NCBI GenBank assembly: GCA_017448355.1
Contig: JAFSLQ010000012.1
Location: 26,942 to 90,941, forward strand
From: Clostridia bacterium
GTDB lineage: Bacteria; Bacillota; Clostridia; Christensenellales; Borkfalkiaceae
DNA length: 64,000 nucleotides
Reading direction: 5' to 3'
The position numbers and the translations under genes were made by a program. This document shows, piece by piece, positions 1 to 64,000 of the stretch. Every line of letters begins with the position of its first letter. Positions within the stretch are counted from its first letter, which is position 1. The notes below the pieces were generated by a model. The model searched no databases. It was not told where the DNA came from and worked only from the letters and a program-made list of their open reading frames with translations.

Positions 1-1
1 T

Positions 2-634
2 GGGAAATCCACGATAATGAATTTAATTATAGGGTTATTAAGACCTGTCGACGGGCAAATACTAATCGACGGCAAACCGCTTGACGAGTATAACCTGTCG
101 GAATATCGGCATAATATATCGGTTGTTCCGCAAAACAGCATACTTTTTTCGGGGACTATACGTGAAAATATAACTTACGGATTAGAAAAATATTCCGAAG
201 AAGAGTTAAGCGCAGTAGTCGAAAAGGCAAATCTTAACGAGTTTATTAAAGATTTACCGAACGGTATAGACACGGTTATCGGCGAGCACGGCGATAAACT
301 TTCGGGCGGACAGAAACAGCGCATAACAATAGCGAGAGCGCTTATCAGAAATCCGTCGATACTTATTTTAGACGAAGCGACCAGCGCGCTGGATAATATA
401 TCAGAGTATCACGTTCAGCAAGCGATATCATCGTCAATACGCGGCAGGACTACTTTTATTGTGGCGCATAGGCTTTCTACGATACGCGACGCCGACAGGA
501 TATTAGTTATGGAAAACGGCAGATGTGTTGAAAACGGTACGTTTGACGAACTTATTGCTAAAAAAGGTAAATTTTACGAACTGAAAACATTAAACGACAT
601 AAATTTAAAGGCTGCGGAAAACGCGCTTGCATAA
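2..634 (+). CDS. ABC transporter (exporter type), ATPase domain, 5' partial
   Basis: The gene enters from outside the window; the first readable codons give GKST, the end of the Walker A motif, so only the C-terminal ~210 residues of the nucleotide-binding domain are present. It shows a Q-loop (VVPQNSILFSGTIRENI), the ABC signature LSGGQKQR, Walker B ILILDEATSALD and the H-loop IVAHRLST. The FSGTIRENI segment after the Q-loop is typical of MsbA/LmrA-like fused exporters, so a transmembrane domain is expected just upstream. The substrate cannot be told from this part. The internal ATG at 17 is not a real start because the frame is open through Walker A. Confidence 0.93.
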   Translation, partial: GKSTIMNLIIGLLRPVDGQILIDGKPLDEYNLSEYRHNISVVPQNSILFSGTIRENITYGLEKYSEEELSAVVEKANLNEFIKDLPNGIDTVIGEHGDKLSGGQKQRITIARALIRNPSILILDEATSALDNISEYHVQQAISSSIRGRTTFIVAHRLSTIRDADRILVMENGRCVENGTFDELIAKKGKFYELKTLNDINLKAAENALA

Positions 635-789
635 AACGATTAAAACACCGCGTTTTGTGATATTTTTAATATTTGATAGTATAAAAAATCCATTACGGGG
701 AAAAATTCCGTCATAAACAACAGGTTGCGACGAACTGTTATGCTTACATATAATATATAAAGCATATTCGGTTTACGCAAAAGGACTTT

Positions 790-1152
790 ATGATTAAACG
801 CGGAGAAATGTATTACGCAGATTTAAGCCCCGTAGTCGGTAGCGAACAGGGCGGTGTGCGTCCCATACTTATAGTTCAGAACGATACGGGCAATAAATAC
901 AGCCCGACGATAATCGCCGCCGCCATCACCAGCAAGATGACGAAGGCGAAACTTCCCACGCATATAGAGTTAAACGCGGGCGATTACGGGCTGGTTAAAA
1001 ATTCGGTGATACTTTTAGAACAGATACGAACTCTCGATAAAAGGCGTCTTAAAGAGCGCATAGGTGAACTTTCGCCCTTAACTATGCAGAAAGTCAATTC
1101 CGCGCTTTTGATTAGCCTAGGGTTCAACGACAACTCCGCGAAAAACGCTTAA
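790..1152 (+). CDS. mazF: MazF/PemK-family endoribonuclease toxin
   Basis: A 120-residue protein that begins [20 protein letters not shown] and continues with [15 protein letters not shown] and TIIAAAITS. These are the hallmarks of the Bacillus EndoA/MazF family of sequence-specific mRNA interferases; the GGVRP strand and the conserved TSK and DLSP segments line the RNA site. Length matches the family (~115 aa). A good ribosome site, AAAGGA, sits just before the ATG. No MazE-like antitoxin is visible in the 155 bp upstream or downstream, where the next gene is a polysaccharide protein. It may be controlled by an unlinked antitoxin, or the antitoxin may be lost. Confidence 0.93.
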
Positions 1153-1191
1153 TTTTAACGGAATTAATTTTTTCGAGTGTAAATTTTATTG

Positions 1192-1220
1192 AAAAAACTC
1201 TTTCTTTTAAAGAGTTTTTT
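1192..1220 (+). terminator. Rho-independent terminator after mazF
   Basis: A perfect 12-bp stem (AAAAAACTCTTT / AAAGAGTTTTTT) closes a 5-base loop and ends in a T run. It isolates mazF from the following polysaccharide genes. Confidence 0.85.
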
Positions 1221-1345
1221 CTACTTTTTATTTAAATTTTGAAAAATTATTATTTTTGCGTTGCTTTTTTATTTTTTTTTATGTATAATAACTTTGTATC
1301 GTTATCGTATAAAACGAATATATTGATAAGCAGGAGTTTTTACGG

Positions 1346-2236
1346 ATGGACAACGAAGAAAAATTTACTCCACAAAACGGCGCGAACGGGAAGGAAATAT
1401 CCTTCGCGAATATTTTTTATATTTTACGCGCCCACTTGATTCTGATAATTTTTATTACCGCACTTTTCGGGGCGGGCGGTTTTGCCTACTCGAAAGTAAG
1501 AAAATCGGTATATACAGCGAGCGTACCCGTTCTATTCAAAACGGAAATGTTTAACGAGAAAGGCGGGGACGGAAATTCCGTTAACCAGGTGTCGAGTACG
1601 AACTACCTTTTCGCTTATCTTGATACGGCGGTAGGCGTTTGTAAAAGCGGCGAAGTTTTAGACAGGGCTAACGTATATTATCATTTTTATCTTAGTTCCA
1701 AAAAGGACATAGACGTCTTTATCGGTGATTTGAAAACCGCTTATTCGGAAGACGTGCGAGCGGCGCGCGCGGAGATTCCCGATTACGAAGTAACCGACGC
1801 GCTTAAAACGGAGTGGAGAGATAAATTTTACACTTCGAGTAAAGTCGGTACGAATTATACGTCAAGTAAAAACAGCGCGGATACCGTAGTTTACTTTAAT
1901 CTTTGGGTAAAGGACTTAAATGGCGATGTCGCGCGGGAGATGGCGCGTATTTACGCGGTCGCCGCGGACGTATCCCTTAATCAGATACTTGATTTAGGAC
2001 AAGGCACGGCAGGGCTTATCGAACTTGCCGATAAAGTTTCTGACGTATCGTTTAGTTCGGATATGTCTCCGAGAAACATAATAATAATTGCGGCTGTTCT
2101 TGGGTTTGTAGTTTCGCTTATTATGGTATACTTACTGTACCTTGCGGACAACACGGTTAAAGGCAAAGAACAACTTGAACAACTTACGGGTGCGAACGTT
2201 ATCGCTTACCTTGAAGACATTGCGGAGGTGAAATAA
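1346..2236 (+). CDS. Wzz/YveK-like polysaccharide co-polymerase, first copy
   Basis: A 296-residue membrane protein with one transmembrane segment near residues 28-50 and a second near 240-265, with a large outer domain between them. This two-helix plan and the closing NTVKGKEQLEQLTGANVIAYLED are typical of the Wzz / YveK chain-length or kinase-activator family (capsule and exopolysaccharide export). In that family the C-terminal tail normally contacts a BY-kinase, which is not encoded here. The stop overlaps the start of the next gene as TAATG, so the two are translationally coupled. Confidence 0.75.
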   Translation: MDNEEKFTPQNGANGKEISFANIFYILRAHLILIIFITALFGAGGFAYSKVRKSVYTASVPVLFKTEMFNEKGGDGNSVNQVSSTNYLFAYLDTAVGVCKSGEVLDRANVYYHFYLSSKKDIDVFIGDLKTAYSEDVRAARAEIPDYEVTDALKTEWRDKFYTSSKVGTNYTSSKNSADTVVYFNLWVKDLNGDVAREMARIYAVAADVSLNQILDLGQGTAGLIELADKVSDVSFSSDMSPRNIIIIAAVLGFVVSLIMVYLLYLADNTVKGKEQLEQLTGANVIAYLEDIAEVK

Positions 2237-2985
2237 TGGGAAACGAAGTAATGACGCATCACTATCCCGCAATAGAAATACAGGAAACTCAAAACATGGG
2301 TTCGTTCTCGTTATTTTTCGGGTTTATACGTAGATTTTTCTGGCTTATTCTTATATTTACGCTTTTAGGTTTGGGAATAGGCACGGGGCTTGCGTATAAA
2401 AAAGACCAAACGGTTTATACTCAGACAAAGTCTGTCATTTTGCTTGCGAGAATCGAAGGCAGTACGCAGACTACCAACTTATCATTCACTAAGAAATATA
2501 TGCCCACCGTTCAGGGTGTTATTACAAAGCAGACTTTTATCAATGCGGCTAATGAGATATATAAAGACAAAGGCGGTTCGGGATATATTTACGCCGGTTC
2601 AATAGGCGTGCAGGCAGGCAGCGGTATGATTCTCAATATTTCTTATACCGACGCCGACTCTAATGTGGCGGCAGCAAAACTCGACGCGTTTTTGGTTGCG
2701 GCAAAGGACGTTATTCAGAACGGCGGTTTAAGCGAAGGCGAAGCGCTAATTACTGCTGACGGCGTGGACTTTAAGCCGATAGATAACGTGCCGATAACCA
2801 CTTCTTCCAACGGTTTTATAAAGTTTATTCTTTTGGGCGTTTTGGGCGGCTTGGTAATAGGCGTTGCCCTCGCGTTTATAATTTATCTTTTAGATAACGC
2901 CGTGAGAGACAGAGAAGATTTGGAACGCCTTACCGGTTCGACGGTAATTGCATATATCGACGACGTAGATAAATTGAGAAAATAG
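2236..2985 (+). CDS. Wzz/YveK-like polysaccharide co-polymerase, second copy
   Basis: A 249-residue paralogue of the upstream protein, with transmembrane segments near residues 30-55 and 190-220 and the same tail pattern (LLDNAVRDREDLERLTGSTVIAYIDD). The outer domain is shorter. The ATG shares its A with the stop codon of the previous gene. Two unequal Wzz-like subunits in one operon without a tyrosine kinase, phosphatase or glycosyltransferase suggests they serve an unlinked polysaccharide locus or act as a pair. The exact role is inferred. Confidence 0.72.
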   Translation: MGNEVMTHHYPAIEIQETQNMGSFSLFFGFIRRFFWLILIFTLLGLGIGTGLAYKKDQTVYTQTKSVILLARIEGSTQTTNLSFTKKYMPTVQGVITKQTFINAANEIYKDKGGSGYIYAGSIGVQAGSGMILNISYTDADSNVAAAKLDAFLVAAKDVIQNGGLSEGEALITADGVDFKPIDNVPITTSSNGFIKFILLGVLGGLVIGVALAFIIYLLDNAVRDREDLERLTGSTVIAYIDDVDKLRK

Positions 2986-3002
2986 AAATCTTGAATAAAT
3001 AA

Positions 3003-3032
3003 TTCGCGCCCGACGGGAAAGTCGGGCGCGAA
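3003..3032. terminator. Bidirectional terminator between convergent genes
   Basis: A 12-bp perfect GC-rich stem (TTCGCGCCCGAC / GTCGGGCGCGAA) with loop GGGAAA lies between the end of the Wzz-like pair and the end of the minus-strand lipoprotein gene. It is flanked by A/T-rich sequence on both sides. Confidence 0.8.
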
Positions 3033-3041
3033 ACTTTTAAA

Positions 3042-3701
3042 CTAAAATACGTCTTTTACGGCAAGCAGTTCGCCGGAAAAACCTTCTATCAGCATGGCTT
3101 TAAGTTTATTTTCGCTATTTGCAATCGCTATATACCAGTAAGGTTTTAAATCTTTCACAAATATCCGCATAAAAATTTCCGCGTTAAATTCGCCGTTAAC
3201 GGTATAAGCGTCAAACAGCGGGCGCTGCTTTTCCGTTAAAATTTCAAGCGCCTTTTTGTAATCGATAGTGTTTTCAGACAAAACCGACGTAAGCACCACG
3301 CTTTTAACGTCTGTTCCCGAAATAAGACGGATTGTAAACTGCTTTTCAAAATGCGTCTTGGTTTCGATAAACGCTTTGTATTCGCTTGTGATGTCGTCAA
3401 GTTCGAATACGGCACTGTACGTTTTATCGCCGTCCGAAAATTCTACGCAACGTTTTATTTCGTCGGGAATTACGTGAAGTTTAAAAGTATAGCCGTATAT
3501 AAGTTCCGAAACTTTGCCGTCTATAATAAACGGATTCTCTTTAAAACCGTAGTTGGCGGTAATATTTAATTCGTCCGAACTGCCCGTGTAAACGTCTTGT
3601 CTTAGTTCGCTTATCTTATCTATATAAATATTGTTTTCCTTGCAGCCTGACGTGAAGATTAAGCACGATAAAATTATTGTTATAACGATAAATTTTCGCA
3701 T
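3042..3701 (-). CDS. Hypothetical lipoprotein
   Basis: A 219-residue protein that begins with a short basic stretch, a hydrophobic core and the lipobox FTSGC (Cys near residue 20), so it is expected to be lipid-anchored outside the membrane. The mature part is hydrophilic with alternating beta-rich stretches and no motif I recognise. It stands alone on the minus strand between two plus-strand operons and ends at the shared terminator. Function unknown. Confidence 0.72.
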   Translation of the reverse strand: MRKFIVITIILSCLIFTSGCKENNIYIDKISELRQDVYTGSSDELNITANYGFKENPFIIDGKVSELIYGYTFKLHVIPDEIKRCVEFSDGDKTYSAVFELDDITSEYKAFIETKTHFEKQFTIRLISGTDVKSVVLTSVLSENTIDYKKALEILTEKQRPLFDAYTVNGEFNAEIFMRIFVKDLKPYWYIAIANSENKLKAMLIEGFSGELLAVKDVF

Positions 3702-3769
3702 AGTCCACCCCCAAAATAATTGTATGACCGCGCGCCCCGCGCTATGCTTTAAAATATTTATTAAAAAAG

Positions 3770-3798
3770 TTGATTTTTAACGTTTATTTTGTTAAAAT
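3770..3798 (+). promoter_or_regulatory. Promoter for the 3817 gene
   Basis: TTGATT, a 17-bp spacer, then TAAAAT, placed about 20 bp before the ATG at 3817. Close to the vegetative sigma consensus. Confidence 0.6.
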
Positions 3799-3816
3799 TG
3801 TTGTAAGGATAAAAGT

Positions 3817-4413
3817 ATGAAAAATTTAGTGCTTAAAACCGTTCTTATAACTCTTGCGGCTGTTATCGCCTGTGTGTTTGCCGTTTATCTGATATTTGCG
3901 CTTTGCACACCGAAAACCCTTGCAAAGTTTTGGGAAAATGCGGGAAACTATTCCGTTTCGGTAAAGTATTACGAAAAACAGTATGAAAAAACGGGTGATA
4001 TCTCCGATTTAGCCGCCCTGTGCGCCAAGTTGGACGTAAAAAGCGACAGCAAAAAAGCGGTAAAATATCTTGCCGTTTTTACGGATAGCGAAAATTTTAC
4101 TGAGTTTTGCGAAAAGGAAGATAAAGCGGGCGGTTATAAGTTTACTTCTTACGAATACTATTACGGCATTTTTACCGTGGCGAATTATTATGAAAACGGC
4201 TTAAATGCCGCAACGGATACGGCGAAAAAAGCGGTAAAATCCGGATATACCGATAGGAACGCCTTTTTCGTTTTGCTGTCGGAAGTAAAGTTAAACAAAG
4301 ACGAAGGCACGACCGTTTTGGCGGTGATTTCGGAAATAAAAGAAACTCTTAGCGACGAAACGGAAAAGAATTTTGCTGAGCGGGATATCAATATCGCTAA
4401 ATCTATAAAATAA
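3817..4413 (+). CDS. Hypothetical membrane-anchored protein
   Basis: A 198-residue protein with one N-terminal transmembrane helix (residues ~8-32) followed by a helical, Lys/Glu/Tyr-rich soluble region. The pairs ENAGNYSVSVKYYEKQYEKTGD and NYYENGLNAATDTAKKAVKSG have the spacing of helical TPR-like hairpins, but I cannot assign a family. The gene lies 16 bp before a CPBP protease gene and probably shares its operon. No function is proposed. Confidence 0.65.
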   Translation: MKNLVLKTVLITLAAVIACVFAVYLIFALCTPKTLAKFWENAGNYSVSVKYYEKQYEKTGDISDLAALCAKLDVKSDSKKAVKYLAVFTDSENFTEFCEKEDKAGGYKFTSYEYYYGIFTVANYYENGLNAATDTAKKAVKSGYTDRNAFFVLLSEVKLNKDEGTTVLAVISEIKETLSDETEKNFAERDINIAKSIK

Positions 4414-4429
4414 AATATAAGGTAGAAAA

Positions 4430-5296
4430 GTGGAAAATACTTTTAAAGGCGCAAAACGTGGTGGGTTTATTTATACCGCCACGCTGCTTTTATTTTTAGC
4501 GTTCGCATTTGTCGGCAGATTGATTTTGGACGCCGTGGGCGCAACGGGAACGGTTTTTTACGCGGTAAGTTCTCTTTTTTCCGTGTCGGTTTTAACCGTC
4601 GCGGTAATTATAAGCGCGGATAAAACCCGAAAACTGCCGTATGTGCGCAAATTTTCATATAGATTTATCGTGTCCGCGCTTTTTTTAGCGTTCGGTATGT
4701 TTTTAGGTTTTGGGTTTATAAATCCGCTTGTTGCAGAATTCGTGAAGAATATCGGCGGTAACGTTTCAAAAATAACAATTCCGCTTGATACGCCCTTTCA
4801 GTTTGTATTGTTTACCGTAATTTTGTGCGTGTTACCCGCAATTATAGAAGAATTGTTTTTCCGCGGGGTGCTACTTAATAGTCTTTCCGAAACGGGGAAG
4901 ACGGCCGGCGTTTTAACCGTCGCGCTGTGCTTTGCGCTATACCACGGCAACGCCGCGCAACTTGTCTATCAATTCGTTTACGGCGTGGGGCTTAGCGTTT
5001 TGGCGTTGAACTCAAAAAGCGTTATTCCTTGTATTATCGCGCACTTTATTAATAATTTTTCGGTAATAGCGATAGAGTATTTTAACATTAAAATCAATCT
5101 TTTTAGTCCCTTGATTATTATAATAGGTTTAGTATTAACCCTTGGTTTTGCGGCGATTACCTGTTTTTCATATAAAAAAGCCGATAAAAATAACGCTGCT
5201 GCGAAAGAAAGCGTAGTATCGTTTTATCTGCCTTTCGGAGCGGTGGGGCTTGCCGTGGCGGCGGCTTTGGCGGTGCTGTCTTCGTTGCCGTTATAA
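4430..5296 (+). CDS. CPBP-family intramembrane metalloprotease
   Basis: A 288-residue protein with about eight hydrophobic helices. It has the CPBP (Abi/CAAX protease-like) motifs: EELFFRG at residues 140-146, a second motif LYHGN near 169 and a third HFINN near 205, which supply the Glu, His and Asn/His residues of the metal site. In bacteria this family cleaves membrane peptides and has been linked to peptide processing or bacteriocin immunity. The start is GTG with AAGG upstream. The following rlmH begins 12 bp later, so they are likely co-transcribed. Confidence 0.85.
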   Translation: MENTFKGAKRGGFIYTATLLLFLAFAFVGRLILDAVGATGTVFYAVSSLFSVSVLTVAVIISADKTRKLPYVRKFSYRFIVSALFLAFGMFLGFGFINPLVAEFVKNIGGNVSKITIPLDTPFQFVLFTVILCVLPAIIEELFFRGVLLNSLSETGKTAGVLTVALCFALYHGNAAQLVYQFVYGVGLSVLALNSKSVIPCIIAHFINNFSVIAIEYFNIKINLFSPLIIIIGLVLTLGFAAITCFSYKKADKNNAAAKESVVSFYLPFGAVGLAVAAALAVLSSLPL

Positions 5297-5308
5297 TTTT
5301 GGAGAAGT

Positions 5309-5749
5309 ATGTTAAAGATAAATCTTGTTGCGGTTGGGAAAGTCAAAGAAAAATATTTTAGCCTTGGGATAGAAGAGTACGCTAAAAGATTAGGGCGGTT
5401 TTGCGAGTTCACTATAACCGAAGTCGCCGAAGAACCTACCGTAGAACGCGAAGGGAAAAATATTTTACCTAAACTTCGCGGCGCGGTGTTCGCGTTCGCG
5501 ATTGAAGGCAAAAAATATTCGAGCGAACAGTTTGCCGCGAAAATACAGAAGTTAAAAGACAGGGGCGTTGGGGAAATAACTTTCGTTATCGGCGGTTCTT
5601 GCGGGCTATCAAGCGAAGTAAAATTAAAAGCCGACGAACTTATATCTTTTTCGGATATGACCTTTCCGCATACGCTGTTCAGGCTTATGTGCGTAGAACA
5701 GATTTATAGGGCTATGACGATAAATAGCGGCGTTACTTACCATAAATAG
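5309..5749 (+). CDS. rlmH: 23S rRNA (pseudouridine-1915-N3)-methyltransferase RlmH
   Basis: A 146-residue SPOUT methyltransferase. It starts MLKINLVAVGKVKEKY and contains the SAM-binding knot segments FVIGGSCGLS and FSDMTFPHTLFRLMCVEQIYRA, characteristic of RlmH. It modifies pseudouridine 1915 in helix 69 of 23S rRNA on assembled 70S ribosomes. The family is usually ~155-159 aa, so this copy is slightly short, but its C-terminus (GVTYHK) is the normal family end. GGAG precedes the ATG. Confidence 0.95.
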   Translation: MLKINLVAVGKVKEKYFSLGIEEYAKRLGRFCEFTITEVAEEPTVEREGKNILPKLRGAVFAFAIEGKKYSSEQFAAKIQKLKDRGVGEITFVIGGSCGLSSEVKLKADELISFSDMTFPHTLFRLMCVEQIYRAMTINSGVTYHK

Positions 5750-5795
5750 GCGGATTTTCGTAAACAAAGGATTTGCGGCGTTCATACAATGACGT

Positions 5796-6557
5796 ATGGA
5801 CGTTTTGGAACAATTAAAGGCGTTTTACAGCGAGTGGAATTTGGATAAAGGCTACATAGGCTTTACCGAAAACGGAAATTTAATTCCATTTTTCAAAGTG
5901 GCAAAAACCGAGTATCCCGTGATTATCGCGCAGTACGCCATTCATGCGCGGGAATATATAACCGCATATATCGGTATGATGCAGGCAAAAGATTTTGCGG
6001 CGCGGGGCGAAAAAGGTACGGCTTACTTTATTCCCGCCGTAAACCTTGACGGAATTGCGGAAGCGTTATACTTTGATAAGACGTATAAAGCCAACGCAAG
6101 GCAAGTAGATTTAAACGTTAATTTTGACGCAAACTGGGGCGGCGGCGCAAAGAACGTGCGATATAAAGCCACCGAAAACTATATCGGGGAGTACCCGTTT
6201 TCGGAATCGGAAACGCGTGCGCTACGCGATTTTACGCTTTCGGTTAAACCCGACGTTACGGTGAGTTATCACAGTAAGGGCGAAGAGATTTACTGGGAAT
6301 TTTTTCAAAACGGCGTGTTACGCGCAAGGGATTATGAGATTGCGGCGGCGGTATCAGCCGCGACGGGCTATCCGTTAAAGAGTGCCGGCAGGTCTGCGGG
6401 CGGCTATAAAGACTGGTGTATACAAAAACTGCGTATCCCCGCGCTTACGATAGAAGTCGGAAGCGACGAACTTACTCACCCGATAGGTGTAGAACACGCG
6501 GAAGAAATTTTTGCTAAAAATAAAGACGTGATTAAGGTTTTAACGGAGAAAGTATGA
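5796..6557 (+). CDS. M14-family zinc carboxypeptidase
   Basis: A 253-residue protein with zinc ligand motif HAREY (H52, E55 region), FIPAVNLDGI, the Asn/Arg substrate region ANARQVDLNVNFD, the third zinc His in VSYHSKGEE and the catalytic Glu in TIEVGSDELTHP. This matches the M14 gamma-D-glutamyl-meso-diaminopimelate peptidase / carboxypeptidase group that trims cell-wall peptides. No signal peptide is seen, so it may act on recycled muropeptides inside the cell. It overlaps tadA by the four bases ATGA, suggesting translational coupling. Confidence 0.88.
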   Translation: MDVLEQLKAFYSEWNLDKGYIGFTENGNLIPFFKVAKTEYPVIIAQYAIHAREYITAYIGMMQAKDFAARGEKGTAYFIPAVNLDGIAEALYFDKTYKANARQVDLNVNFDANWGGGAKNVRYKATENYIGEYPFSESETRALRDFTLSVKPDVTVSYHSKGEEIYWEFFQNGVLRARDYEIAAAVSAATGYPLKSAGRSAGGYKDWCIQKLRIPALTIEVGSDELTHPIGVEHAEEIFAKNKDVIKVLTEKV

Positions 6558-7036
6558 CAAGAGAAGAAAAATATATGCGTTCAGCGATAAAAGAAGCGTT
6601 AAAAGCAAAAGAAAAAGACGAAGTGCCGATAGGCGCGGTTGTGGTTTTAGACGATAAAATTATAGCGCGCGGCTATAATTATACCGAAAATTCTAACGTC
6701 GCGACTCGTCACGCAGAAATTATCGCTATCGAAAAAGCCTGTAAAAAACTGAAAAGTTGGCGGCTTGACGGTGCGGAAATATACATAACGTTAGAGCCGT
6801 GCGCCATGTGCGCGGGGGCGATTGCGAACGCCAGAATAAAAAGAGTAATCTTCGGTGCGTACGAACCTAAAAGCGGCTGCGCCGTGAGTAAATTCCCCGT
6901 ATTAACGGATAGCGGACTTAATCACAGCGCGGAATTTTGCGGCGGAGTGGAAGAAAAAACCTGTTCAAAACTTTTGCGCGAATATTTTAAGGAAAAAAGA
7001 AATAAAAAAGCCGACTTAAAAACTCAAAATCCTTGA
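6554..7036 (+). CDS. tadA: tRNA-specific adenosine-34 deaminase TadA
   Basis: A 160-residue zinc deaminase with the catalytic HAEIIAI motif and the zinc-binding PCAMCAGA motif, plus the ARIKRVIFGAYEPKSGCAVS segment typical of TadA rather than cytidine deaminase. It converts A34 of tRNA-Arg(ACG) to inosine so that CGU, CGC and CGA codons are read. The substrate gene, tRNA-Arg(ACG), is in this window at 16846. It overlaps the M14 gene at the start. Confidence 0.95.
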   Translation: MTREEKYMRSAIKEALKAKEKDEVPIGAVVVLDDKIIARGYNYTENSNVATRHAEIIAIEKACKKLKSWRLDGAEIYITLEPCAMCAGAIANARIKRVIFGAYEPKSGCAVSKFPVLTDSGLNHSAEFCGGVEEKTCSKLLREYFKEKRNKKADLKTQNP

Positions 7037-7061
7037 CTATTTTACGTCGCAGGCTTAAAAT
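7033..7061 (+). promoter_or_regulatory. Promoter for prs
   Basis: TTGACT, 17-bp spacer, TAAAAT. The -35 overlaps the end of tadA. A strong AGGAGAA ribosome site follows before the prs ATG. Confidence 0.75.
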
Positions 7062-7107
7062 ATAAGTGTACCATATGTACATAAAGTTACATTAGGAGAA
7101 AAAAATT

Positions 7108-8061
7108 ATGATAACACACGGCAACTCTATCGAAATTATCAGCGGTAACGCCAACCGCCCGCTTGCGGAAGCGGTGGCGCAGCAACTTGGACTTACCCTT
7201 TCCGACGCGGAAGTCGGTAAATTTTCCGACGGCGAAATAAACGTTACTCTTCCGCACACCGTAAGGGGAAAGGACGTTTTCATTATTCAGTCCACGTCAG
7301 CACCCGTCAACGACAATCTTATGGAACTGTTAATCTTAATCGACGCGTGCAAACGTGCGTCCGCAGGCAGAATAACGGCGGTTATGCCTTACTTCGGCTA
7401 TGCCCGTCAGGACAGAAAGGCACGTCCCAGAGACCCGATTACCGCTAAACTCGTTGCCGATATAATCACCAGCGCGGGTGCGGACAGGGTTATGACTATG
7501 GATCTTCACGCGGCGCAGATACAGGGCTTTTTTGAAATTCCCGTCGACCACCTTTACGGCGCGCCCCTTCTTGCTAAATATTTCAAGAAGAAAATGGACG
7601 AAAACTGGGTAGTCGTATCCCCCGACGTCGGCAGCGTCGGAAGGGCGAGAAACTTTGCTTCGCGCGTGGATGCGTCCCTTGCTATCGTCGATAAACGCCG
7701 TCCCAAAGCCAACGCCATAGAAATTATGAACGTAATAGGCGACGTCGAAGGCAAGACCTGCTTAATGGTAGACGATATGATTGACACTGCGGGCACAATC
7801 GTTCAGGGTGCGGAAGCGCTCGTTAAAAACGGCGCGAAGGAAGTTTATGCGTGCTGCACGCACGGCGTTCTTTCAGGACCTGCGCTCGACAGACTTAACG
7901 CTTCGCCTATAAAAGAGATTGTCGTTTTAGACACTATCGATATGCCGGAAGCAATTAAAAATTGCCCGAAGATAAAGATAATGCCCGTTGCAAAATATAT
8001 TGCAAAAGCGATAACGACGATATATTCCGACACTTCGCTTTCGGCAATTTACGAGGACTAA
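7108..8061 (+). CDS. prs: Ribose-phosphate pyrophosphokinase
   Basis: A 317-residue PRPP synthetase. It has the ATP-binding loop region GYARQDRKARPRDPITAKL, the catalytic segment DLHAAQIQGFF, the KRRPK flexible loop and the PRPP-binding loop VDDMIDTAGT. It makes 5-phosphoribosyl-1-diphosphate from ribose-5-phosphate and ATP for nucleotide, His and Trp synthesis. Length and every motif match the class I enzyme. The gene has its own promoter and terminator. Confidence 0.97.
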   Translation: MITHGNSIEIISGNANRPLAEAVAQQLGLTLSDAEVGKFSDGEINVTLPHTVRGKDVFIIQSTSAPVNDNLMELLILIDACKRASAGRITAVMPYFGYARQDRKARPRDPITAKLVADIITSAGADRVMTMDLHAAQIQGFFEIPVDHLYGAPLLAKYFKKKMDENWVVVSPDVGSVGRARNFASRVDASLAIVDKRRPKANAIEIMNVIGDVEGKTCLMVDDMIDTAGTIVQGAEALVKNGAKEVYACCTHGVLSGPALDRLNASPIKEIVVLDTIDMPEAIKNCPKIKIMPVAKYIAKAITTIYSDTSLSAIYED

Positions 8062-8072
8062 CTTAAAAACAC

Positions 8073-8103
8073 AAAAGCCGTTTGACACGTTAAACGGCTT
8101 TTT
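8073..8103 (+). terminator. Terminator after prs
   Basis: Stem AAAAGCCGTTT / AAACGGCTTTT with loop GACACGTT, followed by T residues; it ends just before pth, so pth needs read-through or a promoter nearby. Confidence 0.85.
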
Positions 8104-8114
8104 ATTTGGAAACT

Positions 8115-8687
8115 ATGAAATTAATAGTAGGGCTCGGCAATCCCGACAGACAATATTTAAATACCTATCATAATCTCGGCTTTATGTGCGCGGACAAAAC
8201 CGCCGCGCTTTTTGACGCGCGCTTTACAAAGGAAAAATTTCGCGCGCTTATTGCCGAAGTCGGTTCGGGCGATAAAAAAATAATTATCGCTAAGCCCTTA
8301 ACGTATATGAATCTTTCGGGCGAAAGCATAAGAGAAATAGTTTCTTTTTATAAAATAGACGTTAAAGACGTACTGGTAATGTACGACGATTTTGACCTTA
8401 AAAAGGGCTTTATCAGAATACGCGAAAGCGGTTCTGCGGGCACGCACAACGGTATGCGGAACATCATAAAAGAGTTGGGGACTGAAAACTTCCCGCGGGT
8501 TCGCGTGGGGTTTAAGCCCGACGGCGATATGCAAATTCCGCTTATAGATTTCGTGCTTTCGGGAATAAAGGAAGAAGACAAGCCGTTATTTGAAAGGGCG
8601 ACTGACACAGCCGCGCACGCTGCGGCGGACTTCGCAAAAGGCGCGGATATACCGTCGCTCGTTCAAAAGTATAACGGAAAAAAATAA
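8115..8687 (+). CDS. pth: Peptidyl-tRNA hydrolase
   Basis: A 190-residue enzyme starting MKLIVGLGNPDRQYLNTYHN, with the catalytic His (HNLGF), the Asn in KPLTYMNLSG, the DDFDL Asp and the GTHNGMRNI loop. It releases peptides from tRNAs that dropped off the ribosome. An in-frame TTG at 8106 lies upstream, but the ATG at 8115 matches the universal family start. The next gene, mfd, begins 22 bp later, the usual Bacillota order. Confidence 0.96.
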   Translation: MKLIVGLGNPDRQYLNTYHNLGFMCADKTAALFDARFTKEKFRALIAEVGSGDKKIIIAKPLTYMNLSGESIREIVSFYKIDVKDVLVMYDDFDLKKGFIRIRESGSAGTHNGMRNIIKELGTENFPRVRVGFKPDGDMQIPLIDFVLSGIKEEDKPLFERATDTAAHAAADFAKGADIPSLVQKYNGKK

Positions 8688-8709
8688 CGCTTTAATTTTC
8701 GGTAGGAAT

Positions 8710-11700
8710 ATGCTTGAAAAAATCATAGCGTTAAGGAACAGGGGAAATTCCGTAAAGGAATTTCTTTTAAGTATCCGCCAAGGTATACCTTCGGCGGTTT
8801 TCGGTGTTTCGGACGCTTTTAAAAATTATCTTGTCGCTACGATAGACGAACCCGTTTTATACGTGGTTAAAGACAATCTCGCGGCGGCTTCCGCCGCGCG
8901 CGCCATTAAGGAATTTACGGCTAAAAAAACCGTCGTTCTTCCCGCCAAGGAAGAAACGCTTATTTCTACCCGCGCTTTTTCCAAGGACGGACTGTATCAG
9001 CGCATAAGCGCGATAAAAAACGTTAAAAACGCCGACGTTATCATCACGACCGCGGAAGCGTTAATGCAGACTTTTCCGAAAAGCGTTAAAAGTATAACCG
9101 TTATGCGCGGTCAAACGCTTTCACGAGACGAACTTATCGCGTTTTTGACCGAAACGGGGTACGAGCGGGCGGATAGCGTAGAAGTAAAAGGCGCTTTTTC
9201 GGTGCGGGGCGACGTACTCGACATCTTTTTAATAGACAAAAGCGAACCTATAAGAATAGACTTTTTCGACGACGTAGTAGAGAATATAAAGACCTTCGAT
9301 ATAGAAACGAGAAAATCGACGGGCGGCATAAAATCGGTCGAAATTTTACAGGCAAAAGAGTACGTTTTTAACGGGGAAGAGATAAAAAGCCTTCTTGCCG
9401 TTGCGAAAAACGAACTTCTTTCCGCAGACAAGACCCGTAAATCACGGCTAAGAGAAATTTACGACGACCTTATATTATCCGCGGAGAAAAACGACGAAGG
9501 GTTAGACGTTTTATCGCCGCTTAAAGCCGATTGCGGCACGGTATTCGACGCATTAAAGCCCGATACGGTAGTGGTTTTTGACGACGCAAAGCGTATTTAC
9601 GACCTTGCGGTATTAGTGCAAACGGAGTTTGACGAACGCTTTAAATCGTTGTTTTCCGCGGGCGAAGTCTTTTCGTTCGCAGGTCATAACCTTTTTGGCG
9701 TAGAAGAATTGAGAACTCGGCTGTTAAAATACCGCGAGACTACTCTCCAAGCGCTTTCGACGGCTGTTCCGTTTTTTAATCCGCTTAAAATAATAAATCC
9801 CAAGTGCGGCGGAATAGTCAATTACAGACTGGACTTTAAAGAAGTTTTCACAGATATAGATAACTGGCTGTATTCGGGGTATTCGGTACTCGTGTTGGCG
9901 GGCGATGTTCACCGCGCCGAAATGCTTTGCGGAGACTTATCGGAACATGGGATTGCGTCTTCACTTCAAGAAGAAAGCGAATTGAAAGGCGTCGTAATCT
10001 CTAACGAAACTTTAAGCGCGGGCTTTATTTTTCACGAAGAAAAGGTTGTCGTTATAGGCAGCGGCAATCTTTACGCGAGAAAATCCGAAAGTCGTAAATT
10101 CAAGGTTCGTCGTCAGAGTTTTTTCACCGCGCCGGAAGTAGGCGATTACTGCGTGCACGAAGTTCACGGTATCGGCAGAGTTTTAGGTTCTAAAAAGATT
10201 TCCACGACGGAAGGAACGAAAGATTACGTGGCGGTAGAGTATCACGGCGGCGACGTGTTGTACGTACCCGTCGAACAGATGGATATTTTAACGCGGTATT
10301 TAGGCAGCGAGAAAAAGCCTAAACTTTCTAAAATCGGTGGCGCAGACTTTGAAAAAATCAAAAAGGCCGTTAAAGAAAGTATTCGCAAAATGTCCTTCGA
10401 CCTTAAAAAACTTTACTCCGAACGGGATACGACCGAAGGGTTTGCTTTTTCTATAGACGATGAACTTGAAAAGGCGTTTGCAGACGCGTTTTCGTTTGAA
10501 GAAACGCCCGACCAGATTGTCGCCGACGAAGACATTAAAAAAGATATGGAAAGCCGCAAAGTTATGGACAGGCTTATCTGCGGCGACGTGGGATTCGGCA
10601 AGACGGAAGTGGCGTTCCGCGCCGTATTCCGCGCTGTGGTAAGCGGAAAGCAAGCGGCACTTTTAGCACCGACTACTATTTTAACCGAACAGCACTTTAA
10701 TACGGCGAAAGAAAGATTTAAAAATTTCGGCGTGAAAATCGCCGTGCTGAATAGGTTCAAAACGGCGAAAGAACAGACAAAAATATTAAACGACTTAAAA
10801 GAAGGCAAAATAGATTTTATTATCGGTACGCACAGGCTTTTAAGTAAAGACGTTGCGTTCCGCGATTTGGGGCTTTTGGTTTTAGACGAAGAACAGCGTT
10901 TCGGCGTAGAACATAAAGAAAAAATAAAACTTTTAAAAAAGAACGTAGACACTTTAACTTTAACCGCAACGCCGATACCGAGAACTCTGCATATGTCGCT
11001 ATCGGGAATTCGTTCCATAAGCGTTATAAACACGCCGCCCAAAAAGCGGCTGCCCGTACAGACTTACGTCGTTGAAGAAACGGAAGTTTTGATTAAAGAC
11101 GCGATAAGTAAAGAGATAAACCGCGGCGGGCAGGCGTTCGTGCTTTATAACAGGGTTGAAAGCATATTTACGTTTGCGGCAAAGTTAAAAGCGCTTATGC
11201 CGAACGTTAAACTGACCGTTATTCACGGCAGAATGGACGAAAGAACGATGGAAAAAAACGTTATGGATTTTTATCAGGGAAATACCGACGTTTTGGTTTC
11301 CACCACGATAATCGAAAACGGCATAGACTTGCCGCGCGCTAACACCTTGATTGTTATCGACGCGGATAAATTAGGACTTTCGACGCTGTACCAGTTGAAG
11401 GGGAGAGTGGGAAGAAGCGACCGCTTGGCCTACGCCTACTTTACCTTTAAACGCGACAAGATTTTAAGCGATACCGCGTTTGAACGGCTTAACGCTATTA
11501 TCGAATTTACCGAAATGGGCAGCGGCATTAAAATCGCGATGCGGGACTTGGAAATTCGCGGCGCGGGCAATATTTTGGGTGCGGAACAGCACGGTCATAT
11601 GGATAAAATCGGGTACGAATTATATTCTAAACTACTCCGCGAAGAGATGGCCGGGAAAGAAGAAAAAACGCCCGAACTCGACGTCAGACTTAACGCCTAT

Positions 11701-12108
11701 ATTCCCGAAAGTTATATAGAAGGCAACGTCGCGCGTATGGACGCTTATAAAGAGATAGCGGAAATTCAGTCCGAAAAAGCCGAAAAAGAGTTTATCTCCG
11801 CGATAACCGACGCTTACGGAGAAATTCCCGACGAAGTTAAAAATCTCATCAATATAGCCGTCGTAAAATATCTCGCTATGAAGATTTCCGCATGCACAAT
11901 CACTGTATCGAAGGACGAAACAAGCCTTTCTTTCGAGACTTTTAACGTGTTTAACAATGACAAACTTATGTCTGCGATTGACGCCTTTTCGGACAGAGTA
12001 AGAATTTCCATGGCGGTAAAGCCCAAACTCGATTTTACGCTTAAAGGCGAGAATAATGCCGAAAAACTCGTAAGTGTTCGCGAATTTTTGGCGCTTGCCG
12101 TAAAATAA
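8710..12108 (+). CDS. mfd: Transcription-repair coupling factor Mfd
   Basis: A 1132-residue protein with the UvrB-homology module at the N-terminus, the RNA-polymerase-interacting domain from about residue 470 (VGDYCVHEVHGIGRV), then a RecG-like translocase: Walker A GDVGFGKT, DEEQ Walker B, TATPIPRTLHMSLSGIRS, HGRMDE, and TTIIENGIDLPRANT with the GRVGRSDR arginine motif. The C-terminal TRCF domain completes it. It removes stalled RNA polymerase and recruits UvrA. The ATG at 8710 with GGTAGGAA upstream is chosen; a longer frame reaches back into pth but lacks family similarity. Confidence 0.97.
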   Translation: MLEKIIALRNRGNSVKEFLLSIRQGIPSAVFGVSDAFKNYLVATIDEPVLYVVKDNLAAASAARAIKEFTAKKTVVLPAKEETLISTRAFSKDGLYQRISAIKNVKNADVIITTAEALMQTFPKSVKSITVMRGQTLSRDELIAFLTETGYERADSVEVKGAFSVRGDVLDIFLIDKSEPIRIDFFDDVVENIKTFDIETRKSTGGIKSVEILQAKEYVFNGEEIKSLLAVAKNELLSADKTRKSRLREIYDDLILSAEKNDEGLDVLSPLKADCGTVFDALKPDTVVVFDDAKRIYDLAVLVQTEFDERFKSLFSAGEVFSFAGHNLFGVEELRTRLLKYRETTLQALSTAVPFFNPLKIINPKCGGIVNYRLDFKEVFTDIDNWLYSGYSVLVLAGDVHRAEMLCGDLSEHGIASSLQEESELKGVVISNETLSAGFIFHEEKVVVIGSGNLYARKSESRKFKVRRQSFFTAPEVGDYCVHEVHGIGRVLGSKKISTTEGTKDYVAVEYHGGDVLYVPVEQMDILTRYLGSEKKPKLSKIGGADFEKIKKAVKESIRKMSFDLKKLYSERDTTEGFAFSIDDELEKAFADAFSFEETPDQIVADEDIKKDMESRKVMDRLICGDVGFGKTEVAFRAVFRAVVSGKQAALLAPTTILTEQHFNTAKERFKNFGVKIAVLNRFKTAKEQTKILNDLKEGKIDFIIGTHRLLSKDVAFRDLGLLVLDEEQRFGVEHKEKIKLLKKNVDTLTLTATPIPRTLHMSLSGIRSISVINTPPKKRLPVQTYVVEETEVLIKDAISKEINRGGQAFVLYNRVESIFTFAAKLKALMPNVKLTVIHGRMDERTMEKNVMDFYQGNTDVLVSTTIIENGIDLPRANTLIVIDADKLGLSTLYQLKGRVGRSDRLAYAYFTFKRDKILSDTAFERLNAIIEFTEMGSGIKIAMRDLEIRGAGNILGAEQHGHMDKIGYELYSKLLREEMAGKEEKTPELDVRLNAYIPESYIEGNVARMDAYKEIAEIQSEKAEKEFISAITDAYGEIPDEVKNLINIAVVKYLAMKISACTITVSKDETSLSFETFNVFNNDKLMSAIDAFSDRVRISMAVKPKLDFTLKGENNAEKLVSVREFLALAVK

Positions 12109-12162
12109 TCGCAAAATCGCGGAGTTTCTTGCAACTAAAATTTTCAAAAAGCGGAAAAACGA

Positions 12163-12191
12163 TTGCAATTTTATACGGTTTAGTATATACT
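12163..12191 (+). promoter_or_regulatory. Promoter for the foldase-like lipoprotein gene
   Basis: TTGCAA, 17-bp spacer, TATACT, about 45 bp before the ATG at 12238. A TTTCGGAGAAA ribosome site follows. Confidence 0.65.
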
Positions 12192-12237
12192 TATTGAGTA
12201 TAGCGAAAATTGTTTTCTATCTTTCGGAGAAATTTGT

Positions 12238-14082
12238 ATGAAAAAAAGATTGATTAAACTTATCACATTGATTTTATCCGTCGTTATCGGAATAGCGGGA
12301 CTTTCGGGTTGCCGCCTTGTTACTAAAAATTCCGAACGCGACCTTGACCAGATTGTTGCGACGGTAAACGTCAATCAGGAAGAAAATATTTATAAAAAAG
12401 ACCTTGTTATGGGCTATATGAATTACGGTTACGTTTACGTGCAGTATTACGGCTACACCGCCGAAAAGGTGTATACGCTAATTCTTAACAATCTCGTAGA
12501 TAACCGCATTATAGTTCAGGTCGCTTACGAACAGTTTGAAAATACTTCGGTTAAAGACAATACTAAGGCGCAATTTACTCCCGAAAGATATCTTGACGAA
12601 GAAGAGATAACCGAAGCGAAATATAACACGTATAAGTCTTTGAACGATTTACTTGATTCTTATTCCAAAGACAATTCTTACGCCGAAACGAAAGATACTT
12701 TGTATCTTGACGTAAGAACCGTTCCGACGGACGCGGCTAATGCCGAAAAGGACGTCGATAAGGCGGCGTACGTCGAAAATATCGATAAAAACGGTTTCGA
12801 CGTGTCGAGTGACACCTATAAACGCGCGGCGTTCAATAAGGTTATCGAACTTCTTAAAGACGCGAACCTTTTGGGTAACGACTATAAAGGCGATTTAAGA
12901 GAAACGGAATATTTTAAACTATTACTTAAAAGCAATTATGAAAACGAAATAGTTGAAAATTACGAAGAATCCGTTCTTGACGAAATAAAGGCAAGCGTCA
13001 GTTACGAAAATTTACAGGCTTTGTATCAGGAAAAACTTAATGCGCAGAAAGAGTGGTCGAATAGCGATTTTGTGTCCGCGCTTAAATCCGCAAGTGCGAC
13101 AAGCCCCATTTTATACAGCAACCAAAGCGGAACTTACGGCTACGTTTATAACCTTCTTTTGGGCGTAAACGATTACCAGAGCGCAAAAATTTCAGAGTTA
13201 CAGGAAGAACGCACGCACGAAACCTGGTCGGAAGATAAATATGCCGAAGAAAGGGCGAAAGTTTTAGCGAATACGATTGCGAAAGACTTACGCAACACGT
13301 GGATTTTATCGGGTTACGACTTTGATTTTGAAACCAAGACTTTTACTGGCGATTATACTTTTGCCGAAAACGCGGAAAACAGTCTTCCCTTCCAAGGCGA
13401 AGTAAGTAAGGTCAGAGACGCGGACGAAGAACACAATCTTTCCGCAGTATACAGTATAGACAGCATTAAAACTTTCGGGCTTAAAGAATTTACGGAATTT
13501 GTGAACGAGTACGTTTACGGCGATAAAAACGTAGGCGGATATTCCGAAGACGTAAATATTTACCGCGAATACAATAATGACAGTAAACCCGAAGAGTATG
13601 ACGCTAAGATAAACGAATTACTGTTTGCCTTCTCCACCGACCCAGGTTCAGTCAATACCTATAAAGGTTACGTAATTTCACCCGACAACAGCGAATATGT
13701 TAAGACTTTCGGCGACGCGGGCAAGGCGCTTTTAGACGCGGGCGGCAGCAGTTATAAAGTGGTTGCGTCCGATTACGGATATCATTTTATGTTCTTCTCG
13801 GAAGTATGGACTTTGGACAAAGGTTATGCGGATTTAGACGCTTATCTTGAATATTTAGGTATAGACAGCGGCGCGGAATATTTTGCCGAAATGATGGATA
13901 ACTGGGAAGAATTTGAAGAAGAAAACAATTTCTTATTTGTTTTAACCGGCGAGTTGATTTCCGAAAAACTTTCCGACGCGTCTACGAGAAGCAGACAGAA
14001 TGTTACCTTTAAATATCGTTACGGCGATAAAAAAGATTGTACTAAAATCTATAAAGACAGATTTGCCGACCTTCTCGGTTAA
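12238..14082 (+). CDS. SurA/PrsA-like lipoprotein, probable extracytoplasmic foldase
   Basis: A 614-residue protein with a signal peptide and lipobox GLSGC (Cys near residue 25). The early region VATVNVNQEENIYKKDLVMGY plus LILNNLVDNRIIVQVAYEQ has the layout of the SurA N-terminal chaperone domain found in PrsA-type foldases. The C-terminal part includes YKVVASDYGYHFMFFSEV, similar in position to the end of a parvulin domain, but a clear catalytic parvulin core is not obvious. It follows mfd, as prsA-like genes do in many Clostridia. The chaperone role is well supported by layout; isomerase activity is uncertain. Confidence 0.65.
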   Translation: MKKRLIKLITLILSVVIGIAGLSGCRLVTKNSERDLDQIVATVNVNQEENIYKKDLVMGYMNYGYVYVQYYGYTAEKVYTLILNNLVDNRIIVQVAYEQFENTSVKDNTKAQFTPERYLDEEEITEAKYNTYKSLNDLLDSYSKDNSYAETKDTLYLDVRTVPTDAANAEKDVDKAAYVENIDKNGFDVSSDTYKRAAFNKVIELLKDANLLGNDYKGDLRETEYFKLLLKSNYENEIVENYEESVLDEIKASVSYENLQALYQEKLNAQKEWSNSDFVSALKSASATSPILYSNQSGTYGYVYNLLLGVNDYQSAKISELQEERTHETWSEDKYAEERAKVLANTIAKDLRNTWILSGYDFDFETKTFTGDYTFAENAENSLPFQGEVSKVRDADEEHNLSAVYSIDSIKTFGLKEFTEFVNEYVYGDKNVGGYSEDVNIYREYNNDSKPEEYDAKINELLFAFSTDPGSVNTYKGYVISPDNSEYVKTFGDAGKALLDAGGSSYKVVASDYGYHFMFFSEVWTLDKGYADLDAYLEYLGIDSGAEYFAEMMDNWEEFEEENNFLFVLTGELISEKLSDASTRSRQNVTFKYRYGDKKDCTKIYKDRFADLLG

Positions 14083-14099
14083 AAATAAAATTGAATTTC

Positions 14100-14130
14100 A
14101 CGGGGGCAAAACGGGCGTTTTGCCCCCGTT
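14100..14130 (+). terminator. Terminator after the foldase-like gene
   Basis: Stem ACGGGGGCAAAAC / GTTTTGCCCCCGT with loop GGGC. The T tract is short, so termination strength is uncertain. Confidence 0.7.
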
Positions 14131-14157
14131 ATAATGAAAAAAATAAGGTTTTCTATT

Positions 14158-14883
14158 ATGATTAAACTTGAAACGCATTGTCACTCGCTAGGCGGAAGCC
14201 CTTGCGCCACCTCGCCGAACCGAATTCTGATTGACGATTACGTGCGCGCCGGCTACGGCGGAGTGGTAATTACAAATCATATCGCAAAGGGCAGTTATGC
14301 TTTTTTGCAAGGCGAAACACATGCCGAAAAGATACGGTTTTACTTCGCTTTAATCGAGACTTTGCGTGAACAGTTGAAACCGTTTAATATAAAGGTGTTC
14401 AGCGGTTCGGAAGTTCGCGTAATTCCCGAAAACGGAAGTATTTTCGGAGAAGAATTTATGGTTTACGGCATCACCGAAAAGGATATGACGGACAATAAAC
14501 CGTTTTATACTTTTACACAGGAAGAACTGTTCCGTTTTGCCGAAAAACGCGGACTTTTTATGTATCAGACGCACCCTTTCAGAGACGGCGTTATCGTCGG
14601 CAATCCTGAATTTTTGCACGGTGCGGAAGCGTTTAACGGACATTTTCACCATTTTAATCATAACGATAAAGCAAAAGAATTTTGTGAAAAACACAATCTC
14701 ATAGGGCTGTCCGGCACAGATTATCATCACGAAAATCAGCCCATTACCGCGGGAATTTTCGTGCCGGACAACATATGCACGAACGAGCAATTAATTTCAT
14801 ATATATTCAATAATAAATTTGAAATTATTTCAGACGCGTTAACTTATGAGCGCGAAGTGAAAAAATTTAAAGGTATAATATGA
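14158..14883 (+). CDS. PHP-domain metal-dependent phosphoesterase-like protein
   Basis: A 241-residue protein. ETHCHSLGGSP supplies the first metal-binding HxH, TNHIAKG the second His, QTHPFR the third and SGTDYHHE the last Asp/His pair, in the order of the PHP fold. Related proteins hydrolyse phosphoesters (histidinol-phosphate or nucleotide 3'-5' types); the substrate is unknown. The ATG at 14158 is preferred because AAGG lies 9 bp upstream; an in-frame ATG at 14134 sits inside the terminator and has no ribosome site. It overlaps the following transporter gene by ATGA. Confidence 0.8.
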   Translation: MIKLETHCHSLGGSPCATSPNRILIDDYVRAGYGGVVITNHIAKGSYAFLQGETHAEKIRFYFALIETLREQLKPFNIKVFSGSEVRVIPENGSIFGEEFMVYGITEKDMTDNKPFYTFTQEELFRFAEKRGLFMYQTHPFRDGVIVGNPEFLHGAEAFNGHFHHFNHNDKAKEFCEKHNLIGLSGTDYHHENQPITAGIFVPDNICTNEQLISYIFNNKFEIISDALTYEREVKKFKGII

Positions 14884-15884
14884 AAATAGAATTTATCGAC
14901 GTTTTAATTACGGTAGTATTTTTACTCGTGCTTGCGCTTCCGGGGTTTATTTTTGCTAAGTTAAAACTTTTACCCGACAAAACCGCACAGGCGCTTTCTA
15001 CAATCGTGTTGTACTGCTGTCAATCGGTACTCGTTATCACGAGTTTCCAAAAGCGTGCGTTTGAACCAGCAATAGGACTTAATCTTTTGTGGGTAGTACT
15101 GCTTTCAACGGCTGTGCATATGTTAATGTTTTTGATACTTAAACTTGTTTTTATCAAAAAAAGTACGGAATCCAAGATAAAAGTAGTAAAATATGCCGGC
15201 GTTTTTTCTAACTGCGGGTTTATGGGCTTTCCCTTTTTGCAGTCTCTGTTTAATGATAACGCCGCTTTGCTTGCGGAAATTATGATTTACGGCGCGGCGG
15301 TGATTGCCGTGTTCAACGTGCTTAACTGGACTTTCGGCGTGTACATAATGACGGGGAATAGAAAACTTGTTTCCGCTAAAAAAATATTGCTTAATCCCGT
15401 TATTATTTCCGTTGCGATAGGGCTTTTGTTGTTCTTCGTGCTGCCGCGCCCGCTTGCGGATTTAGCGGCAAACGGAACTGTCGCCGATAAGATTTTAACT
15501 AAATTAATGCAAAGTTTAAATTATATTGCGGAAATGGTTACCCCCGTATCGATGATAGTCGTTGGTATAAGACTTGCAAACGTCAATGTAAAACAGTTGT
15601 TTATGGATAAATGGGCGTACGTATCGGCTTTTTTCAAACTCATCGTTATGCCGCTTATCGCAATCCTTGCCGTTGCCTTTTTGCCTGTTGCAAATACGGT
15701 TAAATATACGGTGTTCTTTTTGCTTTCAATGCCCGCGGCGACGGGAACGGCGATGTTTGCCGTAAAATTTAACAGCGACAGCGATTTTGCGTCTGTCTGC
15801 GTGTTGCTTTCTACAATACTTTCGGTAATCACAATTCCGCTTTTATTCCTTTTAATTAACGGAGTGTTCGGGATTTCGATATAA
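14880..15884 (+). CDS. AEC-family (auxin efflux carrier-like) transporter
   Basis: A 334-residue membrane protein with about ten helices. KLKLLPDKTAQALSTIVLYCCQ near the start, the central FSNCGFMGFPFLQSLF motif and MPAATGTAMFAVKFNSD near the end are the family signatures. Bacterial AEC proteins move malate, malonate or similar organic anions; the substrate is not visible here. The start overlaps the PHP gene stop (ATGA), so the two are co-expressed. Confidence 0.88.
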   Translation: MKIEFIDVLITVVFLLVLALPGFIFAKLKLLPDKTAQALSTIVLYCCQSVLVITSFQKRAFEPAIGLNLLWVVLLSTAVHMLMFLILKLVFIKKSTESKIKVVKYAGVFSNCGFMGFPFLQSLFNDNAALLAEIMIYGAAVIAVFNVLNWTFGVYIMTGNRKLVSAKKILLNPVIISVAIGLLLFFVLPRPLADLAANGTVADKILTKLMQSLNYIAEMVTPVSMIVVGIRLANVNVKQLFMDKWAYVSAFFKLIVMPLIAILAVAFLPVANTVKYTVFFLLSMPAATGTAMFAVKFNSDSDFASVCVLLSTILSVITIPLLFLLINGVFGISI

Positions 15885-15895
15885 TAGGTGCTTTT

Positions 15896-16738
15896 ATGGG
15901 AAAACTTAATATTGTTATAACGGGTGCAAGCGACGGCATAGGCAAAGCCGCCGCCAAACAACTTAAAGATTTAGGGCATAACGTCGTTATTGTTGGGCGT
16001 TCGGCAGAGAAAACCCAAAAAGCCGCGCAAGAACTCGGCGTGCCTTATCATCTTGCCGATTATTCAAAACTTTCCGACGTAGTTCGTCTTGCAGACGAGT
16101 TAAAGACTCACGATAAAATTGACGTGCTTTGCAATAACGCGGGTGGCGCACAGGGTGAACGCATCGTTACAGAAGACGGTTTTGAAAAAACTTTTCAGGT
16201 AAACGTACTCGGCGGATTTGTTCTTACAAAACTTTTAATAGATAAACTTGTTGAGTGCCGCGCAAAAGTCATACAGACCGCAAGTATCGCGGCGAATCTT
16301 TTCGGGGCGGATTTTAAAGGGGACGATTTTAATAACGAAAATAATTATGCGCCCTTTCGTGCATACGGGTACGCGAAACTCGAAGATATATTGTTTACAA
16401 GGGAACTTGACAGAAGGTTTAAGGATAAAGGCATTAAAGCCGTTGCGTTTGAACCCGGGGTTGTAAGGACGAACTTTGCTTCGGAATCAAAGGGTTTTGT
16501 AAAATTTTGTTATCACTCACCTCTTAAATATCTGTTTACAATATCGCCGGAAAAAAGCGCGGAAAGACTAATAAAACTTGCGCTTGGCGCACCTGATAAA
16601 GACTTTATTTGCGGCGAAGTTTACAGTAAAGATAAGATTATGAAATTAAAGTATCAGGATACGAACAATGCCGCCGCAAGACTATGGGATTTTTGCGACA
16701 ATGTATTAAATTCCATACGTGTTTTGCAGGATATTTAA
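15896..16738 (+). CDS. Short-chain dehydrogenase/reductase (SDR)
   Basis: A 280-residue protein with the NAD(P) loop TGASDGIGKAAA, the NNAGG motif, catalytic Ser in QTASIAA and YGYAK as the Y-x-x-x-K pair. The overall form (DFNNENNYAPFRAYGYAKLED, then FEPGVVRTNFA) resembles retinol-dehydrogenase/WW-domain-oxidoreductase-like SDRs. The substrate is unknown. It starts 12 bp after the AEC gene, so it probably ends that operon. Confidence 0.88.
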   Translation: MGKLNIVITGASDGIGKAAAKQLKDLGHNVVIVGRSAEKTQKAAQELGVPYHLADYSKLSDVVRLADELKTHDKIDVLCNNAGGAQGERIVTEDGFEKTFQVNVLGGFVLTKLLIDKLVECRAKVIQTASIAANLFGADFKGDDFNNENNYAPFRAYGYAKLEDILFTRELDRRFKDKGIKAVAFEPGVVRTNFASESKGFVKFCYHSPLKYLFTISPEKSAERLIKLALGAPDKDFICGEVYSKDKIMKLKYQDTNNAAARLWDFCDNVLNSIRVLQDI

Positions 16739-16845
16739 AAAAAGGCGTAAAAGACTGATTTAATATTTGACAAACGCGTTTTAATGTTATACAATAATAT
16801 GGCTTGCTTATGAAAAACGAGTATGTATTATTTTAATAACATTTT

Positions 16846-16922
16846 GCGCCATTAGCTCAATTGGATAGAGCGTTGGTCTACGGAACCAAAGGTTAGGGGT
16901 TCGAGTCCCTTATGGCGCGCCA
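16846..16922 (+). tRNA. tRNA-Arg(ACG)
   Basis: Full cloverleaf: acceptor GCGCCAT / ATGGCGC, D-arm GCTC...GAGC, anticodon arm TTGGT-CTACGGA-ACCAA giving anticodon ACG, T-arm AGGGG-TTCGAGT-CCCTT, discriminator G and encoded CCA. This tRNA is the substrate of TadA (encoded at 6554), which makes inosine-34. It is followed at once by a strong terminator. Confidence 0.95.
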
Positions 16923-16957
16923 AGAAAACCGACACGTTTTTACGTGTCGGTTTTCTT
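16922..16957 (+). terminator. Terminator of tRNA-Arg
   Basis: A 16-bp stem (AAGAAAACCGACACGT / ACGTGTCGGTTTTCTT) begins at the last base of the CCA end. Confidence 0.85.
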
Positions 16958-17054
16958 GTGTTATAAGTGCGAGAACGCTTACGGTTCGTCCGTCGTTGAC
17001 GGACAATCTTTGACGGGCAAGGACATCGTAGCAAACGCAAGTTTGCGGAGATGC

Positions 17055-17072
17055 GTCCCTTATGGCGCGCCA
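17055..17072 (+). repeat. Duplicated 3' end of tRNA-Arg
   Basis: The 18 bases GTCCCTTATGGCGCGCCA repeat exactly the tRNA end at 16905-16922, 150 bp further on. The rest of a tRNA is missing. The 97 bp between carries two small hairpins (GTCCGTC-GTT-GACGGAC at 16988-17004 and GCAAAC-GCAA-GTTTGC at 17031-17046). It may be an old integration scar or a decayed tandem tRNA copy. Confidence 0.8.
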
Positions 17073-17108
17073 GCAAAAAAGACACGGTATATCCGTGTCT
17101 TTTTTGCT
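17072..17108 (+). terminator. Second terminator, after the tRNA-end duplicate
   Basis: A 16-bp perfect stem (AGCAAAAAAGACACGG / CCGTGTCTTTTTTGCT) with loop TATAT. It sits against the duplicate CCA just as the first terminator sits against the real one. It also lies at the 3' side of the convergent rubredoxin gene. Confidence 0.8.
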
Positions 17109-17124
17109 ATCTGTACTTTTTTGT

Positions 17125-17280
17125 TTATTCTGCGGTGAAATCGTCCTTGCCAACTCCGCAAAGGGGACACGCGAAATCGTCGGGAAGGTCTGAAAACTTC
17201 GTGCCGGCCGCTATCCCGTTCTCTGCGTCGCCTAATTCTTCATCATAAACATATCCGCATACGTTGCAAACATATTTCAT
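17125..17280 (-). CDS. Rubredoxin
   Basis: A 51-residue protein starting [18 protein letters not shown] and containing [15 protein letters not shown]. The two C-x-x-C-G pairs (VCNVCGY, ACPLCGV) bind a single iron, and the spacing is that of classical rubredoxin (~52 aa). It is a small cytoplasmic electron carrier, commonly linked to oxygen or peroxide reduction in anaerobes. An AGGAG site lies about 9 bp before the ATG at 17280. It is monocistronic. Confidence 0.95.
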
Positions 17281-17364
17281 AATTCATACTCCTTTTTCTT
17301 TTAATTTTACAACGATACTCCGATTTTTGCAAGCCTTTTGTAAAGATAAAAATTTTTAAAAATA

Positions 17365-17401
17365 AAAAACAGGTTGCTGTGAATTTGCGACCTGCTTTTT
17401 T
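17365..17401 (-). terminator. Terminator of the XRE gene
   Basis: Imperfect stem GCAGGTCGC / GTTGCTGT-side reading on the minus strand (core CAGGT-GC / GC-ACCTG on the plus strand) flanked by A and T runs, directly after the XRE stop codon. Confidence 0.65.
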
Positions 17402-17720
17402 ATTGCTTTTTGGCTTGAATTTTTAAGCCTTCTAAAAAAGTTATCAGATAATTTTTATGTTTTTCGTCCAAAAGTCGGTAGGTTTTAATGATGTTTTCTT
17501 CTTCCTGCGTGATATAGTTTTGCGAAATACCGTCGCCGAACTCGTCCGTATCAAGCCCCAGCGCCCGCTTTATCGCGTTCACCGTCTCAATCGTCGGATT
17601 TTTTGACCGTCCGCAGAATATACTTTTTATTGTGTAAATCGAAACTCCCGAAAGTTCACTTAACTTTGCATAAGTGATTTTTCTCTCTTTCAAAATCTTT
17701 TTTAAAATTTCAATATTCAT
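17400..17720 (-). CDS. XRE-family helix-turn-helix regulator
   Basis: A 106-residue protein. The N-terminal ~65 residues form a Cro/CI-type HTH (KITYAKLSELSGVSIYTIKSIFCGRSKNPTIETVNAIKRAL); the remainder is a short helical tail (EEENIIKTYRLLDEKHKNYLITFLEGL) of the sort used for dimerisation. It is divergent from the LRR lipoprotein gene and may control it. The ATG has no visible ribosome site and lies 6 bp from a -10 box, so the message may be leaderless. Confidence 0.87.
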   Translation of the reverse strand: MNIEILKKILKERKITYAKLSELSGVSIYTIKSIFCGRSKNPTIETVNAIKRALGLDTDEFGDGISQNYITQEEENIIKTYRLLDEKHKNYLITFLEGLKIQAKKQ

Positions 17721-17726
17721 ACTTAT

Positions 17727-17755
17727 ATTTTAAATTCTTGGTATATTATTTTCAA
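17727..17755 (-). promoter_or_regulatory. Promoter of the XRE gene, predicted leaderless
   Basis: On the minus strand TTGAAA, 17-bp spacer, TAAAAT. The -10 ends 6 bases before the ATG, where transcription would normally start, and no Shine-Dalgarno sequence is present. Confidence 0.55.
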
Positions 17756-17774
17756 CTTTTTTGAAAATTTTGGC

Positions 17775-17803
17775 TTGACAGGTGCATTATAATGCTTTAT
17801 AAT
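17775..17803 (+). promoter_or_regulatory. Consensus promoter with internal palindrome for the LRR gene
   Basis: A perfect TTGACA, 17-bp spacer, TATAAT. The spacer holds a perfect 12-bp palindrome GCATTATAATGC (17784-17795), a position typical of repressor operators. The divergent XRE protein is the natural candidate to bind it. Confidence 0.8.
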
Positions 17804-17872
17804 GTGATTATGTTGTAATAAAATACACTTTTTATAAAAAAGTGTAGAAGAATATACAAAAAGGGAAAAATT

Positions 17873-20155
17873 ATGAAAAAGTTTTTATGGATTATAACAC
17901 TCTTTATACTTTGCGTTTGTTGTGTTTTCGGTTTTGCCGCGTGTGAAGAAGATAATGGCGAAAATATCACTACGCCCGATACGCCTGCGCATACGCACAT
18001 ATATACGGAAACGATTGTACCGCCCACTTGTACGGAGCAAGGTTATACATTATTTAAATGCGCTTGTGGAGACGAGAAAAAAAACAACGCAACACCAGCA
18101 CTTGGGCACTATTATCAAGTGGAAATAACGCCGCCGACTTGTACGGAACGAGGCTATACGACATACACTTGTACTAGATGTGATGATAGTTATATAGGCA
18201 ACTATGTTGTGGAGACAGTCCATAATTATATTGGTGGGGTTTGTACAACATGCGGCGCGAGCGAGTATTTTTCTTTTACTTATTTATCAGAAACGGATTC
18301 TTATGAATTAAAAGCAAAAGATAAAAATAATTTGCCGAAAGAGATTGTTTTACCGTCAACTTATAAAGGTAAGTTTGTTACAAATATAGGATATAATGCA
18401 TTCGCTATTTGTCGCAGTTTAACGAGTGTAACAATCCCCGATAGTGTAACAAGTATAGGAGGTGATGCGTTCGCTGGTTGTAACAATTTAACGAGTATAA
18501 TATTTGGCGAAAATAGCGAGTTAGAAAGTATAGAAGATGCAGCGTTCCGTGATTGTAGCAGTTTAACGAGTATAACAATCCCCGATAGTGTTATAAGTAT
18601 AGGAAATTATGCGTTCTCTAGTTGTCGAAGTTTAACAAGTATAACGTTTGGTGCAAATAGTCAGTTAATAAGTATAGGAAATTATGCGTTCTCTAGTTGT
18701 CGAAGTTTAACAAGTATAACAATACCAAATAGTGTCACAAGTATAGGAAATTATGCGTTCTCTGATTGTGGTAGTTTACAATATAATAGGTATAGCAATG
18801 GATGTTATTTAGGGAACAATGCTAACCCATATGTTGTTTTAGTAAAGACAAGCTCATACAGTATAACATCCTGTGATATAAGTGATAGTACAAAAATTAT
18901 TGGTTATCGTGCATTTGCAGATTGTGATAGTTTAACGAATATAATAATCCCCGATAGCGTTACAAGTATAGGAAATTATGCGTTCTCTAGTTGTCGAAGT
19001 TTAACGATCATAACGATACCTGATAGCGTTACAAGCATAGGGAATGATGCGTTTCATAATTGTGTTGATTTAACCAATGTATCTATAGGCAATGGAGTTA
19101 CAAGTATAGGTGAAGGCACATTCAGCGGTTGCCGCAGTTTAACGAATATTAAAATATCAGATAATAATTTAGAGTATAAAATGATACGTGGAAATTTATA
19201 CAGTAAAGATGGAAAAAGATTTATAGCATATTTGTGCAATAATTCTTCCACCACTCTTACAATTCCCGATAGCGTAACAAGTATAGGAGATCGTGCATTC
19301 TATAATGGTAGAAATTTAACGAGTATAATTATTCCGAACAGTGTTACAAGTATAGGAGATTATGCGTTCTCTTCTTGTGATAATTTAACAAGTATTACAT
19401 TTGGTAAAACCAGTCAGTTAATAAGTATAGGAAATGGTGCATTCCGTAATTGTAGTAGTTTAACGAGTATAACAATACCAGATAGTGTCACAAGTATAGG
19501 AAATTCTGCGTTCTCTTGGTGTAGCAGTTTAAAAAGCATAACATTTGATGCAAATAGTCAGTTAATAAGTATAGGATATGATGCGTTCGAATGTTGTAGT
19601 AGTTTAACAAGTATAACAATACCTAGTAGTGGTATTGTTATAAGTGAAAGCCTTAATAATTTTCCAAATTTACAATATAATAGGTATAGCAACGGGTACT
19701 ATCTAGGGAACAATGCTAACCCGTATGTTGTTTTAGTAAAGGCAAAGCCAAACAGTATAACATCCTGCGTTATAAGTGATAGTACAAAAATTATTTATCA
19801 TGATGCATTCCGTAATTGTAGTAGTTTAACGAGTATAACAATACCTAATAGTGTTACAAGTATAGGGAAATATGCGTTTTATTGTAGCAGTTTAACAAGT
19901 ATAACAATACCTGATAGTGTTACATGTATAGGAGAAGGTGCGTTCTCTGGTTGTGGCAGTTTAACGAGTATAACTATCGGTAGTGGTGTTACACGTATAG
20001 GAAATTTTGCGTTCTCTAATTATTGTAGCAGTTTGGCAAGTATAACATTTAACGGTACAAAAGCACAATGGAACGCGATAAGTAAAGGCAGTGATTGGAA
20101 CAGTTATGTTCCCGCAACGGTTGTACATTGTACTGACGGCGACGTGGAGATTTAA
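17873..20155 (+). CDS. BspA-type leucine-rich-repeat lipoprotein
   Basis: A 760-residue surface protein. Residues 1-24 are a signal peptide with lipobox GFAAC. Residues ~40-125 hold two cysteine-bearing repeats (PTCTEQGYTLFKC, PTCTERGYTTYTC). From ~150 to the end are about twenty LRR_5 units of the form SLTSITIPDSVTSIGNYAF, interrupted twice by a different block (LQYNRYSNG.YLGNNANPYVVLVK, near residues 302 and 599). This family mediates binding to host or microbial surfaces; the ligand is unknown. The coding sequence is more A/T-rich and more repetitive at the DNA level than its neighbours. It is 2 bp from the next lipoprotein gene. Confidence 0.9.
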   Translation: MKKFLWIITLFILCVCCVFGFAACEEDNGENITTPDTPAHTHIYTETIVPPTCTEQGYTLFKCACGDEKKNNATPALGHYYQVEITPPTCTERGYTTYTCTRCDDSYIGNYVVETVHNYIGGVCTTCGASEYFSFTYLSETDSYELKAKDKNNLPKEIVLPSTYKGKFVTNIGYNAFAICRSLTSVTIPDSVTSIGGDAFAGCNNLTSIIFGENSELESIEDAAFRDCSSLTSITIPDSVISIGNYAFSSCRSLTSITFGANSQLISIGNYAFSSCRSLTSITIPNSVTSIGNYAFSDCGSLQYNRYSNGCYLGNNANPYVVLVKTSSYSITSCDISDSTKIIGYRAFADCDSLTNIIIPDSVTSIGNYAFSSCRSLTIITIPDSVTSIGNDAFHNCVDLTNVSIGNGVTSIGEGTFSGCRSLTNIKISDNNLEYKMIRGNLYSKDGKRFIAYLCNNSSTTLTIPDSVTSIGDRAFYNGRNLTSIIIPNSVTSIGDYAFSSCDNLTSITFGKTSQLISIGNGAFRNCSSLTSITIPDSVTSIGNSAFSWCSSLKSITFDANSQLISIGYDAFECCSSLTSITIPSSGIVISESLNNFPNLQYNRYSNGYYLGNNANPYVVLVKAKPNSITSCVISDSTKIIYHDAFRNCSSLTSITIPNSVTSIGKYAFYCSSLTSITIPDSVTCIGEGAFSGCGSLTSITIGSGVTRIGNFAFSNYCSSLASITFNGTKAQWNAISKGSDWNSYVPATVVHCTDGDVEI

Positions 20156-20157
20156 AG

Positions 20158-20628
20158 ATGAAAAAATATTTTGTAATTTTAATGCTATTTATCCTTTGCA
20201 TATTTTGTGCGGTAGGTTTTGCCGCTTGCGAAAATGAGAACTCTACACAAAACACTCCGCAAGATGAAAGCCCGTCGTTTGCACAAATCTGCGGCACTTA
20301 TTATTTATCATTATGGACGGAAGAAGATATTGAGACAGGCGAAGAAAAAGTCGTAATGAGTACGGATGAAGAACTTGGCGGCGAGTTTATTTCGGAAGAT
20401 AGAGTGGTTTTTATATTTTATGCCGACGGAACGGGCGAACAATGGGAAAATAGCGTAAAAAGTAATTTACGCATTAATTGGCAGATAAAAGACGGTAAGT
20501 TTTATTTGTATCAAGACGGTAGCACGTCTGAAACAATAGAAGTGAAATTTGAAGATAATAAAATGCTTATGTATGATATAGATATGCATAACGGAGTTTA
20601 TCAATATATTATTTTTGTAAAAAAGTAA
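20158..20628 (+). CDS. Small lipoprotein, lipocalin-like
   Basis: A 156-residue protein whose signal peptide and lipobox (VGFAAC) are nearly the same as those of the LRR protein just upstream, so the leader was probably shared by duplication. The mature part is beta-rich (FAQICGTYYLSLW ... FIFYADGTGEQWE ... INWQIKDGKFYLY), a layout seen in short lipocalin-like lipoproteins. No binding residues can be named. It starts 2 bp after the LRR stop and is co-transcribed with it. Confidence 0.7.
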   Translation: MKKYFVILMLFILCIFCAVGFAACENENSTQNTPQDESPSFAQICGTYYLSLWTEEDIETGEEKVVMSTDEELGGEFISEDRVVFIFYADGTGEQWENSVKSNLRINWQIKDGKFYLYQDGSTSETIEVKFEDNKMLMYDIDMHNGVYQYIIFVKK

Positions 20629-20634
20629 AGTGAT

Positions 20635-20664
20635 TTGACAATCAATATAAGATTGTAATATTAT
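20635..20664 (+). promoter_or_regulatory. Promoter for the PAP2 gene
   Basis: TTGACA, 18-bp spacer, TATTAT, followed by a strong AAAGGAGAA site before the ATG at 20689. Confidence 0.7.
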
Positions 20665-20688
20665 ATTAACACAAAGGAGAAATTTTTT

Positions 20689-21363
20689 ATGGCAGGATGG
20701 CTTAACAGTACTTTCAGCGGGCTTGATAGCGGCGTTTTTAACGCTATGCACACGCTGGCAGAGAAGGCAGGCGGGTTCTTTACGCCGATTTTTAAGGCGG
20801 TATCTATCGTCGGCGAAAAGGGGATAATCTTTTTCGTTCTGGCGATAATTTTAATGCTTTTTGCTAAATCCCGTAAGGGCGGCGTTTGTATGTTCGGCGC
20901 GCTTGCAATAGGCGCTATAATCACGAGTTTTATCTTAAAAGACACGGTCGCGCGGGTAAGACCGTATGACGCAAGCGCGGAATATAATGAGTTCTGGCAA
21001 TTCGTCGGGGGAAAGACGTCGGACAGTTTTTGTTTCCCGTCGGGACACACGACTATGATTATGGCGGCGATGACGGCACTATTCATTTGCTTTAACAAAA
21101 AGTGGTCTTGGGCAGGATTTTTCGGCGTAATAATTATGGGCGCGGCGCGCGTATATATGGTAGCGCACTATTTTACGGACGTTTTGGGCGGCATCGCGGT
21201 CGGAATAATCGCCGCTATTATCGCGTATCTTTTAACGAGACTTATTTTCTTCCTTTTAGATAAGTATAAGGATAAAAAATTCTGCGCATTTTGTCTTAAT
21301 TTTGACGTAAGGAATTTATTTAAAAAACAAAATTTGCCTGACGACGACGTGGAAATCAAATAA
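20689..21363 (+). CDS. PAP2-family membrane phosphatase
   Basis: A 224-residue protein with about six helices and the three PAP2 motifs: KDTVARVRP (near 84-92), PSGHT (near 120) and ARVYMVAHYFTDVLGG with the catalytic His. Relatives dephosphorylate undecaprenyl diphosphate, phosphatidylglycerol phosphate or other lipid phosphates at the outer membrane face. Which lipid is used cannot be told. The C-terminal ~35 residues are a charged tail outside the family core. Confidence 0.9.
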   Translation: MAGWLNSTFSGLDSGVFNAMHTLAEKAGGFFTPIFKAVSIVGEKGIIFFVLAIILMLFAKSRKGGVCMFGALAIGAIITSFILKDTVARVRPYDASAEYNEFWQFVGGKTSDSFCFPSGHTTMIMAAMTALFICFNKKWSWAGFFGVIIMGAARVYMVAHYFTDVLGGIAVGIIAAIIAYLLTRLIFFLLDKYKDKKFCAFCLNFDVRNLFKKQNLPDDDVEIK

Positions 21364-21410
21364 AAAAATTATTATTTTGTTGTAATTTACATTAAATTAT
21401 ATTTTTACTA

Positions 21411-21439
21411 TTGACATTTAATTGTACTTTTGGTAAAAT
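21411..21439 (+). promoter_or_regulatory. Promoter for the 21495 gene
   Basis: TTGACA, 17-bp spacer, TAAAAT, about 55 bp before the ATG. Confidence 0.72.
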
Positions 21440-21494
21440 AAATTTTGTGAAATAGTGTTTTTATTATTTCATAATAATTTTTTAGGGGTTTATT

Positions 21495-22127
21495 ATGGCT
21501 GACGAAAAACAAAAAAGCAATTTTATAGTGCGTTTGTTCGCTTTGTTTAAATCAAGGCGCGCAAGAAACATCTTGTATTTAGTGCTTATAGCGTTTGCTA
21601 CCGTATCGATGTTCTTACTCGATGAGTATAACTTTTGGAGAGACGGAACAGAGGTCGCACCTTCGTCCTTTGCATTTTTAACTGACAACATAGTTTCCAA
21701 AACGTTGGCATTGTTCGGTATTCCGAGATACGACGTTACGTCCGGTGCGTGGTGTTTATTCATTATATTAATGACCGTATGCCTTATGATTGTTATAGGA
21801 CATATCATCGCGCCGAAGTTTGTCGCTAAAAAAGTTGCGGATAATCCTACGCTTATGGGTACTGAAAGAAAAACGAGAACTTTCTATAACGTGCTTTATT
21901 ACGGCGTACTTATTCTTATCGCGGGCGTGATAATACTTATATCCTATTTTGCGGGTGCGTTCAATCTTTACGGTGCTAACCCTGCGAATCCGTTTATCAG
22001 CCTTTTAGCGATGATGGGTATTTTCCTTTTGTTCTTAATCGCGCTGCTTATCGTAATAATCATTGTTTATCTTATTATCAGACTTATCATGATGGCTTGC
22101 GCTGCAATGTTTAAAAAGAACAAATAA
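21495..22127 (+). CDS. Hypothetical four-helix membrane protein
   Basis: A 210-residue protein with hydrophobic segments near residues 25-42, 70-100, 132-152 and 168-200, and a basic N-terminus (FKSRRARN). No enzyme or transporter motif is visible. It is a single-gene unit with its own promoter and terminator. Function unknown. Confidence 0.7.
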   Translation: MADEKQKSNFIVRLFALFKSRRARNILYLVLIAFATVSMFLLDEYNFWRDGTEVAPSSFAFLTDNIVSKTLALFGIPRYDVTSGAWCLFIILMTVCLMIVIGHIIAPKFVAKKVADNPTLMGTERKTRTFYNVLYYGVLILIAGVIILISYFAGAFNLYGANPANPFISLLAMMGIFLLFLIALLIVIIIVYLIIRLIMMACAAMFKKNK

Positions 22128-22157
22128 GTCAGTTTTATAAAAAATAAAATTAATACT

Positions 22158-22192
22158 AAGCACCCCAAAAGTGTTTAACTTTTGGGGTGCTT
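22158..22192. terminator. Bidirectional terminator between convergent genes
   Basis: A 15-bp perfect stem (AAGCACCCCAAAAGT / ACTTTTGGGGTGCTT) with loop GTTTA lies between the 21495 gene and metH. Confidence 0.85.
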
Positions 22193-22199
22193 GAATTTT

Positions 22200-24587
22200 T
22201 TAAAGTTCGTTAAATATTTTGTCTGCGTAGCGAACGGTTTCCATCGCGTCTAAAGCGTATTTATCCGCGCCCATTTTATCGGCGTATTCTTTGGTTAAAA
22301 CCGCGCCGCCTACTATAACTTTGCACCACGGCGCACGTTGTTTTAATAATTGGACGGTTTTTTCCATCGCGGGAACGGTCGTCGTCATTAAAGCCGAAAG
22401 CCCACAAAGCGGGACGTGCCTTTTCACTACTTCGTCTACTATTGTTTCGGGCGGTACGTCTTTACCTAAATCTATTACGTTGAACCCGTAGTTTTCCAAA
22501 AGCAGTTTTACTATGTTTTTACCTATATCGTGTATATCGCCATGTACCGTCGCTATCACGAAATCGCATTTAATAGTTCCGCTTTTTACTGCGGATTTTT
22601 CTTTTATAATGCCGAACGCCGCTTTCGCCGCTTCAGCACTCATTAAGAGTTGCGGAAGGTAAACGGTCTTTTCTTCGTAGCCCTTGCCGACGCTGTCAAG
22701 CGCAGGGATTATCTCTTCGTTGATAACTTCAAGAGGGGCTTTATCGGTTAAAAGCCGCGCCGCACTTTTTGCCGCTTCGTCCGTAAATCCCTTTATTATC
22801 GCCGTTTTAAGTCCTATTTCCGTGTTATCCGAAACGGTTGCGGGCTTTTGTGCCGTGGCGGCATTACGCGTTGCAAATTCAATATACTTTTCAAAATTTA
22901 CGTCTTTCCCGGTAAGCGCGCTATAAGCGTAAACGCTTTTCATTACCCGTTCCGAAAAGGGATTGATTATCGCCATATCAAGTCCGTAGTTCATTGCAAG
23001 CGTTAAAAATTCGGCGTTTAAAGTTTCTCTGTCAGGCAGTCCGAACGATACGTTTGAAACACCGAGAGAGGTGCGGCAATCCGTTTTTTCTTTAATAAGT
23101 TTCAATGCGTCAAGCGTAACGCGCGCGGCGTCGGGGCTTGACGAAACGGTCATACAAAGCGTGTCGAAAATTATATCTTCTTTTTTTATGCCGTATTTTT
23201 CCGCTTCCTTTAAAATTTTCTCGGCAATTTTAAGTCTGCCGTTTGCTGTTAGCGGTATGCCGTTTTCGTCGAGAGTTAACGCTATTATCGCGCCGCCGTA
23301 TTTTTTCGCGATGGGGAACACCGCGTCCATGCTTTCTTTTTTGCCGTTCACGGAATTTATAAGCGGCTTGCCGTTATAAAGCCTTGCCGCCTTTTCCATA
23401 GCGACAAAGTCCGAAGTGTCTATTTGCAATGGCAGGTCGATAACCGCTTGCAGGTTCGCGACCGTCTCCGGCAGAACGGTTTTTTCGTCAATATCGGGAA
23501 TACCCACGTTTACGTCGAGAATATCCGCGCCGCACTCCGCCTGAGAGACGCCTTCTTTTAAGATGTAACTTTTGTCGTCGTCTATAAGTGCTTGCTTAAA
23601 CCGCTTTTTACCCGTCGGGTTTATTCTTTCGCCGATGACAAGCGTTTTATTTCCGCACCTAACTTCGTGCGAATAGGAAGAAATTCTCGTTAAACCTTTC
23701 GGAACTATTTCTTTTGCGGGAAGGCCTTTTATCTTTTCCGATAAAAGTTTAATATAATTCGGCGAAGTGCCGCAGCACCCGCCTACTATTCTTACGCCTT
23801 CTTTGACGGCTTTTGCTACGCTTTCCGAAAAATCTTCTGCCGCAAGGTCGTAAACGGCTTTTCCGTTAACGTTTTTAGGGATTCCGGCATTCGGCATAAA
23901 GATAACGGGCAGGGAAGAACAGTCAAGAAGTTCGTCGATAACGCCCGACAGTTCGTCAGGTCCGTAAGAACAGTTTACGCCCACAGCGTCGACGTTTAGC
24001 CCTTCCAGCATACAGGACATCGCGGAAGGCGTTGCGCCCGTCATAAGTTTACCGTTCTTTCCGTAAGCGTTAGATACAAAAACAGGAAGGTCGCAGTTTT
24101 CTTTTGCCGCTATTACCGCCGCCTTTGTCTCGTAAGAATCGTTCATCGTCTGGATAAAGATTATTTCCGCGCCGTATTTTACGCAAAGTTTAACTGTCTT
24201 TGCAAAAATTTCCACCGCGCGCTCAAAACTTAAATCACCGTACGGCTGTAAAAGTTTTCCCGTAGGACCTATATCCGCCGCGATAAATTTCGGCTGTGTT
24301 CCCGTAGAAAGTTCCCGCGCCGTTTTGACGTTTTCAATAGCGGCGGAAATAACCTCTTCAAGTTCGGCGTCGTCGTAGTGCAAAGAGTTTGCACCGAAGG
24401 TGTTTGCGGAAACCACGTTACTTCCCGCGTCGTAATAGGCTTTATGCAGAGAAATAAGCACGTCTTTGTGGGATATATTCCATCTCTCCGGCAGTTCGCC
24501 GACCTTTAAGCCGACGTTTTGAAGTTCCGTGCCCGTCGCTCCGTCTAATATAAGGTTGTTTTCTTTAATGAATTGTCGTATATCCAT
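22200..24587 (-). CDS. metH: B12-dependent methionine synthase MetH (without activation domain)
   Basis: A 795-residue protein. Residues 1-~290 are the homocysteine S-methyltransferase barrel with zinc cysteines in GVNCSYG and VGGCCGTSP; ~310-570 is the pterin (methyl-folate) domain (IGERINPTGKKRFKQAL); ~590-670 is the B12 cap; the end is the cobalamin-binding domain with the base-off motif HGDIHDIGKNIV. It transfers a methyl group from methyl-THF via cobalamin to homocysteine. The reactivation domain of the ~1200-residue E. coli form is absent and is encoded by the upstream gene. It is the last gene of the metF operon. Confidence 0.95.
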   Translation of the reverse strand: MDIRQFIKENNLILDGATGTELQNVGLKVGELPERWNISHKDVLISLHKAYYDAGSNVVSANTFGANSLHYDDAELEEVISAAIENVKTARELSTGTQPKFIAADIGPTGKLLQPYGDLSFERAVEIFAKTVKLCVKYGAEIIFIQTMNDSYETKAAVIAAKENCDLPVFVSNAYGKNGKLMTGATPSAMSCMLEGLNVDAVGVNCSYGPDELSGVIDELLDCSSLPVIFMPNAGIPKNVNGKAVYDLAAEDFSESVAKAVKEGVRIVGGCCGTSPNYIKLLSEKIKGLPAKEIVPKGLTRISSYSHEVRCGNKTLVIGERINPTGKKRFKQALIDDDKSYILKEGVSQAECGADILDVNVGIPDIDEKTVLPETVANLQAVIDLPLQIDTSDFVAMEKAARLYNGKPLINSVNGKKESMDAVFPIAKKYGGAIIALTLDENGIPLTANGRLKIAEKILKEAEKYGIKKEDIIFDTLCMTVSSSPDAARVTLDALKLIKEKTDCRTSLGVSNVSFGLPDRETLNAEFLTLAMNYGLDMAIINPFSERVMKSVYAYSALTGKDVNFEKYIEFATRNAATAQKPATVSDNTEIGLKTAIIKGFTDEAAKSAARLLTDKAPLEVINEEIIPALDSVGKGYEEKTVYLPQLLMSAEAAKAAFGIIKEKSAVKSGTIKCDFVIATVHGDIHDIGKNIVKLLLENYGFNVIDLGKDVPPETIVDEVVKRHVPLCGLSALMTTTVPAMEKTVQLLKQRAPWCKVIVGGAVLTKEYADKMGADKYALDAMETVRYADKIFNEL

Positions 24588-24588
24588 T

Positions 24589-25251
24589 TTATCTCCGATA
24601 TCCGCAGTCTTTTTTCGTGCAGTCTTTGCAAGATGATTTATCGTTCTGACATAGCCCGTTTATGCCCGCAATCGCAGTTACGGACTTCGACGGGGACATA
24701 AGCAGACTGTCGTTTAAGGTAAGTCCTAAACGTTTTTCGGGTTTAAGCAGATTAAAAATATCTTTTTGTGCGTTAAGCGACAAATCGCCGTAGCCTGCCG
24801 AAAATCTCGGCGAAGTTTCTATACCGAAAGTTTTTTCGTAATCCTTTATAAAGAAATCGGTAAAAGTTTCCACGCGTTCCGCGCCGAGTGCCTGAAAAAC
24901 AAGCGCCCTTGCGGGGTTTAATTCCGAATATTTTTTTATAAGGCGGTCTATTCCCATACCTACCGTGCAAGCGAATATAAGCGCGGACTTTGCACCGCGC
25001 AAAACGTAAGCAAGATTTTTGCTTTTAAAAGTAAAGGCGGAAAAATCCGCCGCATCGCCGTCTACCTTAACGGGCAGCACGGCAAAACAAACGGCATAGT
25101 TTACCGCGTTTTCCTTGTCGCACTCTTCTATACAACTTTTAATCAAGGCGTATAGGTTTTCGTCCGCCGCTTTTGCACCCGCATAGCGTATGGCTTCGCC
25201 GTAATTTACGGGAACGCCCGAATAAGTTTTCGTTTCGACAGTATATTCCAC
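24589..25251 (-). CDS. MetH reactivation-domain protein
   Basis: A 220-residue stand-alone version of the SAM-dependent activation domain of methionine synthase. The motif RFSAGYGDLSL matches the SAM-binding RxxxGY signature of that domain. It would reductively remethylate oxidised cob(II)alamin on MetH. Unlike the classical domain it ends in a cysteine cluster (KSSCKDCTKKDCGYRR), which could bind a metal or an Fe-S centre. It lies 1 bp upstream of metH and 3 bp downstream of metF, so the three are produced together. Confidence 0.85.
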   Translation of the reverse strand: MEYTVETKTYSGVPVNYGEAIRYAGAKAADENLYALIKSCIEECDKENAVNYAVCFAVLPVKVDGDAADFSAFTFKSKNLAYVLRGAKSALIFACTVGMGIDRLIKKYSELNPARALVFQALGAERVETFTDFFIKDYEKTFGIETSPRFSAGYGDLSLNAQKDIFNLLKPEKRLGLTLNDSLLMSPSKSVTAIAGINGLCQNDKSSCKDCTKKDCGYRR

Positions 25252-25254
25252 TTT

Positions 25255-26133
25255 TTATTTGCCTAAAATATCCGATAAATTTTTCATTATCTTTTCCGCC
25301 ACGTCGGGCTTATTCATAGTGTAAACGTGAACGTTTTTGACGTTGTTTGCATAAAGGTCTATAATCTGGTCGGTGGCGTAAGCGATGCCCGCCTGTTTCA
25401 TTGCCAAGGGGTCGCTCCCGAACCTGTCCACAAGGCTTTTAAATCTGCGCGGCATAAACGACCCCGACAGTTTAATCGCCCGTTCCACTTGTTTTGCACT
25501 CGTTATCGGCATAATTCCCGCAATTATGGGAACGTTTATACCCGCTTCGCGGATTTTATATAAAAACGCGTACAAAAGGTCGTTGTCGAAAAACATCTGC
25601 GTAGTCAAAAAATCGCAACCCGCGTCGACTTTTTCTTTTAAGTGCAATATATCTTCGCGGCTCGTTGCACTTTCGGGATGAGTTTCGGGATAGCAAGCGC
25701 CGCCGATACAAAAATCCGCGCCGCTTTTTTTCAATTCGCGTATTAAATCGACCGCGTGGCTGTAATCCCAGCGACTTCTGTCGTCGTTAATTTTGTCTTC
25801 TGGGATATCGCCGCGAAGCGCCATCACGTTTTCGATGCCGCTTAATTGCATATCGTGAATTCGTTCTCTTACCGTGTTTTTATCGGAAGATACGCAGGTT
25901 AAATGCGCGAGAGTTTCCACACCGTAAGTGCGTTTTATGTTCTCCGCTATTTTAAGTGTGTACTTACTAGTGCCGCCGCCCGCGCCGTAGGTAACGCTGA
26001 CGAAAGACGGTTTTAACGCCGCTATTTTTTCCGTGGCGTCTTTCACCACGTCGAAAACGTCTTGGGTTTTCGGCGGAAAGACTTCAAAAGACAGCGACAG
26101 TTCTTTTCTGTTCAGTATTTCGGTAAGTTTCAT
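25255..26133 (-). CDS. metF: 5,10-methylenetetrahydrofolate reductase
   Basis: A 292-residue flavoenzyme starting MKLTEILNRKELSLSFEVFPPK, with VSVTYGAGG, ALRGDIPED, GGACYPETHPE and FLTTQMFFDN, all typical of MetF. It makes methyl-THF, the substrate of the MetH downstream. A longer frame reaches 26190, but the ATG at 26133 has an AAAGGT site and the family start. First gene of the metF / activation / metH operon. Confidence 0.95.
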   Translation of the reverse strand: MKLTEILNRKELSLSFEVFPPKTQDVFDVVKDATEKIAALKPSFVSVTYGAGGGTSKYTLKIAENIKRTYGVETLAHLTCVSSDKNTVRERIHDMQLSGIENVMALRGDIPEDKINDDRSRWDYSHAVDLIRELKKSGADFCIGGACYPETHPESATSREDILHLKEKVDAGCDFLTTQMFFDNDLLYAFLYKIREAGINVPIIAGIMPITSAKQVERAIKLSGSFMPRRFKSLVDRFGSDPLAMKQAGIAYATDQIIDLYANNVKNVHVYTMNKPDVAEKIMKNLSDILGK

Positions 26134-26161
26134 TGTAAGTACCTTTACTAATGTTTTTAAA

Positions 26162-26190
26162 ATTATAACATTATAAAAGATTAAAGTCAA
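26162..26190 (-). promoter_or_regulatory. Promoter of the metF operon
   Basis: On the minus strand TTGACT, 17-bp spacer, TATAAT, only about 28 bp before the metF ATG. The leader is too short for a SAM or cobalamin riboswitch. Confidence 0.78.
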
Positions 26191-26223
26191 TTAAAGGTGA
26201 TTATAGTCCGCGCTTAAAAATAA

Positions 26224-26252
26224 TTGACAAAGAATATAAAAAAAGGTATGCT
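26224..26252 (+). promoter_or_regulatory. Promoter of the DUF4430 / ECF pair
   Basis: TTGACA, 17-bp spacer, TATGCT, 31 bp before the ATG at 26284. It is divergent from and close to the metF promoter. Confidence 0.75.
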
Positions 26253-26283
26253 AAAAGTAGCGTAAATTAAAGGAGAAAAATTT

Positions 26284-26697
26284 ATGAAAAAATTAGTAAG
26301 CGTTTTGGCGGCAACTCTTCTTGCGGTATGCATTTTGCTTTGCGCCTGTTCGCAAAAGCAGATTACCGTTTTACTGGAGCCGGATAATTTCGTCGTATTG
26401 ATTTTCGACAGCGGTTTTAACGGCAAAACCTTGTCGGAAGCGATGGAAAACGCTAAGCAAAACGAACAAATAGATTATACCGTCGAAAAAGGTATGGTGA
26501 CTACCATAAACGGCATAACTAACGCCGACAACAAATACTGGATGCTTTATACCGATGACGAAGATTTCGCAAATACCGCCTGGGGGCAGATAACTTATCA
26601 GGATAAAACTTACGGTTCTGCCACGAAAGGCATTTCGGACTTAATTGTAAAAGACGGTAAAACTTATATTTGGGTTTATACGGAAATTAATTATTAA
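26284..26697 (+). CDS. DUF4430-domain lipoprotein
   Basis: A 137-residue protein with a signal peptide, lipobox LLCAC and a single DUF4430 (transcobalamin C-terminal-like) domain. The region ITNADNKYWMLYTDDEDFANTAWGQ is the characteristic core. DUF4430 lipoproteins often occur beside ECF-type vitamin transporters and are thought to capture a ligand. The gene is divergent from the B12-using methionine operon and is followed 3 bp later by a membrane protein. Binding of cobalamin is a hypothesis from context. Confidence 0.82.
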   Translation: MKKLVSVLAATLLAVCILLCACSQKQITVLLEPDNFVVLIFDSGFNGKTLSEAMENAKQNEQIDYTVEKGMVTTINGITNADNKYWMLYTDDEDFANTAWGQITYQDKTYGSATKGISDLIVKDGKTYIWVYTEINY

Positions 26698-26700
26698 TTT

Positions 26701-27273
26701 ATGAAAACCACGCGTTTTATAACGCTGACGGCGCTTTACACCGCGCTTTTAATCGGCGTACAGTTTGTGCTTTCTGGGGTAGCGGGCGTTGAACTCGTTA
26801 CCGTGTTTTTTCTTGCCTTCTGCTTTTGTTGCGGAATTAAAGCGGGCGTTGCGGTCGCCGTGTGTTTTTCTACACTTCGCTGTCTTTTGTTCGGGTTTTT
26901 CCCGACCGTTATAATACTTTATCTCGTATACTATACGGGATTTGCTTTGTTTTTCGGATTTTTGGGGAATAAATTTCACCGCAAGGCGGATTTTTGCGCC
27001 TACTTATGGTGCGTGATACTTTCTACGGTGTTTACCGCAGCGTTTACTCTTTTAGACGACGCGATAACTCCGATTTTTTTCGGGTTCGGGATAAAGGAAA
27101 CGCAGGCGTATTTTTATGCTTCCCTGCCGTTTATGCTGACGCAATGTATCTGCGCCGCGATTTCGGTAGGCGTTTTGTTTTTTCCGCTTTCCAAGGCGCT
27201 ACGCGTTATTTCGGTTGATGATAAAATATTATCCAAAGGCGATGAAAATTATGGGAAAAAACGCAATATTTAA
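26701..27273 (+). CDS. ECF-type transporter S-component-like membrane protein
   Basis: A 190-residue protein with five to six helices. The start MKTTRFITLTALYTALLIGVQFVLSG and later FLAFCFCCGIKAGVAVAVCFSTLRCLLFGF match the layout of ECF substrate-specific (S) components. It forms a two-gene unit with the DUF4430 lipoprotein. The energising EcfA/EcfT parts are not in the window and would be supplied in trans. The substrate is unknown; cobalamin or a precursor is suggested only by the neighbours. Confidence 0.75.
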   Translation: MKTTRFITLTALYTALLIGVQFVLSGVAGVELVTVFFLAFCFCCGIKAGVAVAVCFSTLRCLLFGFFPTVIILYLVYYTGFALFFGFLGNKFHRKADFCAYLWCVILSTVFTAAFTLLDDAITPIFFGFGIKETQAYFYASLPFMLTQCICAAISVGVLFFPLSKALRVISVDDKILSKGDENYGKKRNI

Positions 27274-27571
27274 CTTAACGGTATGCATAATCGGAGCCAC
27301 AAAGACGGGCGCAGGCGTGGCAATTCCCGCCTCGCGCGACTTGGTGGCGGTTTTGTGGTTTTTGCGTTTGAATTTTAAAAAACGAAACATTAAAAAAGGA
27401 TTCCGCCGTTATGCGGTGTCCTACGGTTCGACGAAAAACAAAGCGGGGAATTTTCAGACGTCTGGAAAATTCCCCGCTTTTAACAATAAAAAAGTTGCAA
27501 GAAATTATCTTGCAACAATTATTCCGAACAATTCCGCCCGCATAATATAAAGCGGTTCGTATCATTCCGTG
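27274..27571. other. Gene-free stretch before the island: two hairpins
   Basis: No convincing gene. A short frame from 27250 (GFRRYAVSYGSTKNKAGNF) exists, but it runs through a strong hairpin. The visible structure is a long inverted repeat at 27440-27480 (AAAGCGGGGAATTTT... / ...AAAATTCCCCGCTTT around CAGACGTCTG) and a second at 27494-27516 (GTTGCAAG-AAATTAT-CTTGCAAC). The first can serve as terminator for the ECF operon; the pair may be remnants of a small repeated element at the island edge. Confidence 0.6.
27440..27480 (+). terminator. Strong hairpin, probable terminator of the ECF operon
   Basis: A stem of roughly 16 bp (AAAGCGGGGAATTTT paired with AAAATTCCCCGCTTT) encloses the palindrome CAGACGTCTG, so the whole forms one extended stem with a single bulge. 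T residues follow. Confidence 0.65.
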
Positions 27572-27598
27572 TTTGGCAGGGGTAGCTGGATTCGAACC
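27572..27598 (-). repeat. Left tRNA-Gln 3'-end fragment (att-like)
   Basis: Read on the minus strand this is the T-loop and acceptor end of a tRNA (GGTTCGAATCCAGCTACCCC then TGCCA), with no 5' part beside it. The same 27 bases recur exactly at 59997-60023. The acceptor sequence and the longer right copy identify tRNA-Gln. Such 3' fragments are what tyrosine integrases leave at the distal end of an inserted element. TGGGGACT direct repeats just inside (27650-27670) could be integrase arm sites. Confidence 0.8.
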
Positions 27599-27763
27599 TA
27601 AAAGTCAATTTTAAAATAATAAGTAAAACACTGACGATTTTAACTATTCAGTCCCCATTTAGTCCCCAAAATATTAATTAAATTCATTATTATTTAGTTT
27701 TATTATATTCTAAAAATATGCAAAAAAAGTCAAATATATATCCTTATTTTATGCATATTCATA

Positions 27764-27792
27764 TTGACAACTATCCTATTTTTATGTATAAT
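27764..27792 (+). promoter_or_regulatory. Consensus promoter for ATPase 1
   Basis: TTGACA, 17-bp spacer, TATAAT, then an AGGAG site before the ATG at 27825. Confidence 0.8.
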
Positions 27793-27824
27793 ACAATAAA
27801 ATGTTATTGTAGGAGAATATAATT

Positions 27825-29156
27825 ATGCTTAAACGAAAAATATATGATAAATTACTCGATTGGAAATATAAAAGGAAAACGGAAGGTATAAAAAAATGTC
27901 TGTTAGTTAAAGGTGCGCGTCAGGTCGGCAAATCGTTTATCATTAAAGAATTTGGCAAAAAAGAGTATGAATCATTTGTTTGCATTGATTTTTTCCGTCA
28001 GCCGGCGCTTAAATCGATATTCAACGGAGAACTGACGTCGGAAGAAGTTCTTAAAAGAATAACCGCAAATATTCGTGATTTTAGCCTTATTGCGGGTGAT
28101 ACCCTTATATTCCTTGATGAAATTCAACGTTGCGGTAACGCGCGGACAGCAATCAAGTTCCTCGCCGAAGATTTGCGGTTCGACGTAATATCTTCCGGTT
28201 CTCTTATGGGACTGACTTACGGCGAAGATGATGACGACAGCGTTGAAATTCCAGAGTCCGTTCCCGTTGGATACGAATCGCAGATTACTATGTTTTCTCT
28301 TGACTTTGAAGAGTTTTTATGGGCTTACGGATATGACGATAATGCCATAAGTGTTTTACGGTCGTATTATACGTCTGGTGAAACTATACCCGAAAGCATT
28401 CATAATAAATACGAATCGCTTTTCCGTGAATTTATGGTTGTTGGCGGAATGCCCGAAGTGGTGGCGGATTTTGCGGAGCATAAAGATTTTAACCGTGTAG
28501 ACAGAATTCAGAACGATATACTTGCAGAGTATAGGGACGATATAAGCAAGCACGCGAAAGGAAAAGAAAAGCAATTTGTACGTATGTGTTACGACGCTAT
28601 TCCTAAACAACTTGCAAAGGAATTGAAGAAGTTTCAATATTCCACCGTTGAAAAAGGACAGACGCGCAGAAAATACGGGGGTAGCGTTCAATGGTTGAAA
28701 GATTCAGAAATAGTAAACGCTTGCTACAATATTCACGAACCGTACCTTCCGCTTATGGCAAACGCAAACGAAGATCAGTTTAAACTTTATATAAACGATA
28801 CGGGACTACTTTGTTGTATGTACGGGTTTGAAACAAAACTCGCTATATTAAACGATACTATAAGGGGCAACGCGCGTGGCGGGATTTATGAGAATATTAT
28901 TTCAGAGTGTTTAATAAAACGCGGATATACGATTTATTATTATAAACCTGATAACGAACATGAAATCGAATTCTTGATTGAGAAAAACGGAGAAGTCGTT
29001 CCCGTGGAAGTAAAAGCGGGTAATACTGCGACAGTGTCTCTAAATAATTTTATAAATGATTTTTCACCGTCCGTTGCATATAAACTTATCGGTGGCAGAA
29101 ACGGAAAAGTCGGGGAAAAAGAAACTTTGCCACATTATTGTGTTATGTTTTTGTAA
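27825..29156 (+). CDS. AAA ATPase with DUF4143-type C-terminal domain (copy 1)
   Basis: A 443-residue protein. Walker A is GARQVGKS at residues 30-37, Walker B LIFLDEIQ near 94-101, followed by a sensor region SSGSLMG. The C-terminal domain ends with EIEFLIEKNGEVVPVEVKAG, a PD-(D/E)xK-like arrangement found in the DUF4143 family. These proteins are abundant in anaerobes and near mobile elements; their role is not established. It is monocistronic, 227 bp inside the left tRNA fragment, mirroring the second ATPase at the right fragment. Confidence 0.9.
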   Translation: MLKRKIYDKLLDWKYKRKTEGIKKCLLVKGARQVGKSFIIKEFGKKEYESFVCIDFFRQPALKSIFNGELTSEEVLKRITANIRDFSLIAGDTLIFLDEIQRCGNARTAIKFLAEDLRFDVISSGSLMGLTYGEDDDDSVEIPESVPVGYESQITMFSLDFEEFLWAYGYDDNAISVLRSYYTSGETIPESIHNKYESLFREFMVVGGMPEVVADFAEHKDFNRVDRIQNDILAEYRDDISKHAKGKEKQFVRMCYDAIPKQLAKELKKFQYSTVEKGQTRRKYGGSVQWLKDSEIVNACYNIHEPYLPLMANANEDQFKLYINDTGLLCCMYGFETKLAILNDTIRGNARGGIYENIISECLIKRGYTIYYYKPDNEHEIEFLIEKNGEVVPVEVKAGNTATVSLNNFINDFSPSVAYKLIGGRNGKVGEKETLPHYCVMFL

Positions 29157-29275
29157 AAATTTATTATCAATCTGAAAGAAGAGACTCTCTATTTATATAA
29201 ACTGACAAGTGTTTTATCATATTTTTGCTTTTTGTTACATTTGGCAAGTTGTTTTTTAATTTTAGATATCAATAA

Positions 29276-29304
29276 TTGACAATATAGATAAAATGTTTTA
29301 AAAT
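29276..29304 (+). promoter_or_regulatory. Promoter of the DUF4434 / epimerase unit
   Basis: TTGACA, 17-bp spacer, TAAAAT, about 70-90 bp before the first gene of the glycan locus. Confidence 0.75.
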
Positions 29305-29391
29305 TTCAAACAAGAAAAGTCAAAATAATTTATATTTCATAATATCAAAACTTGTAATAGGAAAACATTTTTAATGACTTGGGGGGTGCAA

Positions 29392-30300
29392 ATGCAAACA
29401 AAATATCCTATAACAGCAACCTTTATTGACGAGATAACATATGATATTCCATCATCGAACTGGTCTGATAAACAATGGATGGACGACCTTGATAATATGA
29501 AGGAAGTCGGTATAGATACGCTTGTAATAATGCGTGGGGTGTTTTATAATAAAGCAATTTATCCGTCGAAAATTTTTCCTAATCTGAAAAAAGATGACGA
29601 AGATTTTGCAAGACTTATTTTAGACGGAGCAAATAAGCGTGATATGAAGGTTTTTATGGGACTTTATATTTCAAACTTATGTTGGAACGAAGGTGATGCT
29701 CTTGGCGAAATAAAGCAGAATAAACTTTACGTTAAAGAAATTTTAGAAAGGTATGGCGATATTCCGTCTTTTGCAGGATGGTATATTCCGCATGAAACGA
29801 GTTACAATACTTACAGTATAAAGGAAACAATGGGCGGGCTTGCAGCATTATGTAAAGATTCCACACCCGATAAAAAGGTAATAATCAGTCCGTTTTTCAA
29901 GGCAAAGGGGTTTGCCAGCGAACCCTTGTCCGCTGAACGTACTTATGAAGAATGGGATAGAATTTGGGAAAAATGCGGTAAGGATATCGATATTTGCGCG
30001 TTTCAGGATGGCACGGTGAGCCTTGAATATTATGCGGATTATCTGTCAAATGTAAAAAAGGTAAGCGATAAATATAAGATTGCGCTTTGGGCAAACGTTG
30101 AAACGTTTGAAAGAGACGTTAGAAGTATGTTTTATCCTATTCCGTTTGACGTTCTTCGTAGAAAGATAGAGATAGCGGACAAATTCGTTGAAAAAATGAT
30201 TACGTTTGAATTTTCGCATTTTTTAAGTCCGCAATCTATTTATCCTTCCGCCCGCAATCTCAATAATCTTTATAAAAATTATTATTCCAAAAAGAAATGA
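29392..30300 (+). CDS. DUF4434-family TIM-barrel protein, probable glycoside-hydrolase-like
   Basis: About 302 residues without a signal peptide. The order VGIDTLVIMRG, DMKVFMGLYIS, PSFAGWYIPHE and DICAFQDGT follows the beta strands of the DUF4434 barrel, whose Glu in GWYIPHE aligns with the acid/base position of related hydrolases. The substrate is unknown. The ATG at 29392 is chosen because GGGGGGTG lies just upstream; an in-frame ATG at 29374 with AGGA is possible and would add six residues. It is co-transcribed with the epimerase 28 bp downstream. Confidence 0.68.
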   Translation: MQTKYPITATFIDEITYDIPSSNWSDKQWMDDLDNMKEVGIDTLVIMRGVFYNKAIYPSKIFPNLKKDDEDFARLILDGANKRDMKVFMGLYISNLCWNEGDALGEIKQNKLYVKEILERYGDIPSFAGWYIPHETSYNTYSIKETMGGLAALCKDSTPDKKVIISPFFKAKGFASEPLSAERTYEEWDRIWEKCGKDIDICAFQDGTVSLEYYADYLSNVKKVSDKYKIALWANVETFERDVRSMFYPIPFDVLRRKIEIADKFVEKMITFEFSHFLSPQSIYPSARNLNNLYKNYYSKKK

Positions 30301-30328
30301 TTAAACTTAAAATATAAAAGGATAAATT

Positions 30329-31552
30329 ATGGAAAAAGAAAGAATCAAAGAGTTAAAAAATTTTTATAATGAGCATTTACTGAAAAATGTTGTGCCTTTC
30401 TGGATAAATTCAGACTTGATAGACGAAGAAAACGGCGGTTTTATAACGAGTATCGACAGAGAAGGAAAATCATATAACGACGATAAAAGCGTATGGTTTC
30501 AGGGTAGATGTCTATGGACATTTTCTAAATTATGCAACGTTTACGGCATTGACGAAAAATGGGCTATTGCAGCGGACAATGGCGCTAAATTTATAAAAAA
30601 TCATTGTATAGATTATAGCGACGGGCGGATGTACTTTACCGTAACGAAGGAAGGTTTGCCTTTACGTAAACGCAGATATTTCTTTTCCGAAAGTTTTTTG
30701 GTTGTAGGGTTTGCGGAATACTATTTGTTAAGGGGCAAGCAAGAAGATTTAGAACTTGCGAGAAAATATTTCGATTTAATCTATTCGATATATAAAGACC
30801 CCTCTTCCGATCCGTTTAAGATTACGCCGAAAGAAAATGCGGAAGTCAGAAGTTTGCACTCCAACGCTTATCCTATGGTACTCGTAAGTTCCGCTCAGAC
30901 TTTGCGAAGGATAGATAAAGGCAGAAAAGAGCATTATGATAAAATCATAAAAGACGTAATTGCAGATATGATAAATCTTCATTATAAAGAAGATTTGCAT
31001 TGTGTTCTCGAAAACGTAAATCCTGACGGAAGCATATTAGATAATCCGACGGGCAGAACGATAAATCCCGGACATACTATCGAAAACTCGTGGTTTTTAA
31101 TGAATTACGCAGAGACTACGGGGGATAAGGAATTGCTTAAAAAAGCGTTGAATATGCTTAAATGGTCGTTGGAACTCGGATGGGATAAAGAGTATGGCGG
31201 TGTCAAATATTTCGTGGATGTTTACAACCGTCCTTGCGAACAGTTGGAATATGATATGAAACTTTGGTGGGTTCATAACGAATGTTTGATTGCCACCTTG
31301 ACCGCTCTTCATATTACGGGAGAAAAAGTATTTGAAGAATGGTATGAAAAATTGCACGAATATGTGTTCAATCATTTTCCCGATAAAGAATACGGAGAGT
31401 GGTACGGATATTTACATAGAGACGGAACGGTTTCGCATACGCAAAAGGGTTCGCTTTGGAAAGGTCCTTATCATTTGCCAAGATGTCTTATTCTTTGCGA
31501 AAGTATACTTTCGGCAATGTACGAAAAAAAACCTTTGCCAGAATTATTGTGA
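30329..31552 (+). CDS. N-acylglucosamine 2-epimerase (AGE) family enzyme
   Basis: A 407-residue (alpha/alpha)6-barrel protein. VWFQGRCLWTFSKLCN, SFLVVGFAEYYLL, RSLHSNAYPMVL, INPGHTIENSWFLMNYAE and WWVHNECLIATL are the conserved helices of the AGE / cellobiose 2-epimerase group. It would interconvert a sugar at C2 (for example glucose/mannose type, free or at the reducing end of a disaccharide) in the cytoplasm. The precise sugar cannot be told. Confidence 0.88.
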   Translation: MEKERIKELKNFYNEHLLKNVVPFWINSDLIDEENGGFITSIDREGKSYNDDKSVWFQGRCLWTFSKLCNVYGIDEKWAIAADNGAKFIKNHCIDYSDGRMYFTVTKEGLPLRKRRYFFSESFLVVGFAEYYLLRGKQEDLELARKYFDLIYSIYKDPSSDPFKITPKENAEVRSLHSNAYPMVLVSSAQTLRRIDKGRKEHYDKIIKDVIADMINLHYKEDLHCVLENVNPDGSILDNPTGRTINPGHTIENSWFLMNYAETTGDKELLKKALNMLKWSLELGWDKEYGGVKYFVDVYNRPCEQLEYDMKLWWVHNECLIATLTALHITGEKVFEEWYEKLHEYVFNHFPDKEYGEWYGYLHRDGTVSHTQKGSLWKGPYHLPRCLILCESILSAMYEKKPLPELL

Positions 31553-31590
31553 TAGATATTTAAAACTTAAAAAAACAAATTGAATTAAGG

Positions 31591-31639
31591 CTAAAACGCG
31601 ATTGCAATATAGACAATATGTCGGGCAGTCGCGTTTTAG
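31591..31639. terminator. Bidirectional terminator between epimerase and AraC genes
   Basis: A 15-bp stem (CTAAAACGCGATTGC / GCAGTCGCGTTTTAG, one G-T pair) with a 19-base loop lies between convergent genes. Confidence 0.7.
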
Positions 31640-31648
31640 TTAAACGGT

Positions 31649-32425
31649 TTAAATTTGCTTTTGCGGTGAAAATTTAGAAGGTGAAATTCCGAAATGTTTT
31701 TTAAACATTTTGGAAAAATGATATATGCTGTTGTATCCAACGGATTCGGATATTGATTTTATGCTGTTATAATCGCTTTTTAACATTTCCGCCGCTTTTT
31801 TCATTCGTTGTATGTGCAAATATTCCATAGGTGCGCACCCATATGTTTCCGCGAAAATTTTTCTGAAATAAGTGTAACTCATGTTAGTTAAATCGCTTAA
31901 AAATTTCCCGTTTATTTCGGGGTTATCGTAATGTTTAGTTATATATTCCAAAGCGGGCAAGCATTTATCTTTTTTAACGGAATTAACATATTTTTTATTT
32001 TCACTGTCCAACAATAGCAATAACAATTTATACAGTAATTGCAAAGATTTTATTTTATAATACGGCGGTTTTAACAGGAGACAGGTTTCTAATTTGTCGA
32101 AAATATCAATAGCCTTTGAATTGTCCGTTATATTAAAGGAATAAATTTCTTCGGCAGTAACGTTCGCGTCAAAATCTATCATAAGACACTTTCCGCTTTT
32201 ACTTATCCATGAATAAGAAATCCCTTTCGGCAAAATAATAATGTTTTGAGAATCCGAAAGAAAAATTTTTCCGTTGCATGTATATTTCGTTGCCCCATTA
32301 TATTTGATTGCGATACCCCAATGATCTCTGTTCTGTCTGTAAGTATATATATTTGGTTTTGCGTTGATTCTGTTTGCAGAAACTACGTTATTTATTGATA
32401 AATTTGATAAAACATCATTGACCAT
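31649..32425 (-). CDS. AraC-family transcriptional regulator
   Basis: A 258-residue protein with an N-terminal cupin-like sensor part and a C-terminal double HTH: FLSDLTNMSYTYFRKIFAETYGCAPMEYLHIQRMKKAAEML and SISESVGYNSIYHFSKMFKKHFGISPSKF. This is a sugar-responsive activator form. It is divergent from the 32587 operon and convergent with the epimerase gene, so it probably controls the flanking glycan units. Its ligand is unknown. Confidence 0.93.
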   Translation of the reverse strand: MVNDVLSNLSINNVVSANRINAKPNIYTYRQNRDHWGIAIKYNGATKYTCNGKIFLSDSQNIIILPKGISYSWISKSGKCLMIDFDANVTAEEIYSFNITDNSKAIDIFDKLETCLLLKPPYYKIKSLQLLYKLLLLLLDSENKKYVNSVKKDKCLPALEYITKHYDNPEINGKFLSDLTNMSYTYFRKIFAETYGCAPMEYLHIQRMKKAAEMLKSDYNSIKSISESVGYNSIYHFSKMFKKHFGISPSKFSPQKQI

Positions 32426-32536
32426 AAATATTTCACCATTTTGTTAATTATATATTTTTAATATATATTCTATCGTTTAAGTTGGTTTTTGTCAATAATT
32501 TTAGTGTCAAAAATGATAAAATAATACAAAAGCGCA

Positions 32537-32565
32537 TTGACATACGAACTTTGATGTTGTACTAT
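32537..32565 (+). promoter_or_regulatory. Promoter of the central sugar-enzyme operon
   Basis: TTGACA, 17-bp spacer, TACTAT, placed 21 bp before the ATG at 32587, in the gap facing the AraC gene. The weaker -10 fits an activated promoter. Confidence 0.68.
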
Positions 32566-32586
32566 GAGAAAAAAGGAAAATTTATT

Positions 32587-33414
32587 ATGAAAAAGAGTTT
32601 TGCATCATTGACAGCGCCCGTTTATGCGGCGGTGATACGGGAAAAAACGCCCACGAACGCTATTTGTGCTATAAAAAATGCGGAAATAAACGGAGCAACC
32701 GCTTTTGATCTGCACTTGTCTTGTTTGGAACAGGAATACCGAACGGTTGATAATATCCGTAATATTGTCGAGTGTACCTCTAAACCGATGCTCGGACTTA
32801 ATTATAATATCACCGTAGATAAAGGCGGATACGCTTGTAGCGAAGAGGATCGCATTGCACTTTTGCTTATGGCTGTCGATGCGGGGATTTCCGCAGTGGA
32901 TTTTCAAGGATATACTTACGATTTACTGTCGAAAGACAATTTCGTCGGGGAAGATATTTATTCGTTTACGAAAAATAATCCCAAGGAAATAGTTACCGAT
33001 GAGAAAATTATTAAAAAGCAGAAGGCTTTGATAGATAAAGTGCATAAAAAAGGAGCGGAAGTCTTACTGAGTTGTCATCCAAACATTTTTCTGAATAAAA
33101 CGCAAGTGGTGGATTTGGCTAAATTTATGGAAGAACGCAATCCCGATATTATAAAAATTATTACCGTATGTAATACCGAAGAAGAAATGGTGCAAGCGTT
33201 CGAGACTATGGTAGCGTTAAAAAATGAAATTAAAAGTGCAAAAATCCATTTTCATTGTACAGGCAAAACAGGAAAATTAACGCGGATAGTCAATCCTTTG
33301 CTTGGGGCTTATATGACGTTTTGCGTTGACAGATATGCAGAAGGGCATACTGTTGAACAGTTGCATTTAAAAACTTTTGTCGATGTAATGGACGGAATAA
33401 AAAAGTTGTTATAA
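32587..33414 (+). CDS. Type I 3-dehydroquinate dehydratase-like enzyme
   Basis: About 276 residues, beta/alpha barrel. CHPN holds a His and DIIKIITVCNTEEEMV a Lys in the places of the catalytic His and Schiff-base Lys of AroD, and FHCTGKTGKLTRIVNPLLG resembles the end of the barrel. The context is sugar catabolism rather than aromatic synthesis, so the natural substrate may be a dehydrated or keto sugar acid, or quinate-type compound. The ATG at 32587 with AAGGAAAA upstream is preferred over a longer frame that runs into the promoter. Confidence 0.7.
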   Translation: MKKSFASLTAPVYAAVIREKTPTNAICAIKNAEINGATAFDLHLSCLEQEYRTVDNIRNIVECTSKPMLGLNYNITVDKGGYACSEEDRIALLLMAVDAGISAVDFQGYTYDLLSKDNFVGEDIYSFTKNNPKEIVTDEKIIKKQKALIDKVHKKGAEVLLSCHPNIFLNKTQVVDLAKFMEERNPDIIKIITVCNTEEEMVQAFETMVALKNEIKSAKIHFHCTGKTGKLTRIVNPLLGAYMTFCVDRYAEGHTVEQLHLKTFVDVMDGIKKLL

Positions 33415-33430
33415 AAGTAAGGAAAATTAT

Positions 33431-34447
33431 ATGAAAAAAATTTTAGTGTTGGGCGGAACAGGGGCTATGGGCAGATACTTGGTTCCGGAATTATTGAAAC
33501 TCGGTTATAAAATAGATGTGATAAGTTTAGACGACATAAAGTCGGATAACGATAATTTAAGTTACAAAATAGGAAATGCAAAAGACATAGATCAGTTATC
33601 CCAACTTCTGAAAGGCAATTACGATGGGATAGTCGATTTTATGACGTATAATCTTAACGAATTTAAGGAAAGAATAAAATTATTTCTTGATAATACGGGA
33701 CATTACTTGTTTTTATCGTCTTGCCGTGTTTTTGCGAACGAAGATCCTATCGTTAAGGAAACTTCGCCGAGATTATTAGATATTTCTACCGACGAGGAAT
33801 ATTTGAAATTAAAAGAAACCGAGTATTCTTTGTTTAAGGCGTTGGAAGAAAATATGCTTACCGAGTCGGGATATAGAAACTGGACGATCGTTCGTCCCGC
33901 AACGACGTATTCCACAGGACGCGCACAACTTGTTACTTTGGAAGCTAATTCTTTTGTATACAGAGCGTTGGAAAACAAAAAAGTAATTATTCCGATACAG
34001 GCGAAAGATTGTCCTGCAACTCTGTCTTGGGGCGGCGACGTCGGAAAAATGATAGCGAGAATAGTGTTAAACGAAAAAGCGTTAGGAGAAGATTATAACG
34101 TTGCGACGTCAGAGTATCATACTTGGGGCGAAATTGCGGAAATGTATACTAGTCTTATCGGTCTTAAATACGAATGGGTTGATAAAGAAACGTATTTAAG
34201 ATGTATTGCCGACGACGCGTGGTATCCTTACGCTAAATATCAACTTATTTATGCAAGAATGTTTAACCGAAAAACCGATAATACGAAAGTTTTGCGTTTG
34301 ACCGGATTAAAACAAGAAGAATTGATGCCTCTGTACGACGGGTTAAAAACAGAACTTGCCAAAGTTTCTTTGGACACGATTAAGCCGAACAAGTTTATAT
34401 GCGACAATATGGATAAGTATTTTGCAAGTAAAAAATGGAAAGAATAA
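33431..34447 (+). CDS. NAD-dependent epimerase/dehydratase-family protein (extended SDR)
   Basis: A 338-residue protein with the nucleotide loop VLGGTGAMGRYLVPELL and a Rossmann fold followed by a substrate domain (NWTIVRPATTYSTGRAQL). The usual YxxxK is not clear (EYSLFKALEENML offers Y-S-L-F-K), so it may be an atypical reductase or epimerase. It lies 16 bp after the DHQase-like gene and overlaps the next gene by 13 bp. Confidence 0.8.
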   Translation: MKKILVLGGTGAMGRYLVPELLKLGYKIDVISLDDIKSDNDNLSYKIGNAKDIDQLSQLLKGNYDGIVDFMTYNLNEFKERIKLFLDNTGHYLFLSSCRVFANEDPIVKETSPRLLDISTDEEYLKLKETEYSLFKALEENMLTESGYRNWTIVRPATTYSTGRAQLVTLEANSFVYRALENKKVIIPIQAKDCPATLSWGGDVGKMIARIVLNEKALGEDYNVATSEYHTWGEIAEMYTSLIGLKYEWVDKETYLRCIADDAWYPYAKYQLIYARMFNRKTDNTKVLRLTGLKQEELMPLYDGLKTELAKVSLDTIKPNKFICDNMDKYFASKKWKE

Positions 34448-35445
34448 TCGTCGGTCAAATAGGGATAGGGCATAATCACGCGCAAGCGATAATGGCGGCG
34501 GTCAGAAAACGCCCCGACCTATTTGAGATAGCGGGTTTTTGCGAAACCGACGAAGTATGGTTAGAAAGACGCGGTAATTTACCAGAATATACAGGCTTGC
34601 CTTTTTTGACCGAGCAACAAATTATCGAAAGGTGCGATGCGGTGTTTGTGGAAACGGAAGTTCGTGATTTGTTGAAAAAGGCTAGAAAGTGCGTTGATTG
34701 CGGTAAACACGTTCATATAGATAAACCCGTTATGGGACGCAGTGAAGAGTATGCCGATTTATTGAAAACGGCACAATTAAAGAGATTGATTGTTCAAACA
34801 GGCTATATGTATCGGTACAATCCCGCCGTAAAAAAGTGTTTTGAAATAGTCAAAAGCGGAAAACTAGGAGAAATCTACTCGATAAATGCGGAGATGAGTA
34901 CACGGCACGATAAGGAATTTCGTGAGTGGCTGAAAAATTTTCCGTGTGGCAATATGTTCATTTTCGGATGCCATTTTATTGACCTTATAGTTTATCTTAT
35001 GGGTGCACCGGAAAAGATAACGACTATAAGCAAAGTTTCGAGATTAGATGGTATAAATTCCATAGATCTAAGCCAAACGGTACTCGAATATGCGAAAGCA
35101 ATGGCAAGAATTTACGTCAGTTCGATAGAAGTGAACGGATGGGGAAGACGACAGTTTGTAATTTGCGGCAGTAAAGGGACTTTGGAAATAAGGCCTATGG
35201 AAAATCCGTGCAAGTTGTTTTATTCCGATTTGGAAGATTGTACGCAATCATATATGGATATTAAATCGGAAATTCCTGTAATTGAAATACCTATGGATTG
35301 CCGTTATGATGAAATGATTGAAGACTTTTATTATTACGTTAAAGGCGAAAAGGAAAATCCGTTTACATACGAACACGAATTATTATTGAAGAGAATAATT
35401 GATAAAATTTGTAAAGTAAAAAATCATAAAAATTTTAGGAAGTGA
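34435..35445 (+). CDS. Gfo/Idh/MocA-family oxidoreductase
   Basis: A 336-residue protein. The Rossmann part begins IIVGQIGIGHNHAQAIMAAV and contains the family lysine in HVHIDKPVMGRSEEY (E-K-P equivalent: DKP); the second half is the beta-sheet substrate domain. Members oxidise cyclitols, sugars or sugar acids with NAD(P). The start overlaps the end of the SDR gene. Confidence 0.9.
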   Translation: MERIIVGQIGIGHNHAQAIMAAVRKRPDLFEIAGFCETDEVWLERRGNLPEYTGLPFLTEQQIIERCDAVFVETEVRDLLKKARKCVDCGKHVHIDKPVMGRSEEYADLLKTAQLKRLIVQTGYMYRYNPAVKKCFEIVKSGKLGEIYSINAEMSTRHDKEFREWLKNFPCGNMFIFGCHFIDLIVYLMGAPEKITTISKVSRLDGINSIDLSQTVLEYAKAMARIYVSSIEVNGWGRRQFVICGSKGTLEIRPMENPCKLFYSDLEDCTQSYMDIKSEIPVIEIPMDCRYDEMIEDFYYYVKGEKENPFTYEHELLLKRIIDKICKVKNHKNFRK

Positions 35446-35450
35446 TAATT

Positions 35451-36443
35451 ATGAAGGCGATGTTGGTAAACGATAAACAAGAACTTATATGGACGGACGT
35501 TGAAAAACCACTTCCGGCAAAATCGGAAATTCTGATTGAAATTTATGCCGTTGCACTTAATCGTGCAGACCTGCTGCAGAGAAAAGGCAAATATCCTTCG
35601 CCAAAAGGCTGGCCGCAATGGATGGGATTGGAAGTAGCCGGAATAATAGCGGATATGGGGGATGATGCAAAAAGAAATTCGTCTTTAAAAATCGGAGATA
35701 AAGTATGCGCGTTGTTAGGTGGCGGCGGGTATGCGGAATATGTGTGCGCACCTTACGGTATGGTTATGCCCGTACCGAAAGGTCTTACGTTAGCACAGGC
35801 GGCGTCCTTACCCGAAGCGTATGCAACATCTTATTTGAATTTGTTTTACGAAGGACATTTAAAAGCGGGGCAAACGGCATTTATACCGGCAGGGGCAAGC
35901 GGACTTGCAAGCGTCGCTATTCCTATGGCGAAGGCTTTCGGCGCAAGAGTAATTACTTCCGTTTTGAGCGATGAAATTGCAGATAAAATTAAAGGACTTG
36001 GAGCAGATCTTATAATAAATTCAACGACGCAGGACGTTTCGGAAATATTAAAAAAAGAAGAGGAAAACGGCCGCCCTGTCAACATGTCTATGGATTGTCT
36101 GAGCGGTGAAACGCTCGGAAAAAGTATGCCGTATATGGCGGATGGTGGCTATTGGGTGGTAATATCGACGCTTGCAGGTGTGGAAACGAACGTATTATTG
36201 CGACCTTTGCTTACAAAGGGGCTACATCTTGTCGGCAGTATGCTACGTAAACGGACTTCGGAAGAAAAGGCGCGGCTATTAACTGAAATTGTGGAAAAAG
36301 TGTGGCCAAAGTTGGAAAGCGGTCAGATGAAACCTTCGTTATACAAAGTTTTACCGATCCAAAATGCGATGGAAGCCCATATGATTTTAGAAAAAGGCGA
36401 AAATATCGGGAAAGTGGTTCTTGAAGTAAAAAGTGAGTTTTAA
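35451..36443 (+). CDS. Zinc-free medium-chain dehydrogenase, quinone oxidoreductase (PIG3-type)
   Basis: About 330 residues. ALNRADLLQRKGKYPSPKGW, GLEVAGII, LPEAYATSYLNLF and PAGASGLASVAIPMAKAFGA are the signature segments of the QOR/PIG3 branch of the MDR superfamily, which uses NADPH and lacks the structural zinc. The likely role is reduction of an enone-type or keto intermediate in this pathway. The ATG at 35451 (AGGAAGTG upstream) is preferred to the GTG at 35442. Confidence 0.88.
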   Translation: MKAMLVNDKQELIWTDVEKPLPAKSEILIEIYAVALNRADLLQRKGKYPSPKGWPQWMGLEVAGIIADMGDDAKRNSSLKIGDKVCALLGGGGYAEYVCAPYGMVMPVPKGLTLAQAASLPEAYATSYLNLFYEGHLKAGQTAFIPAGASGLASVAIPMAKAFGARVITSVLSDEIADKIKGLGADLIINSTTQDVSEILKKEEENGRPVNMSMDCLSGETLGKSMPYMADGGYWVVISTLAGVETNVLLRPLLTKGLHLVGSMLRKRTSEEKARLLTEIVEKVWPKLESGQMKPSLYKVLPIQNAMEAHMILEKGENIGKVVLEVKSEF

Positions 36444-36452
36444 ACGCATATT

Positions 36453-37400
36453 ATGAAAAAGACAATTAAAACCATTTTATTGGCATTATGCGTGATGTTA
36501 TTGTGGGGGTCGCTGTTTCCGTGCATTAAATTAGCGTATGTCGCATTTGATATAGATTCGTCCGTTTCTTCAAATTTATTATTGTTTGCGGGAATGAGAT
36601 TTTTGGTTTGCGGTTTAGTTATTTTGCTATTTTGTCAGGCTACACATAAAGATTTAAAAATCAAATCCGTAAAACAATGGGCCATGGTAATCGCCATAGG
36701 ATTATTTGCAATAGTTTTACATTACGGGTTTACATACATAGGTCTTGCTAAAATCGACAGTTCAAAAACAGCGATATTAAAGCAACTTGCATTTTTGATT
36801 TTTATTGCATTTTCTTTCGTGTTTTTTAAAGAAGACCGGTTTACCGTTAATAAAATGATGGGTGCGATTTTAGGCTTTATCGGTATCGTTGTTTTAAATC
36901 TCGATGGAACGGAATTTACGATAGGTATCGGCGAAATATTGGTAATAAGCGCGTCGTGTTTTATGCTTATATCTAATATCTTATGTAAAAAGTTGACGAA
37001 AGATGTAGATGCCGTTGTAATTACGGGTTATTCCCATTTCGTGGGTGGGGTATTGCTTGTTCTGATAGGCATATGTAGCGGTGGCGACATAGGGTCTCTA
37101 TCTGTAAAAAGTGCCGGTATTTTCGCATACATATGCGTGGCGTCGATAGTGTCCTACTGTTTATGGAACTCTATTCTTAAAAACAATAATTTATCTCATT
37201 TGTTTATCATTAAGTTTACTGAGCCTTTATTCGCTTGTGTATTCAGCGCTATTTTATTAGGCGAAGATATTTTCAAATGGCAGAACATAATTGCGGTCTT
37301 ACTAGTGTCGTTGGGGATTATCTTAGGTTCTTTTCAACGAAAACGAAAAGTATTGTCGGAACAAAAAGACGAAAGTCGCGACGGAGACGAACGCGAATAA
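36453..37400 (+). CDS. EamA/DMT-family transporter
   Basis: A 315-residue protein with ten predicted helices in two EamA repeats (LLWGSLFPCIKLAY ... FVFFKEDRFTVNKMMGAILGFIGIVVLN; then SILKNNNLSHLFIIKFTEPLFACVFSAILLGE). Members export or import small metabolites. In this operon it may move a pathway intermediate or an end product. The C-terminus is very charged (KRKRKVLSEQKDESRDGDERE). Confidence 0.88.
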   Translation: MKKTIKTILLALCVMLLWGSLFPCIKLAYVAFDIDSSVSSNLLLFAGMRFLVCGLVILLFCQATHKDLKIKSVKQWAMVIAIGLFAIVLHYGFTYIGLAKIDSSKTAILKQLAFLIFIAFSFVFFKEDRFTVNKMMGAILGFIGIVVLNLDGTEFTIGIGEILVISASCFMLISNILCKKLTKDVDAVVITGYSHFVGGVLLVLIGICSGGDIGSLSVKSAGIFAYICVASIVSYCLWNSILKNNNLSHLFIIKFTEPLFACVFSAILLGEDIFKWQNIIAVLLVSLGIILGSFQRKRKVLSEQKDESRDGDERE

Positions 37401-37459
37401 GCCATAATACCTATGAGTTGAGACATAACGATAACTTTTATATTTATAACGGAGATATG

Positions 37460-38995
37460 ATGAAAAAACTTAATTCAACAGAATTAAAAGACAAGATTCA
37501 AGGTTGTTGGGAAGGTAAAAACATAGGCGGAGTGTTTGGTGCGCCGTTTGAGATGTATCGCGGGCTTGTCGATGCAAAGTTTTACACGCAGGATCTTTCG
37601 GCAAGTATACCGCCGAACGATGATTTGGATTTGCAACTTATATGGCTAAATGCTGCCGAGAAATACGGTACAGCATTAAATTCCGATATCCTTGCAGAAT
37701 TTTGGACTTCGTTTGAAATCGCGAATTGCGGAGAATACGGCACGGCCAAGGAAAATCTTAAATGCGGAATTTTACCGCCTTTATCAGGGATGATAGGAAA
37801 TCATATGCATAACAGCAACGGCGCGTTTATACGTTCGGAGATATGGGCGTGCTTATTCCCCGGAAATCCCGAAAAAGCGGTAAGGTATTCTTATGAAGAC
37901 GCCATAGTTGATCATGCGGAAGAAGGCGTATACGCCGCCGCTTTTTGTACGGCTCTCGAAAGTGCGGCGTTTTTTGAAAACAACGTTAACAAATTGATAG
38001 AGATAGGTAGGTCCTATATACCGGAATCTTCAAAAGTCGGCGAAGCGATAAAGATGGTAAAAGAAATGTATGAAGATAATAAAACCATCGAAGAGATTAG
38101 AGTCGCGCTTTTGACCGATTTTCCGTCTTACTTCGGAATATACAACGTTCATCCCTACGAAATAAAAGAAAATTTTCCGCTCGGCGACGATTTGGGGCTT
38201 GACGCGCCCGTTCAGTTAGGTATAATAACGGCTGCCTTGTTGTTCGGGCAAGGTGATTTTGAGAAGACGCTTATAACCGCAGTTCATTGCGGTGAAGATG
38301 CAGATTGTACGGCTGCTACCGTCGGAGCGATTTTAGGCATAATAAACGGTAAGGCAAATCTGCCCGATAAATGGGTAAAACCGCTTGGAAACAAAATAGA
38401 AACTTTGTGCATCAACCTTGCGCTCGGAGGCGCGATTAACGTGCCTAAAAACACATTTGAACTGACGGACAGAGTAATGAGATTGTTACCCGTTTTTAAC
38501 GATAACGACAGGTGTATGATTGATGAATGCGGAATAACGGTATTTGCGGAAGAACAGATACCGTACAGTATGCGTGATTTGTATTTTAAGGGTAATTACG
38601 GTATGGAAGATATAAAGATACACGAGTATTTGAGTTTCGCGCCGTATAAAAAACTTTATAAAAATCCAGTTTTCAATACTGTAATCGATTACGGTGGCGA
38701 GCCGTTCGTAAGCACAGGAGATACGGTGAAACTCGGTGTAACGCTTTATAACCAAAATATGGATAGGGTCAAACATTGCGTATGTGTTAAAGTTATTGCA
38801 GACAATGGGGTTACTCTTAATACGAATAAATATATGCGGGTAATGACATCTAACAATTATGAAATGAAAAGCGAATTATCCGTGGAATTTACGGTTGGCG
38901 AGTGCAACACGCCTTATATAGATTTGTATTTGGATATAACGGTAGAAGGCAGATCTACCGTGCAACTGATAAAATGCAGATACTTTTTTAAATAA
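37460..38995 (+). CDS. ADP-ribosylglycohydrolase-family protein
   Basis: About 511 residues. The N-terminal ~380 residues show the DraG-like helical fold: KIQGCWEGKNIGGVFGAPFE, then PPNDDLDLQ as the first metal cluster and GEDADCTAATVGAILG as the second. The last ~130 residues are a beta-rich extra domain (EPFVSTGDTVKLGVTLYNQ). Such enzymes remove ADP-ribose but some in sugar loci probably cleave other N- or O-glycosides. The ATG at 37460 (or 37457) with GGAG upstream is chosen; a frame reaching back inside the transporter is an artefact. Confidence 0.82.
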   Translation: MKKLNSTELKDKIQGCWEGKNIGGVFGAPFEMYRGLVDAKFYTQDLSASIPPNDDLDLQLIWLNAAEKYGTALNSDILAEFWTSFEIANCGEYGTAKENLKCGILPPLSGMIGNHMHNSNGAFIRSEIWACLFPGNPEKAVRYSYEDAIVDHAEEGVYAAAFCTALESAAFFENNVNKLIEIGRSYIPESSKVGEAIKMVKEMYEDNKTIEEIRVALLTDFPSYFGIYNVHPYEIKENFPLGDDLGLDAPVQLGIITAALLFGQGDFEKTLITAVHCGEDADCTAATVGAILGIINGKANLPDKWVKPLGNKIETLCINLALGGAINVPKNTFELTDRVMRLLPVFNDNDRCMIDECGITVFAEEQIPYSMRDLYFKGNYGMEDIKIHEYLSFAPYKKLYKNPVFNTVIDYGGEPFVSTGDTVKLGVTLYNQNMDRVKHCVCVKVIADNGVTLNTNKYMRVMTSNNYEMKSELSVEFTVGECNTPYIDLYLDITVEGRSTVQLIKCRYFFK

Positions 38996-39045
38996 AAAAT
39001 CGCGTTGATTTAGAGACGTATATGGTTTTTAAACTATTGTTGCTT

Positions 39046-39085
39046 AAAAGAGAGAACGAAAATGAAAAAGAGAGAACGAAAATGA
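39046..39085 (+). repeat. 20-bp tandem duplication covering ribosome site and start codon
   Basis: Two exact 20-base units (AAAAGAGAGAACGAAAATGA) lie side by side. The second carries the ATG of the DUF4838 gene (39082). The first carries an ATG at 39062 that opens a 7-codon frame (MKKRERK) and stops at TGA 39083-39085, overlapping the real start as ATGA. Confidence 0.9.
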
Positions 39086-41085
39086 ATAAATTAAAAAAAT
39101 TTTTAAAAAAAGGAGTAATTTTTATGTTAAGTATGTCTTGTATGTTGTCCGCATGTTCTTGTAACGATAATGGAGCAAAGCGCGATGAAGAAGAAACGAT
39201 AGCGGAATACGATCCGAATAAAGGTATTGATTTTAACAGCGAAAAGAAATATATTGTACAAAACGGAATCGCGTTTTACAAAATAATGGTTCCGAACGAT
39301 TCCGACGAAGCGATTGAGTTCGCGGCAACGGAAATGTCGTCTTTTATCAATAAGATTACCGATGTCCGCATCGAGATTATTGAAGAAAGAGAATATAACG
39401 GTTCTGAAAAGGTTGTTTCGATAGGCGAAACGAAACTGTCTGCGGATATAGTCGCGGACGGTAAAAAACTCAATAAAGACGGGTTTATAATTAAAACAGT
39501 CGACGACAATATATTTATAAAAGGCGCGTATTCGAGAGCCACGATATACGGCGTGTACGATTTTATCGAAAAAATGATGGGCGTTAAGTTCATTGCGGCG
39601 GATTATACTTATATTCCGAAAGCACAAGAAGTTTTTTCGTATTCTCTCGATATAGTCGAAGTACCTGCTTTTTCAACAAGAAGTTATTTTGCGGAAAACG
39701 TCATTTATAACGGATTACACGCGGTGCGTATGAGAATGATTGCGCCGTTCGATACTAATTTACCGCAGTACGGCGGCGGATATCGTTCGGAGTGGAATAC
39801 CGATCAGTTGCATTCGATGTTCGATTTCCTTCCGCCGAGCAAATATAAGGACGAACATCCCGAATGGTATAAAATGTCGCCCGAAAATCCCGCGAAAGGA
39901 CAGGTGTGTTTCACTAACGGCGTAACCGACGACGGGAAAATCGATAACACTATGGAAACCAGCGTTATCAAAGAAACGATAAAGAATATCAAAGCGATTT
40001 TGTTGGCAAACGAAAACATCAAATACGTAATGGTGGCGCAACAGGACAATGAGCCGTTTTGTGATTGCGACCGTTGTAAGGCGTCTTACGAAAGGTTTAA
40101 CGGACTTAAAAGCGGAACGGTTATGGTGTTCGTAAATCTTATTGCCGAAGAAATAGAAAAATGGGCGAAAGAAGAGCTTGACGGTAGAGAGATATATATC
40201 GTAACTTTTGCTTATCAATTTACCGAAAAACCGCCCATAGTGGTTGAAGACGGGGAAGTGAAAGCAATAAGCGAACAGGTTATACCGAGAGATAACGTAT
40301 ATATTCTGATGGCGATTATAAATTCCTGTTTTTATCATCCTATATACGACGAAGGGTGTACGCGTAACGCAACTACCCGTACGCTCATAAATAACTGGAA
40401 CGTTCTGACGAACAGGTTGATGATATGGGATTATCAAACGAATTTCGTTTATCATCAGTGGTATTTCGATAATAAAGGCGCAATAAAGGACAATCTTATA
40501 AATTATGAAAAGAAAGGAGTGGAAATGCTCATTTGTCAGGGTGCGCCGAGAGAGTCCAAACATTATTTAGCGGATCTTGACAATTACATTTTTTCTAAAC
40601 TTATGTGGAATCCGCATAGAGACGTTAATAAATTAGTAGACGAATTCAATTATTATTATTACGGTAGTTATCGCAATGTTGCAGACAGTTTTTATCAAAT
40701 GATGGAAAGGCACTTCGCGATGCTGGACGCAAAACAGGGTTTCCACACGGACTTACACGATTGTAACGACGGATTTTTCCACTCGGAAAATTACCCTATA
40801 GGCTTTTTGGAACAGGCGGAAGGGTTGGTGCAGAACGCAATCGAAAAAGTTAAGACGGATGCTACGCTTACGGAAAAAGAAAAGCAAGAAATGACTTTCA
40901 GATTGACAAAGATTATCGTTATACCGCAAATGATGACGTTAAAGAATTATAAAGATTACTTTGAGTACGGCGAAAAAGAATACGCCAAAAAGGTAATAGA
41001 TAATCTGGAATACGTCGGCGCAAAATATTATGCGGAAGGTATGACGCATACGATAGCGGAATTAAAGACGAAATATGGGTTATAA
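39082..41085 (+). CDS. DUF4838-domain lipoprotein, alpha-glucuronidase-like N-domain
   Basis: About 667 residues. A signal peptide with lipobox MLSAC anchors it outside. Residues ~60-190 match the GH67 N-terminal-like domain (AIEFAATEMSSFINKITD ... GVYDFIEKMMGVKF). The rest is DUF4838, including VRMRMIAPFD, FTNGVTDDGKIDN, MVAQQDNEPFCDCDRCK and ICQGAPRESKHYLADL. DUF4838 is found in secreted carbohydrate-active proteins of gut bacteria, activity unproven. The protein is closely related, also at the DNA level, to the C-terminal half of the 1350-residue protein at 46909. Confidence 0.85.
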   Translation: MNKLKKFLKKGVIFMLSMSCMLSACSCNDNGAKRDEEETIAEYDPNKGIDFNSEKKYIVQNGIAFYKIMVPNDSDEAIEFAATEMSSFINKITDVRIEIIEEREYNGSEKVVSIGETKLSADIVADGKKLNKDGFIIKTVDDNIFIKGAYSRATIYGVYDFIEKMMGVKFIAADYTYIPKAQEVFSYSLDIVEVPAFSTRSYFAENVIYNGLHAVRMRMIAPFDTNLPQYGGGYRSEWNTDQLHSMFDFLPPSKYKDEHPEWYKMSPENPAKGQVCFTNGVTDDGKIDNTMETSVIKETIKNIKAILLANENIKYVMVAQQDNEPFCDCDRCKASYERFNGLKSGTVMVFVNLIAEEIEKWAKEELDGREIYIVTFAYQFTEKPPIVVEDGEVKAISEQVIPRDNVYILMAIINSCFYHPIYDEGCTRNATTRTLINNWNVLTNRLMIWDYQTNFVYHQWYFDNKGAIKDNLINYEKKGVEMLICQGAPRESKHYLADLDNYIFSKLMWNPHRDVNKLVDEFNYYYYGSYRNVADSFYQMMERHFAMLDAKQGFHTDLHDCNDGFFHSENYPIGFLEQAEGLVQNAIEKVKTDATLTEKEKQEMTFRLTKIIVIPQMMTLKNYKDYFEYGEKEYAKKVIDNLEYVGAKYYAEGMTHTIAELKTKYGL

Positions 41086-41125
41086 CTTAACCATTGTAAA
41101 GTTACCAAAAAAGGAGAAAAGCAAC

Positions 41126-42721
41126 ATGAAGAAAGTGGGCACATTGTTACTTGCAGTATGTATTTTGATAGCAAGTACGGGTTGCGGAGCATCACAGGGT
41201 TTCGACCCGAACAAGAAACAGGTTTTCGTTTCGATATTCAACGGCGGGTTCGGATACGACTGGCTGGAAACTTCTGCGCAGGAATTCAATGCGGCTAACA
41301 CGGACACGGAAATAATCATACGTCCGAATAGCGACGGTTATACAAAGATTCGTGCTGACCTTGAAGCGGGAACTTCTCAGTATGACGTGTATTTTACGAA
41401 TACTCCGCTTATTAAAGAGTTTGCTGCCATGGGGCTTGTCGAACCGCTTAACGACGTTTATGAAATGCAGGCAGATGAAGGCAATCCCCGTACGATAAGA
41501 GAGAAAATAATTGATTACGATACTTTTAAGACGGCATTTTCCGGTAGTGACGGAGATACGATGTACGCTTTGCCGCATACGGACGCAATGGAAGGCTTTA
41601 TATACGATCACGATCTATTCGTGGAAAAAGACCTATTGTTCAAAAATCCCGACGGCAGTTTAACCGTCGGTAAAGACGGAATTCCGAACACATACGACGA
41701 CGGATTGCCCGTAGACATTGAAGAGTGGGAAGAGTTGTTGGAAAACATAAAATCGGAAGGCATTTATCCGTTTATTTGGAATCGACAGTTTACCGATTAC
41801 TTTAATTGTATAAATGAAGCAATGTGGGCTCAATATGACGGTGTGGATAACTATCTTATTTCATTTAATTACAATGGCACTTATGTAAATCCGTCGACGC
41901 AGGAACAGGTTGGCATTACGCAGGAAACGGGCTATAAGGCGTACGCGATGGAAGGTAAGAAAAAAGCTGTTGAATTTATGGACAGATATATGACGGGCAG
42001 ATATTTTACGGGCGGTCAGGAATATATCCATCCTGCGGCGAAAAAACTCGGCACTTCTCACAGAGACGCGCAAGATGCCTTTATTCTTGGCTATAAAAAC
42101 GCGTCCAGCAACCCGAGAAGTGCAATGATAGTTGAAGGCGTCTGGTGGGAAAATGAAGCGAGAAACATGTTCAACACTTTGGAAAGACAAGGCGAAACGT
42201 CGCAAAAATACGGCACGAGAGATTTTAGATTTATGCCGTTACCAGATATGGACGACGGTAAAAACGAAAAGAGCGTATTTTACATTTCCGAAAACGCGAC
42301 TATTTTCATTAAAAAGCAGTCCGACGCAGTAAAATTAGACGCGGCTAAAAGATTTATCGCTTACACCTGTACAGATAAAGTGTTAAAACGCTTTACTATC
42401 GCCACCAACGGTATGAGAGCATACAAGTACGACTTGTCGCCCGAAGAACTCGCTCAACTTACAAATTTAGGCAGAAACGCTTATGCGATATATCATGATA
42501 CCGAACACGTTCAACTCATAAGACCCACAATTGAAAGATTTAAGTCTCAGTTAAACTACGCTATAACTCCGTCGGCGCAGAGATGGGTGGCAAAAATAGG
42601 AAATACTACGCCGAGCGAAGCATTCGACGCATTACAAACCGTGAATGCTAATACTTACTGGACGGCAATGCTTGAATATAATAACGCGGAGCGTTGGGCA
42701 GGATATTTAAACAAACTGTAA
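41126..42721 (+). CDS. ABC sugar-transporter solute-binding lipoprotein
   Basis: About 531 residues, family 1 extracellular solute-binding protein with lipobox ASTGC. VFVSIFNGGFGYDWLETSAQEFNA, then YTKIRADLEAGTSQYDVYFTNTPL and YALPHTDAMEGFIYDHDLF fit the fold of the LplA/UgpB-like oligosaccharide-binding group. It captures the sugar for the permease pair next to it. The ATG at 41126 has a strong AAGGAG upstream; a longer frame overlaps the previous gene. Confidence 0.92.
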   Translation: MKKVGTLLLAVCILIASTGCGASQGFDPNKKQVFVSIFNGGFGYDWLETSAQEFNAANTDTEIIIRPNSDGYTKIRADLEAGTSQYDVYFTNTPLIKEFAAMGLVEPLNDVYEMQADEGNPRTIREKIIDYDTFKTAFSGSDGDTMYALPHTDAMEGFIYDHDLFVEKDLLFKNPDGSLTVGKDGIPNTYDDGLPVDIEEWEELLENIKSEGIYPFIWNRQFTDYFNCINEAMWAQYDGVDNYLISFNYNGTYVNPSTQEQVGITQETGYKAYAMEGKKKAVEFMDRYMTGRYFTGGQEYIHPAAKKLGTSHRDAQDAFILGYKNASSNPRSAMIVEGVWWENEARNMFNTLERQGETSQKYGTRDFRFMPLPDMDDGKNEKSVFYISENATIFIKKQSDAVKLDAAKRFIAYTCTDKVLKRFTIATNGMRAYKYDLSPEELAQLTNLGRNAYAIYHDTEHVQLIRPTIERFKSQLNYAITPSAQRWVAKIGNTTPSEAFDALQTVNANTYWTAMLEYNNAERWAGYLNKL

Positions 42722-42739
42722 GACGAAGGAGAGTCTTTA

Positions 42740-43654
42740 ATGGCACACAAACAGAAAATAACAAAACACAAAGCAGCCGAAAAATTATTCATATTCGCCA
42801 TATTGTTGTATCCGATGCTGCAATTCTGCGTTATGTATATAGGTGTAAATGCAAATTCGATTTTACTTGCATTTAAAAAATACGACGTGGATTTTAACGT
42901 AAGTTTTGCGGGATTCAGTAATTTTGTTTACGGATTTAAGATGCTTTTTTCCGGCGAATTGATTTTTATAGCGGCGAAAAATTCGATTTTGATATTTTTA
43001 ATAACTCTTGTGATAGGGTTACCGCTTAACATGCTGTTCAGTTACTATATATTCAAGAAGAAATTTGCATCAGGGGCAGTACGTTTTATAATTTTAATGC
43101 CCTCTATGGTTTCGCATATGGTAATGGGACTTATGTTTGTTAAGTTTGTGGAAAATGTCGTGCCTGCGGCTCTGGGCAGTTTCAACATAGAAGTGCCTAA
43201 CTTGTTTTTGGACGACAGATACAATCTCGGAATAATAATATTCTATATTATGTGGACGGGATTTACTTCGAGTCTTATTATGTATCCGAACGCTATGAGC
43301 GCGATATCCGGTGAAATAATTGAAAGCGCGAAACTTGACGGTGTAAGCGAATTGCAAGAATTATGGTATATAATAATACCTTTGATATATCCTACGATAA
43401 CGACCTATATGGTTACGGGCGTAGCGGCGATATTCAGTTTTTCGGGACCTTTATTTATCATATACAATTACAACGCGCCTAGCAACGTGTACAACACGGG
43501 GTATTATCTGTTTAAGAAAGTTATGGCGGGTGACGGGTTAAGGGATTACCCGCACGCGGCGGCGGTAGGTTTGATTTTTACGTTTATTTCCGCACCGCTG
43601 ACACTCGGCGTCAGGAATTTAATGGAAAAATTCGGGCCGCAAGCGGAAGATTAA
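42740..43654 (+). CDS. ABC sugar-transporter permease 1 (LplB/UgpA type)
   Basis: A 304-residue membrane protein with six helices and the cytoplasmic EAA loop (AISGEIIESAKLDGVSELQELWYIIIPLI) that contacts the ATPase. It pairs with the next permease to form the channel for the oligosaccharide delivered by the adjacent binding protein. Confidence 0.93.
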   Translation: MAHKQKITKHKAAEKLFIFAILLYPMLQFCVMYIGVNANSILLAFKKYDVDFNVSFAGFSNFVYGFKMLFSGELIFIAAKNSILIFLITLVIGLPLNMLFSYYIFKKKFASGAVRFIILMPSMVSHMVMGLMFVKFVENVVPAALGSFNIEVPNLFLDDRYNLGIIIFYIMWTGFTSSLIMYPNAMSAISGEIIESAKLDGVSELQELWYIIIPLIYPTITTYMVTGVAAIFSFSGPLFIIYNYNAPSNVYNTGYYLFKKVMAGDGLRDYPHAAAVGLIFTFISAPLTLGVRNLMEKFGPQAED

Positions 43655-43666
43655 GGAGAAAGGATT

Positions 43667-44542
43667 ATGAGAAAAACTATTTTATCGAATATTATAATGA
43701 TTATTTCCGCAATAATCCTGATACTTTTTTGCATCAGTTTGTTGCTACCTTTTTTCTGGATGCTCATAACGTCTTTCAAAGATCCGATCGATTATATTCT
43801 CAACACTTTCGGATGGCCGACAAAGATGATGTTCAGCAATTATCCGTCGGTTATAGAATTGTTAAGCGTAACTGTCGTTTCGGGTGGCGCGGTTGTCGAA
43901 TATAAAATATGGAATATGTTGTTTTTCAGTCTTATAATCGCGGTCGTTTCGGGTTTTATGAACGTTTTCGTGCCTACTATAACCGCATATATAGTATCTA
44001 AATATAATTTCAAAGCAAAACGGCTTATCTATAACGTAGCGATAATCGTCATGATAATTCCGATTGTCGGCAACCTTCCTTCGGCGTTAAGGGTAACACA
44101 AGCGCTTGGTATATACAATAATATTATTCCGTATCTGGTGTTTACGGCAGGACCTTTCGGGTTCAACTTTATACTTATGTACGGCGCGTTTAAATCCCTT
44201 TCGTGGTCGTATGCCGAGGCGGCGTTTATCGACGGAGCGGGGCATTTTACGGTAATGTTCAGGATTATGTTTCCTATGATAATGCCTACGTTTTCCACTT
44301 TGTTTATACTCGGCTTTATAGCGCACTGGAACGATTATATGGTTCCCATTACGTTTTTACCGAGTTATCCGAACCTTGCGTACGGCATGTATAATTTCCA
44401 GTTGGAAGCGTCGAGAATAGGCGCGGCAATGCCGGAAATATTAGCGGGATTCGTTATAGTGTCTATCCCTACCTGCGTTATGTATTTAGGTTTGCAGAGA
44501 TTCGGACTTAAAAACGTCAGAATGGGCGGATTAAAAGGTTAA
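43667..44542 (+). CDS. ABC sugar-transporter permease 2 (MalG/YtcP type)
   Basis: A 291-residue membrane protein with six helices and the EAA loop (SWSYAEAAFIDGAGHFTVMFRIMFPM). No ATP-binding protein of the MsmX/MalK type follows; in Clostridia a shared housekeeping ATPase usually energises such systems. Confidence 0.93.
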   Translation: MRKTILSNIIMIISAIILILFCISLLLPFFWMLITSFKDPIDYILNTFGWPTKMMFSNYPSVIELLSVTVVSGGAVVEYKIWNMLFFSLIIAVVSGFMNVFVPTITAYIVSKYNFKAKRLIYNVAIIVMIIPIVGNLPSALRVTQALGIYNNIIPYLVFTAGPFGFNFILMYGAFKSLSWSYAEAAFIDGAGHFTVMFRIMFPMIMPTFSTLFILGFIAHWNDYMVPITFLPSYPNLAYGMYNFQLEASRIGAAMPEILAGFVIVSIPTCVMYLGLQRFGLKNVRMGGLKG

Positions 44543-44571
44543 AAGGAATAAAAGATAAAGGAGAAAAAAGT

Positions 44572-46701
44572 ATGAAAAAAGCACATTTAACAGGTGTTTT
44601 CGTATTGATTTGTGTGGCTTTTGTGTTTTTCGCAAGCGCAATACTCTCTATGATCGCACATGCCGCAAATTATTATGAAGCACAAAGCGGTATAACTATA
44701 CATCAGAACTATGATATTACAACCGCAAACGACGGCGCATACGCAAGTAAAAGTGTTGACCCGTCCTTGTTTTCTGACGGTTCATATTATACCGCACTTT
44801 ATTCTGGCGGAACTGTCGACGTAACTAACGGGTATATGTACGAAGCGGCTGCAAGCGGCGAAACTTCCACAGTACGGCTTTTCGATGAATACAGTGGCAC
44901 GTTCAGCATATTCGGTCAGGGCTTTTACGATGCGAACAGTAGCCCTTACGATTACGGTAAATTGTCGTTTACTTTTACGAATTTAGCGAACACGAGACAA
45001 TATATCAGTTTTTCGTTCTATCAAACGGCATCTAATTATTTGACTTTTAACGCTTACTATTACGATTTAGACGTTCAGGAAACCGCCATATATAAGACTG
45101 CATCCGATATGAATTTAATGGCAAGTTTTACCGCAACGTCGGCTTGGATGACGGGAACGAAGAAAACCGCGCTTAAATTCTCCTACAATAATTCTACCCA
45201 AGCGTTAGATTTAAGGAATTCGAGTAGTGCCGGAAGTCATAATTTAAATACTTTGCTTGGAACAACTCTTACCGCGTTCTCGTCTTACTCCGTAGATATG
45301 ACGTTCGAGAACAAGGATAGGGAACATACCGCAAAGTTCATTATTTACGAACTGTGCGGAAACCTGCTTGACGTGGTTGTACAAGATAACTACGATATTA
45401 CCACCGCAAACGACGGCGCATACGCAAGTAAAAGCGTTGATCCGAATAATTTCGGTGCAACGTCTTACTATACGGGACTTTATTCGGGCGACAGGCTTGA
45501 CGTGACAAAAGGGCGTTTATATATGGCGGCAGCGAAAAATGCGACTTCCACTATAAGACTGTTTAACGTGCATAGCGGAACTTTCAGCATCGTCGGTCAG
45601 GGCTTTTACGATGCGGATAACAGGACATACGATTATAACAGATTAACGTTTCAGTTCACGAATACGGCGAACACTAATCAATATATTAAACTTGTATTTA
45701 TACAAAAAGCAAATGATGATTATTTAGAACTTGCCGCTTACTACTATGATAAGGGCATTCAGACTTCTGCAATTAATCAGATGTCGTCCAATATGAAGCT
45801 TATGGCAAGTTTTACCGCGACGTCGAATTATATGACGAATAAAAATAAAACCGCGCTTAAATTCTCTTATGACAATTCTACCCAAGCGTTAAACTTGGCA
45901 AATTCGGGCAGTACAAAAGACCATAACTTAAATACTCTTTTAAGCACAACGCTTCCTACGTTTAGTTCTTACTCGGTGGATATGGCGTTCGAACAGAAAG
46001 GGCAAACAAATACCGCGAAGTTTATAGCATACGAACTGTGCGGAGCAAACTTTTCGGAAGCAAGAACAATGACCGTTAAGGATATGGCGGGCGAAACCGT
46101 TTCAGAAAGCACGGTATTCAAAGGGCAGACAGTTATCCTTCCCGCGGATAAAGCGGCGGGATTTGTCGGGTGTATGATTGACGGCGAAATCTATCCCGCG
46201 GGTTATAAATATACGGTAAGAACGAATTTCGAAATGCAAAAAATGGTAATTTCCCCGACAATGATATCCGGCGCTTATATAAGGTTGACTACCGAGAATA
46301 ATTACGGCGGAATAAGGTTCGGGATAAAAGTGAACGACAACGATATGGACGCGTTCGGCGAGAATATAGAAATGCACGGCGTAATTATCAGGACTGCAAA
46401 TATTGTCGGCGAGTTCGATTTGGACGAGGCGAAAAGCGTAGATAAAGCGTTGGATAATTATTTTACGGACGGCGACGACAGGATGTATTTTATAGCGCTG
46501 ACCGATATCGATAGCGCAAACTATAATACGAGTTATTCTGTCCGCGCGTATTTGAAGATAACGATGTACGATGGCAGTTACGTAAAACGCGCCACGGATT
46601 ATTCGGCGGAAAATAACGCGCGCACACCTTACGACGTTGCGGCAAAAGCCAAAGAAGAAGGATACAGCGGCGCAGTTATAGACGAATATCTCGGTCTATA
46701 A
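44572..46701 (+). CDS. Secreted repeat protein A (two copies of a novel domain)
   Basis: A 709-residue exported protein. Signal peptide 1-31 ends in AHA before ANYYEAQSGIT. Residues ~46-263 and ~273-493 are two copies of a ~220-residue beta-rich domain not known to me, with conserved GQGFYD, FTFTN..N..QYI.FSF, HNLNTLL and AKFI.YELCG. Residues ~500-709 hold a linker with TVKDMAGETVSESTVFKGQ and a domain beginning GAYIRLTTENNYGGIRFGI that occurs in clostridial secreted carbohydrate proteins. No anchor is visible. It follows the sugar importer directly. Confidence 0.72.
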   Translation: MKKAHLTGVFVLICVAFVFFASAILSMIAHAANYYEAQSGITIHQNYDITTANDGAYASKSVDPSLFSDGSYYTALYSGGTVDVTNGYMYEAAASGETSTVRLFDEYSGTFSIFGQGFYDANSSPYDYGKLSFTFTNLANTRQYISFSFYQTASNYLTFNAYYYDLDVQETAIYKTASDMNLMASFTATSAWMTGTKKTALKFSYNNSTQALDLRNSSSAGSHNLNTLLGTTLTAFSSYSVDMTFENKDREHTAKFIIYELCGNLLDVVVQDNYDITTANDGAYASKSVDPNNFGATSYYTGLYSGDRLDVTKGRLYMAAAKNATSTIRLFNVHSGTFSIVGQGFYDADNRTYDYNRLTFQFTNTANTNQYIKLVFIQKANDDYLELAAYYYDKGIQTSAINQMSSNMKLMASFTATSNYMTNKNKTALKFSYDNSTQALNLANSGSTKDHNLNTLLSTTLPTFSSYSVDMAFEQKGQTNTAKFIAYELCGANFSEARTMTVKDMAGETVSESTVFKGQTVILPADKAAGFVGCMIDGEIYPAGYKYTVRTNFEMQKMVISPTMISGAYIRLTTENNYGGIRFGIKVNDNDMDAFGENIEMHGVIIRTANIVGEFDLDEAKSVDKALDNYFTDGDDRMYFIALTDIDSANYNTSYSVRAYLKITMYDGSYVKRATDYSAENNARTPYDVAAKAKEEGYSGAVIDEYLGL

Positions 46702-46743
46702 TTGTATCGTGCGTTTATATATTAAAAATTGAGGTGATTTATT

Positions 46744-46869
46744 ATGAAGAGATATAATTCTCCTGAAATATTTGTTGATACCGTACAAGTTAAAGACGTA
46801 TTAACGGTTTCTGAAACCGAAGCGTTGAAGGGTGACAATGTGTTCATCGATGATGAATTAGGCGGATAA
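46744..46869 (+). CDS. Small protein, 41 residues, unknown function
   Basis: Begins MKRYNSPEIFVDTVQVKD and ends VFIDDELGG. A good GAGGTG site lies 8 bp before the ATG and the reading frame fills the gap between the two largest-homology secreted proteins. Small proteins of the general form M.KY..PEIE....DVI are common next to secreted proteins in Clostridia, but no role is known. It has no signal peptide and no Cys. The alternatives are a leader peptide of the next gene or a precursor of a modified peptide. Confidence 0.65.
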   Translation: MKRYNSPEIFVDTVQVKDVLTVSETEALKGDNVFIDDELGG

Positions 46870-46908
46870 CCTAATTAGAAAATTTAATCTTAGGGGAGAT
46901 AAATATTT

Positions 46909-49900
46909 ATGTTAGGAATAAAAATAACGAGAAAGACGAAGACCGTTATGCAACTGTTTTTTGCGCTTGCGCTAACGGTAACGTTAGTATTTGCGATATT
47001 CGCGGGTTTCTATGCACACGCCGCAAATTATAACGAAGCACAAAGCGGAATAACGATTCATGGAAACTATGATATTACTACCGCAAATTCCGGCGCATAC
47101 GCAAGTAAAAGCGTTGTTCCGTCTAACTTCAGTAGTGGTTCGTACTATACGACGCTTTATGCGGGCGGAACTGTCGACGTAACTAACGGGTATATGTACG
47201 AAGCGGCGGCGAGCGGGATAACTTCCACCGTACGGCTTTTTGACGAATACAGCGGCACATTCAGCATATTCGGTCAGGGCTTTTACGATGCGAACAGCAG
47301 TCCTTTCGATTACGGCAAACTGTCGTTTATTTTCACTAATACGGCTAATACGAAACAGTATATCAAGTTTTCGTTTACCCAAAGCGCGTCTAATTATCTG
47401 GCGTTTAACGCTTATTACTACGATTTAGACGTTCAGGAAACCGCCGTGTATAAGACTGCATCCGATATGAATTTAATGGCAAGTTTTACTGCAACATCGA
47501 ATTATATGACGAATAAAAATAAAACCGCGCTTAAATTCTCTTACAACAATTCTACCCAAGCGTTAGATTTAAGAAATTCGAGTAGTGTCGGAAGTCATAA
47601 TTTAAATACTTTGCTTGGAACAACTCTTACCGCGTTCTCGTCTTACTCGGTGGATATGTCGTTTGAGAACAAGGATGAAGAACATACCGCGAAGTTTATT
47701 ATTTACGAACTGAGCGGAAAACTGCTTGATATAGGCGTACATGATAATTACGATATTACCACCGCAAACGACGGTGCATACGCAAGTAAAAGTGTTGATC
47801 CGTCTAATTTCGGTGCAACGTCTTACTATACGGGACTTTATTCCGGCGACAGGCTTGACGTAACAAAAGGGCGTTTATATATGGCGGGGAAGAAAAATAC
47901 GACTTCCACTATAAGATTGTTTGACGAGCATAGCGGAACTTTCAGCATCGTCGGTCAGGGCTTTTACGACGAAAGCAGCAGTCCTTTTGATTACACCAGA
48001 TTAACGTTTACTTTCACGAATACAGCGAACACTAATCAATATATCAAGTTTGTATTCATACAAAACGCGTCTAATTATCTTGAGTTTAACGCTTACTACT
48101 ACGATAAGGGTATTCAGGACTCCGCCATTAATAGGATGTCGTCTAATATGGCACTTATGGCAAGTTTTACCGCAACGTCGAATTATATGACGAATAAAAA
48201 TAAAACCGCACTTAAATTCTCTTACAATAATTCTACCCAAGCGTTAGATTTAAGAAATTCGGGTAGTGCCGGAAGTCATAATTTAAATACTTTGCTTGGA
48301 ACAACTCTTACCGCGTTCTCGTCTTATTCGGTGGATATGGCGTTCGAGTATAAACACCAGACCACCACCGCGAAGTTTATAGCGTACGAACTGTGCGGAG
48401 TAAACTTTTCGGAAGCAAAAACTATGACCGTTAAGGATATGGCGGGCGAAACCGTTTCAGAAAGCACGGTATTTAAAGGACAGACCGTTACTATTCCCAC
48501 GGATAATGCGGCAGGATTTGTCGGGTATATGATTGACGGCGAAATCTATCCCGCGGGTTACAAATATACCGTAAGCACGAATTTTGAAATGCAAAAAATG
48601 GTAATTTCTCCGACAATGATGTCCGGCGCTTATATAAGGCTGACGATTGACGAGACTTATCACGGCGGAATAAGGTTCGGGATAAAAGTGAACGACGAAG
48701 ATATGGAAGCGTTCGGCGAAAATATAGAAATGCACGGCGTACTTATCTATACGGAAGATATAGAAGGCGACTTCGATTTAGACGAGGCAAACAGCGTGGA
48801 TAAAGCGTTGAATAATTATTGTACGGACGGCGACGACAGAATGTATTTTATAACGCTGACCAACATCAAAAGCGGACACTATAATACAAGTTATTCAGCC
48901 CGTGCGTATTTGAAAATAACGATGTACAATGAAAGTTACGTAATACTCGCCACGGATTATTCGGCGGAAAATCATGCCCGTTCGCCGTACAACGTCGCTT
49001 TGAAGGCGTTGGATGCGGGATACAGCGGCGCGGTTATCGACGAATATTTAAACAAAAAAATTATAGCGAGAAACGGAAGCGCGTATTACAAAATATTGAT
49101 ACCGGACGATCACGACGAAGCGATTGAGTTTGCGGCAACGGAAATGTCTTATTTTATTAACGAAATAACGGACGTGAACGTCGACATAATAGAAGAAACG
49201 GATTATAACGGTTCAGACAAGGTCATTTCGATAGGCGAAACGGAATTATCGTCTGATATAGTTGCAGATGCAGACGCACTCAATAATGACGGATTTATAC
49301 TCAAAACGGTAGGCGACAATATATTCATAAAAGGCGCGTATTCAAGAGCCACGATATACGGCGTTTACGATTTTATCGAAAGGATGATGGGCGTTAAATT
49401 CATCGCGGAAGATTACACCTATATTCCGAGAGCGCAAGAAGTGTATTCTTCTTCTCTCGATATAACCGAAGTGCCTGCTTTTGCGACGAGAAGTTATTTT
49501 GCTAAAAACATCATATATGACGGGCTTTTTGCCGCCCGTATGAGAATGATTGCGCCGTTTGATACTAATTTACCGCAGTATGGCGGCGGATACCTTTCTG
49601 AGTGGAGCACTAACGAGCTGCATTCTATGTTCGATTTATTGCCGCCGAGTACCTATTATGAAGATTATCCCGAGTGGTATACAATGTCGTCAGCAACCGA
49701 TAAAGGACAGGTGTGTTTTACTAACGGTGTAACCGACGACGGGAAAATCGATAACACTATGGAAACCAGTGTTATCAAAGAAACGATAAGCAATATCAAA
49801 GCGATTTTGTTGGCAAACGAAAACATTAAATACGTAATGGTAGGACAGCAGGACAACGCAGATTTCTGTGAGTGTGAAAATTGCTTGGCGTCTTATGATA

Positions 49901-50961
49901 GGTTCAACGGACTTAAAAGCGGAACGGTTATGGTATTCGTTAATCTTATCGCCGAAGAAATAGAAAAATGGGCGGAAGATGAACTTGACGGAAGAGAGGT
50001 TTATATCGTTACATTTGCTTATCAGTTTACCGAAGAGCCGCCTGTAACGGTCGATGGAGACGATATAGAAGCGATAAGCGAACAGGTTATACCTAGAGAT
50101 AACGTGTACGTTTTAATAGCGCCAAGCAATGCTTGTTATTATCATTCGATATTCGACGAAGATTGCGACCGCAACGCAAATAGCAGAACGTATATCAACG
50201 GTTGGAACACTATTACGGATAACTTGATGATATGGGATTATCAGACGAATTTTGATTATCATCAGTGGTATTTCGACAATAAAAACGCGATAAAAGATAA
50301 TCTTATAGAGTACCGCGACATGGGCGTGGAAATGCTGATATGTCAGGCAGCACCGAGAGAGTCAAAACATTATTTGGCGGATCTTGATAATTATATCTTT
50401 TCTAAACTTATGTGGGATCCTGAAAGGTATAATACTATCGACGAGTTGGTAGAAGAATTTAACTTTTACTATTACGGAGAGTATCACGACGTTGCAGATG
50501 AATTCTATCAGATGATGGAAGACCACTTTGCAGACTTAGACACCAATCTCGATCATGCATTCCATACAGAGTTGAGAGATGGCAACAGCGCATTTTTCAA
50601 CTACGAAAATTATCCGATAGAATTTTTGGAAGAAGCGGAAGGGTTGATTCAGGACGCGATCGATGCAATTCAGGACGACGAAAATCTGACGGAAGATGAA
50701 AAACTCGAAATGACTTTCAGGCTTACAAAGATTATCGTTATACCGAAAATGATGATATTAAAGAATTACGACAGTTATTACGAAAGCGGGAAAAAAGATT
50801 TTGCGAGAGAGGTAATAAGTAATTTGGAATATGTCGGCGCAAAATATTATGCTGAAAATATGAAGCGCACTATATTTGAGTTAAAGATCAAATACGGGCT
50901 TACCGAAGAGATTTTTGTTAACGGTGATACGTTATTCTCGGATAGTGAAATCCCTGTATAA
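46909..50961 (+). CDS. Secreted repeat protein B fused to a DUF4838 module
   Basis: A 1350-residue exported protein. Signal peptide ends AHA before ANYNEAQSGIT. Two copies of the ~220-residue novel domain (about 51-270 and 278-500), the TVKDMAGET linker and the GAYIRL... domain (about 505-705) are the same as in the previous protein. From ~715 to the end is a complete GH67N-like plus DUF4838 part (FAATEMSYFINEITD, MVGQQDNADFCECENCL, ICQAAPRESKHYLADL) closely matching the lipoprotein at 39082. It is therefore a fusion of two genes present separately in the locus. GGGGAGA precedes the ATG. Confidence 0.75.
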   Translation: MLGIKITRKTKTVMQLFFALALTVTLVFAIFAGFYAHAANYNEAQSGITIHGNYDITTANSGAYASKSVVPSNFSSGSYYTTLYAGGTVDVTNGYMYEAAASGITSTVRLFDEYSGTFSIFGQGFYDANSSPFDYGKLSFIFTNTANTKQYIKFSFTQSASNYLAFNAYYYDLDVQETAVYKTASDMNLMASFTATSNYMTNKNKTALKFSYNNSTQALDLRNSSSVGSHNLNTLLGTTLTAFSSYSVDMSFENKDEEHTAKFIIYELSGKLLDIGVHDNYDITTANDGAYASKSVDPSNFGATSYYTGLYSGDRLDVTKGRLYMAGKKNTTSTIRLFDEHSGTFSIVGQGFYDESSSPFDYTRLTFTFTNTANTNQYIKFVFIQNASNYLEFNAYYYDKGIQDSAINRMSSNMALMASFTATSNYMTNKNKTALKFSYNNSTQALDLRNSGSAGSHNLNTLLGTTLTAFSSYSVDMAFEYKHQTTTAKFIAYELCGVNFSEAKTMTVKDMAGETVSESTVFKGQTVTIPTDNAAGFVGYMIDGEIYPAGYKYTVSTNFEMQKMVISPTMMSGAYIRLTIDETYHGGIRFGIKVNDEDMEAFGENIEMHGVLIYTEDIEGDFDLDEANSVDKALNNYCTDGDDRMYFITLTNIKSGHYNTSYSARAYLKITMYNESYVILATDYSAENHARSPYNVALKALDAGYSGAVIDEYLNKKIIARNGSAYYKILIPDDHDEAIEFAATEMSYFINEITDVNVDIIEETDYNGSDKVISIGETELSSDIVADADALNNDGFILKTVGDNIFIKGAYSRATIYGVYDFIERMMGVKFIAEDYTYIPRAQEVYSSSLDITEVPAFATRSYFAKNIIYDGLFAARMRMIAPFDTNLPQYGGGYLSEWSTNELHSMFDLLPPSTYYEDYPEWYTMSSATDKGQVCFTNGVTDDGKIDNTMETSVIKETISNIKAILLANENIKYVMVGQQDNADFCECENCLASYDRFNGLKSGTVMVFVNLIAEEIEKWAEDELDGREVYIVTFAYQFTEEPPVTVDGDDIEAISEQVIPRDNVYVLIAPSNACYYHSIFDEDCDRNANSRTYINGWNTITDNLMIWDYQTNFDYHQWYFDNKNAIKDNLIEYRDMGVEMLICQAAPRESKHYLADLDNYIFSKLMWDPERYNTIDELVEEFNFYYYGEYHDVADEFYQMMEDHFADLDTNLDHAFHTELRDGNSAFFNYENYPIEFLEEAEGLIQDAIDAIQDDENLTEDEKLEMTFRLTKIIVIPKMMILKNYDSYYESGKKDFAREVISNLEYVGAKYYAENMKRTIFELKIKYGLTEEIFVNGDTLFSDSEIPV

Positions 50962-50993
50962 TTTAAAATTTTTAGGATAGGAGATAAAATTTT

Positions 50994-53000
50994 ATGAACA
51001 GGAAAAAAGTGGTTTATTTTTTAACATCCGTTATTAAAACGGGGCTGAGTTTTTTGGTGGTGGCACTGTTGTGTTTTTTCTTTGGTTCGTTTAATAGAGT
51101 CTATGCCGCAAATTACGACGAAGAACAAAGCGGTATAACGCTTTACCAAAACTATGATGTTACTACCGCAAACGTAGGTGCGTATGCGGGTAAAAGCGTT
51201 GACCCGTCCTTATTTTCTGCCGGTTCGTACTATACGGCACTTTATTCGGGAGGAACGGTTGATATTACCAGCGGGTATATGTACGAAGCGAATAAAAAAG
51301 GCGTAACTTCTAAAGTAAGATTATTAGACGAGTATCGCGGGACGTTCAGCATTTTCAGTCAGGGCTTTTACAATGCGGACATAAGTCCTTACGATTACGG
51401 CAGATTAGCGTTTATTTTCACTAATACGGCTAATACGAAACAATATATCAAGTTTTCATTTACCCAAAGCGCGTCTAATTATCTGGCGTTTAACGCTTAC
51501 TACTACGATTTAGACGTTCAGGAAACCGCCGTGTATAAGACCACGTCCGATATGAATTTAATGGCAAGTTTTTCCGCAACATCGAATTATATGACGGCAA
51601 AGAAAAAAACTGCGTTAAAATTCTCTTATAACAATTCTACCCAAGAGTTAAACTTAGCGAATTCGGGCAGCGTCAAAGATCATAATTTAAATACTCTTTT
51701 AAGCGCGACGCTTCCTACGTTTAGTTCTTACTCGGTGGATATGGCGTTCGAGAACAAGAGTCAGGCAAATACCGCAAAGTTTATTATTTACGAACTTTGC
51801 GGTCAGGTACTCGCGGGCGAAACCTTGACGGATACGGCAACGCCGATAATGTTGTCGGTGGGCGCATCCGTAGCAGACGGCAAATTGACTGCGAAAGCAT
51901 ACGACTTGGTGGACGGCGTAATAACGAACGGGTTCGTTTTTACGGTGGAAGACCCACAAGGGCAAGATGTAACGAACGTTGACGACAGTAGTATTTTTCA
52001 TCCTGAAACGACGGGCGAATATACGATTACCGCGTACGTTTTAGACGCGTCAAATAGACAATCCGACGTGATGGAAAACACTATCACGGTAGAGCCCGAT
52101 ACGGAAAAGCCCAAAATAACCGTGGACGGAAATTACAGACAATATTACCTTAAAGGCGAAACCCTTGAAATTCTTCCGTTTACTGCGACCGATGAAAGCG
52201 GAATAAAGGAGAGCGGAGTTCGTGCCGAAAAAGGCAGTCAACCCGTAGAAATATCGAAAGGCACTCTTGCGTTAAACAGTTTGGGCGAATATACGATTAT
52301 TTATTATGCCTTCGACAACTTCGATAACGAAAACGAGTCAGAATTCACCTTAAACGTTACGGAAATTACCGTTGCCGAAAAGATTATTCTCGAAGGGGAC
52401 GGTGTCGCGCAAAGCATCCCGCAACTAGTTACACCTTCCGGCTGGAATTATTCTTTCACTATGAAAGACAAGTCGGGTAATGATGTAAACTTGGAAAACG
52501 GCGCGTACGTTTTTAACGAAGTTCAAAAATACACGGTTTATTATTCGGTTATACCGGAATCTGAAACCACGGCAAAATTCCATTATCAGACGGAAATAGA
52601 GATAACTGATACAACTAAACCCGTTATTACTCTTTCGGGCGAATATGAAAAAGAATACGAATCGAATTACGAACTGTCGATAATCAGCGCGACGGTTACG
52701 GATAATTGCAAAGATCCGAAACTTACAGTCGAAGTGTTATACGACGGACTTAAAGCGGAGATAGGAGCGGATAACAAGGTAAAACTCGATAAAGCGGGTA
52801 AGTACGTTGTAAGGTATACGGCTACCGACGCGTCCGGTAACAGCGAAGTTTTGTCAGTTGAATTACAGGTAAACGAAACTGTAACCGACGTCGGATCTTC
52901 CTGCAACTCTAATATAAATTCCGGAAACGCTTTGTTGTTGGCGGTTGTTCTTCTTGCTTTTGCTGTTTTTTTGCGGAAAAGAATAAAAAAACATAATTAA
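50994..53000 (+). CDS. Secreted repeat protein C with Ig-like domains and C-terminal membrane anchor
   Basis: A 668-residue exported protein. After the signal peptide it has ANYDEEQSGIT and one copy of the novel ~220-residue domain (to about 270, ending AKFIIYELCGQ). Then come three to four Ig-like beta domains (each ~90 aa, with TDTATPIMLSVGASV, DTEKPKITVDGNYRQYY, DTTKPVITLSGEYE). The end is SGNALLLAVVLLAFAVFLRKRIKKHN: one transmembrane helix and a basic tail, without an LPxTG. It is likely membrane-tethered by that helix. Confidence 0.72.
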   Translation: MNRKKVVYFLTSVIKTGLSFLVVALLCFFFGSFNRVYAANYDEEQSGITLYQNYDVTTANVGAYAGKSVDPSLFSAGSYYTALYSGGTVDITSGYMYEANKKGVTSKVRLLDEYRGTFSIFSQGFYNADISPYDYGRLAFIFTNTANTKQYIKFSFTQSASNYLAFNAYYYDLDVQETAVYKTTSDMNLMASFSATSNYMTAKKKTALKFSYNNSTQELNLANSGSVKDHNLNTLLSATLPTFSSYSVDMAFENKSQANTAKFIIYELCGQVLAGETLTDTATPIMLSVGASVADGKLTAKAYDLVDGVITNGFVFTVEDPQGQDVTNVDDSSIFHPETTGEYTITAYVLDASNRQSDVMENTITVEPDTEKPKITVDGNYRQYYLKGETLEILPFTATDESGIKESGVRAEKGSQPVEISKGTLALNSLGEYTIIYYAFDNFDNENESEFTLNVTEITVAEKIILEGDGVAQSIPQLVTPSGWNYSFTMKDKSGNDVNLENGAYVFNEVQKYTVYYSVIPESETTAKFHYQTEIEITDTTKPVITLSGEYEKEYESNYELSIISATVTDNCKDPKLTVEVLYDGLKAEIGADNKVKLDKAGKYVVRYTATDASGNSEVLSVELQVNETVTDVGSSCNSNINSGNALLLAVVLLAFAVFLRKRIKKHN

Positions 53001-53060
53001 AGCGTTGATTTAAAAACCTTACTAAACCTGATAAATTACAGTACGAGGAGCGAAGTGTTT

Positions 53061-56000
53061 ATGGCTTGTAAAAAAACTATTCAGAAAATATTTATATTAC
53101 TCGCAATGTCTGCTTTATGTTTCGGCGGATTTTCGCTGTCGTTCGCTATGGCGACGAATTACAACGAAGAGCAAAGCGGCATTACCTTGTATAAAAATTA
53201 TAATATTTATACTGCAAGCGGCGGCGCGTACGCGGATTATTTTATAGATTCCGCGGCTATTTCTTCCGAATACCATAAATCCTATTTTTCGGGCGGAACA
53301 ATAAATTTCAGCAGCGGATATATGTACGAAGCCGACAAACAGGGTTCTACTTCCGTTGTAAGGCTTTTAGACGAATATAGCGGCGAATTCAGTATAGCGG
53401 GTCAGGGATTTTACGACGATATTCATTTAGATAACGCGACTACCGTTGCCGATTATCAGAGATTAGCCTTTATTTTCACTAATACGGCGAATACTAATCA
53501 ATATATAAAGTTTTCGTTCGGACAATCGTATTATGATTATCTGATACTTAATGCTTATTATTATGATTTGGGCATTCAGGCGGGTGCGATTTATAAAACG
53601 ACTACAGGTATGAATCTCCTTTCGAGTTTTTCCGGTAAAGCAAGGTTTTATAATAATAAAAATATTCCGTTTAAATTTTCGTATGACATCGCTGAGCAAG
53701 TGTTTGGTGCGGCAGATACCGGTAGTACAATCAATCATAACCTAAACTATTTTTTGGGCGCGGAATTGCCGTCTTTCGACACTTATTCCGTAGATATATC
53801 GTTTGAAAATAAGAGTCAGCAAAATACTGCAAAGTTTATCGTGTACGAACTCTGTGGGCAGGTTTTTGCTGGCGAAACCCCTGTAAATACTGCTGGAGCG
53901 AGAATTTTTGTCAAACCTTCATATAAAATAGTCGCCGATTTCGAATATACCGTTCCGACTCCGAAGATTTATGACGTTTTAGACGGCAACTTGTCCGAAC
54001 AAGCGACTTGTCGAGTCTTATACGGCGACATTGATGTACAGGTGAGCGGTAGGAAGTTTATGCCGATCGGTTCTTCGGACGTTTATACGATAATTTACAG
54101 CGTAACCGATTCGGGAAATATCGTGACGGAAAAGTCTATCGAAGTCGACGCGCTTGCTTTTATCCCGCGCAACGAAATCGAATTTTCGGGTGATATTGAC
54201 GAAGTTTATCCTAACGGCACTCTGGTCAACGTGCCTTCGCTTAAAGTTTATTCCGGACTTGCCTATGAGATGACATCTTTACCGTATTATACGCTTATCC
54301 AAAAAGACGGCGTTGTGTTGAAGAGAATAGATGAAGAACAAGAAAGAAGTTATAGAATAAACGACACGGGCAGATACGATATAGTTTATACGTTTTTCAA
54401 CGAACTCGGAGTGGTGGCGACCGAAACTAAAAGTTTTATTTCCGAAAATATTCCGCATTTTTCCGAAACGGAAATTCCCGAATATGTTTTCATAGGACGG
54501 GAATTTTACGTGCCCGAATTCTATCTTATTTACGGGGACGAACAGTTATTAGCCGATTTTGAAGTATTCTCTCCGATAAATGAAAAAATCGACGTGCAGG
54601 AAAGAATATTTGTTCCTCAGGAAAAGGGCGATTATACTATCGTTTTTACGAAAGAGTATAACGACCGTTTATATACTAAAACCTGCGTGTTAAATAGCGG
54701 TATCGGCGCGGCTATGCTTATCGAGAATGTGTCGGGCGTTTTGTCTGTCAAAGGAAACGAAGATTTGCCGTCTTATTCTGTAAGCGGCAACGGCGTCAAG
54801 GTTTTGGCGGATTCGCGAACGAGTACTTTTAAGTTCGTAAATCCGATAGACCTTAACTATATGGACGAGGAAACGAACTTAATAGCGTTGCAGGTTCTTT
54901 CGGGCGAAGGTTACGCGAGTTTTACGGAATTGATAATAGAACTTATCGATGCGGAAGATTCGCAAAATACGGTAAAATTCAAGTATAGGTACAATCAATG
55001 GAACGATACTTACAGTTACGTTCTGCTGAATTATAACGGAAAATCTTTGGGTATCCGCAACGAGGCGGGGCATATCGGCGAAGTGGATAATTACTTCGGA
55101 ACGGTTACGCATAACTCGTTCAACGGGTATAAATACAGCAATAAAGAAACTTTTGCAGTCCGCGTAAACTACGAAGAAAGGCAGTTTTTCGTAAGAGAAA
55201 TAAACGACAGGTTCAGGCTGTTGCTTGACGCCGATGACCCCGAGCAGGTAGGCGACAATATTTGGAACGGTTTTAAGTCGGGGCGAGTATACGTTCAGGT
55301 CAGTATGCAAACGCTCTACGACGTTGGCGGAGTTATAGTGACGGAACTTGGCGGACAATCGCTTTCAGGTAACGTTTTAGAAGACAACGTGCCGCCTAAC
55401 GCGTATTTTGAAAAAAATATTCATATTTCGGATTATTCCGATATGCCGCAAGGCGTAAAGGGATACGAATACAAGTTGCCGATTGTCGGTGCGGAAGATT
55501 TGTTTTCAACGTCTTGCACAATTATAAGGAGTCTCTATTACGTCGGGTCAGCGGGAGACGAGCCGATCGAAGTGGAAAGCGGCGTGAACGTTTTTACACC
55601 GAGTAAGACGGGGAATTATAAGATTTTATATACCGTTTCGGACTCGTACGGTAACAGTAAACTTATTATATTAAACTTTACGGTCGAAGAAAACAGAGAA
55701 ATAGAGATCAATTTCGAAACGGTGCCGTCTGCCGCGATTGTCGGAGAAAGATATTATATTCCCGTGATTGTGGTGAGCGGTTCGTCGGGTAAAGCCATAC
55801 TCGAATATTCCGTTTTCTACAACGGTAGGGAAATACAACTTTCGAGAAATAGACGCGTTTATACCGATAGTGTTGGCGAAATAAAAATCGTTTATAGAGT
55901 CAGTGACTATATCGAAGAAAATATCAGCGGAGAATTTGTTTTACCCGTTGGCGGTTCTAATTATCCGATAATAGAAATTTTAGACGCTATGCCGTTGACT

Positions 56001-57377
56001 GTCGTAGAAGAAACTGTTTTCACTTTGCCTACGTTTGACGTTAAAAATACGGGCAATGGTCCTTCTGAAATACCCTTACGGGTAGAAGTAGACGGCGAAA
56101 TTTTGTCCGGAAACAGTTTTATTGTAACAAAAAACGCGGGAGAGCGGATAAGTATCGTAGTTTACGCCGGAAACGAACCGTATGTAAGCGAGAAATCTTA
56201 TTCGGTTACTGTTATAAAACCCGTTTATTTATCTGATTATATTGTTGCGGATAACCCCGAAAGCGTTGAGAGGATTAACGGGAAATTTTATACCGAAATT
56301 GTAACGCCGCAAGACAATATTATCAGTTTGCCGAATCCTATTGTTTGCGATGATTTAATTTTAAGTTTTGACGTCAACGATGCGATGAACGTGGGGTTTG
56401 CAAACAAATATTGTGAAAGCGTAGATTTAGTATTATTTGATTCTGTTTATCGTGAAGACAGGGAGATAGTGATTACTGTAATACCCGATACCGACGAAAA
56501 ATCTAAGTTGATTCTAAACGGTGACAATACTAATGTCATTTCAATCAGCGGATCGTTTTACAACGCTAACAGTGTATTTTATTTAATGTTTGATAGCAAA
56601 ACAAAAACTTTACGTGACATAAACGGAAATTTACTGTTTAGCATTTCGGAATTTGAAAACGGGGATTATTTTGAAGGGTTCAGTGGCGGTGCAGCATATT
56701 TATCGTTTTATATTAAAGGCGTCGATATCGGTAAAACCGTATCTTTGAAAATAATTCAGGTATCTAATCAAGCGTTTACGTCGACTTATAAAAAAGGCGA
56801 ATTACAAGTTTATAACGATACCACTCCACCCGTCCTGTATCTCGGTCAAAGATTATACAATTTTTCGACTGATTTAAATAGCGAGTTGGTTGTTCCATTT
56901 GCTTATTCCTACGACGTTTTAGGTGGAAAGAAAAATGTAAAGATAACGTTGATCGCTCCTGACGGGAATAAAGTTATTGAAAACGCTGACTGCAATGAAA
57001 ACATATCTTACTTTTTGAATAAATACGGCACATATACTATACGATATATAACTGAGAATAACGGGAAAAATTATTTCGTTGAATATTATGTAAAAGTCAA
57101 ATATAAGTTTAAACCGGAAATAAACGTAAATGGTTCTATAAAAGAAGAATACGCCGTCGCCGATGATATCGTTATCCCTGATGCCGTGATTATCAATGAC
57201 AGTAGAGAAGATTGCGAGTTGTTTGTGTTTATACAAACCCCGTCTGCAAGACTGATAGATATTACAGATAAAATGCAGATAAATTTCAAAGAAAAAGGCG
57301 ATTACCGTTTGATATACTATGCGGTAGATTCCGAGTATAATTTTTCGGAAAAGGTATTTAAGTTTACGGTCAAGTAA
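53061..57377 (+). CDS. Secreted repeat protein D with many Ig-like domains
   Basis: About 1438 residues, exported (hydrophobic leader, then TNYNEEQSGITLYKNYN). Residues ~50-275 hold a more diverged copy of the novel domain (EYSGEFSIAGQGFYDD, FTNTANTNQYIKFSF, AKFIVYELCGQ). The rest is a chain of Ig-like and beta-sandwich modules, including two regions that look like carbohydrate- or surface-binding jelly rolls (NYMDEETNLIALQVLSGEG; NPIVCDDLILSFDVNDAM). No anchor is visible at the end. The start is either ATG 53061 or GTG 53055; GAGGAG at 53045-53050 favours neither clearly. Confidence 0.7.
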   Translation: MACKKTIQKIFILLAMSALCFGGFSLSFAMATNYNEEQSGITLYKNYNIYTASGGAYADYFIDSAAISSEYHKSYFSGGTINFSSGYMYEADKQGSTSVVRLLDEYSGEFSIAGQGFYDDIHLDNATTVADYQRLAFIFTNTANTNQYIKFSFGQSYYDYLILNAYYYDLGIQAGAIYKTTTGMNLLSSFSGKARFYNNKNIPFKFSYDIAEQVFGAADTGSTINHNLNYFLGAELPSFDTYSVDISFENKSQQNTAKFIVYELCGQVFAGETPVNTAGARIFVKPSYKIVADFEYTVPTPKIYDVLDGNLSEQATCRVLYGDIDVQVSGRKFMPIGSSDVYTIIYSVTDSGNIVTEKSIEVDALAFIPRNEIEFSGDIDEVYPNGTLVNVPSLKVYSGLAYEMTSLPYYTLIQKDGVVLKRIDEEQERSYRINDTGRYDIVYTFFNELGVVATETKSFISENIPHFSETEIPEYVFIGREFYVPEFYLIYGDEQLLADFEVFSPINEKIDVQERIFVPQEKGDYTIVFTKEYNDRLYTKTCVLNSGIGAAMLIENVSGVLSVKGNEDLPSYSVSGNGVKVLADSRTSTFKFVNPIDLNYMDEETNLIALQVLSGEGYASFTELIIELIDAEDSQNTVKFKYRYNQWNDTYSYVLLNYNGKSLGIRNEAGHIGEVDNYFGTVTHNSFNGYKYSNKETFAVRVNYEERQFFVREINDRFRLLLDADDPEQVGDNIWNGFKSGRVYVQVSMQTLYDVGGVIVTELGGQSLSGNVLEDNVPPNAYFEKNIHISDYSDMPQGVKGYEYKLPIVGAEDLFSTSCTIIRSLYYVGSAGDEPIEVESGVNVFTPSKTGNYKILYTVSDSYGNSKLIILNFTVEENREIEINFETVPSAAIVGERYYIPVIVVSGSSGKAILEYSVFYNGREIQLSRNRRVYTDSVGEIKIVYRVSDYIEENISGEFVLPVGGSNYPIIEILDAMPLTVVEETVFTLPTFDVKNTGNGPSEIPLRVEVDGEILSGNSFIVTKNAGERISIVVYAGNEPYVSEKSYSVTVIKPVYLSDYIVADNPESVERINGKFYTEIVTPQDNIISLPNPIVCDDLILSFDVNDAMNVGFANKYCESVDLVLFDSVYREDREIVITVIPDTDEKSKLILNGDNTNVISISGSFYNANSVFYLMFDSKTKTLRDINGNLLFSISEFENGDYFEGFSGGAAYLSFYIKGVDIGKTVSLKIIQVSNQAFTSTYKKGELQVYNDTTPPVLYLGQRLYNFSTDLNSELVVPFAYSYDVLGGKKNVKITLIAPDGNKVIENADCNENISYFLNKYGTYTIRYITENNGKNYFVEYYVKVKYKFKPEINVNGSIKEEYAVADDIVIPDAVIINDSREDCELFVFIQTPSARLIDITDKMQINFKEKGDYRLIYYAVDSEYNFSEKVFKFTVK

Positions 57378-57523
57378 TTCGTTTATTCACGTTACTGCTT
57401 TCTGTGAAAAAGAGAAGCGGGGCGGACAACTTTGAACGAAGAAGAAAATAAAGCATACTTGGTAGAAGATATTATTTTTTATTTGAAAAAATAATAAAGT
57501 TGCACGATCAGAGATAATGGATT

Positions 57524-59386
57524 ATGATTAAAAGTGCAAAATGGATTTGGACGAGCGATAAGGAAAGAGAAAACGAGTATTCGGAATTTACTGAAAAGTT
57601 TTGTGTTTCAAACAGCGAAAAAGTAATTCTTAACCTATCTTGCGACGGTGTGTATTCCGTATATATAAACGGAGAACTCGCTGCGTTTTCCGCTTGTGCG
57701 GATTATCCGTGGTATAAATTTTACGATGAGATAGATATAACAAAGTTTTGTAAAAAAGAAAATGAAATTAAAATCGTTGTTTGTCATTTGGGTAAAGACA
57801 GCCAGACTTATATAAAAAATAATGCAGGCGTTATATTTGAAATAACGGCAGGTGGCAAAACGGTAGCGAAAAGCGATAAAAATACCTTGTCGCGCGTTAT
57901 GAACGAGTACAAAAACGGTTACAATAAAATGATAACCTTGCAACTCGGTCAAAGTTTTTTATATGATAACACCGTCATTAAAAGCGAATATTCAAAAAGC
58001 GTTGTAATAGACAAGACCTACGATTTACATAAGCGCAATATAAAAGGGCTTAAACTATGTGAAAGGTTGCCTATAAATACAATCACGAAAGATAATTCCG
58101 TAATTATCGATATGGGCAAAGAAGTCGCGGGGTTTTTGGATTTAGACATCGAAAGTCCTGAAAGCCAAAAACTTTTAATTGCTTACGGCGAACATCTTGA
58201 AGACGGCAGTGTCAGAAGGATAATAGGTCTTAGAGATTTCAGCGTTGAATTTGTAGCGAAAAAAGGCGGTAATAAATATCTTAATGCTTTGCGTCGGCTT
58301 GGCGGCAGATATCTGCAAATATATTCGGATTATCCTATTAAAATAAATTATATAGGTATACGCCCCGTAGAATATCCCGTAACGGTAAAGAAAGCGGAAT
58401 TTTCCGACGAACTTACACAAAGAATATACGATACGTCTGTATATACGTTAAAGTGCTGTATGCACGAGCATTACGAAGACTGTCCGTGGCGTGAACAGGC
58501 GTTATATACGATGGACAGTCGAAACCAGATGCTATGCGGGTATTACGCATTTCAGAATGGAAATAAAGAATACGCAAGGCATAATCTTATACTGATAGCG
58601 AAAGGGTTAAGGACAGACGGGTTATTAAGCCTGTGTTTTCCGACGGGGATAGATATACCGATACCGTTTTTCTCGTTGGTATATCTGATACAGGTTTACG
58701 AATATATTCATTATACGAAAGACGAAAACGTTTTGGAAGAAGTAGGCGGAGTTATAAAGACGATATTCAAAACCTTTGTCGATAAAGTAGAAGAAAACGG
58801 GCTTATACCGACCTTTCCGTATCCTTGCTGGAATTTTTACGAGTGGGCGGAAGAGAGCAATAACGAGTGGCAGATAACGAGAACGAAAGAAGATAAAGAA
58901 ATAAAAAGTTACGACCTGATACTTAATTGTATGTTTGTTTATTGTGCTGATTATTACGAAAAACTTTTCGGTGAAAAGATTTCGGTAGAAAAGACAAAAC
59001 AGGCAATAAAAGAAACCTTTTATAATGGGAAAGAGTATAAATTGTCAACTCATACGAATAAGACAAGTCAACTCGGCAATTCACTTGCGATACTCATAGG
59101 GCTTGGCAACGAAGAACTTGCGGAAAGAATATTGACTGATAATGAAATGATAACGGCAACTCTTTCTATGCGCGCATTTTTATACGACGCGCTATTAACT
59201 TTTGGAGATAAATACAAGGGATATATTTTAAGCGATATAAAAGAGAAGTATAAAATGATGTTGGACGCGGGGGCAACTACTTTCTGGGAAACGGAAAAGG
59301 GTGCTGCGGACTTTGACGGGGCAGGAAGTTTATGCCACGGTTGGAGTGCTATTCCCGTGTATTATTTTTATAATATAATTGATTAA
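57524..59386 (+). CDS. Alpha-L-rhamnosidase-like glycoside hydrolase (GH78)
   Basis: A 620-residue cytoplasmic enzyme. The N-terminus is a beta-sandwich (AKWIWTSDKERENEYSEFTEKF) typical of GH78, and the catalytic (alpha/alpha)6 barrel contains HEHYEDCPWREQALYTMDSRNQ near residues 311-332, where the acidic residues of GH78 lie, and ends SLCHGWSAIPVYYFYNIID. It releases terminal rhamnose from imported oligosaccharides. No signal peptide, so the substrate must come through the ABC system. Confidence 0.88.
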   Translation: MIKSAKWIWTSDKERENEYSEFTEKFCVSNSEKVILNLSCDGVYSVYINGELAAFSACADYPWYKFYDEIDITKFCKKENEIKIVVCHLGKDSQTYIKNNAGVIFEITAGGKTVAKSDKNTLSRVMNEYKNGYNKMITLQLGQSFLYDNTVIKSEYSKSVVIDKTYDLHKRNIKGLKLCERLPINTITKDNSVIIDMGKEVAGFLDLDIESPESQKLLIAYGEHLEDGSVRRIIGLRDFSVEFVAKKGGNKYLNALRRLGGRYLQIYSDYPIKINYIGIRPVEYPVTVKKAEFSDELTQRIYDTSVYTLKCCMHEHYEDCPWREQALYTMDSRNQMLCGYYAFQNGNKEYARHNLILIAKGLRTDGLLSLCFPTGIDIPIPFFSLVYLIQVYEYIHYTKDENVLEEVGGVIKTIFKTFVDKVEENGLIPTFPYPCWNFYEWAEESNNEWQITRTKEDKEIKSYDLILNCMFVYCADYYEKLFGEKISVEKTKQAIKETFYNGKEYKLSTHTNKTSQLGNSLAILIGLGNEELAERILTDNEMITATLSMRAFLYDALLTFGDKYKGYILSDIKEKYKMMLDAGATTFWETEKGAADFDGAGSLCHGWSAIPVYYFYNIID

Positions 59387-59444
59387 AAAAACAAACAACT
59401 GATCTTTATGTGTATTCCCATAACTTAAATATATATGTGAAAGT

Positions 59445-59472
59445 AAAACGAGCATCGGGCGATGCTCGTTTT
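59445..59472 (+). terminator. Terminator after the rhamnosidase gene
   Basis: A 12-bp stem (AAAACGAGCATC / GATGCTCGTTTT) with loop GGGC and a following T run; this is the end of the glycan locus. Confidence 0.87.
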
Positions 59473-59597
59473 TGCATAAAAAGATTTAAGGTTTAACTTT
59501 GACGTTTGTCAAATTGACCTTTTATTAAAAGAGATAAATATTTTTAAGAAAATATATAAAAAGGAGTGGACAATTAGTTCATTTCGTCGGCTACCTA

Positions 59598-60050
59598 TTG
59601 ATAAAATCTTATCAGAAAACTCATTACAGGACAATACCGATATTTCCATTGTATAAGAGAACGCTAAAATTCCCGCCGCTCGGTAAATATCAACACAATA
59701 AACTCTGTGAAGAGTTTAAGAGATTTTTACCTAACCACACGCTAAAAGATTTACGGCACACGTTTACGACAAGAGCAAGAGAGTGCGGGATAGACAACGA
59801 ACTTGTTTCCGTGTGGACAGGGCATAGTTTAGTAAACATAACAAGTAGTGTTTATACCCATTTCTCGATCGAGTTTCAGCAAGAACAAGCAAAAAAATAC
59901 TATATATCTAAAAAAACAATGCGGTTAGTATCTTTTACGGGAAAAAAGGTACGAAAAAACGGCATTTATTGCCCCGAAAAAGCCTTAAAATGCCGTTTTG
60001 GCAGGGGTAGCTGGATTCGAACCAACGAAGTGACGGAGTCAGAGATTTAG
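59598..60050 (+). pseudogene. Truncated tyrosine integrase (C-terminal remnant)
   Basis: The frame is open from 59538 but has no good ATG; TTG at 59598 is the first usable codon. The ~150 residues include KTHYRTIPIFP (the beta-strand Lys region), LKDLRHTFTTR (box II Arg), VWTGHS and VYTHF with the nucleophile Tyr, so it is the catalytic end of a phage-type integrase. The N-terminal DNA-binding domains and the first catalytic Arg are missing. The last codons run antisense across the tRNA-Gln fragment (RGSWIRTNEVT). It is not functional by itself. Confidence 0.8.
59999..60045 (-). repeat. Right tRNA-Gln 3'-half fragment (att site)
   Basis: On the minus strand the sequence starts in the anticodon loop (CTCTGACTCCGTC) and runs through variable region, T-arm (GTTGG-TTCGAAT-CCAGC) and acceptor 3' strand TACCCCT to GCCA: the 3' half of tRNA-Gln(CTG). 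No D-arm or 5' acceptor is next to it; non-tRNA sequence follows. Breaking in the anticodon loop is typical of integrase crossover. An intact tRNA-Gln should lie further right on this strand. Confidence 0.8.
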
Positions 60051-60195
60051 TATTAATACAAAAATCATCAATAAAATACTGACTTTTTGTTCTGTCGCCC
60101 CGCAGATTTCCCCACAATTTCTTGTTGTTATGAAAAATGTAAAATATTATTGTAAAAAACTGTTCACTTTTTATCTAAAATATTGCTCACTTTTA

Positions 60196-60225
60196 TTGAC
60201 AAAAAGTGTTTAGTTTTGTTATAAT
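60196..60225 (+). promoter_or_regulatory. Promoter for ATPase 2 with an inverted repeat over the -35
   Basis: TTGACA, 18-bp spacer, TATAAT. The -35 lies inside CACTTTT-ATTGACA-AAAGTG (60189-60208), and CACTTTT also occurs about 30 bp upstream, so a regulator site is possible. Confidence 0.72.
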
Positions 60226-60247
60226 GCAATAAAACGGGTGAATTTTT

Positions 60248-61537
60248 ATGAAGAAAATTGCAGATGAGAGTGTGTATAAAAAAAGGATAATCGACGGTAT
60301 TGTCGAAACTTATTTAAAAGTCAGCGGTGCAATTTGTATTGAAGGACCGAAGTGGTGCGGAAAAACCTGGACTTCTTCTTATCATTCAAACAGCGAATTT
60401 GCCGTCGGTGATCCTTCTAATAATTTTTCCAACAGGCAACTTGCCGAATTGAATCCGAATATGATTTTGCAAGGCGATACGCCGAGAATGATAGACGAGT
60501 GGCAAGAGGTTCCGTCTATCTGGGATGCTACGAGAGCGGAAATAGACAGGCGGCATAAAAAAGGTCAAATAATTTTAACAGGCTCCGCCACACCGAAAAC
60601 GAAAGGAATAATGCATAGCGGAGCAGGCAGAATCGTAAAGTTAAGAATGAATACGATGTCTTTATATGAGTCGGGCGATTCTTCCGGTAATGTGAGTTTA
60701 TCTGATTTATGTAATGGCAAATTGAAAATGCAAATGCTTGAAGAGACTTCTCTTGAAGATTTGGCTTATTTTATTGTCAGAGGCGGATGGCCGGAAAATA
60801 TATCGATTGATAAGAATAACGCTCATTTAATGCCGAGAGCGTATATGAAAACGGTTATAGAAGAAGACTTGAATAAACTTGACGACGGGACTGTATATAA
60901 CGCGCATAAAATAAGATTACTTTTAAAATCTCTTGCGAGAAACGAATCTACGACCGTATCTGATTCTTCGTTGCTTAAAGATATTATGGATAAAGATAAC
61001 GAGTCTATGAGTAGAAATACTATTGCAAAATATCTTGAAGCATTGAATCGTCTGTTTTTATTTAATAATCAAGAACCTTATTCACCGAATTTACGTTCCT
61101 CTTTACGAGTAAAGCAATCGGAGAGAAGACATTTTTCCGATCCGGCTATGGCGTGCGCATTGTTAAACATTACCCCCGAAAAATTGTTGAACGACCTGAA
61201 TACTTTTGGTTTTATGTTTGAAGCGTTGGTTGAAAGGGATCTTTCTGTTTACGCGCAGGCGTTTGGCGCAAAACTGTTCCATTATCAGGATTATAAAAAT
61301 AATGAAATCGACGCGGTAATTGAGTTGCAAAACGGAGATTGGTGTGCTTTTGAAATAAAACTCGGCGCAAAGAAAATCGATGAAGGCGCAAAAAATTTAA
61401 TAAAGGTTTGTTCCGATATCGAAGCGAACGGCGGTAAACCGCCTAAAATAAAATGTGTGATTTGCGGTTTGTCTAATGCTGCGTACCAAAGAGAAGACGG
61501 TGTGTTTGTCGTTCCGATAACCGCACTTAAAGATTGA
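60248..61537 (+). CDS. AAA ATPase with DUF4143-type C-terminal domain (copy 2)
   Basis: A 429-residue protein. Walker A is GPKWCGKT at residues 33-40, Walker B RMIDEWQE near 80-87 and a sensor-type ILTGSATP. Near the end NEIDAVIELQNGDWCAFEIKLG is the PD-(D/E)xK-like part of DUF4143. It belongs to a different sub-branch from the ATPase at 27825, so it is not a simple duplicate. It lies 225 bp from the right tRNA fragment, the same geometry as the first copy. Confidence 0.9.
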   Translation: MKKIADESVYKKRIIDGIVETYLKVSGAICIEGPKWCGKTWTSSYHSNSEFAVGDPSNNFSNRQLAELNPNMILQGDTPRMIDEWQEVPSIWDATRAEIDRRHKKGQIILTGSATPKTKGIMHSGAGRIVKLRMNTMSLYESGDSSGNVSLSDLCNGKLKMQMLEETSLEDLAYFIVRGGWPENISIDKNNAHLMPRAYMKTVIEEDLNKLDDGTVYNAHKIRLLLKSLARNESTTVSDSSLLKDIMDKDNESMSRNTIAKYLEALNRLFLFNNQEPYSPNLRSSLRVKQSERRHFSDPAMACALLNITPEKLLNDLNTFGFMFEALVERDLSVYAQAFGAKLFHYQDYKNNEIDAVIELQNGDWCAFEIKLGAKKIDEGAKNLIKVCSDIEANGGKPPKIKCVICGLSNAAYQREDGVFVVPITALKD

Positions 61538-61715
61538 AGAAATAAAATTTGAGCTATATGAAGTGTTTTTATTAGCGGACGATTTATCGAAAGATGTAGA
61601 AATATGCGGCGAAAACGCTTGATGATTGCCACTTTAAAGACAAAATAAAATTAACTTTATATTTTCGTTAAAATAATAACGGGAAGTAAAATTTGTTCTA
61701 CAGTTCTATAATCGT

Positions 61716-61746
61716 AAAAAAGTCGGAACATATATTTCCGATTTTT
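61716..61746 (+). terminator. Terminator-like hairpin upstream of the HTH-kinase pair
   Basis: Stem TCGGAA / TTCCGA extended by A6/T6 with one bulged G. It can terminate transcription on either strand. Confidence 0.65.
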
Positions 61747-61788
61747 TGTATATAAATTATTGTTTTAAATCTGAAATTATAAAACCTA

Positions 61789-61821
61789 TTGACAATTTAA
61801 TAGCATTTATGCTATTATAAT
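61789..61821 (+). promoter_or_regulatory. Promoter with operator for the HTH-kinase pair
   Basis: TTGACA at 61789, with -10 TATTAT 18 bp later (TATAAT overlaps at 21 bp). Filling the spacer is a perfect inverted repeat AATAGCAT-TT-ATGCTATT (61799-61816), the classical place for autorepression by the HTH protein encoded just downstream. Confidence 0.82.
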
Positions 61822-61848
61822 ATTGCGAATACTTTTTGGTATAAAATT

Positions 61849-62424
61849 ATGGAAGAATTCATCAATCAAGTTAAAGAAAGAAGAAAAGAGAAAGGATTAT
61901 CTCAAGCGGAACTTGCAAAACTTGTGGGCGTTCCGCAATCGACGATAGGGCGGTTTGAGAGTAAAAAGACTTTTCCTAATCTTAAAACACTCTCTAAAAT
62001 TGCAGACGTGCTAAATATGGAAATAGATTTAAAAGAAAAAGACACGCGCTCGCCGTATATTAAAAGGTGGGATAATCTTCGTTTTACTTGTTATTGGAAA
62101 GACGAACCTGTATCGGATGTTTACGTTCGCGGAAACGAGGCTTTTATAAAACGTTATATAAAAAATCATCCTGTAAAACAAATCTTTTATTCCGATAAAA
62201 TGGATTTATATAAGTTAACGGAAGTATTAAAGTCGCGTTGTTGGCAGGAAGACAGAGCAGATATTGATTTAATACTTAATAAACTCGGAATAGAGTATTA
62301 CGATCCGTTGGAAATAGTAAAAAAGACACATGGAATATCTTACAACGATTTTTTGTGGTTTCAGTTTGACGGTGAGTTTTTACATTGGAAAGACGTTGAA
62401 CCAAGGAGATTCAGAAATGGCTAA
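61849..62424 (+). CDS. XRE HTH protein with C-terminal extension, HipB-like partner
   Basis: A 191-residue protein. Residues ~4-60 form an XRE HTH (KEKGLSQAELAKLVGVPQSTIGRFESKKTFPNLKTLSKIADVL). The remaining ~130 residues (WDNLRFTCYWKDEPVSDVYVRGNEAF and later) form a separate domain I do not recognise; it may fold onto the kinase like the N-terminal domain of HipA. It overlaps the kinase gene by 8 bp. It is the likely repressor of its own promoter. Confidence 0.88.
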   Translation: MEEFINQVKERRKEKGLSQAELAKLVGVPQSTIGRFESKKTFPNLKTLSKIADVLNMEIDLKEKDTRSPYIKRWDNLRFTCYWKDEPVSDVYVRGNEAFIKRYIKNHPVKQIFYSDKMDLYKLTEVLKSRCWQEDRADIDLILNKLGIEYYDPLEIVKKTHGISYNDFLWFQFDGEFLHWKDVEPRRFRNG

Positions 62425-63175
62425 ACTTTCATTTGACGTTAAATTGACGGAAGATTTTTTGATAGATACCGAAGGCACGAGCGACGGTACGCAATGCAAA
62501 TATTTTTCGGACGGGTTTTGGTATAAGACAAACAACGAAGGGCAGGAAGATTTGGTAGAGTATTTAGTGTCTAAAATGCTTTCCTTTACAGATTTACCGA
62601 AAGACGCATTTGTTTCGTACGAACGCGGACTGTTAAACGGTAAAGCTGCTTGCAGAAGTAAAACGTTTTTATCGCCTGACGAAACGTTTACTACTCTTGA
62701 AAGGATGCACGGAAACGTTACGGGAGAACCGCTATATATAAAGATAAGAACTATGAAACTTGACGAATCAGTCGATTACGTCTTAAAGTTTTTTATGGAT
62801 ATAATCGGATTAGATCTTTCGGAATATTTCAGCAGAGTGTTTACAGCGGATTATATAACGCTTAACGAAGACAGGCATTTTCACAATTTAGGCGTAATAA
62901 TGAGTTATGATGGGAAATACAGACCTGCGCCGATTTTCGATAACGGTAAATCATTATTGAACGCTAATCCGTCGATAAATAGAAGTTTACCTATTTCGGA
63001 AAACGTAAAAAGAGTTGTCGCGCGCCCGTTTTCGGGGTCGCACCGAAAAATGTATGAAAAATTCGGCAAAGGGTTTAATCTCGATAAAGACGCCGCACTT
63101 AAATGGCTTTATACAAAAGAACAATCTTTTTACAGAGACGTGTTGATTTATCAGATTGAAAGTTTAGACTTATAG
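62417..63175 (+). CDS. HipA-like kinase-fold protein
   Basis: About 252 residues. TLNEDRHFHNLGVIMS supplies the catalytic Asp-Arg-His and metal Asn, and RPAPIFDNGKSLL the DFG-like Asp, as in the HipA C-terminal kinase. The protein is shorter than HipA (~440 aa) because its N-terminal part appears to sit in the partner protein. HipA relatives phosphorylate tRNA synthetases or other targets and arrest growth. The ATG at 62417 has a strong AAGGAG, and an 8-bp overlap couples it to the HTH gene. Confidence 0.82.
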   Translation: MAKLSFDVKLTEDFLIDTEGTSDGTQCKYFSDGFWYKTNNEGQEDLVEYLVSKMLSFTDLPKDAFVSYERGLLNGKAACRSKTFLSPDETFTTLERMHGNVTGEPLYIKIRTMKLDESVDYVLKFFMDIIGLDLSEYFSRVFTADYITLNEDRHFHNLGVIMSYDGKYRPAPIFDNGKSLLNANPSINRSLPISENVKRVVARPFSGSHRKMYEKFGKGFNLDKDAALKWLYTKEQSFYRDVLIYQIESLDL

Positions 63176-63274
63176 CAAGTAAAATAAATTAAAAGGATGC
63201 AATACTTATATTCTATAACTCGCTAATAGTGTTACATTTTTTCAAATAAATTTACAAAAAGTAAATACTTAGTT

Positions 63275-63319
63275 AAAAAATTAGGCTGATTACTAATAAA
63301 ATAATCAGCCTAATTTTTT
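63275..63319 (+). terminator. Terminator after the HipA-like gene region
   Basis: An 18-bp stem (AAAAAATTAGGCTGATTA / TAATCAGCCTAATTTTTT) with a 9-base loop. No other gene is seen in 63176-63473. Confidence 0.87.
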
Positions 63320-63398
63320 AATGATATTTTTTAGATTAAAAAACCTTTACAATTTTAATTTAAGGGTTAATTTAAAGTTAAAATTTTGTTTAATTCGC

Positions 63399-63427
63399 TT
63401 GACTTTTAAATGAATTTTTAATAAAAT
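63399..63427 (+). promoter_or_regulatory. Promoter for the gene at 63474
   Basis: TTGACT, 17-bp spacer, TAAAAT; an AAGGAG site follows at 63462. Confidence 0.72.
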
Positions 63428-63473
63428 AAAAATGTTCGTATATATACGACACTATATTTTCAAGGAGTTTTTT

Positions 63474-64000
63474 ATGATAGGTATAGGAGTTAAAGAAACT
63501 ACCTTTTGGACTCAAGAGGTAAAACATATAACAGCCGAATCGGAAAAGATTTTGAATGAGATAATGGATATGATTAAAGTGATAGCACTTGACGACGGAG
63601 AAGAAGTCATAAAGCTATGGCTACACGAAGAAAGAGGAACTTTTACAGAGTATAAACGAAGCAGGTATTATGACAAATCAATAGATACGAAAGAGACATT
63701 TTTGCGTGATTATCCGGAAAAAACAATGTGGTTTCCGTTTTATGCTACGGAACAAGATAACGTTAAGTATGTTTGGATACATAATTTATCTTTTAGAATT
63801 AACGAAGAAAGATTGCCTGATAATCACTCTTTTGAGCAAGATTGCACAAAGATTCTTACTTGGGCAAAAACAACAGTCGAAAGAGCAATACAAGAATTAA
63901 AAGACGGAACGTATAATGAACGCGTCGCAAAAGAACTTCCGTATAAATATCGTTACGGGACTATTAAACGTAATGTGTTTTGGAAGTATTATCCTGACGA
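63474..64000 (+). CDS. Unrecognised protein, 3' partial
   Basis: Starts MIGIGVKETTFWTQEVKHIT after an AAGGAG site and stays open to the end of the window (175 codons). The product is acidic and helical with many aromatic residues (YPEKTMWFPFYATEQDNVKYVWIHN) and no signal peptide. I do not recognise the family. Its promoter and position after the HipA-like pair suggest it belongs to the second accessory element. Confidence 0.78.
   Translation, partial: MIGIGVKETTFWTQEVKHITAESEKILNEIMDMIKVIALDDGEEVIKLWLHEERGTFTEYKRSRYYDKSIDTKETFLRDYPEKTMWFPFYATEQDNVKYVWIHNLSFRINEERLPDNHSFEQDCTKILTWAKTTVERAIQELKDGTYNERVAKELPYKYRYGTIKRNVFWKYYPD

Follow-up and report, generated by a model that had tools for sequence, protein, structure and literature searches.

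The window analysed here, a stretch of 64,000 nucleotides from a Clostridia bacterium, encodes six copies of a module of ~226 residues, spread over four adjacent secreted-type proteins (A, B, C, and D), and profile comparisons show that, as sequences, these copies have diverged and multiplied locally from a module family whose usual carrier is a long protein of secreted type containing Ig-like repeats (the D-like protein). Because the four proteins occupy the place where relatives have a single surface protein, flanked by a sugar-type ABC importer and an enzyme that putatively cuts sugars, the module probably aids sugar capture at the cell surface as a putative binding unit. Our reading of the whole, which we hold at slightly better than even, is of an amplified branch of a cassette module whose copies would act as surface glycan-capture units feeding the ABC importer, in the style of a polysaccharide-utilisation locus.

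Module copies and their wider family

The preliminary description had counted two copies in A, two in B, and one each in C and D, and this count stands (Table 1). Identity to copy 1 is 51-88% among the window copies, with a mean column identity of 77% over all six; DNA repeat families D1-D5 pick up five copies and D6-D8 pick up all six. Beyond these, no further copies were found in the same genome (1.94 Mb, 60 contigs) at E up to 1, and among the genomes searched full-length copies occur in only two, the window's own and that of one congener (G081). None of the motifs first quoted for the domain occurs in all six copies: GQGFYD, HNLNTLL, and AKFI.YELCG are each present in 5/6, NYDITTANDGAYAS in 3/6, and FTNTANT.QYIKFSF in 3/6, while the looser FTN.ANT.QYI is found in 6/6. 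Similarly, the EAQSGIT/EEQSGIT lead-in reported before every copy precedes only the four first copies; in both A and B the second copy directly abuts the first, after LLDVVVQ or LLDIGVH, and 44572, 46909, and 50994, given as domain positions, are the starts of genes. Each copy has 0-1 tryptophan and 18-25 tyrosines, a composition unusual for an aromatic sugar platform that counts against glycan capture. A beta-sandwich fold would be guesswork based on how the sequence looks, and Chou-Fasman propensities were uninformative, with the modules not separable from a permease.

No credible Pfam or NCBIfam match to the module was found, and five profiles (A1, A5, A6, A7, and A10) run against PDB sequences likewise gave no credible match (lowest E 0.039), in agreement with the earlier description, which did not recognise the domain. 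To call it a novel domain is right in that no catalogued family covers it and strictly an overstatement in that it is a branch of a wider family, itself uncatalogued as far as these searches show. PHROGs, queried with copies A1 and C1, whole D, and the tail of A, returned nothing usable for the two copies alone (lowest E 0.043 and 0.086) or for whole D (E 0.0082 across 29 residues at the end of its copy), and viral contigs yielded 88 pattern stretches and zero relatives. A Cofilin/ADF (PF00241) hit in A, at 21.1 bits against a cut-off of 22.4 and in one protein only, was taken as chance, as was a match in G183 (E 0.002) to a 190-residue frame amid metabolic genes; a Patescibacteria match (L016) was rejected because it covered 35 residues within an unrelated long protein.

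The link to the wider family is carried by profile A3, built from the six window copies and four from G081, which matched the module at the N-terminus of the D-like proteins from G204 and G201 with a probability of 95.9 (E 5.7e-9) and the 19-row general module profile A10 with a probability of 82 (E 1.1e-5; reversed controls 0.4 and 0.8%). A10 contains none of the six copies and still recovers those in C (E 4e-6) and A (E 9e-5), and A9, likewise built without them, recovers copies in all four proteins. Compared directly with the second and third modules of D itself, the six-copy profile showed no relationship, at probabilities of 0.3 and 1.8%; the third module of D stood at 29% against the G204/G201 N-terminal module, and the second against the third at 90%. 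D orthologues are colinear across 1,418-1,461 residues in G081, G204, and G201. Just 10/297 genomes of the order are matched by A9, so the cassette is not common, and in sparse samples of the class and phylum (391 and 299) A10 found the window's own genome alone.

Table 1. Positions of genes and modules in the window
Feature	Position	Strand	Evidence or remark
ADP-ribosylglycohydrolase-family protein	37235-38995	+	Pfam E 4.8e-38
X, DUF4838/GH67N-type, putative lipoprotein	39022-41085	+	DUF4838 E 3.4e-51, GH67N 2.6e-8; LSAC lipobox-like motif
Extracellular solute-binding protein, ABC importer	41075-42721	+	SBP_bac_1 5e-14 (Pfam)
ABC permease 1	42740-43654	+	BPD_transp_1 1e-10
ABC permease 2	43667-44542	+	BPD_transp_1 2.7e-12
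Protein A: hydrophobic segment at the N-terminus, then two module copies and a C-terminal tail module	44572-46701	+	
Module copy A1	44686-45363	+	in protein A
Module copy A2	45367-46047	+	in protein A
Tail module of A, also found in B	46048-46698	+	
Protein B: A-paralogue joined in frame to X-paralogue	46909-50961	+	
Module copy B1	47044-47721	+	in protein B
Module copy B2	47725-48402	+	in protein B
Tail module of B	48403-49050	+	
DUF4838/GH67N part of B	49036-50901	+	Pfam, BLASTP, tree
Protein C: one copy, Ig-like repeats, and a hydrophobic C-terminal segment ending in a basic tail	50994-53000	+	
Module copy C1	51129-51806	+	in protein C
Protein D: one copy, Ig-like repeats, two further modules; the window's D-like protein	53055-57377	+	start GTG 53055 or ATG 53061
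Module copy D1	53175-53861	+	in protein D
Second module of D, type behind general profile A10	54702-55370	+	
Third module of D	56220-56783	+	
Alpha-L-rhamnosidase-like protein, directly downstream of D	57524-59386	+	Bac_rhamnosid6H 1.3e-16

The cassette and its enlarged slot

The cassette follows a fixed order of binding protein, permease, permease, D-like protein, and DUF4838 protein, and for 15 of the 20 D-like proteins considered, all from outside the window's locus, the five genes lie on one strand with the importer upstream and DUF4838 downstream (a further A9 match, G010:C34, a 258-residue frame at a contig end, was left out of the 20). Five of these proteins seeded A9; among the remainder the full cassette accompanies 13/15 (10 genomes, the window's own included, and three families). 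Across the 15 cassettes, coordinate distances run from -567 to 43 between the D-like gene and permease 2, the two negative values being overlaps and the large one coming from an over-long open frame, and from -75 to 18 between the D-like gene and DUF4838. Elsewhere, both L060 proteins (2/20) have no permease within the stretch fetched, the L018 protein has the binding protein alone beside it, downstream, and for L030 the contig ends there. Association with a sugar-type importer is stronger than was first seen, because the D-like protein holds a fixed slot between the ABC importer and the DUF4838 protein in genomes from three families of the order.

Both the window and G081 depart from this order in having the DUF4838 gene upstream, not downstream, of the importer. 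Comparison of gene orders shows that the single D-like slot has, at the level of sequence, grown to A-B-C-D in the window; the G081 locus has X, the importer, A, C, and D, and B is absent. By BLASTP, residues 24-714 of B are 82% identical to residues 13-707 of A, and residues 710-1331 are 74% identical to residues 69-687 of X, alignments that show B to be an A paralogue and an X paralogue fused in frame. A tree pairs X with the enzyme portion of B as sisters, apart from the enzyme of G081, with support (94/91) just below the tool's mark. X and B pass the curated DUF4838 (PF16126) cut-off of 26.6 at 174.8 and 157.8 bits, and B retains 28/28 of the columns conserved in at least 17/19 aligned DUF4838 proteins, B being among the 19. 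Against GH67-type alpha-glucuronidases in the PDB, X gave a weak match (E 0.012, 76 residues).

On hydropathy alone, A-D have N-terminal hydrophobic segments and C also has a C-terminal one. A script scan of D found no lipobox, LPXTG motif, or C-terminal hydrophobic anchor, so its retention at the surface is assumed. The bacterial Ig-like model PF16403 scored 20.1 bits in C and 21.6 in D, both below the curated cut-off of 27, and NF047446 scored 42 bits in C, above its cut-off of 40, and 10.6 bits in D. A gene for an ADP-ribosylglycohydrolase-family protein also adjoins the G081 and G306 cassettes. As a candidate for the transcriptional regulator expected of a Gram-positive polysaccharide-utilisation locus (gpPUL), an AraC-type protein is encoded 6.6 kb upstream (31649-32425), separated by other genes, and AraC-type genes adjoin the L023 and L058 cassettes. 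A promoter scan returned 55 candidates versus 50.8 in shuffles.

Mosaic copies and possible functions

The copies look patchily gene-converted from their sequences, and the array was presumably made by tandem duplication, fusion, and gene conversion between copies. A permutation test was significant in 9/10 copy pairs, and since these include expected sister pairs, part of the signal may come from conservation that varies along the module. It is very unlikely that misassembled repeats created the mosaic: the assembly has 60 contigs, the copies are repeats, and the significance extends to sister pairs, but the runs shared between copies are short (17-58 nt), all six copies lie within open frames, and G081 independently shows its A1 and C copies nearer each other than to the window's copies.

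In function, the modules would be surface ligand-binding units, most likely glycan-binding, that Ig-like spacers may hold off the cell and that may concentrate a polymer or glycoprotein glycan on the surface. The DUF4838 enzymes would cut the captured glycan, the putative cutter in B being tethered to a pair of putative binding modules, and the importer, through its binding protein and permeases, would take up the fragments; the importer's cargo is presumably carbohydrate and the host cell presumably Gram-positive. More tentatively, and in our view doubtful in its full form, the cassette may be a Sus-like machine for capture, cutting, and import that has so far gone unrecognised, recurring in three or more families of a single order and equipped with its own glycan receptor family, whose slot in the window is diversifying by duplication, enzyme fusion, and gene conversion into six variant receptors for a varying glycan.

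We consider it unlikely that the modules serve instead as spacers or oligomerisation units, in a surface layer or a scaffold for the enzyme and binding protein, and bind no glycan: the Ig-like repeats, the several modules in each protein, the joining of modules to an enzyme in B, and the lack of a visible anchor on D with a C-terminal hydrophobic segment on C would all suit such a role, whereas amplification of the N-terminal module and mosaic exchange would suit a receptor better than a spacer. The association with the cassette cannot discriminate this structural role from glycan capture. Adhesins and surface antigens typically show gene conversion among their repeats, and A-D, being large, repetitive, secreted-type proteins with apparent conversion, might attach to host tissue, to mucus, or to other microbes and sit near the importer through shared regulation; the slot within an import cassette in 15/20 cases and the direct fusion to a putative glycosidase make adhesins an unlikely reading. 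Least probable of these functional readings is that the modules act as enzymes in their own right instead of as binding units. The ten copies from the two genomes (alignment A3) do share 46 invariant columns, several of them polar, but with the G204 and G201 modules added (alignment A5) 13 remain, with no Asp, Glu, or His, and no Pfam enzyme family exceeds its cut-off on the modules.

Comparison with known systems

X and B resemble known DUF4838 proteins in that DUF4838 exceeds its Pfam cut-off in both and follows an N-terminal domain of GH67 type. B differs in also having two module copies and a tail module. One DUF4838 protein is labelled GH163 in a table of PMC9870897, and the GH163 activity described in the part of PMC10154615 used here, endo-removal of antennae from complex N-glycans, belongs to a Bacteroides enzyme, with X and B compared by conserved columns only. 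The module gives an impression of Laminin_G_3 (PF13385) or concanavalin-like domains through its length and its look of an extracellular module beside Ig repeats, but it has no Pfam match to Laminin_G_3, and hhalign against six Laminin_G_3 rows gave 0.3 and 0.5%, no better than reversed controls (0.2 and 2.3%).

SusD, SusE, and SusF are surface glycan-binding proteins of Bacteroidetes. The comparison with them is one of proposed role, capture at the surface that supplies a dedicated importer, and not of ancestry; the transporter is of another type. Having a fixed slot between importer and putative enzyme and no Pfam or NCBIfam model, the module family offers a search key for one kind of sugar-uptake locus, and the slot poses a direct question, whether its protein selects the substrate, for which the fused B is one compact protein.

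A further close comparison is with the gpPUL of Roseburia and Eubacterium rectale, which, in the portion of PMC5320581 drawn on here, likewise set an ABC importer and its binding protein beside a putative glycan-degrading enzyme. For a carbohydrate transport system, our locus has an SBP_bac_1 and two BPD_transp_1 proteins, of presumed carbohydrate cargo, and as putative enzymes it has two DUF4838 proteins and a rhamnosidase-like protein. On the proposed function, it would be a Gram-positive-type polysaccharide-utilisation locus with a dedicated non-catalytic capture protein. The same portion of PMC5320581 ascribes polysaccharide binding to enzyme modules and oligosaccharide binding to ABC components, whereas here a dedicated secreted protein owns a slot of its own, expanded to four in the window.

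Six copies of a module in four consecutive proteins

The preliminary description counted six copies of a novel extracellular domain in four secreted proteins, and this count held, with a module of ~226 residues distributed 2+2+1+1 over A, B, C, and D, all with N-terminal hydrophobic segments. Alignment of the six copies spans 232 columns at a mean column identity of 77%, with identity to copy A1 lowest in D (51%) and highest in B1 (88%), and the window's own genome (1.94 Mb, 60 contigs, completeness 96.7, contamination 5.0) yielded no seventh copy at E up to 1. Less uniform were the marks thought to accompany every copy: the EAQSGIT/EEQSGIT lead-in precedes four of the six but not the other two, and of five motifs quoted as common to all, three occur in 5/6 copies and two in only 3/6.

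Features of the window and of related loci (L017, L054, L055)
Feature	Locus	Position	Strand	Content
A	window	44572-46701	+	hydrophobic N-terminal segment, two module copies (A1, A2)
B	window	46909-50961	+	hydrophobic N-terminal segment, two module copies (B1, B2)
C	window	50994-53000	+	hydrophobic N-terminal segment, one module copy (C1)
D	window	53055 or 53061-57377	+	hydrophobic N-terminal segment, one module copy (D1)
Tail module of A	window	46048-46698		C-terminal
Tail module of B	window	48403-49050		C-terminal end of the A-like part
Further module of D	window	54702-55370
Further module of D	window	56220-56783
X	window	39022-41085	+	DUF4838 protein
ADP-ribosylglycohydrolase-family protein	window	37235-38995		adjoins the locus, as in two others
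ADP-ribosylglycohydrolase-family protein	L017	1176-2702		adjoins the locus
ADP-ribosylglycohydrolase-family protein	L055	3363-4946		adjoins the locus
Integrase-like fragment	window	59598-60050		a short way downstream of the locus; below Pfam cut-off
BspA-type leucine-rich repeat protein	window	17873-20155		760 aa
Second protein with the general module	L054	1312-4071		919 aa; E 5e-11

That the module lies outside defined families was borne out by Pfam and NCBIfam scans and by searches of PDB sequences with a six-copy profile, none of which returned a match over cut-off on the module (in Pfam, Cofilin_ADF in A fell marginally below and other module matches had E > 0.03), while PHROGs gave no usable match. 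Peptide-pattern scans of the genome collection (two patterns) and of viral sequences found no true relative, and no work on the module or its gene cassette was recognised from titles and the opening lines of abstracts among the papers listed. The six-copy profile matched 3/201 genomes of the family and 5/44 of the genus, own genome included in both; full-length matches came from the own genome (six) and a second genome, G081 (four), and the remainder were partial, in genomes G071, G204, and G201. A match in G183 was dismissed as chance. At the level of the order, a ten-row profile (A5) matched 2/396 genomes, the own genome and, partially, G330.

Parent family and recurrent import cassette

Orthologues of D in G081, G204, and G201 are colinear over their full length (52, 23, and 22% identity). 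In the G204 and G201 orthologues the N-terminal module, though shorter, shows homology to the six copies (hhalign probability 95.9, E 5.7e-9, against a profile of the six plus the four G081 copies). A general nine-row profile (A9), which included these two N-terminal modules and none of the six copies, matched 10/297 genomes of the order; among its matches in the own genome are copies from each of A, B, C, and D. The deeper profile A10 (19 rows; mean column identity 24%), built without the six copies and without the G204 and G201 modules, matched the same ten-copy profile at probability 82 (E 1.1e-5; reversed controls 0.4 and 0.8%), and in samples of the class (391 genomes) and phylum (299) it matched the own genome alone. 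The two further modules of D match each other at 90%; compared directly with the six-copy profile they gave 0.3 and 1.8%, no match. The domain first described as novel is thus real and uncatalogued, but these profile matches show it to be a branch of a wider family and not an isolated novelty.

The proposed tie to sugar-type importer genes was upheld around relatives of D in other loci, where neighbours were assigned by phmmer with the window's genes. Among 20 such D-like proteins (window's locus left out), permease 2 lies immediately upstream in 16 and DUF4838 immediately downstream in 17, and the full order of binding protein, permease 1, permease 2, D-like protein, and DUF4838 is found in 15. 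Removing the five that seeded A9 (L017, L018, L022, L023, and L030) leaves 13/15 in full order, from 10 genomes of three families (f1, f18, f32), the own genome included with two further complete cassettes (L064 on G000 C53, L066 on G000 C11). That genome has 11 DUF4838 matches in total. Both non-seed exceptions are in L060, with DUF4838 present and no permease within the fetched stretch. Among the seeds, L030 is cut by a contig end, L018 has the binding protein alone, downstream of the D-like protein, and in L017 (G081) the permease is separated from D by A and C, and DUF4838 stands at the opposite end, as in the window. In L054, the second protein with the general module lies immediately upstream of the binding protein gene. 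We conclude that an uncatalogued module, amplified in one lineage, sits within a recurrent import cassette, and consider the cassette the more valuable finding.

Probable exchange between copies and the fusion in B

In a tree of the ten copies from the two genomes, copies cluster closely by genome: the window's C, A1, B1, A2, and B2 group together (100/99), as do C and A1 of G081 (100/99). The remaining branches are weaker and two ends are long; the C proteins nevertheless align full length between the genomes. Identity along the window's copies is uneven: B2 shares 97% identity with both A1 and B1 across codon columns 181-200 but 65% with A2, against 83% for A2 and B2 overall. Shared runs exceeded chance in a permutation test (295 polymorphic sites, five copies excluding D, ten pairs) for A1-B2 and B1-B2 (0 of 10,000) and for A2-B1 and A2-C (1 of 10,000); five more pairs had longer-than-chance runs at p 0.0003 to 0.015, uncorrected for ten pairs, and B2-C gave p 0.09. 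Gene conversion is the simplest reading of this patchy identity, with the caveats that uneven conservation along the module or repeat assembly could also produce patchiness.

B is an in-frame fusion of an A paralogue (82% identity across A 13-707) with an X paralogue (74% identity across X 69-687). Because X and the enzyme part of B are sisters with the G081 enzyme outside (94/91, marginally below the tool's mark) and the G081 locus is without B, the fusion is probably younger than the split from G081, though conversion between X and B could result in the same tree. B retains every one of the 28 columns that at least 17 of 19 DUF4838 proteins share. The tail module of A and B (pattern 'GAYIRLT...GGIRFGIKV') has no Pfam match within A. 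A three-row profile of it found matches in 31/151 family genomes, and the open frames that carry them reach 2,255 residues.

Putative glycan capture and comparison with known loci

A putative role in glycan capture at the cell surface is suggested by three features: the slot between ABC importer and putative glycosidase genes, the secreted-type architecture, and, in B, the joining of two modules to the putative enzyme. The ligand would be a glycan, and the fold may be a beta sandwich; PDB sequence searches and a Laminin_G_3 comparison lent no support to any named fold. For the enzyme, X matched alpha-glucuronidases weakly in PDB (E 0.012), and four cysteine positions at its residues 296-352, conserved in 18/19 cassette DUF4838 proteins, form a possible metal site. 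A DUF4838 protein carries the label GH163 in a table of PMC9870897, and a Bacteroides thetaiotaomicron GH163 enzyme takes antennae off complex N-glycans (PMC10154615). Set against the Gram-positive polysaccharide-utilisation locus (gpPUL) as defined in PMC5320581, the window combines transport with probable enzymes, and its candidate regulator is of uncertain linkage.
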